Of a stretch of 37,195 nucleotides of DNA, positions 1 to 37,195 are shown piece after piece. Source of the stretch: a virus; IMG/VR virus record IMGVR_UViG_3300028600_000011, positions 1 to 37,195 of that record; one strand, 5' to 3'. Every line of letters begins with the position of its first letter. Position 1 is the stretch's first letter. The notes under the pieces were generated by a model. The model was given only the letters and a program-made list of their open reading frames with translations. It searched no databases and was not told the origin of the DNA. A program made the position numbers and the translations under genes.

Positions 1-393
1 CTGCAGCTGGATGATGTTTGAAGCAACTTCAGTTGGTAGAGCAAATCCACCTTGTGCGTCTACTGAGATTTGTACGTCAGCAGCTTTTGCGCGAAGTCCT
101 TCGACGCCTTTGCGAGCAAAAGTTGCAAGCATATCTTTGTTGTCCATTGTGTTGGATTCCTTAATAGATTGAGTTGAAAGATCTGGGCGAGCAGCTTTAG
201 CTTCTAACGCTTCCATCTTTTCATTGAGGTTTTTGATTTGAGCGTCAGCGTCCGCTTTTACAGCTTCAACAGCGTCAACAGTGGCTTTAGTTTCAATAAG
301 CGCATCCGTTTGTGCAGTAGACACTTCGAGTGCGTCAGCAACGGCTTTCAACGTCACTTCTTCAGCCTGCTTTTCAACAATTACATCAGTCAT
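1..393 (-). CDS. Major capsid protein, HK97 family (N-terminal part only)
   Basis: The gene runs off the left edge; only the first 131 codons are present. The N-terminal ~90 residues are charged, Ala/Glu/Lys-rich and helical (for example DADAQIKNLNEKMEALEAKA). This is typical of the delta or scaffold domain that is removed by protease in HK97-type capsid proteins. The sequence then passes into a GGFALP motif, common where the mature HK97-fold shell domain begins. The ATG lies inside the end of the upstream protease gene (8-base overlap), consistent with the usual portal-protease-capsid order. The function is to form the icosahedral shell. The family call rests on the N-terminus plus context, because the fold-defining region is outside the window. 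Confidence 0.85.
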   Translation of the reverse strand, partial: MTDVIVEKQAEEVTLKAVADALEVSTAQTDALIETKATVDAVEAVKADADAQIKNLNEKMEALEAKAARPDLSTQSIKESNTMDNKDMLATFARKGVEGLRAKAADVQISVDAQGGFALPTEVASNIIQLQ

Positions 394-1069
394 ATTTTTT
401 ACCATTCAGTATGTTAAGCATTCGTTTCAACTCAGCCTGAGTTTCAACTTGTGCGGTATTTGAGTCGTCTTCTGGAGCATCACGCGCCTCGTCTATCCCG
501 GAGAAACCTTTGGCCAGAATGGCCTTGGCATCTTTTCGAGAGACCCCTGCATCACGCAGGACCTTCTCTAGGGATCGAATGTCATGGTCCGATTTCACGG
601 CGGTCACGACAGACTCTTGGTTTGCCGGTATTGCTACCAGAGATATTTCATGAAGGTCTATTTCATGAAGTAAATTTGCGCCGGATTTCCGGTCATACTC
701 TTCGTGCACAACTCGGTATCCGATTGACATTGCATCGAGTGCTCCGTCTTTTAATAGTGCGTAGGCCTCATCAGCATCGCGCACGCCTTTGGTCAAACGG
801 CCCTCGACATAAAGACCTTTGTCGTCCTCGCGCATAGACGTCCAGACCCCAATGGGTCGCGTGGTATCGTGATGCGCAAGCATCTTGACCTTTGTTCCGG
901 CTTCAGCATGTTTTGCAATAGACTTTTGGAACGCGCCAAGCTGCGTAATGTCACCAGCCCGGTCTTTATGGTTGAACGTGTTGGCGTACCCAGAGAACTT
1001 GCGTTCATCTGTGCCATCCACAGCAAAAGTTTTGTGATCAAATGCCAGGATCATCTTCTTATTCGTCAT
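386..1069 (-). CDS. Prohead maturation protease (HK97/U35 family)
   Basis: A 227-residue protein from the ATG at 1069, which lies inside the last codons of the portal gene behind AGGAAAAACC. An upstream in-frame start at 1108 is less likely because it would overlap the portal gene more and lacks a better ribosome site. Family hallmarks are visible: a GYANTFNHKDRAGD stretch near the start, a His in MLAHHD and the serine in ALDAMSIGYRV, which match the His/Ser catalytic residues of HK97-type proteases. The enzyme would cleave the capsid delta domain during head maturation. It is co-transcribed between portal and capsid, the standard order. Confidence 0.93.
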   Translation of the reverse strand: MTNKKMILAFDHKTFAVDGTDERKFSGYANTFNHKDRAGDITQLGAFQKSIAKHAEAGTKVKMLAHHDTTRPIGVWTSMREDDKGLYVEGRLTKGVRDADEAYALLKDGALDAMSIGYRVVHEEYDRKSGANLLHEIDLHEISLVAIPANQESVVTAVKSDHDIRSLEKVLRDAGVSRKDAKAILAKGFSGIDEARDAPEDDSNTAQVETQAELKRMLNILNGKKYD

Positions 1070-2282
1070 CAGGTTTTTCCTGTGGTTGTTTGTCAGCCTC
1101 ATTACCAAACTGTAAGTTGTTTGACTGCATTACGAACTCGTCACCACCCTCTCGGGGGTTATAGCCAAGCTCTTGTCGGGCTTCGTTAGGATTCATGACT
1201 CCAGCAGCAATTAGCGTGTTGTAGGTTTCAACCCTTGTGGCCATATCGGTTCGCAAGAGGTTGGAAACATCAAACTTGAAGTGCTGTGTGTTAACGTTGA
1301 GCAACGCCTTATTGAGCCGTGCTTCAATCTGCATAATGTAGGGCAGCATGGTTGCTTTATAAAAAGCTAAATCCTGGTGCTCAATATTGGAAAAGGTTGC
1401 CCTGTCTAGGTCCCCTATCATGTGTGGGGGCACTCGATACATCGCACATATTTCTGACCGGGTATACTTCCGGGCGTCAAGCAGCTGAACATCATTTGGT
1501 GACAGCGAAATCGGCTGGAACTTTAAGCCCTGCTCAAGGATAGCAACCTTATGGCTGTTTGCTACACCCTGATGGCCAGCGTTCCAGGACGCTTTGATGT
1601 TTTCAAAAGAGTCATCGTCCAATATGCCATCGGTATGCAAAATGCCACGAGGTGTTGCATCGTTTGTAAAAACATTGGCAGCGTAATCCCGCGCATCCAT
1701 ACCTGCGCCGATTGAATTGGCGTTGTATGTGATTGGTGAAATGCCCGTAAGACCATCTAGCGACATGCCACGAATGTGCAATATTTCGCTAGGTCCCAAG
1801 ACATCTTCTTTACCGTTGTCAAACGTGATCTTGTACAGGATGTTGTATTGTTGATCCTGTAGTACCGTTACGTTTTCAGACTTAAGCGGCAGAATTTCAA
1901 CAACCTTGCCCGATGATGTGCGGTTAACGTATCCGTAAAAATTACCATTGAGGCATAGGTTGACCATTACATACGCAAAAAACTCAGCGCCTGTTTGGTA
2001 CTCGTTGGGGTTATTGCGAATAAGATCATGCAGCGGCGCTGCTTTGTGCATTTCCGTGCCAGCGGTTGTTTCGCGATACAGGTGGCAAGGTAATGTCGCC
2101 ATAGTATCTGACAAAACCTTGATGCAGCTGTAGACGGTATTCATGCGCATTGCCTGCTCTGAAGTGACAGTCTTTGTGGCCGAGGTGTAACTCGAGAAAA
2201 AGTCAGACAGCGCAGAGCTATTAAATGGCAGGCTAATTGGTGCAGCTTTCTCTTGAGAGCGGCCCCAGTTAAATAAAGCCAT
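1059..2282 (-). CDS. Portal protein (HK97 family)
   Basis: A 407-residue protein with the features of phage_portal-family proteins: an N-terminal helical region with the motif VYSCIKVLSDTMATLP, a central region with ILHIRGMSLDGLTGISPI, and ARKYTRSEICAMYRVPPHMIGDLDRATFSNIE, which is highly typical of HK97-type portals. It forms the dodecameric ring at the capsid vertex through which DNA is packaged and to which the connector attaches. A strong AGGAGG ribosome site lies just upstream of the ATG. The terminase large gene ends 21 bases before it, and the protease gene overlaps its 3' end. Confidence 0.95.
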   Translation of the reverse strand: MALFNWGRSQEKAAPISLPFNSSALSDFFSSYTSATKTVTSEQAMRMNTVYSCIKVLSDTMATLPCHLYRETTAGTEMHKAAPLHDLIRNNPNEYQTGAEFFAYVMVNLCLNGNFYGYVNRTSSGKVVEILPLKSENVTVLQDQQYNILYKITFDNGKEDVLGPSEILHIRGMSLDGLTGISPITYNANSIGAGMDARDYAANVFTNDATPRGILHTDGILDDDSFENIKASWNAGHQGVANSHKVAILEQGLKFQPISLSPNDVQLLDARKYTRSEICAMYRVPPHMIGDLDRATFSNIEHQDLAFYKATMLPYIMQIEARLNKALLNVNTQHFKFDVSNLLRTDMATRVETYNTLIAAGVMNPNEARQELGYNPREGGDEFVMQSNNLQFGNEADKQPQEKPDDE

Positions 2283-2303
2283 AATGGCCTCCTGAGTGTT
2301 AGA

Positions 2304-3983
2304 TTAAAGTGAGCGCAATCCGCGCTTGCTGTAGACATTTGAAATGAGACCGCCATTCACTTTTAGTCGGCCAAGGGCCATTACCAAAGCGATCACGCCA
2401 TCGATCTTGTTACCTTTGCCTTCTTTCTTAATTTTGATATTGTCATTGGGGTCGATGTACAAAACACAGTTAGACATCATCCAGGACAGAACAGGGTCAC
2501 GGCCATGGCACAGTAGCTTTGCCTTTACCGCTTTTTCGAGCTCTTTTGAGGGGTCAGACATGGCCATAATTCCCTGGGAGAACTTGACCATTGGCGCGCC
2601 TTTATCAACCAAAGAGGCGGAAAGCTGCGTCGCGCCATAAGCATCGTATGCAATTTCGCGCACGTTAAATTTGCCCATAGCATCAAGGACATCTTCCTCG
2701 ATATATGACAAATCTGTAATGTTGCCCTCTGTTGCAGTAATAAAGCCGGCGTTAGTCCACTCTCGATACTTGACACCAATAAAACCGCTGGTGCCTGTAA
2801 CAGTGTCTTCAGGTAAATAGTGTTTTAGGTAGGGGTACATTTTGCCATTTTCCATAAACACAATAGCCATGGACGCAAAGTCAGATACCGACGCCAGATC
2901 AAGCCCGATGTAGCAGGGTTTGCCTGCAAAGTGCTCAATGGGAGGCCTGTCGCCTGCGGACTGGTCCCAATCTTGGGAATTAATCCAGGCAGAGCTTGAA
3001 CTCATCCACTGATTAAGCCGTTTAGTACGAAAGTTAGTCTCAGCGCTGGGTGACTCCATAGCCTGCTTTGCCATACGCTCAAGATCATCAGGAAAGACCG
3101 ATATGCCATATCCTGGATTAGCTTTGCGCCAAACTGCGGGGTCGCGCCAGTCATCTTCTTCATCAATACCCCAAATTGCTGCAAAAAAAGTGTCGTCATT
3201 TACGTCTAGGTGAGGATCTAGCACCTTGGTGCAATACTCTCGAATTTCGTAGCAAATCCCTTCCCGGTTTGTTCCCGCGGTAGTGATTGCAAAGATAATT
3301 GGTTGAGCGCGTGCTCCTGAAGCGACGTTGAGCACGTCCCAGATTTCTGACGTTCGGTGCACATGGAGCTCATCCACCACGCTAAAGCTAGGTGAACGCC
3401 CTTCCAGCGAACCAGCATCAGAAGACAGTGGCTCGAACTTACTACCTGAGGCCTCATGCAGCGTTGCAGACCTGTGGCACTTTAAGTGCTCCAGGAGCTG
3501 CGGCGACTTCTTCACCATCGCTTGGGCATCCCCAAATACGATGCGCGCTTGATCACGAGTAGTCGCGGCCGCATAGACTTCAGCGGCGTTTTCGGAATCA
3601 CCTATGAGTGCATACAACGTAAGACCCGAGCAAAAAGTAGACTTGCCCGATTTACGTGGTACTTCTACATAGGCCGTCCGGTAACGCCTGTAGTTGTCCG
3701 ATCTACGCATCCAGCCATACAACTGGGAGACAATAAAAATCTGCCAGTCGGCTAGTTCTAATGGACGCCCAGCAAGTGGGCCTTTTAGGTGTGACAAAAA
3801 CCCAAAGAACTTGATGCAATGGTTTGCCGCAGCAGCATCATAGTAGTAGGTGCTGCTGGCGTCCTGGCTGCTTTCAAGATCGTTGAGTGCCCTTTGACAG
3901 GCGTGTATAAGTATTCGTGATGCAGGTAGTTGACCACTGACGACTTGTCGCGCGTAGTCCCACCCGACGGAATCGTTCTGCAT
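2304..3983 (-). CDS. terL: Terminase large subunit
   Basis: A 559-residue packaging motor of the Terminase_1/HK97 type. The ATPase domain has Walker A VPRKSGKST at about residues 108-116 and Walker B SVVDE with D204 and E205. The C-terminal RNase-H-like nuclease domain shows acidic residues in YIGLDLA (D362), EIAYDAYG (D447) and NKIDG (D528), the expected metal-binding trio. It cuts concatemeric DNA and pumps it into the prohead through the portal. The start is preceded by CTGAGGAG, a leader shared with six other genes here. Two very small genes separate it from the small subunit. Confidence 0.97.
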   Translation of the reverse strand: MQNDSVGWDYARQVVSGQLPASRILIHACQRALNDLESSQDASSTYYYDAAAANHCIKFFGFLSHLKGPLAGRPLELADWQIFIVSQLYGWMRRSDNYRRYRTAYVEVPRKSGKSTFCSGLTLYALIGDSENAAEVYAAATTRDQARIVFGDAQAMVKKSPQLLEHLKCHRSATLHEASGSKFEPLSSDAGSLEGRSPSFSVVDELHVHRTSEIWDVLNVASGARAQPIIFAITTAGTNREGICYEIREYCTKVLDPHLDVNDDTFFAAIWGIDEEDDWRDPAVWRKANPGYGISVFPDDLERMAKQAMESPSAETNFRTKRLNQWMSSSSAWINSQDWDQSAGDRPPIEHFAGKPCYIGLDLASVSDFASMAIVFMENGKMYPYLKHYLPEDTVTGTSGFIGVKYREWTNAGFITATEGNITDLSYIEEDVLDAMGKFNVREIAYDAYGATQLSASLVDKGAPMVKFSQGIMAMSDPSKELEKAVKAKLLCHGRDPVLSWMMSNCVLYIDPNDNIKIKKEGKGNKIDGVIALVMALGRLKVNGGLISNVYSKRGLRSL

Positions 3984-4007
3984 TGTGGGTCTCCTCAGAC
4001 TTTGGAC

Positions 4008-4130
4008 TTACTTAGCAGGCTTAGCAGCTGGCTTTTTCTTAGGTGGGGCTGATACAGGCGCGGGTTTTTGGGCCGGTGCCACATAACGGCGAGCAGTTTC
4101 ACACCACTCATATATGATTGGTTTTTTCAT
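4008..4130 (-). CDS. Small basic Pro/Ala/Lys-rich protein (40 aa)
   Basis: A 40-codon reading frame between the terminase subunits. It starts at an ATG behind AAAGGAAG and ends 24 bases before the terL start. The N-terminus (MKKPIIYEWCETARRYVAP) could be a short helix. The C-terminal half is a low-complexity Ala/Pro/Lys tail ending KKKPAAKPAK, resembling nucleic-acid-binding tails. No family is recognised. It is believed to be real because of the ribosome site, the lack of overlap and the tight packing. Confidence 0.6.
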   Translation of the reverse strand: MKKPIIYEWCETARRYVAPAQKPAPVSAPPKKKPAAKPAK

Positions 4131-4146
4131 AAACAAAGCACTTCCT

Positions 4147-4290
4147 TTAAGATAGAGAAATCACACCCCAACCAACAAGAATGTTGGCTGTAATAAAGCA
4201 GGCGGTGATTAGGTTAATGAGTACGACAATAGTGCGAATTACTGCTATTGCATCAGACTCTCGATTGTTGGATGACGCTTTTTCGCCCAT
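4147..4290 (-). CDS. Small single-pass membrane protein (47 aa)
   Basis: A 47-codon frame with a polar N-terminus (MGEKASSNNRESD) followed by one long hydrophobic segment, about residues 15-45 (AVIRTIVVLINLITACFITA). It would sit in the inner membrane. It ends 16 bases before the start of the neighbouring 40-aa gene. The ribosome site is poor (only GTGGGC upstream), so translation may depend on the preceding terS gene, whose stop lies about 36 bases upstream. The position between the terminase genes is unusual for a lysis or superinfection-exclusion protein. No family is recognised. Confidence 0.45.
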   Translation of the reverse strand: MGEKASSNNRESDAIAVIRTIVVLINLITACFITANILVGWGVISLS

Positions 4291-4325
4291 AGCTAATGCC
4301 CACAGGCGCCAGGCTTGTCTCAGCA

Positions 4326-4799
4326 CTACTTGTTACCTAGGAACGCTGAAAAAGAGTCCACCTCTATTGGCTTGTTGGCATCAACTTTAGTGCGCGCAGC
4401 GGCGGTTAGCCCATACTCAGTCATCATTTTGGTAATGTTGCTATAGGCGACATTCATTTGAGCTAGTGCTGGGTGACTTTTCATATTCTTATTACCAGCG
4501 CTTCCCTCAACTTCAACCAGGGTGCCCTCAGCTTGCACAATGGCACGCAGTCTTAAGTACATCGTTAGCTGGTCTGCTAACAGCGCAAAGCCCATAGCGT
4601 CAACACCTGTTCCGACACCCATTGAGTAGCAATGCGCTGCAACTTGGTCGTATAAAACATCTGTGATTGGGTCGTTTGAGGCCCAAACAGGCTTCTCTGG
4701 AATTCCTGCCGGGACACTTACTGAACTGGTTGCCCGGTCTTTGCGAAAGGTCCCTTCAAGTTTCTTAAGGGCCTCCGGTTTGCGTTTTCGTCCTGCCAT
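4326..4799 (-). CDS. terS: Terminase small subunit (P27 family)
   Basis: A 157-residue protein from the ATG at 4799, eight codons inside the longest frame. The upstream codons are themselves the ribosome site (CTGAGGAGGAATCACC), which decides the start. The N-terminus AGRKRKPEALKKLEGTFRKD closely follows the P27 small-terminase pattern (GRPxKPxxLKxLEGNPxKR). The rest is helical, as expected for the oligomerisation part. It recognises the packaging site and recruits TerL. Its position, upstream of terL and downstream of an HNH nuclease gene, fits cos-type phages. Confidence 0.9.
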   Translation of the reverse strand: MAGRKRKPEALKKLEGTFRKDRATSSVSVPAGIPEKPVWASNDPITDVLYDQVAAHCYSMGVGTGVDAMGFALLADQLTMYLRLRAIVQAEGTLVEVEGSAGNKNMKSHPALAQMNVAYSNITKMMTEYGLTAAARTKVDANKPIEVDSFSAFLGNK

Positions 4800-4832
4800 T
4801 GGTGATTCCTCCTCAGGAGTCATTAGAACTAG

Positions 4833-4863
4833 TTCATTAAAGGCACATTGAGCTTTTAATGAA
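4833..4863. repeat. Inverted repeat upstream of terS
   Basis: Perfect 9-bp arms TTCATTAAA (4833-4841) and TTTAATGAA (4855-4863) enclose a 13-base loop, starting 34 bases upstream of the terS ATG. A GC-rich non-coding stretch (about 4880-4945) follows. It could be a regulator or terminase-binding site, or a structured leader of the terS mRNA. There is no T-run, so it is not an intrinsic terminator. Confidence 0.5.
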
Positions 4864-4951
4864 TCAAATTAAGGGGCCTTTTGAGTGCAGGGAGACAGTC
4901 TGCTAGCCGTGAGGAGGTCGGCCGGGGCGCGAGAGGCCGTACTCGCAAACA

Positions 4952-5326
4952 TTAGTCAAATAAAACTGATAGATCCGGTGGGGTCCAATCAGATGGCTTA
5001 GTGGCATCACCTTCAAGGCCTCGGCTAGGCTTTACGCCTCGCTTTTTGGCCATATTGGCTTGGTGCACTATCCCGATAGCACGATTGGCGTCGACACCCA
5101 TTTGGTGCATGCCGCCTAGCGCGAAATAAACGAGATCAACCAGAGCATCTACCGTCTCGGGTGCATCTTGGTTGCTTATTGCCTGTTTTAACTCATTTAA
5201 CTCCTCTTCAATAAAGACCGGAAGGTGGGTCTTAACCTTGTCGGGTATTGACCTTGCGGGCTTTGATGGAAATGGGTCATTTAGTACTGTTTCGTTGAAT
5301 TCTCTTACTTTTGCAAATATATCCAT
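4952..5326 (-). CDS. MazG-like nucleotide pyrophosphohydrolase
   Basis: A 124-residue all-alpha NTP pyrophosphatase-type protein. The metal-binding pattern is EExxE at E41-E42-E45 followed by ExxD at E57-D60 with D64, in the helix pair FIEEELNELKQAI / ETVDALVDLVYFALGG. Such enzymes hydrolyse (d)NTPs to (d)NMP and pyrophosphate; the family also includes dCTPases and dUTPases. The substrate cannot be read from the sequence. A strong GAGGAGG site precedes the ATG. A second, unrelated dNTP pyrophosphohydrolase gene lies about 600 bases upstream. Confidence 0.8.
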   Translation of the reverse strand: MDIFAKVREFNETVLNDPFPSKPARSIPDKVKTHLPVFIEEELNELKQAISNQDAPETVDALVDLVYFALGGMHQMGVDANRAIGIVHQANMAKKRGVKPSRGLEGDATKPSDWTPPDLSVLFD

Positions 5327-5583
5327 GTATCTGCATCCTCCTCAGGATTTTTGTTTGAATGTGACAATATGCGTCCGGCTATAGGGCGCGCCTGTCGTAG
5401 GGGTGTTTCGCAGGTATTTGGGGGCCCCCTGGGCTCATATGGGGCCTCCAGAGGCTCGAGGCTGGTGCTTACATACCTGTGGGACGGTGCGCGACACGGG
5501 GCGATTGTGGAGCCCGTGTGCAATAGGTTTTGGTGATTGTGTATAGGCATGGCATAGGCCACATCTATAGTAGTATCAGGGGC
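5327..5583. other. GC-rich non-coding region beside the HNH gene; candidate cos site
   Basis: 257 bases with no convincing gene, much more GC-rich than the rest. They hold the palindromes GGCGCGCC (near 5388) and GGGGGCCCCC (near 5420) and several short inverted repeats. An HNH endonuclease gene lies on one side and, past one small gene, terS and terL on the other. In HK97-type cos phages HNH proteins act with terminase at cos, so a packaging site here or at 4880-4945 is plausible but unproven. Confidence 0.35.
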
Positions 5584-5952
5584 TTATCTCTGGCGCTCTA
5601 CACGCACGCGTGCCGTCTTAGCGTTGTGGCATGCGTGGCATAGCGCTTGCATGTTGCTCTGTACGTAGCCCAGCGCAGGGTTGTCACGGATCTCTACAAT
5701 ATGATCCACCACATCACACGCCCGCGCTATACCCTTCTCGAAGCAGTGTGCACACACAGGGTGGCGCCTACGGTATGCCACTGATGTAGCACGCCAGCGG
5801 CTGCTGTTATAGAAGGCCTCTAATTGCTTACGCTCAGCAGACCCTCTATATGTGGTACTACGCTGCTGGGTGTGCGCTGCACAGAGACTACTACCATGCA
5901 CGAGCTCACTACAGCCGGGGTGCCTGCATGCGGTAGGGGCTGATCTGGCCAC
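5584..5952 (-). CDS. HNH endonuclease (terminase-associated type)
   Basis: A 122-residue protein starting at GTG (5952), which overlaps the stop of the upstream gene as TAGTG; GGAGG lies about 9 bases upstream. The N-terminus has a small zinc-binding motif, C9-C14-C24-H27, frequent in phage HNH proteins. The HNH core follows: C67-x2-C70, DH at 83-84 (VVDHIVEIRDNP), N100, then C105-x2-C108-H109-N110. The family nicks or cuts DNA and in cos phages assists TerL in cohesive-end cleavage. The gene and its 3' flank are GC-richer than neighbours, which may indicate separate acquisition. Confidence 0.9.
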   Translation of the reverse strand: MARSAPTACRHPGCSELVHGSSLCAAHTQQRSTTYRGSAERKQLEAFYNSSRWRATSVAYRRRHPVCAHCFEKGIARACDVVDHIVEIRDNPALGYVQSNMQALCHACHNAKTARVRVERQR

Positions 5953-6341
5953 TACTGGTGGGCCTCCATATCGACCAGCATAGCTAGGCCTGCAGAAGCA
6001 TGAAATAAATGAGGCTTTCCGCTTTCTTCGTCCAAAAGCTCGCCCATTTGAAAGGCTAATAAATGCCGCTGAATTGCTGAATATAATCGGGCAACATACT
6101 CGGCATCACCTTTGCCTTCTAGGTAGTTTTTTCGCCCGTATTTTTTGGCACCAAAAGTCAGCACATCGGCAGTGCCCAAAATGTAGCTTGGGCAAACTAA
6201 ATCAACTGCTGGTTTTTCAGAATCAAACTTTTTAGCCTTTGTAGGCGTTAGTGTCCATTCGGGTGATTTTTGCTTATCAGACTCAAATGCGGCTCGGTTT
6301 GTTAGATTCCACATAGCTGGTGTTGCATCATTTATCGACAC
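5952..6341 (-). CDS. dATP/dGTP pyrophosphohydrolase-like protein (MazZ/DUF5664 family)
   Basis: A 129-residue protein starting at GTG (6341), decided by the strong CTGAGGAGGT site upstream. Residues 38-129 carry the family pattern: KFDSEKPAVDLVCPSYI, then VLTFGAKKYGRKNYLEG, then YSAIQRHLLAFQMGELLDEE and HASAGLAMLVDME. The family includes MazZ, which removes dATP/dGTP in 2-aminoadenine phages. Most members are in ordinary phages, and no purZ or datZ is visible here. The likely role is dNTP-pool adjustment during replication. It overlaps the HNH gene by one base. Confidence 0.8.
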   Translation of the reverse strand: MSINDATPAMWNLTNRAAFESDKQKSPEWTLTPTKAKKFDSEKPAVDLVCPSYILGTADVLTFGAKKYGRKNYLEGKGDAEYVARLYSAIQRHLLAFQMGELLDEESGKPHLFHASAGLAMLVDMEAHQ

Positions 6342-6366
6342 AATGACCTCCTCAGGTTATGTCAAC

Positions 6367-6400
6367 TTAAAAAAAAACCCACACTGAATGTATGGGTTAT
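6367..6400 (-). terminator. Intrinsic terminator in leader after phage promoter
   Basis: On the minus strand, AACCCA (complement of 6393-6398) pairs with TGGGTT (complement of 6376-6381) and is followed by a run of nine T. It lies between the 6.54-kb phage promoter and the MazZ-like gene, so it would trim or attenuate transcripts entering the packaging genes. Confidence 0.7.
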
Positions 6401-6534
6401 GGGATTTGTGCGGGTTCACTGGTTAACCAATGACCCTTAGCGATTGAGATTAGGGTGCAGGGGGATCTTCTGGTAGGGATACAAAGCTCGCTCGAACTTT
6501 TGCCAGTCACCTAAATAGCCTGAAATGGCGTTTT

Positions 6535-6564
6535 CTCTCCATATAATGTAGTTTAATCGTTACA
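6535..6564 (-). promoter_or_regulatory. Promoter for the phage RNA polymerase (copy 5)
   Basis: One of five copies of a 30-bp element. The minus-strand core is ATTAAACTACATTATATGGA, ending in a likely +1 region GGAGAG. It contains the TAA stop codon of the exonuclease gene. The TATATGGRAGA end resembles the CTATAGGGAGA initiation end of T7 promoters. It is the last copy before the packaging and structural genes, so it probably drives late transcription. Confidence 0.8.
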
Positions 6565-7357
6565 CGGGCAGCTGTAGCCACTCCTCACGCTCCGGGTTGA
6601 ACAAGCGTATACGTTTAGCCTTGCTGTCGTAATCGCCCTCACGCAAGATCCTGGCCATCTGTGCTTGCTCCAACCAGTTGTCTTGACCCTTTGCACGGTA
6701 TGCTTCTTTGATCATTTCCCATGCGCTATCAAAGTCGAACTCTTCATAATGTTCGCCCTGGTCGTCCACTAGCACACGATAGAATGGCTTGAGTAGTTTC
6801 TCAGCACCCTTCGGCCCGCAGCCTTTAAGGCCCTTATAGCCATCCGTGGTGTCACCGATCAGCACTTGATACAGCCAGAACTTATCGGCAGCTGCTTGCG
6901 AAGTGTATTGGGGCCAGACCATTTCGTGCTGCCTTAAGTAGTGGCAGTCAGGCAGCGTGTACATATCTTTGTCAATCGAGACTATCACGCTGTTGGGGAT
7001 CTTCCGGTGCAACATGTGAAAGACGTCATCGCCTTCAAGCCAATCGATTGAGATATGTTCGAACCGTGCTTCCAGGGCATCACGTAGCTCGCCGTAGCAC
7101 ACCGGTTTTGGTGTAGCCTTGCGATGCATCTTGTACTCAGGCATTACCAGCTTGCGCCAGTTGGTTGAGTTCTTAGGCGAATAGACCAGGATGACTTCCT
7201 CACAGCTAGCCTGTTCCATCTCTTTCTGGATCTGCCCCAGGGCGTCCTCAATGGCCCCAGAGATGTCTGTCCAGATAGTGTCACCGTAATCACGCTGCGC
7301 TGACGCAGCGGCTTGGTAGTTGATCACGTCAGCATCTAACAGTGCTACTTTTTTCAT
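6560..7357 (-). CDS. T7 gp6-like 5'-3' exonuclease
   Basis: A 265-residue member of the FEN/PolI 5'-nuclease family, started at 7357 behind GGAGGGTGG and overlapping the stop of a 37-aa gene as ATGA. Acidic metal ligands are visible: LLDAD near residues 6-10, WLEGDDVFHML, and SIDKDMYTL. A helix-hairpin-helix follows at GDTTDGYKGLKGCGPKGAEK, which binds the DNA backbone. In T7 this enzyme degrades host DNA and removes RNA primers. The stop codon lies inside a phage promoter. Confidence 0.93.
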   Translation of the reverse strand: MKKVALLDADVINYQAAASAQRDYGDTIWTDISGAIEDALGQIQKEMEQASCEEVILVYSPKNSTNWRKLVMPEYKMHRKATPKPVCYGELRDALEARFEHISIDWLEGDDVFHMLHRKIPNSVIVSIDKDMYTLPDCHYLRQHEMVWPQYTSQAAADKFWLYQVLIGDTTDGYKGLKGCGPKGAEKLLKPFYRVLVDDQGEHYEEFDFDSAWEMIKEAYRAKGQDNWLEQAQMARILREGDYDSKAKRIRLFNPEREEWLQLPV

Positions 7358-7467
7358 GGGACCACCCTCCAGTCTTGCAGGTACACTACGTAGTCCCACA
7401 TTGATTCCTCGCAGCGCTCGCGTTTATTAGCCGAGCACCATTCTTTGTAGCTCATTACTTTTTGCAT
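7354..7467 (-). CDS. Small protein coupled to the exonuclease (37 aa)
   Basis: A 37-codon frame with a good AAAGGAG site seven bases from the ATG. It ends in an ATGA overlap with the exonuclease start, so the two are probably translationally coupled. The product is Trp/Cys-containing and charged (MQKVMSYKEWCSANKRER). It has no recognised domain. It may be a regulator or partner of the nuclease, or simply a leader peptide that sets nuclease translation. Confidence 0.6.
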   Translation of the reverse strand: MQKVMSYKEWCSANKRERCEESMWDYVVYLQDWRVVP

Positions 7468-7480
7468 TTCGGCTCCTTTA

Positions 7481-7780
7481 GACAGCCACATCCAACTTTG
7501 GACGGCTGCTTTTTTCTAGGGACAGCCAAATCCAACTTTGGACTGGTGCTCCAACTTTGGACGGCTGCTTTTTTCTAGGGACAGCCAAATCCAACTTTGG
7601 ACTGGTGCTCCAACTTTGGACGGCTGCTTTTTTCTAGGGACAGCCAAATCCAACTTTGGACTGGTGCTCCAACTTTGGACGGCTGCTTTTTTCTAAGGAC
7701 GGCCAAATCCAACTTTGGACGGCTGCTTTTTTCTAGGGACAGTCACATCTAACTTTAGACTGGTGCTCCAAATTTAGTGT
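7481..7780. repeat. Tandem hairpin array (40-59-59-59-40 bp units plus a degenerate unit)
   Basis: Units begin at 7481 (40 bp), 7521, 7580 and 7639 (59 bp each), 7698 (40 bp) and 7738 (degenerate, running into the DNA polymerase stop). Each 59-bp unit contains two TCCAACTTTGGA palindromes flanked by CAGCC and GGCTG, so it folds into a ~15-bp interrupted hairpin with a 6-7 base loop. Each hairpin is followed on the plus strand by T6. The 40-bp units lack one 19-bp palindrome segment. In the degenerate unit the palindrome is TCTAACTTTAGA, a symmetrical compensatory change. The array looks like tandem intrinsic terminators on the plus strand, opposite to gene transcription; an origin or protein-binding iterons are alternatives. 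Confidence 0.85.
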
Positions 7781-9666
7781 GTGGCAGCCCAGGAGTCTCC
7801 TACACCATACTCGCCATCTAGTTTGCACCGTAAGCATAAGAATTCTCCGGCTTGCGTGATGGCATCTGCGTAGGCCTGACCAAGCACCTCAGCGATCTCA
7901 GGGGCTGCAGACAGCTGAACTTCATCGTGGACCGTTGCGCAATAGTTCCAACCTATTGGCATCCAGTGCTCATCGACAAGGCCGAGCTTCGGAAGTATGT
8001 GAAAGTGGAATTGGTTTGTTGCTTCTTTCATAACAACCGCACCAGCACCTTGCAAAAGCGTGTTGAGGGCTGAGTGCTGGCCGTTTGTAGCGATCTTCCT
8101 GCCATCTAAGCCCTTCAGCCACTTCTGCTTTTTGTCGCGGTCCTGGCAGACCTCAATTAGCTTATCCAGGCCCGTGATACCTTTAAGCAGCGAGTTCCGA
8201 ATCTTCTTGCCGTTCGGTCGCGTGATTGCCATCGGTTTGAGCCCCGCGTTCTTAGCATCAGTTGCATGCACATCAGCGAGCTTTACATCACCAGCCCCAT
8301 ACAAGAACGCGTAGATGAGGGTTTTGGCAGAGTCACGACTGTTTAAGCCTGCTAGCTTTTGCGTGCGAGTGTGTGCATCCGTACCTTCAGAAGCCGTACC
8401 AGATATCACAGCCTTGGCATACTCGCCCCCATCCCATATAGCTAGATAGTGCGCAAGCATTCGAAGCTCTAGCCCGGAGGCATCACAGCCCACAAGTTTG
8501 TGCCCGTGATCCGGCACCCACACCTGACGCATTCGGATGTCTTTCTTATCCACTTGGCCCATGTTGGGATTAAAGTGGCTCATGCGATGCGTGCGGCAGC
8601 CCACAGACTTTACCCGCCCGTGCACCCGCCCATCTTTCTCCAACTTGAGCCACGCGTTCTTGCCACCAGCCAACTGCGACAGCTGCTTCTCTACCCGAAA
8701 CAGCCGTTTTAAAGGTTCAGCTTCAGGCACTCGAAGATTGGCCAGTACCGACTCATCGATCTGGGGTACCCCGCTCGGAGTGAACTTGCTAGGTTTCCAA
8801 GCAGGGTACTTACTGGTCAATCGACGTACAATTTGCAGCCTAGATCCAGCGTTAAACACTTCGCACTTTATTTTGGTGTACGGAGCGCCTTTAGTGATCC
8901 CACGTGACTTGTTCTGGACCTTTGGGTCAGCAACCTTGATGTTTGCCCAGCGATGTTCGTTATGGTCCCATGTGGCTCCATCTGGGATGTACTGTGGTGG
9001 GAACGTATCACCCATATCACGATCAAGCAGCACTGCCTCCTCAGTCAGTACGCTTTCAAGCTCGCGTGCTTTATCCAGGTCGAGCCTAAACCCGTGAGCC
9101 TGCTGTAATGCAAGAGCCCAGCACGTTTGGTGCTCATTGACGATTGAGGGCCTCCAGTCGATGTTTTCGTGCACAAGGTCATGCTTCATCTGCGCCTGCA
9201 ATTTGTGGTAGATCTTCATATTGATCTCCACATCGCGCTCGCAATACAGGAACATTTCTTTGAACTGTTGCTCGCGTGTTTTTCCGTCTTCCAGCTGCAT
9301 GGTGAAGTTCGTAAAGTCACCCTTCTCAGCCCCAAACTCTTGGCCGTATGCTTTGATGGCATGTGAGCGTCGTTCTGGCTCAATTAGGGCTGCTACAACG
9401 ATTGAATCCCAAAGCTGCTCAAACCTTAGAGTGTTGGGATAAAGTTTGTGCAGGGCCCAATAGTCAAACCCAATGAGGTTGTGCGCGACTACTCTGTCAG
9501 CTGCAACCAGACGCTCAATACCTGTTTGCAATGATGGGTAGTCATCATCATAATCAGTATAGGTTTGTATTTCGCCCGTCACCGGATCGCCGATGCCACA
9601 GGACCAAATGGTCGTCATGCTATCGACAAAACCATCTGTTTCTAAGTCAAAAATCAGGGTCTTCAT
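7774..9666 (-). CDS. DNA polymerase I-type replicative polymerase (T7 gp5-like, with 3'-5' exonuclease)
   Basis: 630 residues, family A. The exonuclease domain has D7 and E9 (FDLETDG), HNLIGFD (N63-D68) and YCERDV (Y141-D145). The polymerase domain has motif A GCDASGLELR with D395, motif B RDSAKTLIYAFLYG with R444, K448, Y452 and Y456, and motif C VHDE at 579-582. The residue equivalent to E. coli Phe762 is Tyr452, as in T7. This is associated with low discrimination against dideoxynucleotides and, in viral surveys, with lytic phages. It replicates the genome with the gp4-like helicase and gp2.5-like SSB. GGAGGAG precedes the ATG. Confidence 0.97.
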   Translation of the reverse strand: MKTLIFDLETDGFVDSMTTIWSCGIGDPVTGEIQTYTDYDDDYPSLQTGIERLVAADRVVAHNLIGFDYWALHKLYPNTLRFEQLWDSIVVAALIEPERRSHAIKAYGQEFGAEKGDFTNFTMQLEDGKTREQQFKEMFLYCERDVEINMKIYHKLQAQMKHDLVHENIDWRPSIVNEHQTCWALALQQAHGFRLDLDKARELESVLTEEAVLLDRDMGDTFPPQYIPDGATWDHNEHRWANIKVADPKVQNKSRGITKGAPYTKIKCEVFNAGSRLQIVRRLTSKYPAWKPSKFTPSGVPQIDESVLANLRVPEAEPLKRLFRVEKQLSQLAGGKNAWLKLEKDGRVHGRVKSVGCRTHRMSHFNPNMGQVDKKDIRMRQVWVPDHGHKLVGCDASGLELRMLAHYLAIWDGGEYAKAVISGTASEGTDAHTRTQKLAGLNSRDSAKTLIYAFLYGAGDVKLADVHATDAKNAGLKPMAITRPNGKKIRNSLLKGITGLDKLIEVCQDRDKKQKWLKGLDGRKIATNGQHSALNTLLQGAGAVVMKEATNQFHFHILPKLGLVDEHWMPIGWNYCATVHDEVQLSAAPEIAEVLGQAYADAITQAGEFLCLRCKLDGEYGVGDSWAATH

Positions 9667-9677
9667 GAGCTCCTCCG

Positions 9678-10160
9678 TTAAGGTCTCTCGTAAACAATAA
9701 AGCGGTATGGTATTTTTTGAGGTTTAGCAGGCATGGTCACTTTGGTAGCACGCCACTTGTTCTTGTTCCAAGCTGGGAAAAACGCATCTGCATCAGTCAC
9801 CTTTGTTTGCACTTCAGTGAGGTACAGCTTGTCAACGTACGGGAGTGCATCGGTGTAGACCTGTTGGCCTCCAATGACTATTACCTCGGCGACATCCTCC
9901 GCTATTGCTATCGCGTGGTGCATGTTGCGAGCAACCAGGACACCAGGATGGCTCCAGTCAGGGTTGCGGGTCAGTACAATATGAATGCGCCCGGGGAGAA
10001 CCCGACCAATAGATTCAAATGTCTTGCGCCCCATCAGGATGGGTTTGCCCATTGTTACTGCTTTGAAATACTCCAGATCTTCTGGGATGTGCCAGGGCAA
10101 CGCGCCCTGCTTACCGATTACATTGTCAGCATTTACAGCTGCAATTATTGATAGCTTCAT
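9678..10160 (-). CDS. folA: Dihydrofolate reductase
   Basis: 160 residues from the ATG at 10160. An in-frame start at 10238 would lie inside nrdJ and the terminator and is rejected. GGAGACAC is the ribosome site. The N-terminal fold is MKLSIIAAVNADNVIGKQGALPW with Met20-loop Trp23 and the substrate-binding acid D28 (IPEDLEYFK). GRKTFES and VIVIGGQQVY are the NADPH-binding segments. It regenerates tetrahydrofolate from the dihydrofolate made by thymidylate synthase-type methylation, matching the ThyA-like gene 4 kb upstream. Length is normal (E. coli 159). Confidence 0.95.
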   Translation of the reverse strand: MKLSIIAAVNADNVIGKQGALPWHIPEDLEYFKAVTMGKPILMGRKTFESIGRVLPGRIHIVLTRNPDWSHPGVLVARNMHHAIAIAEDVAEVIVIGGQQVYTDALPYVDKLYLTEVQTKVTDADAFFPAWNKNKWRATKVTMPAKPQKIPYRFIVYERP

Positions 10161-10174
10161 TAGTGTCTCCAAAT

Positions 10175-10197
10175 AAAAAAGGGGCCTTGCGACCCCT
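10175..10197 (-). terminator. Intrinsic terminator between nrdJ and folA
   Basis: On the minus strand, AGGGG (complement of 10193-10197) and CCCCT (complement of 10180-10184) form a 5-bp stem followed by a six-T run. It lies 7 bases past the nrdJ stop. It is followed directly by TTTTATTTGGAGACA, a 15-base string that recurs after the tail-tube terminator at 34.7 kb. Confidence 0.65.
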
Positions 10198-10203
10198 GAT
10201 GGT

Positions 10204-12102
10204 TTAACCTCCGATGTCAACAAGCTCGCAGCTGTCACCGCTACATGCCATGGTCTGGCTGCTCACTGTTGTATCTTCTTTTTCAAACTCCTGTAGCCCC
10301 GTCCAGTCGATAGCCGTAGGCATATCAGCAAATGCTGCTTCGTATGCTTCTGCGGTAATCTCTTGGTAAGGAGCTTGCTTGTAGGTGTGGTCCGAATGCG
10401 GCAGGAATGACACACCTGAGACCTCATCAAAGTGCTTATAAACCCAAGCGCCAACATCAAGCCACTCCTCATTGCGGACTGTGATGGTCACCGAAGGCTT
10501 GTGCTCACACCAATGGCGCTGGTACATCAGCCAAATTTCTAGCTGCTGAATAGCGTTGATGTCATCACGGGTCACTGCGCCCTCAGGTGCTTTGGTTGGG
10601 AAGCTAAAGACCGTTGTTGTGTTGCCCCGGTACGCGCATGGCTCACTTGGTATGCCCTTAGCCTGGAGGAACTGCGTTAGTGGATCCTTGTTATCACCGC
10701 GCACAGTCCTGATATAGTACTCAGAATGGCGTGTATGAATCCCGGATGCTGAATCGACCAGTTGGGAAACTGTGCCCGATGGCTTCACAGCGGTGATGGC
10801 TGTTGAGACTTCGACGCCTAGGTTTTCGGCCCAGAGCTCATTAGTATCAATAGCAACCTGTTTAAGGCGCTCCAGGATCCCGGCAGCATCAGGTCCAGTA
10901 GAAACCTGATAGTTGTCCATGATGCCTGTCATCGATACACCCAGCAGCCTTTCCTCTGACGTGTTGTTTTCCCAGAGCTTTCTTAAGTATGGGAATTTGG
11001 TGTAGGTTGATTGGATTGTGCCCAGGATAGACGCCACTCGAACCTTTTGCTCAAGCGATGCTTCAGTGTCATCAGCCCGGATCACAACCTCGGTTAGGTT
11101 GCAAAACTGGTACGGGCGCAAAATGATTTCGCTGCACGGATTGGTGCCAAAGTCGCGTGAGGCGTCCCTGCGGCCGTTCTTACCAGCCTGCTTCTGTGAG
11201 GCTATGCGTGAAAATATGCCACGCTCGCCAGACTTAGATTCAACCAGGGCAGACCACTCACGCAGGAACGTTTCAACATCAGGCTTCTCGGTGTATGCCA
11301 CTGAGTTGTTTGCTAGCCCTCGTTGCGGCTCCATGTCGTACCAGTTGCCAGACTTAGCATGACGCATGCGGTCATCGGACAGGTTAGACAGACTAATCAT
11401 GGCTGAACGCCTAACGCCACCAGCTACAACCACCTCACCGATTTTGCACATGATGTCATGGCACTGGAGCGAGGACAGGCGACCGCCTGCTGCTGCTTTG
11501 AAGGTTTCACAAACAAAGGCAAATAGCTCTTCCAGGGGTGCAGGTCCGCTTGCACGGCCACCAAAGGTTTTGAGCTTTGTGCCTGCTGCGCGTACCCGGG
11601 AGACATCCCAAACTGGGACTTCACCAGACCACAACAGCGACATCAATTGGCGCAAGGCTTTTGCCCAGCCTTCTTTGCTATCACGTACCACAATCGTGGT
11701 CATGCTGGGAAATAACTCATCAGGCACATCAGGCAGCTTTGAGACATACTGCCGCTCGACAGAGAAGCCCACCCCCGTACCACACAACAGGATAAACATT
11801 GCTTCATCAAATGACTTTGGGTCATCGACAGGCAAATAGCTGCAGTTATAGGCACAGGTGTTATCGCGATCCATTGCGGGGCCTGCAGACATCAGGGCAC
11901 GCATTGAGGGCATAACCTTTAGTTCAAGTATGCTAGTTCTTATTTCTTGGTATGTATCGGGATCAACTTTTTTGGCAACTACGTTGATCATGTAGCGGTC
12001 AACGGTTTCTTCCCAAGTCTCCCGGCGTGCTTCCTCAGGCAACCAGCGGGCATATCGGCTTAGGGCTATATATTTTTGGTACTCAGTCATCGTCTCGCTC
12101 AT
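10204..12102 (-). CDS. nrdJ: Ribonucleotide reductase, class II (adenosylcobalamin-dependent, monomeric)
   Basis: 632 residues, similar to monomeric B12-dependent ribonucleoside-triphosphate reductase. The catalytic finger loop NPCSEIILRPYQFC gives N321, thiyl Cys323, E325 and redox Cys334, with the same 11-residue spacing as C408/C419 in the Lactobacillus enzyme. The other redox cysteine is in NTCAYNC (C83 or C87). The C-terminal CSGDSC pair (C620, C625) is the re-reduction motif. It is about 100 residues shorter than the Lactobacillus enzyme. It supplies deoxynucleotides without an oxygen-dependent radical subunit but needs host or environmental cobalamin. Such enzymes are common in marine phages. 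A weak AGGAA site precedes the ATG. Confidence 0.93.
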   Translation of the reverse strand: MSETMTEYQKYIALSRYARWLPEEARRETWEETVDRYMINVVAKKVDPDTYQEIRTSILELKVMPSMRALMSAGPAMDRDNTCAYNCSYLPVDDPKSFDEAMFILLCGTGVGFSVERQYVSKLPDVPDELFPSMTTIVVRDSKEGWAKALRQLMSLLWSGEVPVWDVSRVRAAGTKLKTFGGRASGPAPLEELFAFVCETFKAAAGGRLSSLQCHDIMCKIGEVVVAGGVRRSAMISLSNLSDDRMRHAKSGNWYDMEPQRGLANNSVAYTEKPDVETFLREWSALVESKSGERGIFSRIASQKQAGKNGRRDASRDFGTNPCSEIILRPYQFCNLTEVVIRADDTEASLEQKVRVASILGTIQSTYTKFPYLRKLWENNTSEERLLGVSMTGIMDNYQVSTGPDAAGILERLKQVAIDTNELWAENLGVEVSTAITAVKPSGTVSQLVDSASGIHTRHSEYYIRTVRGDNKDPLTQFLQAKGIPSEPCAYRGNTTTVFSFPTKAPEGAVTRDDINAIQQLEIWLMYQRHWCEHKPSVTITVRNEEWLDVGAWVYKHFDEVSGVSFLPHSDHTYKQAPYQEITAEAYEAAFADMPTAIDWTGLQEFEKEDTTVSSQTMACSGDSCELVDIGG

Positions 12103-12115
12103 GTCTCTTTATTCC

Positions 12116-13771
12116 TTAAATGTCTGTAATTGAATCCCACGGCAGAGTGCTCGCAGCTTCGGTTGGGGTTTGGTTTGGTTCGTGGTCAACAGGATTCATG
12201 CGCCCTGTTTCAACGTTGTATTTAAGATGTCCTGCTGGTCCGACTTGCCCAAATGGGCGGTTTTTCAATAGCCTGAGTTTTGCGACATCAGAGTCGTCTT
12301 CCGCTTGCTGGTCTCGCTCGATACCAATGACGATATCGCTGAGCTGCTCTAACGCTGCACTCCCCCGCAAATCCGTGAGGGAAATAGAGCCACCTTCGTT
12401 GTAGCTTTTATTTTTGTCGCCTCGCTTAATGTGGCTGACTGCAATAACACCAGCGCCTGTGTTCTCAACCATCTGCCGCAGCTTGGTCATTAGCATGTCT
12501 AGGCTTTTGCGCTCGTCGTCAGTGCCACCTGATACCACCATGGACACATGGTCTAAAACGATAAAGTCGCACTCGAGCCCGACAGCCAGATACCGCATTT
12601 TGCCAATCAGCTTGTCGACCTCTGACGAGCCAAATGAGTCATAGAACGCAGCAGGCTCAACGACCTTTGAGTAAGATGCTTCCCACTGTTCCTGGGTCAG
12701 GATGCTGGACTCTTCCATCAAGTCACCCAGGGGCACGTTGTTATCCAGGGCAACCATTGCCTGCGCAGTTTTAGACACAGACTCTTCAAGCATCACATAG
12801 CCAACTTTCTGGCCGTGCTCAGTTGCAAGGTGGTAACCCAGTTCTCGGGTGAATGACGACTTGCCAATACCAGAACCTGCACAGACCATAACGAGCTCAC
12901 GCTTTCGCAATCCTCGGATCATCTTGTTGAGCTGTAGATATGGAATGCAGCAGCCTTTCGGTGTGACGGCCTGGAGCTCAGCGATTGTCAGGTCGCTGCC
13001 CAGCACGATTCCCTCAGGGCTATAGGACTTGGCGTTGTAGACGCTATTTTTGAGCTCTTTAATTAACCCAGCTACCAGCATCTCGTTGGCATCTTTTAAG
13101 CTCAGCTGCACAATTTTGGCTTTGCCGGGTGAAAGTAGCTCAGCGCACTCTCGTGCACTTTCCTGCCCAGGTTCATCCATATCAAACATGAAGCAGACCT
13201 CGTCGAAGCTATCAACAAACTCGAGGTTCCTGCGAATGGCCTTAGCAGCGCCTGCAGCCCCGTTAGGTAGTGAGACCACTTCCCAGCTAGGTGCAACCGT
13301 TGCGTAGCTCAAGGCATCAAGCTCGCCTTCGGTAATAACCAAACGCTTGCCGCCACTCTTGAACTTATGTTGGAAGACCAGTCCGCCCTGCTTCAAGTCG
13401 CCAATGACACGGAAGTCTTTCCCAGGGAGCCGGATCTTCTGGGCAACCAGTCGACCCTTGTCGTCATGAATTGGGGCGATGTGACACTTTTGTCCCTGAT
13501 AGACGCCAACCATGTAGCCCATAGTTTTGCAGACGGTAGCTTTGATTTGGCGTTTTACTAGATCTAAGTACTCGCCCTGTATAAACCCCCGGTCTGGGAA
13601 GGTCTCGGTGACTAGGGCAACTTTAGGCTCTGGGCTGTCTTGGCTAGGACCCTTGTAAGCGGTGCAAGCAAAGCAGTATTGGTGTCCGTCATCATAGAGA
13701 CTATTCGCATCGGAAGACCCACAGGCTTCACAGTCGATATGCTCTACAAATGCACTTTCTTTTTGTTCCAT
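12116..13771 (-). CDS. Primase-helicase (T7 gp4-like)
   Basis: 551 residues from the ATG at 13771, chosen because CTGAGGAGG lies just upstream. A longer frame to 13963 would overlap the preceding small gene. The N-terminal zinc finger C14-x2-C17...C33-x2-C36 recognises primase sites. A TOPRIM region follows (LVITEGELDALS, then FDMDEPGQ). The C-terminal RecA-like helicase has Walker A GSGIGKSS, Walker B DFIVLDHVSM and the RGSAALEQLSD segment. It unwinds DNA 5'-3' and primes lagging-strand synthesis. It lies directly upstream of nrdJ with a 13-base gap. Confidence 0.96.
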   Translation of the reverse strand: MEQKESAFVEHIDCEACGSSDANSLYDDGHQYCFACTAYKGPSQDSPEPKVALVTETFPDRGFIQGEYLDLVKRQIKATVCKTMGYMVGVYQGQKCHIAPIHDDKGRLVAQKIRLPGKDFRVIGDLKQGGLVFQHKFKSGGKRLVITEGELDALSYATVAPSWEVVSLPNGAAGAAKAIRRNLEFVDSFDEVCFMFDMDEPGQESARECAELLSPGKAKIVQLSLKDANEMLVAGLIKELKNSVYNAKSYSPEGIVLGSDLTIAELQAVTPKGCCIPYLQLNKMIRGLRKRELVMVCAGSGIGKSSFTRELGYHLATEHGQKVGYVMLEESVSKTAQAMVALDNNVPLGDLMEESSILTQEQWEASYSKVVEPAAFYDSFGSSEVDKLIGKMRYLAVGLECDFIVLDHVSMVVSGGTDDERKSLDMLMTKLRQMVENTGAGVIAVSHIKRGDKNKSYNEGGSISLTDLRGSAALEQLSDIVIGIERDQQAEDDSDVAKLRLLKNRPFGQVGPAGHLKYNVETGRMNPVDHEPNQTPTEAASTLPWDSITDI

Positions 13772-13787
13772 TGTGGCCTCCTCAGGT

Positions 13788-13988
13788 CTAATGAATTGGT
13801 GGCTCCGGATTAGTCCATTCGTCACGCTCGGCAAACTCGGCGTTGCGCCACCGGGCAAACTCCGCAAGAGGCACAACCTCGTCATTGCCTTCATCTTTGA
13901 GGTGCTGACAAAAATCGAGATAGTCCTCAAGCAGGTCACTTGACTCACAAGCCAACTCGGCAAGGCTCATTTCTATTTGCTGTTTCAT
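13788..13988 (-). CDS. Small acidic protein of unknown function (66 aa)
   Basis: A 66-codon frame with AGGAAT before its ATG; its start overlaps the stop of the ThyA-like gene by 4 bases. The product is acidic and helical in the N-terminal half (MSLAELACESSDLLEDYLDFCQ) and ends in a Trp/Pro-rich tail. No family is recognised. Placement between two DNA-metabolism genes suggests a small accessory or regulatory protein. Confidence 0.7.
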   Translation of the reverse strand: MKQQIEMSLAELACESSDLLEDYLDFCQHLKDEGNDEVVPLAEFARWRNAEFAERDEWTNPEPPIH

Positions 13989-14791
13989 ATTGATATTCCT
14001 AACTTTATGGCTGGTTGATGGGTGTAGTTGGTTATGTGGATATGCTCGGGGGCGACTTGTACAGTCGCTGTTTGATCGATAGTCACGCTACATGGCGGGC
14101 ACAGGTCTCGCTCTGCAATAACCAGAGCCTGCTCCAGGTGGTTGTTGTAAATGTGCGTGTCCCCTGTTTGGAACGTGAGGTCCCCGGCGATGAGCCCGAC
14201 TTCAGCTGCGATGAGCTTAAGCAGCATTGCGTGCAGGAAGACGTCACTGGGCAGCCCGATACAAATGTCGACTGATCTCATTAAGCAGATCATGTCCAGG
14301 ACACCATCAGACACAAACAGCTGGAACGCATGAAAGCATGGCGGTAGTGCCATGTCGTCAAGCTCGATAGGGTTCCATGCGGATACCAAATGTCTGCGCG
14401 AGTACGGGTTAGACTTTAGGTTTGAAATTACGCCGCGCAACTGGTCACACTCTTGGCCGTTAAACTCTCGCCACTGCGCGCCATAAATGGGCCCAAGGTC
14501 GTACTCGGGGTCAGCATCTTCAATAGCAAAGCCATCCCAGTAGTTGCAGCCCCAAGATTTGAGCTCTTCAACCGAGGTTGCGCCTCTGACAAATGCGCAC
14601 AGCTCCCCAATGACGCCCTTTGTGTAGATCTTACGATTGGTGAACAATGGGAAGTTATTGGCAACATCTTCAAAGACTATCTGTCGACCAAAAACGGCAG
14701 TGGTTCCTGTGCCTGTCCGGTCAGGACGGTTGATGCCATTTTGTAAGACATCCAATATCAAGGCTTGGTAGCCACTTTCGTTTTTGTACAT
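13985..14791 (-). CDS. Thymidylate synthase family protein, Asp at the dUMP-selecting position; possible dCMP methylase
   Basis: 268 residues from the ATG near 14791, behind CTGAGGAG. The ThyA fold is clear: DRTGTGT, general-base Glu63 (GELCAF), PYSRRHLVSAWN, nucleophile Cys152 (ALPPCFHAFQ), RSVDICIGLPSD (R172, D175) and GDTHIYNNH. Asp183 stands where E. coli ThyA has Asn177, the residue that binds the uracil ring. In known enzymes Asn selects dUMP, and Asp is found in T4 dCMP hydroxymethylase; Asn-to-Asp mutants of TS gain dCMP methylation. The residue after Cys152 is Phe rather than the usual His. It may therefore make 5-methyl- (or hydroxymethyl-) dCMP. The folA gene nearby favours a reductive, dihydrofolate-producing methylation. 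Ordinary TS remains possible. Confidence 0.85.
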   Translation of the reverse strand: MYKNESGYQALILDVLQNGINRPDRTGTGTTAVFGRQIVFEDVANNFPLFTNRKIYTKGVIGELCAFVRGATSVEELKSWGCNYWDGFAIEDADPEYDLGPIYGAQWREFNGQECDQLRGVISNLKSNPYSRRHLVSAWNPIELDDMALPPCFHAFQLFVSDGVLDMICLMRSVDICIGLPSDVFLHAMLLKLIAAEVGLIAGDLTFQTGDTHIYNNHLEQALVIAERDLCPPCSVTIDQTATVQVAPEHIHITNYTHQPAIKLGISI

Positions 14792-14801
14792 GATGGACTC
14801 C

Positions 14802-15038
14802 TCAGTCTGGTTTACGGGTTTTTGCTGCCCTATTACAAATGTCACGAAGCTCGTCGTCAGTGAGGTCAACTTCGGTATCGGCGGGAAGCGTGATGGACAT
14901 GATTTCGACGCTCGCCATCCATGCGCCGGCTTTAGCCAACAAAGCGCCTAGGGTGGCAAAGCAAAATCCACATAAAATCAATGCGTAGCCCAGCAGCTTG
15001 GCGGGTAGCGATGCGATAGAGACAAGAAGGCTACGCAT
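14802..15038 (-). CDS. Small membrane protein (78 aa)
   Basis: 78 codons from the ATG at 15038 (AAGGAGG upstream), overlapping the end of the HTH gene by 8 bases. The longer frame to 15218 is the HTH gene read in another frame. A hydrophobic stretch at about residues 5-38 (LLGYALILCGFCFATLGALL) makes one or two membrane passes. A polar acidic tail with LTDDELRDICNRA would be in the cytoplasm or periplasm. No family is recognised; it could modify the host envelope during early infection. Confidence 0.7.
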   Translation of the reverse strand: MRSLLVSIASLPAKLLGYALILCGFCFATLGALLAKAGAWMASVEIMSITLPADTEVDLTDDELRDICNRAAKTRKPD

Positions 15039-15303
15039 TTTCAAGCGCCTCCTTTTTGATTTTGCGATCACAATTTTTTGAGTCCAGGCAGTGGTAGCGC
15101 GCGTAGCGCTGGCCCGACAAATCCTTTTTGAACTCGGTGATGATTCGAAGGCCTTGAGCACGCAAGCGCACAATGTTCGACGTGATGCTTCGGGTCTTGT
15201 AGATCGTTTGAGCCTCAACGCCTGTTATCGAACCGACTTCCAAGAGGTGCCGGGTAAGCATTTCGTCTTGGCTTGTTTTTGGTGCGGGATGGGTGATAGC
15301 CAT
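15031..15303 (-). CDS. Winged-helix DNA-binding protein
   Basis: A 90-residue protein whose first 60 residues resemble phage helix-turn-helix domains of the HTH_39 type. It has LTRHLLEVGSITGVEAQTIY, then a recognition-helix region SITSNIVRLRAQGLRI, then a wing-like strand with RYARYHC. The C-terminal tail is basic (KIKKEALENA). It is likely to be a transcription regulator of middle genes or an accessory DNA-binding protein. The ribosome site is weak (GAACC before the ATG). Confidence 0.65.
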   Translation of the reverse strand: MAITHPAPKTSQDEMLTRHLLEVGSITGVEAQTIYKTRSITSNIVRLRAQGLRIITEFKKDLSGQRYARYHCLDSKNCDRKIKKEALENA

Positions 15304-15315
15304 AGGGTGGTTCTC

Positions 15316-15423
15316 TTATGTAAGTGGGGTAACAGCTGCAACAAAGGCACAGGCAATAGCCAGCCCAAACAGGGTGGCAATTACTCGGCTCGCTTTGGCA
15401 GCGCGCGGGTAACGGTGTTTCAA
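15316..15423 (-). CDS. Very small membrane protein with TTG start (35 aa)
   Basis: A 35-codon frame that begins at TTG immediately after the TAA of the RusA gene (TAATTG), with AGGAAACC as ribosome site. A basic N-terminus (MKHRYPRAAKASR) is followed by a single hydrophobic helix (VIATLFGLAIACAFVAAV), the pattern of a one-pass inner-membrane peptide. The non-ATG start and small size make it tentative; direct coupling to the upstream stop supports it. Confidence 0.45.
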   Translation of the reverse strand: MKHRYPRAAKASRVIATLFGLAIACAFVAAVTPLT

Positions 15424-15882
15424 TTAGGTTTCCTGAAGTTCGTAGAAATATAAGTTGATGGCAGGTTGCTCATCTTCTAAGGGATCGGCGTAGCGTTTGA
15501 CGCATTGGCAGGAGACAACTTGAACGTCGTCGTGCCAAAAGTTTCCTGATTTGGTCATGCAGTCCATGGGACCCTTAGCATAGTTGTCAACATCGCCGCG
15601 AGGGTGTAGCAGCTTCCCGGTCTTAGGCTTTTCACAGACAACCTCAATAAAGATTACTACTGGGCCATAAATCGGGGGGAAGGAGTTGTAGGCATTTGCA
15701 TACGGTTGGCTTGCATTACGAAATTCTGTGTAGGGCTTTCCGTAATAGACTCCCCACTTCGAGACTCGGGGCCTTGAAGCGGGGCGTGGTGTGACTGGGA
15801 GAACAAACAGACGAACATCATCTGACTGCTCTCTCATTTTCTCAACCGCATCCGCTACTATTAGCCGGACGCCTGATGTCAT
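15424..15882 (-). CDS. RusA-family Holliday junction resolvase
   Basis: A 152-residue protein with the RusA pattern: PRPASRPRVSKWGVYY near the N-terminus, then GDVDNYAKGPMDCM carrying D97 and D99, and WHDDVQVV with D118/D119, the acidic triad used for Mg2+-dependent cleavage of four-way junctions. In this layout it stands where T7 has its gp3 endonuclease and would resolve replication or recombination intermediates before packaging. Its ATG overlaps the SSB stop as ATGA. Confidence 0.88.
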   Translation of the reverse strand: MTSGVRLIVADAVEKMREQSDDVRLFVLPVTPRPASRPRVSKWGVYYGKPYTEFRNASQPYANAYNSFPPIYGPVVIFIEVVCEKPKTGKLLHPRGDVDNYAKGPMDCMTKSGNFWHDDVQVVSCQCVKRYADPLEDEQPAINLYFYELQET

Positions 15883-16481
15883 AGGTCGTCGATGTCAATG
15901 GCAGAGCCCTTAGTGACTGGGGGCGCGGTAGCGCTCGGGGCGTCATCTTCCATGCCTTCAGCACTGAAGCCTTCATCAACACCAAATAATGAAGCAGCGC
16001 TTGAGCCACCACCACCACTATTATTTTTCGATATGAGCTTGACCATATCCAAATAAAACGAAACGCCTTTCTGCGCGCCGTTATAGGCCTTTGCAGCTGC
16101 GGCCACTCGGACCTCATCCCCAGACATAATTACAACAGACTCCGGCAGCGCCATGTTCTTTGCGTCAACGCAGCCAGGTTTACGAGTGGACTTGAACGTC
16201 GCGTAAACTTTCCCGGCAAACTGTTCCTTGTTGTTAGCATCGCCATCTTTCAATGGGTTATTAAAGCCAGCTGGCAAGGCATCGCCAAACTCGCGCTCAG
16301 CCGCGTCTTTAATTACGGCTTTTAGTTGCTTCACAAAGGGATCATCCTTCATCCAAGCAACAGTGACTTTATATTTACCGTCGGAAAACTCAGAGCCTTC
16401 ATCAGGTTTGTTTAGCCAAGCGTAATTAGCTACTCCGCTTGTGCTGGTAAAATTTACATATAATGATTTCTTAGTGGACAT
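15879..16481 (-). CDS. Single-stranded DNA-binding protein (T7 gp2.5-like)
   Basis: 200 residues. An OB-fold-like N-terminal region (VANYAWLNKPDEG, KYKVTVAWMKDDPF) is followed by a Gly/Ser-rich linker (NNSGGGGSSAA, about residue 155) and an acidic C-terminal tail ending SAIDIDDL. That tail is the hallmark of phage and bacterial SSBs that contact polymerase and helicase. It coats ssDNA and coordinates the replisome. It is the first large gene downstream of the tandem phage promoters at 16.83-16.94 kb. GAGGAGA precedes the ATG. Confidence 0.85.
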   Translation of the reverse strand: MSTKKSLYVNFTSTSGVANYAWLNKPDEGSEFSDGKYKVTVAWMKDDPFVKQLKAVIKDAAEREFGDALPAGFNNPLKDGDANNKEQFAGKVYATFKSTRKPGCVDAKNMALPESVVIMSGDEVRVAAAAKAYNGAQKGVSFYLDMVKLISKNNSGGGGSSAASLFGVDEGFSAEGMEDDAPSATAPPVTKGSAIDIDDL

Positions 16482-16526
16482 TGAGAATTCTCCTCATGGA
16501 TGTCATTAGGGGTTTTAAAAGTTGGA

Positions 16527-16601
16527 TTAGGTCAAATAGCAATACAGAGCCCAGACAATCAGGGCGAGTATTAGCCAGTGGGTGTCTTCCTCGCCCCTCA
16601 T
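16527..16601 (-). CDS. 24-residue membrane peptide
   Basis: A 24-codon frame whose ATG overlaps the stop of the 56-aa gene upstream (TCATGA), so it could be translated by re-initiation. After MRGEEDTH the rest is one hydrophobic helix (WLILALIVWALYCYLT), enough for a single membrane pass. There is no ribosome site of its own. It is reported because coupling and composition look deliberate; it may still be chance. Confidence 0.4.
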   Translation of the reverse strand: MRGEEDTHWLILALIVWALYCYLT

Positions 16602-16768
16602 GACTTAAAGAACTCAACGCTGCCATCAGGTCTAACTAGATAAAATCCTGTGTTGGGTTTGTTGAGTGATTCAACATAAGTGCTAAGAGAGGTCAGACCT
16701 GTCAGACGATCGACATTCAGATCAATCATCTCGAGGGCTAGATAAGGGTCACGGTGGTTGACGTACAT
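16598..16768 (-). CDS. Small protein of unknown function (56 aa)
   Basis: A 56-codon frame with CAGGAG six bases before its ATG, the first gene after the tandem phage promoters. The sequence (MYVNHRDPYLALEMIDLNVD ... FYLVRPDGSVEFFK) suggests a small alpha/beta protein without membrane segments. No family is recognised. Confidence 0.65.
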   Translation of the reverse strand: MYVNHRDPYLALEMIDLNVDRLTGLTSLSTYVESLNKPNTGFYLVRPDGSVEFFKS

Positions 16769-16833
16769 ATACTGCTCCTGATTGGATTGGTTGGGGGTTG
16801 GTTGTGATTACTGTCAGGTGTATGCGGAAAGGG

Positions 16834-16863
16834 TCTTCCATATAACGTAGCTTTATCGTTACA
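16834..16863 (-). promoter_or_regulatory. Promoter for the phage RNA polymerase (copy 4)
   Basis: Minus-strand core AAAGCTACGTTATATGGAAG, matching the other copies except for an A/T change in the upstream half. It is the proximal of a tandem pair, with the +1 region about 65 bases upstream of the 56-aa gene, and would drive the SSB, RusA, ThyA-like, helicase, nrdJ and polymerase genes. Confidence 0.8.
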
Positions 16864-16907
16864 TGTCCCTTGTCATGCTTAGCTTGTATGACGGGATGTA
16901 CGAACGG

Positions 16908-16937
16908 TCTTTCATATAATGTAGGTTAATCGTTACA
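16908..16937 (-). promoter_or_regulatory. Promoter for the phage RNA polymerase (copy 3)
   Basis: Minus-strand core ATTAACCTACATTATATGAA. It lies 74 bases upstream of copy 4 in the same orientation, just after a hairpin terminator, so the DNA-replication operon has a doubled phage promoter insulated from early transcription. Confidence 0.8.
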
Positions 16938-16973
16938 TCCCTCTGTCTAAGACGGTGGGTTTCTTACAGGTAC

Positions 16974-16998
16974 AAAAAAGCCCCAATTAAGGGGCTTA
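16974..16998 (-). terminator. Intrinsic terminator, GCCCC/GGGGC stem with AATTAA loop
   Basis: On the minus strand AAGCCCC-TTAATT-GGGGCTT is followed by TTTT. It separates the 60-aa gene from the tandem phage promoters. One of five hairpins with the same loop. Confidence 0.8.
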
Positions 16999-17017
16999 TA
17001 GATGTAGCTAGATTTAG

Positions 17018-17200
17018 TTAGTAGGGGGGTGGTTTAACTCCGAAGGCATTCACTATGATTTTTTCAACATTATCTTCACAAACAATTTCATCGTAGTGAT
17101 TCCATCGAACATCAGCCATAGTTTTGGCCTCTGTAATCGTATGGGCTTCAATATAGTCAATTGTCGTGTTTGAGTATTTCACATAATAAACTTTAATCAT
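17018..17200 (-). CDS. Small protein of unknown function (60 aa)
   Basis: A 60-codon frame overlapping the preceding gene's stop by one base (TAATG), with GGGAG upstream. The product begins MIKVYYVKYSNTTIDYIEA and has the feel of a small beta-alpha domain with HTITEAKTMAD forming a helix. It ends in a Pro-rich tail before a terminator. No family is recognised; probably an early host-interaction gene. Confidence 0.7.
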   Translation of the reverse strand: MIKVYYVKYSNTTIDYIEAHTITEAKTMADVRWNHYDEIVCEDNVEKIIVNAFGVKPPPY

Positions 17201-17355
17201 TATTCAACTCCCAACGTTTTTAACACTTTTTCGTAGGTCTCTTGGCCGCTTGAGCTCATACGATCAGCTTCCCATTCAAGATCCAATATAAGATCAAGCA
17301 ATGCTTGGGTCTTTTTAACACCAATTGCTTTGGCAATTTCATCTATCATCTTCAT
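17200..17355 (-). CDS. Small helical protein (51 aa)
   Basis: A 51-codon frame with CGAGGAAAAC upstream of the ATG and a one-base TAATG overlap with the next gene. The protein is fully helical by appearance (MKMIDEIAKAIGVKKTQALL, then DLEWEADRM) and mildly acidic. No known family; likely an early accessory protein. Confidence 0.7.
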   Translation of the reverse strand: MKMIDEIAKAIGVKKTQALLDLILDLEWEADRMSSSGQETYEKVLKTLGVE

Positions 17356-17395
17356 AATGTTTTCCTCGTGATTAAGTTACTGAATTTTTCTGACC

Positions 17396-17418
17396 AAAAA
17401 GCCGCAATGAAGCGGCTT
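17396..17418 (-). terminator. Intrinsic terminator, GCCGC/GCGGC stem
   Basis: Minus-strand AAGCCGC-TTCATT-GCGGCTT followed by TTT, between the 64-aa and 51-aa genes. It has the same architecture as the hairpins at 16.98, 19.45, 19.81 and 23.45 kb; here one loop base differs. Confidence 0.75.
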
Positions 17419-17443
17419 AAAGGGGGGAGAACTTGAGGGTAAC

Positions 17444-17638
17444 TTACCAGCACAAATCCTTCTTTTGAGTGTTGAGCTCGTGTAGCCGCTCTTGTAAGTC
17501 AAACATTGCATGAGTGTTCCAGTACTTTGGGTGTGGTTCCATTAACTCTTTTAACTCAGCTTCTATAATGCAAATGCTTTGGTTTATGTTTTCAATTGCC
17601 ATTTCTAACTCAGTATCCATATTGTCAAGTGTAATCAT
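17444..17638 (-). CDS. Small coiled-coil protein (64 aa)
   Basis: 64 codons with GGAAACAATC before the ATG, the same leader as the 65-aa gene at 19.9-20.1 kb. The sequence is helical with heptad-like spacing (MAIENINQSICIIEAELKEL, LQERLHELNTQKKDL). It is the first gene after a sigma70-like promoter at 17.68-17.71 kb, so it is probably expressed early by host polymerase. No function is recognised. Confidence 0.7.
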   Translation of the reverse strand: MITLDNMDTELEMAIENINQSICIIEAELKELMEPHPKYWNTHAMFDLQERLHELNTQKKDLCW

Positions 17639-17677
17639 GATTGTTTCCTTGTGGTTCGTTGCTTAGTTGATACATCT

Positions 17678-17706
17678 ATTATGTCGAGTAGTACCCCCTT
17701 CGTACA
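17678..17706 (-). promoter_or_regulatory. Sigma70-like early promoter
   Basis: Minus-strand TGTACG, 17 bases, CATAAT in the context CGACATAAT. The same hexamers and spacing occur at 20.10-20.13 kb, and CGACATAAT recurs on the plus strand at 17.79 kb. The -35 match is poor and the -10 is fair, but the recurrence is convincing. Confidence 0.55.
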
Positions 17707-17769
17707 CTAAAAAACGAGCTAACTCATTGTTTTTTCTGCATTTAATTGCCTAAAAATGCCTTAAAAAGG

Positions 17770-17798
17770 TTCGCGAGGGTCTAGTAACACGACATAAT
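17770..17798 (+). promoter_or_regulatory. Sigma70-like early promoter for the plus-strand gene
   Basis: TTCGCG, 17 bases, CATAAT within ACGACATAATG. The -10 region matches those of the two minus-strand early promoters. Divergent from the 17.68-kb promoter, it would give a transcript reaching the ATG at 17848. Confidence 0.5.
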
Positions 17799-17847
17799 GT
17801 ATCTATTAATTAAGAAGTTACTATATATAACCACAAAGGCAACCACA

Positions 17848-18510
17848 ATGATCAACTTACGATTCTTAAATATTAAAAACGAATTTGAATATGTTTCTTT
17901 CGAGAACTACAAAATGATGTCGGCATACGCAAAGATCCATAGACAGTCTCCAACTCAAATTTATAACACTGGTCGTAAGCCAACTGATCCAAGGTACTCA
18001 GCACCTCTTGCACCAATGTTTTTTGAAAGAATTACTAAGAAAACTATTAAAGTTGCTAAAAAGCCAGTCGCTAAAGCCGTTAACGAAATCACTTACGAAG
18101 ACATTAAAAAAGAAAGTGCGTATCAAAATGATAGAGGTTGTTGTTCAGTTATTTCAATGGCAACTGCAATGAATGTACCTTTTACTAAAGCTCAAAGCTA
18201 TTTACAAAGATCCGGTCGTCAAGTAAATAAAGGCGCTTCAATGACTCAAATTGCAATTGCTTACAGACTAAGTGGTCATGAGCTAACCCTAGCAAAAAAC
18301 TACTTGCTTGAAAAAAGACCCACTATTTCTCAAGTTTGTCGTATGTTTTCTAAAGGCACTTTTGTGTTAAGTATTCGTGGTCATATCCTTACTATTAAAA
18401 ATGGCGTTCCACAAGATTGGACAAAGCCAAATTCACGTCATCACGTAATTAAAGTCTTTACAGTTGAACAACGACGACGAGCGGATGGCAGCCTATGTAA
18501 GCCTGTGTAA
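17848..18510 (+). CDS. Putative C39/papain-like cysteine peptidase
   Basis: The only large plus-strand gene. An upstream ATG at 17797 overlaps the promoter -10, so the start is placed at 17848 (AAAGG upstream), giving 220 residues. A basic linker (TKKTIKVAKKPVAKAV) precedes a domain with YQNDRGCCSVISMATAM, then about 80 residues later GTFVLSIRGHILTIKNGVPQDW. This matches the Cys...His...Asp/Asn arrangement of papain/C39-like peptidases (QxxxGxC, GH, D). It may cleave a host or phage protein early in infection. The coding sequence is more AT-rich than neighbours. The fold is inferred from motifs only; catalytic activity is untested. Confidence 0.6.
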   Translation: MINLRFLNIKNEFEYVSFENYKMMSAYAKIHRQSPTQIYNTGRKPTDPRYSAPLAPMFFERITKKTIKVAKKPVAKAVNEITYEDIKKESAYQNDRGCCSVISMATAMNVPFTKAQSYLQRSGRQVNKGASMTQIAIAYRLSGHELTLAKNYLLEKRPTISQVCRMFSKGTFVLSIRGHILTIKNGVPQDWTKPNSRHHVIKVFTVEQRRRADGSLCKPV

Positions 18511-18529
18511 ATCTTAAAGGCAAAAAAAG

Positions 18530-18562
18530 ACCCCCTCAGAGCAATCTAAGGGGGTTTTTTTT
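18530..18562 (+). terminator. Intrinsic terminator of the plus-strand gene
   Basis: ACCCCCT (18530-18536) pairs with AGGGGGT (18549-18555), followed by about eight T. An A-run on the other side lets it also act on minus-strand transcripts, insulating the convergent units. Confidence 0.85.
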
Positions 18563-18609
18563 CGCACCGTGTGCGCGTGGTTTTATAGCGGCAAGGTGTT
18601 TGCCTTGAA

Positions 18610-18894
18610 TCATTTACACACGGCTGCATAATCTTCTAAGTTATCTGAGCCACATAGCTCACAATGAGGATAGTGAGACTCTTCCCACACAGTCTGATCG
18701 CCAATATCATAGCTATCGACTTCTTTTACGTAGTAAACGTCCGCTTCCATAAGGTCAGCTTTGCAACTATTGCAAGTGTAAATGTAATTTGGGGTGGTTT
18801 GCTTGCCAAAAATCTTGTCCCAATTGTCTTCAAATTGGGCTTGATTGGTGGTGCGTTGAGCGGAACCTTTGCCGCCATGAGTTTGTCCGTGCAT
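18610..18894 (-). CDS. Zinc-ribbon-like protein (94 aa)
   Basis: 94 codons from the ATG at 18894, which overlaps the stop of the upstream gene (TAATG); TGGAGTG is a usable ribosome site. An N-terminal basic Gly/Gln-rich stretch is followed by two CxxC knuckles, CNSC and CELC, about 38 residues apart, the pattern of a zinc ribbon. Between them lies an acidic segment (VYYVKEVDSYD). It may bind nucleic acid or a polymerase; no family is assigned. Confidence 0.7.
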   Translation of the reverse strand: MHGQTHGGKGSAQRTTNQAQFEDNWDKIFGKQTTPNYIYTCNSCKADLMEADVYYVKEVDSYDIGDQTVWEESHYPHCELCGSDNLEDYAAVCK

Positions 18895-19412
18895 TAATCG
18901 CACTCCAGGTTAATAAAGGATGGGGTTGGTCTTTTGGTATAGCGAGCAATTGATGATTTTTCCGCTGCGTAATATTGGCGATATGCTTCGATAGTTGCAC
19001 CCCAGTCTCGGCTGCTTTCACATTCGACTTTGTAGTCATCAGGCATACACTGTGGAGGGACACAAAACCCGGCATCAACTGGAAGATTAGTAGGGGCATG
19101 CCGGCGAAACGCTTCGCGAAATTTAGTGTCGGACAGGTGCACTTTTTTGTAGCGAAAAGTGTACTCGTCACATAAGGCTTCAAAGTGAGCAACAGCCCAA
19201 CGATAATTTGGCCAGGATTTCCGCAGCCACACGGCCGATGGATGGTTCACATGTGTTTTTTTATAAAGCAGCTCTTCAGATATTTTGGAGCCTAGTTCAC
19301 GGTGAGCTGTTGACAGCATTTGTGCTGTTTCTAAGATCATTTTCACAACGTGTTTATCGCATTGCAGCTTTGCAGCTTCGATAGGGTTTGCAGATAAAGC
19401 GAATATATTCAT
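18894..19412 (-). CDS. Conserved phage protein with CDKHVVKM motif
   Basis: 172 residues from the ATG at 19412 (CTGAGGAG leader). It belongs to a family frequently seen in marine phages, with MNIFALSANPIEAA, LQCDKHVVKMILETAQMLST, HPSAVWLRKSWPNYRW, LCDEYTFRYKKVH and CMPDDYKV. The invariant-looking Cys/His/Lys and Trp residues suggest an enzyme, but I cannot name the reaction. It is the first gene downstream of the phage promoter at 19.47 kb. It is translationally linked to the zinc-ribbon gene. Confidence 0.75.
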   Translation of the reverse strand: MNIFALSANPIEAAKLQCDKHVVKMILETAQMLSTAHRELGSKISEELLYKKTHVNHPSAVWLRKSWPNYRWAVAHFEALCDEYTFRYKKVHLSDTKFREAFRRHAPTNLPVDAGFCVPPQCMPDDYKVECESSRDWGATIEAYRQYYAAEKSSIARYTKRPTPSFINLECD

Positions 19413-19444
19413 AATTGACTCCTCAGTCATATTTCAAATAGCAA

Positions 19445-19466
19445 AAAGCCGCAATTAAGCGGCTTT
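19445..19466 (-). terminator. Hairpin directly downstream of phage promoter copy 2
   Basis: Minus-strand AAAGCCGC-TTAATT-GCGGCTTT followed by TT. It starts about 11 nucleotides after the predicted +1 of the promoter at 19.47 kb. It may end upstream host-polymerase transcripts, or form a protective 5' hairpin on phage-polymerase transcripts. Confidence 0.7.
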
Positions 19467-19470
19467 GGCG

Positions 19471-19500
19471 TCTTCCATATAACGTAGGTTAATCGTTACC
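19471..19500 (-). promoter_or_regulatory. Promoter for the phage RNA polymerase (copy 2)
   Basis: Minus-strand core ATTAACCTACGTTATATGGA with +1 region GGAAGAC. It includes the TAA stop of the 90-aa gene. It drives the CDKHVVKM and zinc-ribbon genes. Confidence 0.82.
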
Positions 19501-19768
19501 CATAAAGATCGGCATTAACTTGGTACCGTTTGGTGATTTCATTTGATACCTCAACAAACTCACGATGGAGTTCAATCAAAGTGTCGTTTAAATCATTAAG
19601 AAGTCGGCCGTGCGTGTCGATTGAAAGACCATTTTGCATGCTAGTGCCACAGTTAGTCATCGATGTGGCACGATTAAGTAAACTTTTGCGAGCTCTTTTT
19701 AGCTCAAGTTTAAGGTTACTGCGTACTTCGTACAGACTGTTGATAGTTACGTTAGTTAAATCGCGCAT
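19496..19768 (-). CDS. Helical protein of unknown function (90 aa)
   Basis: 90 codons from the ATG at 19768 (AGAGGAC upstream). The longer frame to 19828 runs through a terminator hairpin and is rejected. The product is almost entirely helical and charged (LYEVRSNLKLELKRARKSLL, LIELHREFVEVSNEI), suggesting a coiled coil. Its stop codon is within phage promoter copy 2. No family is recognised. Confidence 0.7.
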   Translation of the reverse strand: MRDLTNVTINSLYEVRSNLKLELKRARKSLLNRATSMTNCGTSMQNGLSIDTHGRLLNDLNDTLIELHREFVEVSNEITKRYQVNADLYG

Positions 19769-19805
19769 AAAGTAGTCCTCTAATAGTTTATTTTGTACTT
19801 CTACC

Positions 19806-19827
19806 AAAAAGCCCCAATTAAGGGGCA
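19806..19827 (-). terminator. Intrinsic terminator, GCCCC/GGGGC stem with AATTAA loop
   Basis: Minus-strand GCCCC-TTAATT-GGGGC followed by TTTTT, located between the 65-aa and 90-aa genes. It shares the loop of the terminators at 16.98, 19.45 and 23.45 kb. Confidence 0.8.
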
Positions 19828-19864
19828 AGGGGGGAGACTTTTGGGGCCCGAAGGGGCAGCTAAA

Positions 19865-20062
19865 TTAAAGCTCAATAATAGGTGACATAGAGTGGCTGCC
19901 AAAAGGCATAAAGAACTCGCCATTGTGATTGTGAATCTTAGCTCTCTTAGTTTCTTTAGTGTGCGGGTGGATAAAGGTTACAGTCTTCTCTGTGCGCTTA
20001 ATTACAGTTACTTCGAAAGTGCTATCGTAGTTAGAGGTAAAACGGCCTATGTATGTTTTCAT
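19865..20062 (-). CDS. Small basic protein (65 aa)
   Basis: 65 codons with AAAGGAAACAATC before the ATG. The sequence (MKTYIGRFTSNYDSTFEVTV, KRTEKTVTFIHPHTKE, KRAKIHNHNGEFF) alternates strands and turns and looks like a small beta-barrel, possibly SH3-like, with a His-rich basic face. It sits immediately downstream of the RNA polymerase gene behind its own host-type promoter. Function unknown. Confidence 0.7.
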   Translation of the reverse strand: MKTYIGRFTSNYDSTFEVTVIKRTEKTVTFIHPHTKETKRAKIHNHNGEFFMPFGSHSMSPIIEL

Positions 20063-20097
20063 GATTGTTTCCTTTCGTTTCGTTATTTGATGTAAAC

Positions 20098-20126
20098 ATT
20101 ATGTCGCCTTCCCTGGCGCACGTACA
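20098..20126 (-). promoter_or_regulatory. Sigma70-like early promoter
   Basis: Minus-strand TGTACG, 17 bases, CATAAT in GCGACATAATG, with the same hexamers and spacing as the 17.68-kb promoter. It drives the 65-aa gene. Confidence 0.55.
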
Positions 20127-20170
20127 CTTAAATGCTAACTATATACTATTTAATTCACAGTTACTGTACT

Positions 20171-22639
20171 TCATGAGAAAAAATAAGGGGCGTCAACAAT
20201 CTCGGACATCTCGTACTTACCATGGGCCGGTGGTTTTCTAAGTGGAACCTCAGTTTGGGCCTGCACGTAAGCGTGAAACTCTGCAAGGTTGTCATGGCTA
20301 AAGATCTCAAAAGCAACCTGTCGCAGCACACTGTGTAAGAGCCCTATTTCGCTGGCGTGCATACCATAGCTATCGTGAATCATGGCAAAGTCCGTGTGGC
20401 CCAGGGCGGCGAGCTTTTCAACCGTCATCTGTAGCATTGCAGCATCAAAGCTATGAATGACATTAGGTGCTGACGACTGATACTGCTTCTGTGCGTCCAT
20501 GCCCATTGCCTTATCTTCAGCCCAAAGCACGACCGTACCAAAAACAGTTTGAATGCGTTTGTCAGCCTGTTTGTAGTAGGCCTGAGTAACCTTAAGCCCC
20601 ATTGGTGTATACCATGATAGTGGCAGCTGCTGCTCTGATAGCTTCGCAGCGGTGTCCTGAATGTAGCCCATGATTTCAACAGCCTTGCCATTAACTTCAG
20701 CCATCGCTTCTAAAATGCAATCCTTCATGTAATCGGATGCTGTTAGCCGCGACACATCACCAAGGTCGTTGCAATGCTTGTCTCCAACCAGCTGCTTTGC
20801 AATACCACGAGCCGTCACGCCATAGGGCGTAGTCATCACGGCACGCTTCACGACCTTGCGAGCTTTTCCAGGTGCATTGTGCAGACGTGCGTACCATTCT
20901 TCTGCTGTTGAATTTGTAAAACGATCCCGTGCACAAATCTCAAGGACCTTAGCGGCAACCTCAGAATAAAGGTCAAAGCGTTGGTCGATTGCCCGGCAGT
21001 TTGTTTTCTCTGCGCCTACATTGTCACGGCCCAAAAGGCTTAATAGTTGGATTCCGTTACAAGTCCCATCCATTGCCACAGGAATGCGTGAAATATAGTT
21101 GCAAGGTTGTGCTACTTCATGGGCGTCAGTAAGCTCTTTTGCAGCAGCTAAAAACATGAGGGGCTCATTGGCCTCAGACCAAAACGTGTGAGTGAGCGGG
21201 TCAATACTACTTTCGGCCATGTTTTCCAGGTTAGCTTCAGTCCATGCAACACGCTCTGCAAGACTCAACTTGTCCTTGCCATAAGTATTTGCTGCATGCA
21301 CCTTTAACCAATACAAACCATCTTCACCCAAAGCCCTACCTTCAGCAAAGCACAGCAGCGACTTGGCCACCTGATCACCCTGGGGGGTAAGCTCCTGAGG
21401 CATTGGATAAATTCTCCCACGAAAATCAGCAAAATGTGGAAAGTAGAACTTGTCATGCTGGAGTAGCTTTCGGGCAATCACTAGCTTTCTTGCAAAGGCG
21501 CCATGACGACCTCGCTGGCTAGCGATTTCTTCAAGTATTGCAGAGCGCTCTTGGTGATAAGCTTTTCGAGCTTCAGGCGTCATTGCGTTGTAGTCAGCTT
21601 CAGCCATGTGTGGAGCTTCCAACGCGCATACAACGGGCACCTCTCCGAGCGGCTGCTTAGTGCCTACAATCATGTCGATCACCATGCACATATAGGGGTT
21701 GATTGCCCATGCTGTATTTTGAACCGCCGTGATTGAGTCTAAAAACCGCTGTGAGGTGGCATTCGGATCGTCAGCAGTATGCTTTGACACTCGTTGACTA
21801 AACAGGGGCTGCTTTATGTGGTGGTAGCCACCGACAACTTGCCCATCTTCGTAGTGCCATTCCAATGGCTGTATAAGAGTAGGGAGAAGTGCCGGGGTGT
21901 TAAGCTCTGCCCCGTCATTCAGCGACTGCACTTGGACCCAGGCTGCTTCGGTAAGGTTCAAAAGCCTTTGCTTTTTGCCTTTGATCATTACCATCTTGTA
22001 GCTAAAGACATCAGGATTGCAGTCCACCATGATCTCAATGAGCTTCATGCCGATCACAACCTGATCTGCTCCCCACTCAATGTTGGTATAGGTGTCAAAC
22101 TTTGAGCGCCATCTAGCGAGCTTTGGCCGTGTTACGTTACCCTTGGCCCTTTCGATTAGTATCTCTGCAAATGACTTGACGTACTCCTCGCCCTCTTCAC
22201 AGGTTGCATTGTGCTCTTTAACCTTAGCCCGTTCGTTTTTCTTCCAATTCTCAAACATAAGCTGCTGTCTCAAAGCTGCCCCAACATTGTTCGCCAAGGT
22301 TGTAAGGGTCAACATATTATCAGGTGAGGTGGAGTGCTTAATAGCCTGTGAAACTACAATTACGGCTGCCTGTTCGGCCTTCACCATACCAATTAAAAAT
22401 AACCAGTTTGGTGTGTTGCCTGCCTTGCCACTCATAAGAGTTGTCTCGACGTCCTTATAAGCGGCCTTGATGCCAGTCACCGTGTTGGGCGTTGCGCTTT
22501 GTATTAGCCGCATCCCGCCCTTGGTATCATTCGGAGATTTATCTGCCAGGGCCTCGCGGTACCGTCGGACCCCCTCTTCGATTTGGTGGTTTTCCCAGAG
22601 TACTTCTTTTATTAGGTCTTCATTGCTATGCTGCTTCAT
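20171..22639 (-). CDS. T7-like single-subunit DNA-dependent RNA polymerase
   Basis: 822 residues (T7: 883). Catalytic residues are intact: D524 in VAMDGTCNGIQ (T7 D537), R594, K598 and Y606 in RKVVKRAVMTTPYG (T7 R627, K631, Y639), and H755-D756 in MIHDSYG (T7 D812). HFADFRGRIYPMP and the C-terminal aromatic end YFFS are also family traits. The region equivalent to the T7 specificity loop (about residues 692-720) differs in sequence and length, consistent with promoters unlike those of T7. It would transcribe middle and late genes from the five 30-bp elements. AGGAAT precedes the ATG. Confidence 0.97.
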   Translation of the reverse strand: MKQHSNEDLIKEVLWENHQIEEGVRRYREALADKSPNDTKGGMRLIQSATPNTVTGIKAAYKDVETTLMSGKAGNTPNWLFLIGMVKAEQAAVIVVSQAIKHSTSPDNMLTLTTLANNVGAALRQQLMFENWKKNERAKVKEHNATCEEGEEYVKSFAEILIERAKGNVTRPKLARWRSKFDTYTNIEWGADQVVIGMKLIEIMVDCNPDVFSYKMVMIKGKKQRLLNLTEAAWVQVQSLNDGAELNTPALLPTLIQPLEWHYEDGQVVGGYHHIKQPLFSQRVSKHTADDPNATSQRFLDSITAVQNTAWAINPYMCMVIDMIVGTKQPLGEVPVVCALEAPHMAEADYNAMTPEARKAYHQERSAILEEIASQRGRHGAFARKLVIARKLLQHDKFYFPHFADFRGRIYPMPQELTPQGDQVAKSLLCFAEGRALGEDGLYWLKVHAANTYGKDKLSLAERVAWTEANLENMAESSIDPLTHTFWSEANEPLMFLAAAKELTDAHEVAQPCNYISRIPVAMDGTCNGIQLLSLLGRDNVGAEKTNCRAIDQRFDLYSEVAAKVLEICARDRFTNSTAEEWYARLHNAPGKARKVVKRAVMTTPYGVTARGIAKQLVGDKHCNDLGDVSRLTASDYMKDCILEAMAEVNGKAVEIMGYIQDTAAKLSEQQLPLSWYTPMGLKVTQAYYKQADKRIQTVFGTVVLWAEDKAMGMDAQKQYQSSAPNVIHSFDAAMLQMTVEKLAALGHTDFAMIHDSYGMHASEIGLLHSVLRQVAFEIFSHDNLAEFHAYVQAQTEVPLRKPPAHGKYEMSEIVDAPYFFS

Positions 22640-22705
22640 GGTATTCCTCGCTTGTTGGTTTTAATAGGTAAAACGGTTCTTACAGGCACGCGAGAGCGCA
22701 CCAAC

Positions 22706-22723
22706 TGTGTCCAGTTTGTGTCC
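22706..22723 (+). repeat. Direct repeat 1, TGTGTCCNNTTTGTGTCC
   Basis: An 18-bp element, 16/18 identical to the copy at 22943-22960. Internally it is two GTGTCC half-sites 11 bases apart. The pair lies beside tRNA-Asn and the integrase gene, as integrase arm-type or excisionase sites do. Confidence 0.6.
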
Positions 22724-22942
22724 GATTTAAGTCTAGTATTAGCTTGGTGGTGCGCGAGAACCGCGCGGAGAAAGGCTGAAAGCCTTATATGGCGTGACTT
22801 TGAGTATTGCGTAACTTAGTGACGTACAACTGTTAATCATTAGAGTCTCAGAGGTGGTCTTAGTTAGAGGGGCTTGAAACGTATGCATAGCAAGAGTTTC
22901 AGGCTTTTTGTAGAAAGGTTGATAGATACAAAGTTGCGCATG

Positions 22943-22960
22943 TGTGTCCGCTTTGTGTCC
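22943..22960 (+). repeat. Direct repeat 2, TGTGTCCNNTTTGTGTCC
   Basis: Second copy of the 18-bp element, ending 12 bases before the tRNA gene. The spacing between copies is 237 bases, same orientation. Confidence 0.6.
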
Positions 22961-22972
22961 TTTTTGAGTAAT

Positions 22973-23048
22973 TCCGACATAGCTCAGTTGGTAGAGCAAC
23001 GGACTGTTAATCCGTGGGTCCCTGGTTCGAGCCCAGGTGTCGGAGCCA
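22973..23048 (+). tRNA. tRNA-Asn (anticodon GTT), CCA encoded
   Basis: Complete cloverleaf: acceptor TCCGACA/TGTCGGA, D arm with AGCTCAGTTGGTAGAGC, anticodon loop CTGTTAA with GTT at 23006-23008, T arm CCTGGTTCGAGCCCAGG, discriminator G and encoded CCA at 23046-23048. It lies on the plus strand, against the direction of the phage genes, with the integrase gene about 450 bases away. It closely resembles gammaproteobacterial tRNA-Asn, suggesting capture from a host and a role as attB-identity/attP core. It could also supplement host translation. Confidence 0.96.
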
Positions 23049-23055
23049 CTTAGCT

Positions 23056-23229
23056 CTAAAGGGTGCATTTGTTTTTCCTAAAATCTCCATGGTGAATAGT
23101 AGCGGGGACACGCACCTCTAGTATTCCCCATAGTTTCTCATCTTCGGCTTGCGATAGCTGCAGCAGTGTCAACTCCTCTGGCAGCTTGGTGGCCAAAGCC
23201 TTCTTAACAATAGATAGCACTTCACACAT
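23056..23229 (-). CDS. Small protein next to the tRNA (57 aa)
   Basis: 57 codons with AGAGGAACG before the ATG, which overlaps the end of the 25-aa frame. The sequence is helical then strand-like (MCEVLSIVKKALATKLPEEL, LEVRVPATIHHGDF). It ends 8 bases from the tRNA 3' end. It lies between integrase and RNA polymerase, the place where an excisionase or early regulator could be, but no such motif is seen. Confidence 0.55.
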   Translation of the reverse strand: MCEVLSIVKKALATKLPEELTLLQLSQAEDEKLWGILEVRVPATIHHGDFRKNKCTL

Positions 23230-23299
23230 ATCCACGTTCCTCTGGTTCAGTTAGCCACCAGATCATGTCTGATCCTTGCTCTCCACTTTGCTTTTCCAT
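23222..23299 (-). CDS. Very small protein (25 aa), possibly a leader peptide
   Basis: 25 codons with AAGGGACA upstream, downstream of the repressible-looking promoter at 23.34-23.37 kb. The product is acidic with a Trp-Trp pair (MIWWLTEPEERG). It overlaps the 57-aa gene and may be a leader for it. Confidence 0.35.
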   Translation of the reverse strand: MEKQSGEQGSDMIWWLTEPEERGYV

Positions 23300-23341
23300 A
23301 AATTGTCCCTTAATCATAAGTGAGTAATAGTGTAAGGGGAC

Positions 23342-23374
23342 ATAATAGACTTACTGTACACGTATGTACACAGT
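23342..23374 (-). promoter_or_regulatory. Sigma70-like promoter with overlapping palindromic operator
   Basis: On the minus strand TGTACA, 17 bases, TATTAT. The -35 region lies in a 22-bp imperfect palindrome (23353-23374) built from two TGTACA palindromes and outer ACTGT/ACAGT arms. It would drive the two small genes and possibly the RNA polymerase gene, under a repressor. Confidence 0.55.
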
Positions 23375-23448
23375 TTTTACTAAGTATTAAATTTAATTGC
23401 GAATAAAATTTATCTGCAAGTAAAATTAGTGGTAATTGACGGTATTAA

Positions 23449-23469
23449 AAAGCCGCAATTAAGCGGCTT
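23449..23469 (-). terminator. Hairpin directly downstream of phage promoter copy 1
   Basis: Minus-strand AAGCCGC-TTAATT-GCGGCTT followed by TTT, beginning about 10 nucleotides after the expected +1. This is the same promoter-hairpin arrangement as at 19.45-19.50 kb. Confidence 0.7.
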
Positions 23470-23473
23470 CAAC

Positions 23474-23503
23474 GTCTTCATATAATGTAGGTTAATCGTT
23501 CAG
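23474..23503 (-). promoter_or_regulatory. Promoter for the phage RNA polymerase (copy 1)
   Basis: Minus-strand core ATTAACCTACATTATATGAA. It overlaps the TGA stop of the integrase gene. It lies upstream of the polymerase's own gene, so it allows positive feedback on RNA polymerase expression. Confidence 0.8.
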
Positions 23504-24516
23504 GTGCTGTTAAGCGCGCTTAAAACTTGGGCGCCAATGTCAGCCGTGGCCAAGTGCGCATATTTTTGGGTTTGTATTGGGGATGCATGGCCTAGCATGA
23601 TTTGAACTTGATACAGCGTTAAACCAGCAAGGACCAATCGAGTGGCATAGGTGTCCCGTAAACTATGGGCTGTCAGCGTGCCAAACTTTTTAGTGACTTC
23701 AGGGGCATTTAAGCCTGCCCGGTTTGCAGCTTGGCGTATGCCCTTGGTGGCGCATGTACGATGTGCATTGGGTATTGTGTTATGTGGAAACACATAAAGG
23801 CTTTTGTTAGCCCGCCGGGCAAGCAGCTCGCGCACTCGAGGCGTTAAAGGCAGAACAGTGCGATTGCCAGTTTTGCCACGGTAAACAAGGGCGCCCTGGT
23901 CGTCCACGTCACTCCACATTAAGCTGACGCACTCGCTTATGCGCATGCCAGTGTCCACCAGTACAATAATAAGGTCTTTTAGTTCTTGTGACTTACAAAC
24001 GCCAAGCAGCTTAGCCTCCTCGCCCTCCCTTAGATACCGAAATTTAGGCGTGGTCTTTAGCTTCTTTACCTTAAACGTTGGTGCTTGCACTCCCCAACTC
24101 TCAGCCCTGTTTTTCATAGTGACTAGGGCCGTTGTTAGATGGTTGATTGAGGTGTTTGCCAAATGGGCTTTGCTGCTTTGCAGTCTAGCTAGCTCTTTTG
24201 AGCACAAAGTTTCAAAGGGAGTGTTGCGCTCCCACAGACTGCCATCACAAATGTGTGAGACGTTCCATATTGCGTTCTTGTGGCTGGCAAGTGATTTGCG
24301 CCGCTGCTCTGTTACATACCTATCGCAAGCCTCACCTAAGGTAATGCACGGGTCTTTGTTAAAGTTGCGTGCGTCATCAACTTGCTGTTGTTTATAGGCA
24401 GCCAAAAGTCGTGCTTCTTTTTTAACAGTAGTCCTGGCGGAATAGCGCTTTTTACCATCAGGGGTCGATAGCTCATACTGCCACTGCTGACTTCCTGGGC
24501 GTCTAAAAAGGCGCAT
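23500..24516 (-). CDS. int: Tyrosine recombinase (phage integrase)
   Basis: 338 residues. The C-terminal catalytic domain is complete: R192 (DTGMRISE), K215 (RGKTGN), H284-x2-R287 (AHSLRDTYAT), H310 (MLGHAS) and nucleophile Y319 (QKYAH). The N-terminal ~150 residues form the arm-binding and SAM-like core-binding parts. It would integrate the phage at a tRNA-Asn gene, given the complete tRNA-Asn nearby. The ATG overlaps the repressor stop as TGATG without its own ribosome site, so it is translationally coupled to the repressor-like gene. Confidence 0.97.
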   Translation of the reverse strand: MRLFRRPGSQQWQYELSTPDGKKRYSARTTVKKEARLLAAYKQQQVDDARNFNKDPCITLGEACDRYVTEQRRKSLASHKNAIWNVSHICDGSLWERNTPFETLCSKELARLQSSKAHLANTSINHLTTALVTMKNRAESWGVQAPTFKVKKLKTTPKFRYLREGEEAKLLGVCKSQELKDLIIVLVDTGMRISECVSLMWSDVDDQGALVYRGKTGNRTVLPLTPRVRELLARRANKSLYVFPHNTIPNAHRTCATKGIRQAANRAGLNAPEVTKKFGTLTAHSLRDTYATRLVLAGLTLYQVQIMLGHASPIQTQKYAHLATADIGAQVLSALNST

Positions 24517-24833
24517 CAGGTGAAGTCACTAAGAGACAACAGCTCGTTGCCAAACAGTGCCCTGTACGTGTGTGGGTCATAATATTGTGTCAGCTTTCGA
24601 ACAAACAGCGCCGGATCAACACCCAGAGTTTTAGCGTAAGCAGCATATTGCTCAGGTGGAACCCGTGCTGCGCCACTTTCAATCTGGCTGATCATTGTGT
24701 AATAGCGTAGGCCTAAAGCCTCAGCAACATCCCGTTGTGTCAGCTGCGTCTGAGTGCGCAGCGCTTTCAAAAAGACGCCTGCGTTACTTCGTAAAGCCAG
24801 CGACTCCTCATTTCTTTTGCCTTGCTTGTGCAT
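24516..24833 (-). CDS. XRE-family HTH regulator (repressor-like)
   Basis: 105 residues with one HTH_3 domain at about residues 20-75: LKALRTQTQLTQRDVAEALG, then YYTMISQIESGAARVP, typical of Cro/CI-type proteins. The short C-terminus has no protease or dimer domain of the lambda CI kind. GAGGAG precedes the ATG. Its upstream region holds a perfect inverted repeat that may be its autoregulatory operator. It shares a transcript with integrase, so it may control lysogeny or limit integrase. Confidence 0.85.
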   Translation of the reverse strand: MHKQGKRNEESLALRSNAGVFLKALRTQTQLTQRDVAEALGLRYYTMISQIESGAARVPPEQYAAYAKTLGVDPALFVRKLTQYYDPHTYRALFGNELLSLSDFT

Positions 24834-24859
24834 GACAGATCTCCTCTTCTTTCAAATGT

Positions 24860-24880
24860 TCTATAATTTTATGTTATAGA
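24860..24880. promoter_or_regulatory. Operator-like inverted repeat upstream of the HTH gene
   Basis: TCTATAA (24860-24866) and TTATAGA (24874-24880) separated by 7 bases, 27 bases upstream of the ATG. The arms supply TATAAC/TATAGA-like -10 sequences, so a bound repressor would block its own promoter. A good candidate binding site for the adjacent XRE protein. Confidence 0.6.
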
Positions 24881-24906
24881 GTCGCTGTTGTACATAGGCC
24901 CGTACG

Positions 24907-24930
24907 CAAAAAAAAACCCTCCGAAGAGGG
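24907..24930 (-). terminator. Intrinsic terminator with UUCG tetraloop
   Basis: Minus-strand CCCTC-TTCG-GAGGG followed by nine or more T. It closes the tail-lysis operon before the repressor-integrase unit. Confidence 0.9.
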
Positions 24931-24935
24931 CTTAA

Positions 24936-25163
24936 CTACAAAATGATTTTTATAAGATTTATTAATGATGCGCTGTTTTGATAACCAAGGTTGGCAAGTT
25001 GCAGCGCAATAATGATTTTGAGGTATTTGTGGCTAGTTTTGATGCCACTGGTAATAGCTGCGGCCGCGCTATTCAACTCGTATCTGGCTTCTAATTTGTC
25101 CTTTAACGAGTAACTATTTTGCCTCTCTATTTTCTCAAGTAGATTGGCGTACTGATTTGGCAT
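24936..25163 (-). CDS. Small protein of the lysis region (75 aa)
   Basis: 75 codons with AGGAGG before the ATG. The N-terminal half is helical and charged (MPNQYANLLEKIERQNSYSL, LKDKLEARYEL). The C-terminal half is hydrophobic/amphipathic (KYLKIIIALQLANLGY ... INLIKIIL). It is last in the lysis operon, after holin, so it may be a spanin- or antiholin-like accessory, but there is no lipobox or clear signal anchor. Confidence 0.65.
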   Translation of the reverse strand: MPNQYANLLEKIERQNSYSLKDKLEARYELNSAAAAITSGIKTSHKYLKIIIALQLANLGYQNSASLINLIKIIL

Positions 25164-25187
25164 GGAAGCCTCCTACTTAATGTTGCG

Positions 25188-25553
25188 CTATTTTGAGCCA
25201 AAAGCTTTAACGGATCGAAGGCCAAACGTTGCCGCCACACACCCCATAAAGCACCATTGGTACCAGTCTGGCAGCGTACTCATAACCTCAAAGGCAAGCT
25301 CAACCTGGGCAATCATGGTTTGGTCGCCCCAGACAGCCGCATAAAATATGACGCCTAAAGGAATAGTTAACACAATTGTCAAAAACTCATCTTTGAGTGA
25401 GGTGGACATGTCGTTGGCACTAGCTACATCCGCAGACCTTTCGCCGGCTAAAATTGCCAGATCTCTAGTAAGCTTGGCATCGCTCTTCTTTTCGCGATTA
25501 TTAAGCCACTTGGTACCTAGCTTCGTTAGGGCTTTAAATGCTAAAGACCACAT
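25188..25553 (-). CDS. Holin (3-TM family)
   Basis: 121 residues. A positively charged N-terminal region (KWLNNREKKSDAKLTRD) precedes two clear membrane helices, LTIVLTIPLGVIFYAAVW and WYQWCFMGCVAATFGL, with a weaker segment between. The pattern KDEFLTIVLTIPL ... LPDWYQWCFMG ... ATFGL is typical of the holin-of-3TMs family seen in marine phages. It permeabilises the inner membrane to release the endolysin encoded 11 bases upstream. Confidence 0.85.
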   Translation of the reverse strand: MWSLAFKALTKLGTKWLNNREKKSDAKLTRDLAILAGERSADVASANDMSTSLKDEFLTIVLTIPLGVIFYAAVWGDQTMIAQVELAFEVMSTLPDWYQWCFMGCVAATFGLRSVKAFGSK

Positions 25554-25564
25554 ATAGATTTTTC

Positions 25565-25981
25565 CTAAATTTTGTTGTTGTACATTACATCAGCAAGCGT
25601 AAGCGCCCGCTGGCCAACCTGATCTGCCCACTTACTGTCGAGCATTTCCACGCAAGCCTGTTTGTAGTCGCCATCGCGCAAAGCTGCGTGCATTCTTTTA
25701 AATGCAGCAAGCCTGGTGGCACCTAAATTGACCATCATGTCAATCAATACAGCTTTGCGCTCGTCGCTAAGGGCTTCATAGTACGAGTATTTTTTTAGTA
25801 GGCTTTCGGCTTCTGTAATATCATTTGCAAGCAGCGTTGCTGCTTCAGGTTCAGAGATCCCACGTGACTCCAGGTTGCGCCCGTAGCCAATTGTTTGAAT
25901 TCCTAAGCTATCTGCATAGGGGAATTGTCGGTAGCCTTCATGGACGCGTAGGAGATCCAGGGCTTGTTCGTTTGACTTCAT
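25565..25981 (-). CDS. Endolysin (T4-type lysozyme, GH24)
   Basis: 138 residues. The catalytic pattern E15 (VHEGYR), D24 (PYADSLG), T30 (QTIGYGRNL) has the exact spacing of T4 lysozyme E11-D20-T26. It hydrolyses the peptidoglycan glycan chain. There is no signal peptide, so release depends on the holin downstream. The C-terminal helices include LIDMMVNLGATRLAAFKRM, a usual GH24 segment. Confidence 0.95.
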   Translation of the reverse strand: MKSNEQALDLLRVHEGYRQFPYADSLGIQTIGYGRNLESRGISEPEAATLLANDITEAESLLKKYSYYEALSDERKAVLIDMMVNLGATRLAAFKRMHAALRDGDYKQACVEMLDSKWADQVGQRALTLADVMYNNKI

Positions 25982-25984
25982 AAG

Positions 25985-26332
25985 TTAGTCCTTAGGAAAC
26001 TCTTGCTTTACAGCAAGCAGCGCTTGATACAAGCCGCCGTCAGTAGTTAGGTTCCCGGTTGTTATGTCGTGAAAAAGCAAGTCAAGCTGCTCACCAATGT
26101 CTGGATAAGCCATTGCTCTGTTTTGCTGATATGTTGGCGCTGGCCGCGTACCGACCGAAACCCGAACAACAGCATCCAGCTCTGATATGTAGCGGTCTGC
26201 ATCCATATCGGTAGGCTCTATAGCAGGGTTATGATCGATATAAGGCAACCACCCGGGCTCCCCAGCCATTCCTGACTGGGGGCCTAGTGTCACCTGTTCG
26301 GTCTCGTGGTCGTACTTTACAAATAATTCCAT
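25985..26332 (-). CDS. Tail-associated protein of unknown function (115 aa)
   Basis: 115 residues with AGGTAATT before the ATG, overlapping neither neighbour (3-base gaps). The N-terminal half is acidic; the C-terminal part (YPDIGEQLDLLFHDITTGNL, then LYQALLAVKQEFPKD) resembles a motif seen at the C-termini of many phage tail-fibre-region proteins (IGEQLDxLWxDI). Its position, right after the tail-tip gene and before the lysin, fits a fibre assembly or small tail component. Confidence 0.65.
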   Translation of the reverse strand: MELFVKYDHETEQVTLGPQSGMAGEPGWLPYIDHNPAIEPTDMDADRYISELDAVVRVSVGTRPAPTYQQNRAMAYPDIGEQLDLLFHDITTGNLTTDGGLYQALLAVKQEFPKD

Positions 26333-26334
26333 AA

Positions 26335-29300
26335 TTACCTCAAAGACATCATGATCCCGGACAAGTTATATATCCGATCATTTGTCCAGTTCTTGTTGGG
26401 CTGTGAGTAGGGTATTGCACCACTTCCAACCTGATTAAAAAGCCGAAGTTTTATCTGACAATCAACCGCGTGCTCGGTTGCGTCAGACAGTGCACCATTG
26501 ATGGCAAACTGGTAAGGGTCATAATCAAATGGAGACCGGAAAAAGAACTCGTTTACTAGCTGATAACTAGCTGCAGGCGCTGGTGATTTAAGTGAGCGAT
26601 TCGCAGCCGAGAGTATTGGACCAGTGCCTGAGACTGGGTCTCTGACATAGCTTATGGTTGTTTTATTCGTACTACTATTATAAAAGGAATACCACACACT
26701 CCCGAGCGTTCTTACATAGCTATAATACTGATCCTGCAACACTGTACCGGACTGGACATAAACCTGACCGGGTACTTGTACCGAACCCATTGCGGGCATA
26801 TAGCCAGTCGCACTACTTAGCGTTGGGCTCGAGATAATGCCAAGTGAAGTAGCTGACGGCGAAGGGTCGTTTACTTTCATAAACAACTCAAGTTTATAAA
26901 CGTCGTCGTTTTCAAAGACACCCCAGCCTGTCGCTGAAATATATGGCTTTCGCTTTATGTCTGAGCTCCCGGATGCCGGAATAGTTCCTTCAAAAATAGT
27001 AAAACTCGTCGATGCTGTGAGATATGGAATCGTCTGAGTTGTTTGTTTTTTAAAGGGCACCAGTGTGTTGATGTCACCACTGATTGAACTCACATACAGG
27101 TTGTCAGCGTTTACATTTGTAAAGTCTAACGTCCCGCCTGAGATAGTTCCGGCTGATAGGCTGCCTGTAACGATTCGTGACCCTTGGATTGATGTTGTAT
27201 CAGTCTGAATGGCTGCAGTAACTTGGGCGGCTGTTTGCAGATTGGAAATGTCTGGGATGTCAGTTGACAACGCAAAGCCGTCGTTATTGAGGTCCGATAG
27301 GTTAAAACCCGAGAGGCTTATTCGGGCCGCGTTAATGGTGCCAGTCGTAATCCGAGCGCCATCAATGACAGTCGTGTCGGCTGCAATTGCTGCAGATACT
27401 TGCGCAGCAGTTTGTAGTCCAGTGACTAATCCGTCGGCGTAGGTTTCCATAGCTTCTTGAGCGGCTGTAAGTTCGGCCCCAGTTGCTAGATCCTCCACTA
27501 AGCCGTCGGCGTAGGCTTCCAGTGCAGTTTCTACCGCATTGACCGCGTTTGTGATGTCAGTGTCTGTTGGAGCACTTGCAAATAACAAATCGGCGTATGC
27601 TGCTGCTGCTGTTTCAGCTGCTGTTTGGGCAGCCGTCAGCTCTGCAGTAGTAGCAAGGCCTGACACTTGTAGGTCGGCGTATGCCGCTGCCGCTGTTTCA
27701 GCTGCTGTTTGGGCAGCCGTCAGCTCTGCAGTAGTAGCAAAGTCTGAAACATCCGGGATGTCACTCGGCGACGCAAACGCATCGTTGTTGAGGTCAGAGG
27801 CGTTAAGCCCCGAAATGCTAATACGACCAGCGGCGATGGTGCCAGTGGTAATCCTTGCCCCATCAATGACAGTCGTGTCGGCTTCAATTGCTGCAGATAC
27901 TTGCGCGGCTGTTTGCAGGTTTGTCGTGAGACCATCGGCATATAATTCAGCAGCGGCCTGCAGTGCAGCGCCCTGAGCCGTTGTCACATAGCCTGCCAGA
28001 TCTGCGTTTGCCACATAGTCCGACAGGTCAATTGCCTCAACTGCATCCGACACCTCGGTCCCAGTAGCGTACAGGCTGTCGTTATTCAGCTCTGAGATGT
28101 TGATCCCTGAGATTGAAACCCGTGCAGCATCAATGGTCCCGGTGGTAATCCGTGCCCCATCAATGACAGTCTCATCAGCTTCAATTGCTGCGGTGACTTG
28201 AGCAGCGGTCTGTAGGTTTGTTGTTAGACCGGCTGCATAGGTTTCGGCGGCTGACTGAAGCGCCGCTCCCTCAGCTGTCGTGATGTAGTCTGATAGATCC
28301 GGAAGATCATCGGCTTCGAGATACGAGGAAAAGTCGAGCGCGGCGACAGCTGCAGCTGCAGCTGCGGCATCGGTAAGAGCTTGTGCTGCTTCAAGCGCTG
28401 CTGCGTCCGCTGCGGCCTGTGCGGCTACAGCTGCTGCGTCAAGATTAGTCCCAGCTGTTAGCGTGCCAATATTCACTACAACTACGGCTGAGAACTTACC
28501 CACTGTATTCCGATACCTCACAGCAATGTTGTACAGCTGCACGTCTTGAAGCCCCGTGATGGTATGGCTTTCCGTATCGGCTGGCAGAATCGCCCATGTG
28601 TAGACGCTCTCAGCATTTAGCTTGTAACCAACCTCAATACATTCAACAGCGGAGGTGCCTGTCGGCAGCTCATCCCATGTCACCGTGGCATCGGTGTGTG
28701 CTGTACCGTCATCATTGAGTCGCGTAGCTGTTGTTGCAGCAACATTTACCATCGCAGCTGGTTGATCAAATAGACTAGGCGTCATATTTAGCGCAGCAGC
28801 CTCCGCATCCTCATCCCCAACGCTCCAGGGATAAATGGTTGCATCATAGATTTGGCCCTTTACCGTGACAGTAAGGTCTGCATTCATTGAGGTCTCGCGG
28901 ACCCGATAGAGTTTGTTGACAATATCTAGCGCGTCATTTGAGACCGTTATGACGTCCCCAACATCTAGCGCCATTGCCTGTGGCTGCGTTTTGAAAGTTA
29001 TGTATTCCTGACTGCGTGAGTCCCTCACTGCAAATTCAGCCATGTCTCGTGCCTGATACATGTCAGTGACACCAATCAACTCAAATTCACTGTGCAACTC
29101 GTCGTCGTTGTCTGCAGAAACATAGGCCTGATGAAGTGCGCTGCCTGCTGCGGGCCAACTAACTGTGTCGTCTTGGTAGCCTTTGTTTTCATTAGGGAAC
29201 TTTATTGTCGCCCGGTTTAACCGTTTGGATCTGTCTGCCCAGCCTAGATTGACACCGCCGATGATGTTGTCATTGCTGAAAGACATGACAGAGGTGCCCT

Positions 29301-30318
29301 CTTCTTCCATCATCAACCGATATTTACCATTAATAAAAGGCAGCGAGCCTTTCATTGTTTTGAGTAGTTCTTGGCAGTTGTCGATGGTTGAATTGTCAGA
29401 CTCAAGGACAATATTTGTGGTGTAGCGCTTGCGTGAGTTTGCAGGCTGCCCATTTCGGTATCCGGGGAAAAACCCACCGACCGGAATAGAAATCATTGTC
29501 CCTGTCTCAGGGTCGTAAAAGCTTATCGACTCTTGCGCGGTCGGCTCGTCTGGTAGGTCAACCATAGTGTCGCAGGAGTTGGCTGCAGCAATGAAACTGG
29601 GTATATCAACATCGTTTACTGAAAGCGCTCGACCATAATCTGCCAGTAAGTAGTCCAGCAGACACAGCGCCGGGTTATCTGACCATGCTTTAACTGTTGG
29701 GCTGTTGAGGTGCGTGCGAGGGTCCCACACCTTGAGTCCCTGAATCTCAGCAGTAATGTTGGGCTCACCTTGAAACTCTGGGTCATCAGGCTTGTAATAA
29801 AACCGACACCATGACCACGCAAGGTCCTGCGCTTTCATGCTTGAAGTGATAGCCCCATGATTGGACCGAAGCGCCGAGAACATCGTTTGATTTGGGTTCC
29901 CGTGCTTTGTAAGAATTCTCGCCCATGCCTTACTACCATTTGAAAACCGAGCGTGCCCTGTTTTGTCCTTGTCGATTTTATAGTTGCCAATTGAGTGCAC
30001 CGGGCCCTGACACCACACATCCAATCTGTGCAAATAGTCACTGTGATTTTTGGTGTTTGCGGTGCTCTCTCTTGGCGATATGTAGGCGCTGTCCCAGCCG
30101 CTAGTTTGTGGCATTGCGTATCTGGACACGGCTTTCCAAGCATTGTCTGTCGAAATTCGCCTCTTTCCGTAAATCATTTTGATCGGGTTAGAGCCACCAC
30201 TTTTGCTGAGCATCATGCCAGCCTGTTTGTCCTTCATCTTTTGCTGCATGTTTTTCATCAGCTGCGCTGCGCCGACGACGACAGCTACTACTGCCGCAAT
30301 AACCCATCCAATAACCAT
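26335..30318 (-). CDS. Tail tip / host-specificity protein (gpJ-like)
   Basis: 1327 residues. The N-terminus is hydrophobic (VIGWVIAAVVAVVVGA) then carries the gpJ-like tail-hub region (NPIKMIYGKRRISTDNAW). A fibronectin III-like domain lies at about 540-630 (MVNVAATTATRLNDDGTA ... TITGLQDVQLYNIAVRYRN). Then come long Ala-rich helices and four repeats of a DGARITTGTI / ISISGINISELNND module. The C-terminal ~230 residues are distinct and may be the receptor-binding tip. It forms the central fibre below the tail tube and selects the host. Sited after the two smaller tip genes, as in lambda. Confidence 0.88.
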   Translation of the reverse strand: MVIGWVIAAVVAVVVGAAQLMKNMQQKMKDKQAGMMLSKSGGSNPIKMIYGKRRISTDNAWKAVSRYAMPQTSGWDSAYISPRESTANTKNHSDYLHRLDVWCQGPVHSIGNYKIDKDKTGHARFSNGSKAWARILTKHGNPNQTMFSALRSNHGAITSSMKAQDLAWSWCRFYYKPDDPEFQGEPNITAEIQGLKVWDPRTHLNSPTVKAWSDNPALCLLDYLLADYGRALSVNDVDIPSFIAAANSCDTMVDLPDEPTAQESISFYDPETGTMISIPVGGFFPGYRNGQPANSRKRYTTNIVLESDNSTIDNCQELLKTMKGSLPFINGKYRLMMEEEGTSVMSFSNDNIIGGVNLGWADRSKRLNRATIKFPNENKGYQDDTVSWPAAGSALHQAYVSADNDDELHSEFELIGVTDMYQARDMAEFAVRDSRSQEYITFKTQPQAMALDVGDVITVSNDALDIVNKLYRVRETSMNADLTVTVKGQIYDATIYPWSVGDEDAEAAALNMTPSLFDQPAAMVNVAATTATRLNDDGTAHTDATVTWDELPTGTSAVECIEVGYKLNAESVYTWAILPADTESHTITGLQDVQLYNIAVRYRNTVGKFSAVVVVNIGTLTAGTNLDAAAVAAQAAADAAALEAAQALTDAAAAAAAVAALDFSSYLEADDLPDLSDYITTAEGAALQSAAETYAAGLTTNLQTAAQVTAAIEADETVIDGARITTGTIDAARVSISGINISELNNDSLYATGTEVSDAVEAIDLSDYVANADLAGYVTTAQGAALQAAAELYADGLTTNLQTAAQVSAAIEADTTVIDGARITTGTIAAGRISISGLNASDLNNDAFASPSDIPDVSDFATTAELTAAQTAAETAAAAYADLQVSGLATTAELTAAQTAAETAAAAYADLLFASAPTDTDITNAVNAVETALEAYADGLVEDLATGAELTAAQEAMETYADGLVTGLQTAAQVSAAIAADTTVIDGARITTGTINAARISLSGFNLSDLNNDGFALSTDIPDISNLQTAAQVTAAIQTDTTSIQGSRIVTGSLSAGTISGGTLDFTNVNADNLYVSSISGDINTLVPFKKQTTQTIPYLTASTSFTIFEGTIPASGSSDIKRKPYISATGWGVFENDDVYKLELFMKVNDPSPSATSLGIISSPTLSSATGYMPAMGSVQVPGQVYVQSGTVLQDQYYSYVRTLGSVWYSFYNSSTNKTTISYVRDPVSGTGPILSAANRSLKSPAPAASYQLVNEFFFRSPFDYDPYQFAINGALSDATEHAVDCQIKLRLFNQVGSGAIPYSQPNKNWTNDRIYNLSGIMMSLR
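27591..27742. repeat. Two near-identical Ala-rich coding repeats in the tail-tip gene
   Basis: A segment of about 65 bp (with gctgtttcagctgctgtttg and cagctctgcagtagtagcaa) occurs twice about 84 bp apart, encoding tandem TTAELTAAQTAAETAAAAY copies. It reflects recent duplication within the fibre stalk and is a likely site of length variation. Confidence 0.8.
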
Positions 30319-30328
30319 TGTTTAGTCC

Positions 30329-30871
30329 TTACCGTTTACCCCATGCGATGTTGCTCATTTCGTCGTGGGCATATTTAAAAAAGTCGTCCCCCGGGTGGAG
30401 GTCCTGCTGTAATTTGTTTGAGCTGTACCTCCCGGACATTTGGTTGAAACTGGCCCAGTGGCTTGTCAGCTTTACAGTGAGATTTGAATTTGAACCGTTT
30501 TCTCGAACACTAAAGCTATCGAGGCTGCCCTTGTATAGGATAATAGGATCACCTTGAATCACATCGTCAATCAGTAACACCAACTTGATTACAGCGGGCA
30601 GCCCCCGGTAGCTTCCAGCAGCGTAGGCCTTCGCCAGTGTGTTTGTGACGTTACTGAGCTCGAGCGTGTAGGTCGCAAGATTTAGCTCTTGGGTTTGGTC
30701 GATGTTTGCGAATTTCACCAGCAGACCATTTGTGAGATAGGTGTCGCCACCGACGGTAAGGTCAGAGCCGTGGTTTGTGTAGCGCTGCCCCACTGGCAAG
30801 TCCACCAGATAGGCATATTCAAAATGATCGGAATTGAGCGCGTTGAGAAACGCTGTCGAGAAAGTCTGCAT
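30329..30871 (-). CDS. Minor tail protein (tail-tip hub, DUF2163/BR0599-like)
   Basis: 180 residues, starting with MQTFSTAFLNALNSDHFEYAY, then a beta-rich region ending LTSHWASFNQMSGRYSSNKL and a C-terminus with HPGDDFFKYAHDEMSNIAWG. This layout recurs in proteins just upstream of gpJ-like genes. It would be part of the baseplate-like hub connecting tail tube to central fibre. The start overlaps the preceding gene's stop by one base. Confidence 0.75.
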   Translation of the reverse strand: MQTFSTAFLNALNSDHFEYAYLVDLPVGQRYTNHGSDLTVGGDTYLTNGLLVKFANIDQTQELNLATYTLELSNVTNTLAKAYAAGSYRGLPAVIKLVLLIDDVIQGDPIILYKGSLDSFSVRENGSNSNLTVKLTSHWASFNQMSGRYSSNKLQQDLHPGDDFFKYAHDEMSNIAWGKR

Positions 30872-31338
30872 CAGAGTCTCTCCATCACATCAATTTCAAA
30901 ACGGACCAGACCGTCTCGGCTATATTCGATCGACTGGATGTCGCTTTTTAAACTCACGCGCATATATACGTTGTTGGTTACAGCAGAACCACCACCTAGT
31001 TTTAAAGGGTAGTCCCCGCCGTTTGTTTTACGCATATACAGTTTTGTGCTGTTGGTGTAGTTGTAGTATTCGCCAACGCCTGTGGAAGATGTTCCGAATA
31101 CTGGTATTTTAATAAAGAACACGCCAGACATCCCGGCTTGCTCCATAAGAAAAGCATGAATCGTTGAGAACTCTGTGCGAGTCATAGGCGGGTAAACCAG
31201 CGTAGCCTCGAATCTTTGGCCGCCGATTTTCCGAGTAAGAATTTTGCCTGACAACGACTCAGACTTTAGAGTGTTTACCTTTGATGTAATTTTAAAGGAG
31301 GCAGGCTCGGGGCTGACTGGTAGTAGCGGTGTTGGCAT
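30871..31338 (-). CDS. Minor tail protein (distal tail component)
   Basis: 155 residues, mostly beta. Its position immediately after the tape measure and before the tip hub matches lambda gpM or distal tail proteins. Visible features are RFEATLVYPPMTRTEFSTIH and VRFEIDVMERL at the end, similar in style to minor tail proteins that are added to the tail initiator. Assignment is mainly by context and length. Confidence 0.65.
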   Translation of the reverse strand: MPTPLLPVSPEPASFKITSKVNTLKSESLSGKILTRKIGGQRFEATLVYPPMTRTEFSTIHAFLMEQAGMSGVFFIKIPVFGTSSTGVGEYYNYTNSTKLYMRKTNGGDYPLKLGGGSAVTNNVYMRVSLKSDIQSIEYSRDGLVRFEIDVMERL

Positions 31339-31382
31339 TAAAATGCTCCTTTTTTAAAAATAAAGGCTCACAGATTGGCCCG

Positions 31383-31440
31383 TGTCACACACAGCAGCCT
31401 ATGCCCTGATGTTTATATAGGTCAGGTGCTTTGTGTGACA
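31383..31440. repeat. Long imperfect inverted repeat after the tape measure gene
   Basis: TGTCACACA (31383-31391) pairs with TGTGTGACA (31432-31440), continuing with AGCA/TGCT after one mismatch; an inner stem CCTGA (31405)/TCAGG (31422) encloses a 12-base AT-rich loop. No T-run follows on the coding strand. It may be an RNA-processing or expression-tuning structure between tip genes and tape measure. Confidence 0.65.
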
Positions 31441-31475
31441 TGGGGTCTCTGTGGAGCTATTTGGCTTTTTGAGGC

Positions 31476-33560
31476 CTAAAACGGGCTGTTTTGCGCCGAT
31501 TCGTTGTAGATTTCCCTAATCATTCCCTCAAACTGGCCACGGTTGTTTCGCAGCATTGCTTCGACGTTCTCAGCATCTGAGCCGCTTACATTGAAGTTGA
31601 GGGTTGGGTTATTAGTGACCTGGCTCTGGTTGGCGTTGCCAAGGAACTGCTTCAGATCACCGTTTAGCCTGCTGTCAACAACCCGCTCGCCTTTATCAAG
31701 CAAGTAGGTCCCTTCCCGGGGCACACTATCTATACCATCGTGAGCCTGACCGGTCAGTGCTGCAACTTTTGCGACTGCTGTCGTGGCGATGATCCCTGCT
31801 GATGCAGGTGCTGAGTTTGCACCAAAGGACGCAAGCGATGCCATTGCAGCAGCAGGTGCATAGGCTGCAGCCATAGTCGTACCCGCAGCAACCGACGCAG
31901 CAACACTGGTTGCAATGCCTGCGACTTCCATAGCCTTCATAAGCGTTTGCTGGAGGACCCAGTTCACACCCATTTCTACAAACGAGCCAATAACCTTGTC
32001 CAGGATTAATGATGCAATGCTTTTCAAGCCATCCTTTAAAGAAGTGACGCCTTTAATCATGTTAGTAAACACATTAGAAATAGGCTTGGCCATGTCCTCA
32101 AAGGCACCCCGCATAGTTTCTGCGGCAAGCGTCATTTCAGCCATTTTTTCAGTGCTCAATCCTGAAGGCGTTGTGCCCGCCGGATCAACGCCCGCTTCAC
32201 CAAAGTCTGGCGAACCATCTGGATTTACCGGGTTGCCCGGACCTGAGTCCGAAGACGTAATCCCCAGCGCATCTTCTAGTGGCTTAAAGCCAGCAGTGCG
32301 TTCCAGGATGGCGGCTTTAAGTCGATCAATATTGCTTTTAGTTTTTTCAACATCAACTTGAAGAGTGATTGGCTCAATGCGGTCCAGGAAGTCAAAGCGA
32401 TCCGCAGCCTTGTTCCATAGGTCAATTGCGTCATTGACAAAGTCTGACACTGTAATCAGCATCATATTAAAACCTTCTTCCATGAATAGCTGTAGGTTCT
32501 GCACTGCAATGCCAATATGATCAATCGCGTTGGGGATACTTACAGTGAAACTTTTTAAAAGGAAGTTTTGTACTGCGCCCCAATTTTCATGGATTTTGCG
32601 CGCTACGTAGCCAAATACAATTACTAGCGCTGTTAGGGCGGCACCAATTGGGTTAGCTATGATGATTACTGTCAGTGACTTAATGGCAATACCAAGCGCT
32701 ACGATTGCCGGTATTGCAATGGTATAAATAAACTGCGTTGCAAAGACTTCAAGGTTTTTACCCAAAAAGTCGAGACTAGTTGCCAGCGTTTTTGTAAAAC
32801 CAAAAGACTCATCAGCACTAACTGCCATTTCTGTAAAGCTGTTCTTTACAGTCATTGCTGCTTGGCTTACTGTAAGTTCCATCGTTGATACGGATTTGCT
32901 CGTACTATCAAAGGCTGCAATAAGAATAGGCATAATCTTAGCAGCTGTGAGCTTACCATCTGCACCCATTTGCTTCAGTTCACCACGTGTAACGTTGAAG
33001 CCTTTCGCCAACTCGCCAGCTAACACGGCGTTGTTTTCCATAACAGAACGAAGCTCATCGCCGTTTAATTTACCGGCAGCTAAACCCTGCGCCAACTGCC
33101 TTGCGGAGTTAGCAGCTTCCATAGTGCTTGCACCAGACAACAAGAATGTGTTGTTAACGGCTGCAGTTGCTTTTGCCAGCTCTTCCTGGTTAATGCCCAG
33201 ATCTGCGGTTGCAATAGCCATTTTAGTATAGACATCACCTGTGGCTGCGATGTCGCTGCGCGTAACTCTCGCAATAGTCGCGATGTCTCGCATTGCTATA
33301 GCTGTTTTGCGGGTGTCTTTTGTAAGTGCAAACATCCTGTTTTTTAAATTTTGCATTTGGTCAGCGAGCGCAATCATTGCGCCACCACCAGCAAGTGCCA
33401 TAGCACCCGCCATAAGGCCTACCGCCTTTGTAATTTCCTTAAACTGCTTTGCTGCCCTTCTTTTAAATCGGGCTGTCGCCTTACCAGCTTTATCAAGCTC
33501 TTTTCTGTAGCCAGCAGAGTTCGCGACCAAGTCAACACTTAGTCGTGCTAATGTAGACAT
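31476..33560 (-). CDS. Tape measure protein
   Basis: 694 residues, highly helical, with the conserved tape-measure domain near residues 60-220 (LKNRMFALTKDTRKTAIAMR, FLLSGASTMEAANSARQLAQ, LNGDELRSVMENNAVLAGEL). Two hydrophobic regions stand out: about 48-66 (VGLMAGAMALAGGGAMIAL) and about 270-320 (IAIPAIVALGIAIKSLTVII), plausibly inserted into the host membrane. It sets tail length and is ejected with DNA. At 694 residues a tail of roughly 100 nm would be expected from the usual ~0.15 nm per residue rule. It follows the tail chaperone region and a gp10-like gene. Confidence 0.93.
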   Translation of the reverse strand: MSTLARLSVDLVANSAGYRKELDKAGKATARFKRRAAKQFKEITKAVGLMAGAMALAGGGAMIALADQMQNLKNRMFALTKDTRKTAIAMRDIATIARVTRSDIAATGDVYTKMAIATADLGINQEELAKATAAVNNTFLLSGASTMEAANSARQLAQGLAAGKLNGDELRSVMENNAVLAGELAKGFNVTRGELKQMGADGKLTAAKIMPILIAAFDSTSKSVSTMELTVSQAAMTVKNSFTEMAVSADESFGFTKTLATSLDFLGKNLEVFATQFIYTIAIPAIVALGIAIKSLTVIIIANPIGAALTALVIVFGYVARKIHENWGAVQNFLLKSFTVSIPNAIDHIGIAVQNLQLFMEEGFNMMLITVSDFVNDAIDLWNKAADRFDFLDRIEPITLQVDVEKTKSNIDRLKAAILERTAGFKPLEDALGITSSDSGPGNPVNPDGSPDFGEAGVDPAGTTPSGLSTEKMAEMTLAAETMRGAFEDMAKPISNVFTNMIKGVTSLKDGLKSIASLILDKVIGSFVEMGVNWVLQQTLMKAMEVAGIATSVAASVAAGTTMAAAYAPAAAMASLASFGANSAPASAGIIATTAVAKVAALTGQAHDGIDSVPREGTYLLDKGERVVDSRLNGDLKQFLGNANQSQVTNNPTLNFNVSGSDAENVEAMLRNNRGQFEGMIREIYNESAQNSPF

Positions 33561-33562
33561 AA

Positions 33563-34039
33563 TTATTTCCTTTTGTTTCGCCTGCTCTGTGTCTTGGCAA
33601 ACTTTTCAATTGATTGGCGTAGGGTTCTGCGGAATCGCATAAACACGGGTTTTTCTTTGCCGCGAATTGCCGGACGTATAAATGGGCGAGCCTTAACACC
33701 GCGATCATTTTGTCCATACTCTATTTGTAGGGCTTGGTAGCCACCTCGTTCGCGATTTCTTTTGCCGTAGCCCACATTGATTGATGTGACCATAAATGCA
33801 TTTTTGCCAAGCTTCTCAAGGCGGGCAGGCGCGGAGGTACTTGACCAGCGCACCGACGCCTTAAGACCTCCAGACAACTCCGGAGCATTCCGCTTGATTT
33901 CTTGGAAGTTTGGCGTAAGCGCTTGCTTTGCTGCCTGGCGTGCCGCCTTACCTCGGATGTCACGATCAAGCATTAGTAGCTTTTCATTGAGTTCGCTAAG
34001 TCCGCTAACCTTTATTTTTACATAGTCTTTATTGGCCAT
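33563..34039 (-). CDS. HK97 gp10-like tail completion protein
   Basis: 158 residues: VKIKVSGLSELNEKLLMLD, then KAARQAAKQALTPNFQEIKR and GGLKASVRWSS, the standard pattern of HK97-gp10/tail-completion proteins. The C-terminus is basic (RRTLRQSIEKFAKTQSRRNK), with RPFIRPAI before it. Such proteins usually sit between the head-tail adaptor and tail tube genes; here the gene lies after the tail chaperones and before the tape measure, an unusual order. It overlaps the upstream frame by 11 bases. Confidence 0.85.
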   Translation of the reverse strand: MANKDYVKIKVSGLSELNEKLLMLDRDIRGKAARQAAKQALTPNFQEIKRNAPELSGGLKASVRWSSTSAPARLEKLGKNAFMVTSINVGYGKRNRERGGYQALQIEYGQNDRGVKARPFIRPAIRGKEKPVFMRFRRTLRQSIEKFAKTQSRRNKRK

Positions 34040-34370
34040 TGCTTTGCTCCGCTAATGATTTGAATATAGCCATTTCGGCCTGCTGCTTTTTGCGGCGATC
34101 GATCATAGAGATCTCGCGTGGCTGCTGATAAATTGCTATGAAGTCTGTAGGGAGTAATGCTTTTTTGTAGTTCCCGCTGCTGTTTGCAACGGCCGAGGCA
34201 ATGAGACCTGCCCGATAGTCGGCGCGATTTTCCCCGAATGGTTCCAGGGTGCTATACGCCATCCATTCGGCCAACTCAAGGCTGCTTATACGGTTTTCTA
34301 ATTCTCGTACTGTGCAACCAAGGTGACCCGCAAGCCTGAACTTAAACCTGCGGATCGGATCTCTTCTTAG
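34029..34370 (-). CDS. Tail assembly chaperone T-type extension, made by -1 frameshift
   Basis: The -1 frame after the slippery site reads LRRDPIRRFKFRLAGHLGCT, VRELENRISSLELAEWMAYS and TLEPFGENRADYRAGLIASA, which is the DUF4035/lambda gpT-type pattern. It has no good start in its upstream half and would be made as a ~224-residue fusion with the upstream G-type protein. The fusion recruits tail tube subunits to the tape measure. A separate ATG-started form (from 34274) would lack half of the conserved domain. Confidence 0.85.
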   Translation of the reverse strand, partial: LRRDPIRRFKFRLAGHLGCTVRELENRISSLELAEWMAYSTLEPFGENRADYRAGLIASAVANSSGNYKKALLPTDFIAIYQQPREISMIDRRKKQQAEMAIFKSLAEQSNGQ

Positions 34371-34702
34371 TTTCCCTCGAGCTCCTCGACATCCTGGTCA
34401 GACATTCCTGACATTTGTCGAGCAACGTCAAATAGGCGATTCATAACCTGTGCATTTTTTTTGCCTAATTCAATAGCATCGCTATCTTTAAATAAGCGCT
34501 CACCGTCGTCTGTACATAGGGTTAACACTACAAGTCGAGCTCGCAAGTTTTCTAGGTTGGCCGCTGCGCCAATTGACATTTCAAAATGATCCCGCTCTCG
34601 AGCCGTTAGGCCTCGCACGTACACGTCACCCCCCCACTCAGGGACTGGTACTTTTTTAATATCAAGGTCTACAGCTTTAAAAATACTTTTTCTATCTAAC
34701 AT
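34367..34702 (-). CDS. Tail assembly chaperone (gpG-type)
   Basis: 111 residues from the ATG at 34702; a TTG four codons upstream is within the ribosome site and is rejected. The sequence (LDRKSIFKAVDLDIKKVPVP, GGDVYVRGLTARERDHFEMS, then VLTLCTDDGERLF) is typical of siphovirus tail assembly chaperones. It ends EELEGN just where the frameshift signal GGGAAAC is placed. It protects and organises the tape measure before tube polymerisation. Confidence 0.9.
   Translation of the reverse strand: MLDRKSIFKAVDLDIKKVPVPEWGGDVYVRGLTARERDHFEMSIGAAANLENLRARLVVLTLCTDDGERLFKDSDAIELGKKNAQVMNRLFDVARQMSGMSDQDVEELEGN
34370..34376 (-). other. Programmed -1 frameshift site GGGAAAC
   Basis: The coding strand reads GAG GGA AAC TAA; the heptamer G-GGA-AAC is of X-XXY-YYZ type and lies directly before the zero-frame stop. 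Slipping by -1 gives AAA CTA AGA..., joining the DUF4035 frame. The lambda G-GT site is GGGAAAG. Confidence 0.88.
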
Positions 34703-34724
34703 TTTTGTCTCCAAATAAAATAAG

Positions 34725-34751
34725 AGACGACTCCCTAAGCGGGAGCCGTCT
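34725..34751 (-). terminator. Terminator-like hairpin between tail tube and chaperone genes
   Basis: Arms AGACGACTCCC (34725-34735) and GGGAGCCGTCT (34741-34751) pair with one mismatch around a 5-base loop; the minus strand then has CTTATTTTATTT. It probably gives partial termination after the highly expressed tube gene, keeping chaperone levels low. Confidence 0.75.
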
Positions 34752-34761
34752 GAGGTACTAC

Positions 34762-35199
34762 TTAAGCAAGCGTAAATGCGACAGCGCCATCAATGGCAAT
34801 TTCAACATTTGCAGTTACAACGTCTTCGACAGGTGTCTCAATTGAATAGCCTGAGACATAACCTGAAAACGTTGCTTGAGCGTCTTCGCTGCCTGATACC
34901 CACTTGACTGCGAAAACCTGCTTGTCGCCACTATCAAATACAGACTTTAGCTCGGTGTGACTTGCGTCACCGCAGACCCAGTTAAGTGTGAGCGAAAGAG
35001 TTCCAGAGTCTTTTTGGCCGACCAGCTTTTGCTTGTAGTCTGTGCCAAATTTGTTGTACTCAATAATGTTTGCAGAAAGCTCTAAGGTACCAATAGAAGC
35101 TACTTCAGCAATCTTAGTAGTGTTGTCGGCAGTAGTTGAAGTTAATGCCAGCATGTGAAGCTCGGTTGCTAGACCGTGGAATGGAGTTGCAATAGCCAT
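34762..35199 (-). CDS. Major tail tube protein
   Basis: 145 residues of beta-rich sequence with family-like segments: MAIATPFHGLATELHMLAL, VASIGTLELSANIIEYNKFG, KQKLVGQKDSGTLSLTLNWV and FSGYVSGYSIETPVEDVVTA. The last is the common DDxVTxxVxxxxSG-type end of phage tail tube proteins. It polymerises into the non-contractile tail tube. Followed by a terminator-like hairpin. AAGGATTT precedes the ATG. Confidence 0.9.
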   Translation of the reverse strand: MAIATPFHGLATELHMLALTSTTADNTTKIAEVASIGTLELSANIIEYNKFGTDYKQKLVGQKDSGTLSLTLNWVCGDASHTELKSVFDSGDKQVFAVKWVSGSEDAQATFSGYVSGYSIETPVEDVVTANVEIAIDGAVAFTLA

Positions 35200-35210
35200 A
35201 TTTTAAATCC

Positions 35211-35594
35211 TTAATTTGTATAAATAGTTAAACTAATAATATTCCGATAGAGCTTGAGCTCTTCTTCATATGTATTTATTGCTGAGGTGATTTGGGCACT
35301 GGTTACACTGAAAGTGCCCATTGGGCCGTGCATGCCATTTAAGAGCTGATCAATGTGGCCACTGAGCTCGCGCAGTGTTTCGTAACTTGGGCTGTAAACA
35401 AGCAAAGTAATATCGTGCCGGATTACTGTTTCCATTGACCCAGTCTGCGGCGCACGGTGGCCTCCGCTAATTTCAAAAACAATAGAGGTTGTTGTAGTAC
35501 CCTGTGGGAGGCGCAAAGCGTAAATGTTGTTCCCTACGGCCGCGATAATATCAACATCAGTTAGAAGGTGATTACGAAAGTGTGGATCAATCAT
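35211..35594 (-). CDS. Tail terminator / DUF3168-like protein
   Basis: 127 residues: DVDIIAAVGNNIYALRLPQG, then TTSIVFEISGGH and ETVIRHDITLLVYSPSYETL, ending RNIISLTIYTN. This is the usual style of DUF3168 (SPP1 gp17-like) proteins that cap the tail tube and join it to the connector. ATG overlaps the adaptor stop (ATGA), behind GAGGAG. Position between adaptor and tail tube is the standard one. Confidence 0.85.
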   Translation of the reverse strand: MIDPHFRNHLLTDVDIIAAVGNNIYALRLPQGTTTTSIVFEISGGHRAPQTGSMETVIRHDITLLVYSPSYETLRELSGHIDQLLNGMHGPMGTFSVTSAQITSAINTYEEELKLYRNIISLTIYTN

Positions 35595-35917
35595 GTGCGC
35601 TCCTCACAGACCATTTGTATCTCGCGGTTGTTTAGTTGGACGTTGGCCACCGCAGTGATTTCAAGAGTCATACCATTCAAAACTAAAAAGGCTGATCTCG
35701 GGAGGGCGGCTAGTGCTGCGTAATATCTAAACCGCAAATCAAACTCTGTTTTAGATACTACCGTTTCGCCTGTGGAGTATTCTCTGCGAGGCTTAGTTGT
35801 TGCGCTGCACGCAAATACTCCAAGAGAAGTTGCACCACTCTCAATTTCACCAAAGTGGTTGGGTAATGCGTTTGGGATAAATATTTCGGCCTTGTTGTTT
35901 AATTTTCCAGCTCGCAT
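35591..35917 (-). CDS. Head-tail adaptor (SPP1 gp16-like)
   Basis: 108 residues with MRAGKLNNKAEIFIP at the start, FGEIESGATSLGVFACSA, RYYAALAALPRSAFLVLNGM and a C-terminus LNNREIQMVCEERT. The order 'RIGxLxxRIxI...G...W..V.A...' with a final 'R...L.C.E' matches phage head-tail joining/stopper proteins. It seals the portal channel and binds the tail terminator. GAGGTGATGAC precedes the ATG. Confidence 0.87.
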   Translation of the reverse strand: MRAGKLNNKAEIFIPNALPNHFGEIESGATSLGVFACSATTKPRREYSTGETVVSKTEFDLRFRYYAALAALPRSAFLVLNGMTLEITAVANVQLNNREIQMVCEERT

Positions 35918-35921
35918 GTCA

Positions 35922-36824
35922 TCACCTCAACTTGTATGGGTGAAGGAGATCTTTTGCAGCGATCACTGGCTTGAGGGCTTTGATATTACTTCCGACAATC
36001 TCGTTCTCCCGGTTCTCCCAAAGACTGGCTGCAATAAGTAAAATCGCCATTTTGATGGGGGCCGGAACTGCTGGGGAGGCTGTCCCCACGATATGACTCA
36101 CATTGATGACATCAACCTCATTGGCAACATCAACAGGCCACTCTGTTCCCATTGCTGGGTAAATGTGGATTCGACCATTGCGCTTGAGGACTCTGTATTT
36201 CTCAGAGGGTAATACGACAGGCACAAAATGGCTGTCCATATAAGTTATTGATGTCACAAATTGACTGACACCACCATCTAAAATAAGTGGCTGCTTTTTA
36301 TTACCGTTAGTTTGTGGAAACCTATCAAAAAACTGCGTCATCGCCCGAGTGATAAACATTCGTCCGGTGTATTGCTCAGCAAAATTTGTTGCGGCTTCAA
36401 TCATGGTGATTGCCATGTTGAGCTCACCTTGATCCCCTGTTGTGTAGACAATATGTTTGAAAAACTCATCCGTCGTAACCGGGAAAGTCGCTGGCGATCC
36501 AGACACAACAACTGGGACCGCGTTGGCTTGAACCCATTCCGTTGTATAGAACTTTAGCTGTTGAGCTTCAAGGTCAAACCACAAATCACCTTCGAGCGCG
36601 TCAGTGGGCTCTGTAGCTGATACGGTTGTCCCACGGGATTCCTGTTGCAGGGTTGTGATCTGCGCCGCAATTACGAGAGGGTTGTCACTAACTAATGTCG
36701 GAGCATTTGTGACGTCTCCGATGTACAACTTCGCGTCGGCTGAGTTGTAGAACATAGCTCCTGAGAGCAGGGTTGCCGGGACGTGTCCGACGACACCCGA
36801 CCTGTTGATTTGAACTTGTGACAT
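35922..36824 (-). CDS. Head-tail connector (gp6-like) with extra N-terminal fibre-like domain
   Basis: 300 residues, about twice the usual connector length. The C-terminal ~190 residues have connector traits: DEFFKHIVYTTGDQGELNMA, ATNFAEQYTGRMFITRAM, then IKMAILLIAASLWENRENEI. The N-terminal ~100 residues (VQINRSGVVGHVPATLLSGA, FYNSADAKLYIGD, LEGDLWFDLEAQQLKFY) resemble the beta motifs at the N-termini of phage fibre or head-decoration proteins. This looks like a fusion that would place a decoration-like domain at the portal vertex. AAAGGAC precedes the ATG. Confidence 0.8.
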   Translation of the reverse strand: MSQVQINRSGVVGHVPATLLSGAMFYNSADAKLYIGDVTNAPTLVSDNPLVIAAQITTLQQESRGTTVSATEPTDALEGDLWFDLEAQQLKFYTTEWVQANAVPVVVSGSPATFPVTTDEFFKHIVYTTGDQGELNMAITMIEAATNFAEQYTGRMFITRAMTQFFDRFPQTNGNKKQPLILDGGVSQFVTSITYMDSHFVPVVLPSEKYRVLKRNGRIHIYPAMGTEWPVDVANEVDVINVSHIVGTASPAVPAPIKMAILLIAASLWENRENEIVGSNIKALKPVIAAKDLLHPYKLR

Positions 36825-36874
36825 TGTTTGTCCTTTCGTTGGTTACCTTAGCTACCGAACAATACTTGCAAGAT

Positions 36875-37099
36875 TCAATTGATCTCTTCGGCCTCAGTGT
36901 CATCGACAAGACCTTGATTGGATGAAAATTGCGGGAGGTCTGTTGCAAAATCCGGGTGTGAGACGTAACTCTCAACGCTGGTGCATCCCAGTTTTTCTTC
37001 AATTGCCGTATAGCCAAACCTATCGAGCTCAGGTTTTCTGACAAGCTGCCGTTGTTCGATTATTTTATCTTTATGATGCTTAGTCATAACATCTTTCAT
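36875..37099 (-). CDS. Small hydrophilic protein before the connector (74 aa)
   Basis: 74 codons with CGAGGTAAAAAT before the ATG. The product is charged and lacks membrane segments: MKDVMTKHHKDKIIEQRQLV, then YTAIEEKLGCTSVESYVSHP, and an acidic C-terminus VDDTEAEEIN. It sits between a fibre-like gene and the connector, so it may be a small head component. No family is recognised. Confidence 0.65.
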   Translation of the reverse strand: MKDVMTKHHKDKIIEQRQLVRKPELDRFGYTAIEEKLGCTSVESYVSHPDFATDLPQFSSNQGLVDDTEAEEIN

Positions 37100-37131
37100 A
37101 TTTTTACCTCGGAATCATTGCAAGATACTTG

Positions 37132-37195
37132 CTAAAGATTTTCTAGTTGAGTTATGCGAGCCTCTAGCTCTTGAACAGTTTTGACGAGTAGCGGT
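37132..37195 (-). CDS. C-terminal end of a fibre-like gene (partial)
   Basis: Only the last 20 codons are present, running off the right edge. They read LLVKTVQELEARITQLENL, a coiled-coil of the kind that ends phage tail or head fibres with an intramolecular chaperone (endosialidase-chaperone) domain. In a circular map this gene lies downstream of the capsid gene cut at the left edge. Confidence 0.5.
   Translation of the reverse strand, partial: PLLVKTVQELEARITQLENL

Follow-up and report, generated by a model that had tools for sequence, protein, structure and literature searches.

Why would a phage carry genes for two different dNTP pyrophosphohydrolases within a few hundred bases of each other, and which nucleotides would these enzymes act on? 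The question is raised by a 37,195-base IMG/VR virus record (the window, i.e., the whole stretch of DNA analyzed), for which an initial annotation had placed the two genes about 600 bases apart in the packaging region. Both open reading frames are real, and the gap between them measures 625 bases and contains an HNH endonuclease gene (Table 1). On the minus strand, the genes are arranged in the order integrase, single-subunit RNA polymerase, SSB, RusA, thymidylate synthase (TS) homolog, primase-helicase, and class II ribonucleotide reductase, followed by dihydrofolate reductase (DHFR), family A polymerase, 5'-3' exonuclease, DUF5664 protein, HNH endonuclease, MazG-like protein, the small and large terminase subunits (terS, terL), portal, and protease. 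The reductase matched the TIGR02505 RTPR model at 2.6e-91 with 306.9 bits, which is under the cut-off of 340. The window is incomplete, because contig L002 extends past window position 1 into sequence that is unmatched in the window. A megablast search of positions 1-20000 against phage records revealed no near DNA relative. The order PolA, exonuclease, DUF5664, HNH, mazG, terS, and terL is retained, with additional unassigned ORFs, in L163 (54% mazG identity), which has an HNH gene at the corresponding place. The term packaging region suits the MazG-like gene, which adjoins terS and terL, but not the DUF5664 and HNH genes, which end the replication module; a probable genome terminus lies between.

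Table 1. Features of the window referred to in the text (E-values of profile matches are given under evidence or remarks).
Feature	Position	Strand	Evidence or remarks
Terminase small subunit, next gene past the MazG-like gene	4326-4823	-	PF05119 1.4e-14
MazG-like all-alpha NTP pyrophosphohydrolase, 124 aa, DR2231-like	4952-5326	-	PF01503 PRA-PH 5.4e-15
Probable physical genome terminus, cos-like	5381-5382	.	contig starts; just upstream of the MazG-like gene
HNH endonuclease, 122 aa, between both hydrolase genes	5584-5952	-	PF01844 5e-7; phrog_144 2.5e-31
DUF5664 (PF18909) putative dNTP pyrophosphohydrolase, 129 aa	5952-6341	-	PF18909 dGTP_diPhyd_N 8.8e-24; GTG start after CTGAGGAGG
Family A DNA polymerase	7774-9666	-	PF00476 1.6e-28
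Dihydrofolate reductase	9678-10238	-	PF00186 1.1e-55
Class II (B12) ribonucleotide reductase, RTPR-like	10204-12102	-	phrog_367 2.7e-186
TS homolog, predicted dCMP methylase	13985-14791	-	PF00303 6.8e-74; ORF to 14869, ATG at 14791
Single-subunit RNA polymerase	20171-22639	-	
Integrase	23500-24516	-	

Position 5381/5382 is probably an end of the genome. Four contigs from three lineages (L002, L003, L005, and L164) all begin at one aligned base between the HNH and mazG genes. In the window lineage, this base precedes the start codon of mazG by 55 bases. L002 and L003 are 100% identical to the window over 5381 bases, L005 represents a lineage at 88% DNA identity, and L164 one at 54% mazG identity. 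The window itself, L004, L006, L007, and L163 read through the proposed terminus, and L162, from the lineage of L164, begins further upstream than the common contig start. The pattern lying upstream of this position occurred elsewhere only in L004, itself a read-through sequence, so that the backing for the terminus comes from left-end contigs only. With the HNH gene and terS to either side, the terminus looks cos-type.

The MazG-like protein is related to DR2231 by whole-domain sequence and by fold. DR2231 provides the nearest solved chains, with E-values of 2.5e-9 for the single protein and 3e-20 for a 64-row profile. The AlphaFold2 model (pLDDT 95.4) matched DR2231 over nearly the full length (Foldseek 5.7e-6; VIA with 5hwu: Z 12.7, rmsd 1.9, 117 aligned), with the remaining superfamily members at Z of about 8 or lower and clearly unrelated rows reaching 6.7 at most. 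A Z of 12.7 is not decisive by itself for a helical model; the sequence profile concurs. The initial annotation had described the protein by the motifs EExxE and ExxD. The former is present in helix 2 (E41, E42, and E45), but helix 3 has D60-x-x-x-D64 in place of ExxD, and E57, which had been used for the ExxD assignment, lies outside the invariant or nearly invariant columns. The predicted metal site comprises E41, E42, and E45 together with D60 and D64. These five residues as well as G71, N91, and K94 are invariant in 64/64 aligned rows, a figure that for D60 and D64 partly reflects selection, because one of the two search patterns favoured DxxxD; both are also invariant in 9/9 rows of an alignment gathered without that pattern. 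A DxxxD motif offset by one residue has been described for a superfamily member from E. sibiricum, with dCTP and its derivatives proposed as substrates (PMC2954211). As the same offset is known in a superfamily member, membership of the window protein stands, although the textbook motif alone fails.

As to the substrate, a base-contacting Arg suggested dCTP for the E. sibiricum enzyme (PMC2954211). Its position corresponds to Leu35 in the window enzyme, and an equivalent of Arg36 is found in the mazG of nearly all loci with an Asp143-type TS, and in DR2231 as well. The residue was dropped as a dCTP marker and decides nothing on the substrate, because DR2231 carries the same Arg. It had further been claimed that the family includes dCTPases. 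This holds for the superfamily, with mouse dCTPase structures further down the VIA list; the nearest solved relative, by contrast, is a dUTP enzyme according to the title of Mota 2016, and dUTP may therefore be the true substrate of the MazG-like enzyme. Comparison with the nearest sister lineage (contig L006/L021) yielded dN/dS values of 0.018/0.31 (NG86) and 0.024/0.19 (YN00), and the gene looks to be under purifying selection.

The second hydrolase had been called MazZ/DUF5664-like, of which only the latter name fits. The protein scored 83.8 bits against PF18909 (gathering score 27), matched phrog_801, 'dATP/dGTP pyrophosphohydrolase', at 3.4e-26, and shares K43, G64, K67, Y68, R92, H93, G100, D104, and H114 as invariant residues with all rows of a 66-row alignment. 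A DUF550/MazZ-type domain is absent. The two names should be split, because MazZ has the MazG fold, being a MazG-HisE-fold enzyme (PMC8342488). Placing both window hydrolases in one superfamily found no support in hhalign, where their profiles showed no relation (prob 0.2). The predicted fold of the DUF5664 protein (pLDDT 85.7) is poorer than the MazG-like model; it gave no Foldseek match at E ≤ 0.001, and its best VIA match (2p06, Z 7.8) is under the informative level for helical models. Purifying selection also looks to act on this gene, with dN/dS values of 0.13/1.21 (NG86) and 0.16/0.69 (YN00) against the nearest sister lineage (contig L006/L021).

Assignment of the DUF5664 family to dATP/dGTP hydrolysis agrees with the published protein of Arthrobacter phage Wayne, except that this protein also takes dUTP: its reported kcat is 0.48 per second for dATP, with apparent values of 0.22 for dUTP and 0.053 for dGTP (PMC12884076). 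In the literature searched, phage DUF5664 is treated only in 2-aminoadenine phages (PMC12884076). A connection to pyrimidines emerged from our own data. Among 102 DUF5664 ORFs, a number that counts the window lineage several times, three have an N-terminal PF00383 dCMP/cytidine deaminase domain (Amaethon L033, L054, and L094), and all three are located within 550 bp of a TS gene of the L143/H147/D177 type (E. coli TS numbering). In Amaethon, a cultured Dickeya phage, the genes for TS, NTPase, and the deaminase-DUF5664 fusion follow one another. These fusions link the family to pyrimidines more closely than one would expect from what it is called. In the DUF5664 tree, 15 Asp177-associated rows are scattered among unlabelled rows; with the count restricted to labelled rows, at least two changes are needed, a weak result from few columns, and a single origin could still apply.

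The initial annotation had taken both hydrolases, together with nrdJ, folA, and an unusual ThyA-like enzyme, as a sign that the nucleotide pool is actively reshaped. This view is strengthened by the dCMP switch at position 177 of the TS homolog and by the finding that TS genes near relatives of either hydrolase nearly always encode Asp177. Aligned with E. coli ThyA and T4 gp42, the window TS has Asp177, Leu143, Phe147, and Trp80. Asp177 is accompanied by the catalytic Cys146, Arg166, Tyr94, and Glu58, as expected for a dCMP-type TS, and the Asp at TS-143 that marks a T4-type hydroxymethylase is replaced by Leu. Exchange of Asn177 for Asp is reported to switch the TS substrate from dUMP to dCMP (PMC8670742), and Asp is described as retained in cytosine-using TS-family enzymes, with Asn in TS and dUMP hydroxymethylase (PMC5175136). 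In a metagenome study, contigs with modified cytosine were best told apart from unmodified ones by TS positions 177 and 147, and PF01503 was one of the domains that accompanied TS on the former (PMC8670742). Residue 147 of the window TS is Phe, not His. Asp145 of the T4 enzyme dCH, which holds the water for hydroxylation (PMC6841964), aligns with window Leu143, and Leu is the TS-like state. Because Asp177 is combined with this TS-like Leu143 instead of the Asp of T4, the TS homolog is predicted to be a dCMP methylase, on the basis of Asp177, Leu143, Trp80, and the DHFR only.

To place the window among related loci, TS, mazG, and DUF5664 profiles were applied to six-frame ORFs of 236 sequences, with two control loci left out. 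The mazG-like loci were the best 80 of 491 confirmed matches, giving 74 new loci, and the DUF5664 loci were the best 80 of 581. At the 74 mazG-selected loci (from the best 80 of 491), a TS match was present in 57, one of them partial, with a median gap of 570 bp, and 56/56 resolved TS had Asp177. TS matches were less frequent at the DUF5664-selected loci (best 80 of 581), with 14 matches, including one unresolved fragment, and 66/80 loci without a match in reach; 13/13 resolved TS were again of the Asp177 type, at distances of 3-549 bp. The 41 loci selected by TS similarity, in turn, resolved into 4 Asp and 37 Asn, with seven unresolved fragments, and into 2 Asp and 37 Asn (2/39 Asp177) without the window lineage. 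Fisher tests against this set gave p-values of 2.3e-24 (mazG set) and 1.7e-10 (DUF5664 set), which are too small, because the contigs are related and the counts not independent. After dereplication to 83 TS, those with a mazG-like or DUF5664 match comprised 59 Asp and 1 Asn, those without 2 Asp and 21 Asn (p 2e-16). Asn177 despite a hydrolase match was found in L154 and L155, where the mazG-like match is about 8.3 kb off, and in L152, which has a divergent DUF5664. A further point against is that neither hydrolase gene of the window adjoins the TS gene, the distances being 8.6 kb for the MazG-like and 7.6 kb for the DUF5664 gene. Seventeen stretches came from isolates; eight contain a TS gene, with Asp177 in 8/8. 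Among the mazG-like matches are AAT-1, PaMx28, PaMx74, and AXL1, which share a genus with Xp12, a phage reported to have 5mC for all C in its DNA (PMC9206674).

The presence of a DHFR gene provides a further means of comparison, as a TS-like methylase makes dihydrofolate and the T4-type hydroxymethylase yields tetrahydrofolate (PMC5175136). With a profile built from N143/P147/D177-class members and the window, a DHFR was detected within 5 kb of 15/20 TS genes of the N143/P147/D177 class and 0/28 of the D143/T147/D177 class among the 83 dereplicated TS (p 1.4e-8; 8/11 vs. 0/15 where both flanks exceed 4 kb). The remaining classes gave 1/7 (L143/H147/D177), 0/2 (R143), 0/1 (A143), 0/1 (E143), and 4/22 (ordinary Asn177 TS), and the window-lineage rows 2/2. 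Since the profile is biased to the first class and the window, the comparison was repeated with Pfam PF00186 over whole records, which yielded 7/20 (three above the cut-off) for N143, 0/28 for D143, and 1/7 for L143/H147 (p 0.001). Thus, the direction of the contrast holds, and its strength drops with the Pfam model, which misses divergent phage DHFRs such as the annotated one of RDJL Phi 1. As proof for the window, DHFR is weak, because only 1/7 of the Leu143/His147 class, the nearest at position 143, has one.

Chemically altered cytosine is a known phage disguise against bacterial defences. We consider it likely that the phage builds its DNA with 5-methylcytosine (with lower likelihood another 5-modified cytosine) and that the two hydrolases edit the pool for this purpose. 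dCTP would come from the host and from the B12-dependent reductase of the phage, and the DR2231-like MazG enzyme, with its two-metal site, would cut it to dCMP and pyrophosphate (and/or dUTP to dUMP). Cleavage of dCTP would both lower ordinary dCTP and provide dCMP, from which the Asp177 TS-family enzyme would form 5-methyl-dCMP with methylene-tetrahydrofolate, the phage DHFR recycling the dihydrofolate left by the methylase. A kinase, perhaps the host's, would make 5-methyl-dCTP, and the phage polymerase would then incorporate it. The DUF5664 protein would act as a second, separate dNTP hydrolase, most likely on dUTP and/or dATP as for the Wayne homolog; its substrate is the weakest part of the proposed pathway. 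The analysis itself established the protein families, the fold match of the MazG-like enzyme, the residues, the counts of neighbouring genes, and the fusions; from these, we infer the substrates, the direction of flux, the preference for 5-methyl over 5-hydroxymethyl, and the modified base itself. A dCMP deaminase, usual at other loci (17/20 and 20/28), was found in none of the four records searched, all possibly incomplete, and no nucleotide kinase was found among the 30 window ORFs scanned with Pfam.

Several other explanations have to be weighed. The MazG-like enzyme might be an ordinary DR2231-type phage dUTPase that excludes uracil and supplies dUMP, with unmodified DNA and a TS that makes dTMP. 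This would account for DR2231, represented by several entries with dUMPNPP, being the closest solved structure in both sequence and fold, for the joint presence of DHFR and TS, and for the lack of a match to the trimeric dUTPase PF00692 in the window and three related records, all possibly incomplete. We nevertheless regard it as rather unlikely, as a dUMP supplier for dTMP synthesis should adjoin Asn177 TS genes equally well, and residue 177 is Asp in the window lineage and in every resolved TS of the mazG-selected loci.

Production of 5-hydroxymethyl-dCMP as in T4, instead of 5-methyl-dCMP, would give the hydrolases the role of T4 gp56, which is a dCTPase. Asp177 is indeed common to the window TS and T4 gp42, and 25/28 dereplicated TS of the T4-like D143/T147/D177 type have a mazG-like match. 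However, the window enzyme has Leu at 143 and Phe at 147, where T4 has Asp and Thr, and the DHFR gene agrees with the N143 rather than the D143 TS, yet was seen with just one of the seven L143/H147 enzymes; overall, we hold this route to be improbable. The initial annotation had also offered a counter-defence role, in which the hydrolases remove alarmones of the stringent response or restore pools against nucleotide-depletion systems. NTP pyrophosphohydrolases can have a broad substrate range, which would allow for such a role, but neither hydrolase matched a PADLOC family at E ≤ 0.01 (the HNH protein alone among five tested proteins of the window gave matches, and these were weak), and the signal of the neighbourhood is nucleotide biosynthesis; the proposal found no support and appears very improbable. 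Hardly credible, finally, is that DUF5664 serves a pathway for genomes with 2-aminoadenine (Z) like those of SH-Ab 15497 and Wayne, a reading set aside along with MazZ. The window protein does share its Pfam family with the protein of Wayne and with the N-terminal domain of the SH-Ab 15497 counterpart, to which it is 41% identical over 87 columns. However, no PurZ homolog (PF00709, PurA/PurZ-type) was found in the window and three related, possibly incomplete records (4/4 empty; control genomes 14/14). In the DUF5664 tree, the window protein clusters with L120 and L163, and the placement of both Z-phage proteins is unsure.

The proposed 5-methylcytosine pathway would follow XP12-type logic, rearranged and with DUF5664 added. 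Close parallels exist for its individual parts. T4 combines gp42, its dCMP hydroxymethylase, with gp56 and likewise proceeds from dCTP to dCMP, followed by C5 modification by an Asp177 TS-family enzyme. Unlike the window enzyme, which is TS-like at 143, gp42 has Asp at this position, and its reaction yields tetrahydrofolate (PMC5175136). AXL1/XP12-type phages (Bradleyvirinae), among which XP12 is reported to replace all cytosine by 5mC (PMC9206674), share an Asp177 TS and DHFR with the window, to which they are also related in their mazG domain (39.7% identity for AXL1). In AXL1, however, the genes for nucleotide pyrophosphohydrolase, TS, dCMP deaminase, and DHFR are adjacent, the pyrophosphohydrolase is longer, the TS is of the N143/P147 type, and the ribonucleotide reductase belongs to class Ia (PMC9206674), whereas in the window mazG lies by the terminus, no deaminase was found, the TS has L143/F147, and the reductase belongs to class II.

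For the hydrolases themselves, DR2231, the MazG-like dUTP pyrophosphohydrolase of Deinococcus radiodurans, resembles the window enzyme in a near-full domain, the predicted fold, EExxE, the conserved N and K, and a KPxGW tail, and differs by its ExxD from the DxxxD of the phage enzyme. The Wayne protein, reported to hydrolyse dATP, dUTP, and dGTP (PMC12884076), shares the PF18909 domain (direct match 8e-9, single pair), but this domain is preceded by about 97 residues, compared to about 34 in the window protein, and the Wayne protein belongs to a Z-DNA phage with PurZ0. MazZ of cyanophage S-2L has the MazG-HisE fold (PMC8342488) that is predicted for the MazG-like enzyme (7ody, Z 8.1); it is a MazG-type and not a DUF5664 protein, is described as (d)GTP-specific, and is encoded between datZ and purZ, whereas no purZ homolog was found in the window.

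A broader, tentative reading is that cytosine-remodelling phages possess two distinct dNTP hydrolases, and that DUF5664, perhaps recruited repeatedly, can serve as a pyrimidine-pool enzyme beside dCMP methylases, hydroxymethylases, and deaminases, even fused to a dCMP deaminase; in the phage studied here, it would work with the MazG-like enzyme in replacing dCTP by 5-methyl-dCTP. Should this hold, a handful of residues in a gene that is routinely annotated as 'thymidylate synthase', along with the company of this gene (a DR2231-like hydrolase, DUF5664, and DHFR or its lack), would help to predict from sequence which uncultured phages alter their cytosine, and perhaps tell methyl from hydroxymethyl. 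Furthermore, DUF5664, which is widespread in phages and bears the name of a purine dNTPase, would gain a second, testable role.

In all of the loci L022-L025, L027, L033, L160 and L161, the phage genes labelled 'thymidylate synthase' (or nearly so) encode Asp177 (E. coli numbering), the published switch from dUMP to dCMP, and these genes may be dCMP methylases or hydroxymethylases. The thymidylate synthase homologs of L165 and L168, which lie 3-4 kb from mazG-like genes, carry Arg143, Ser147 and Asp177, with His replacing Glu58 by survey alignment, and represent a further, unexplained variant. Regarding other annotations, several mazG-domain proteins in the mazG match list are annotated as HAD or Cof hydrolases. 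DUF5664 proteins are labelled 'endolysin; inhibits RNA polymerase' in the PHROG families phrog_2252 and phrog_5033 and in the records H63 and H115, which looks like an annotation error.

Further features of the window are listed in the table below. Four contigs from three lineages (L002, L003, L005, and L164) share a start base adjoining the HNH gene, and this position is probably a physical end of the phage genome. The contigs L004, L007, and L119 start or finish inside a tandem repeat array, which is flanked by the exonuclease and polymerase genes. Furthermore, a long plus-strand ORF is surrounded by minus-strand genes. The window also encodes a single-subunit phage RNA polymerase alongside an integrase and a gene resembling helix-turn-helix repressors; the phage is possibly temperate, with an RNA polymerase of its own.

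Additional features of the window
Feature	Position	Strand	Description
Common contig start	5381/5382		
Tandem repeat array	7491-7767		59-base unit, ~4 copies, plus a 40-base variant
ORF	17797-18510	+	237 aa; match to phrog_3754 (function unknown)
RNA polymerase, integrase, repressor-like gene	20171-24833
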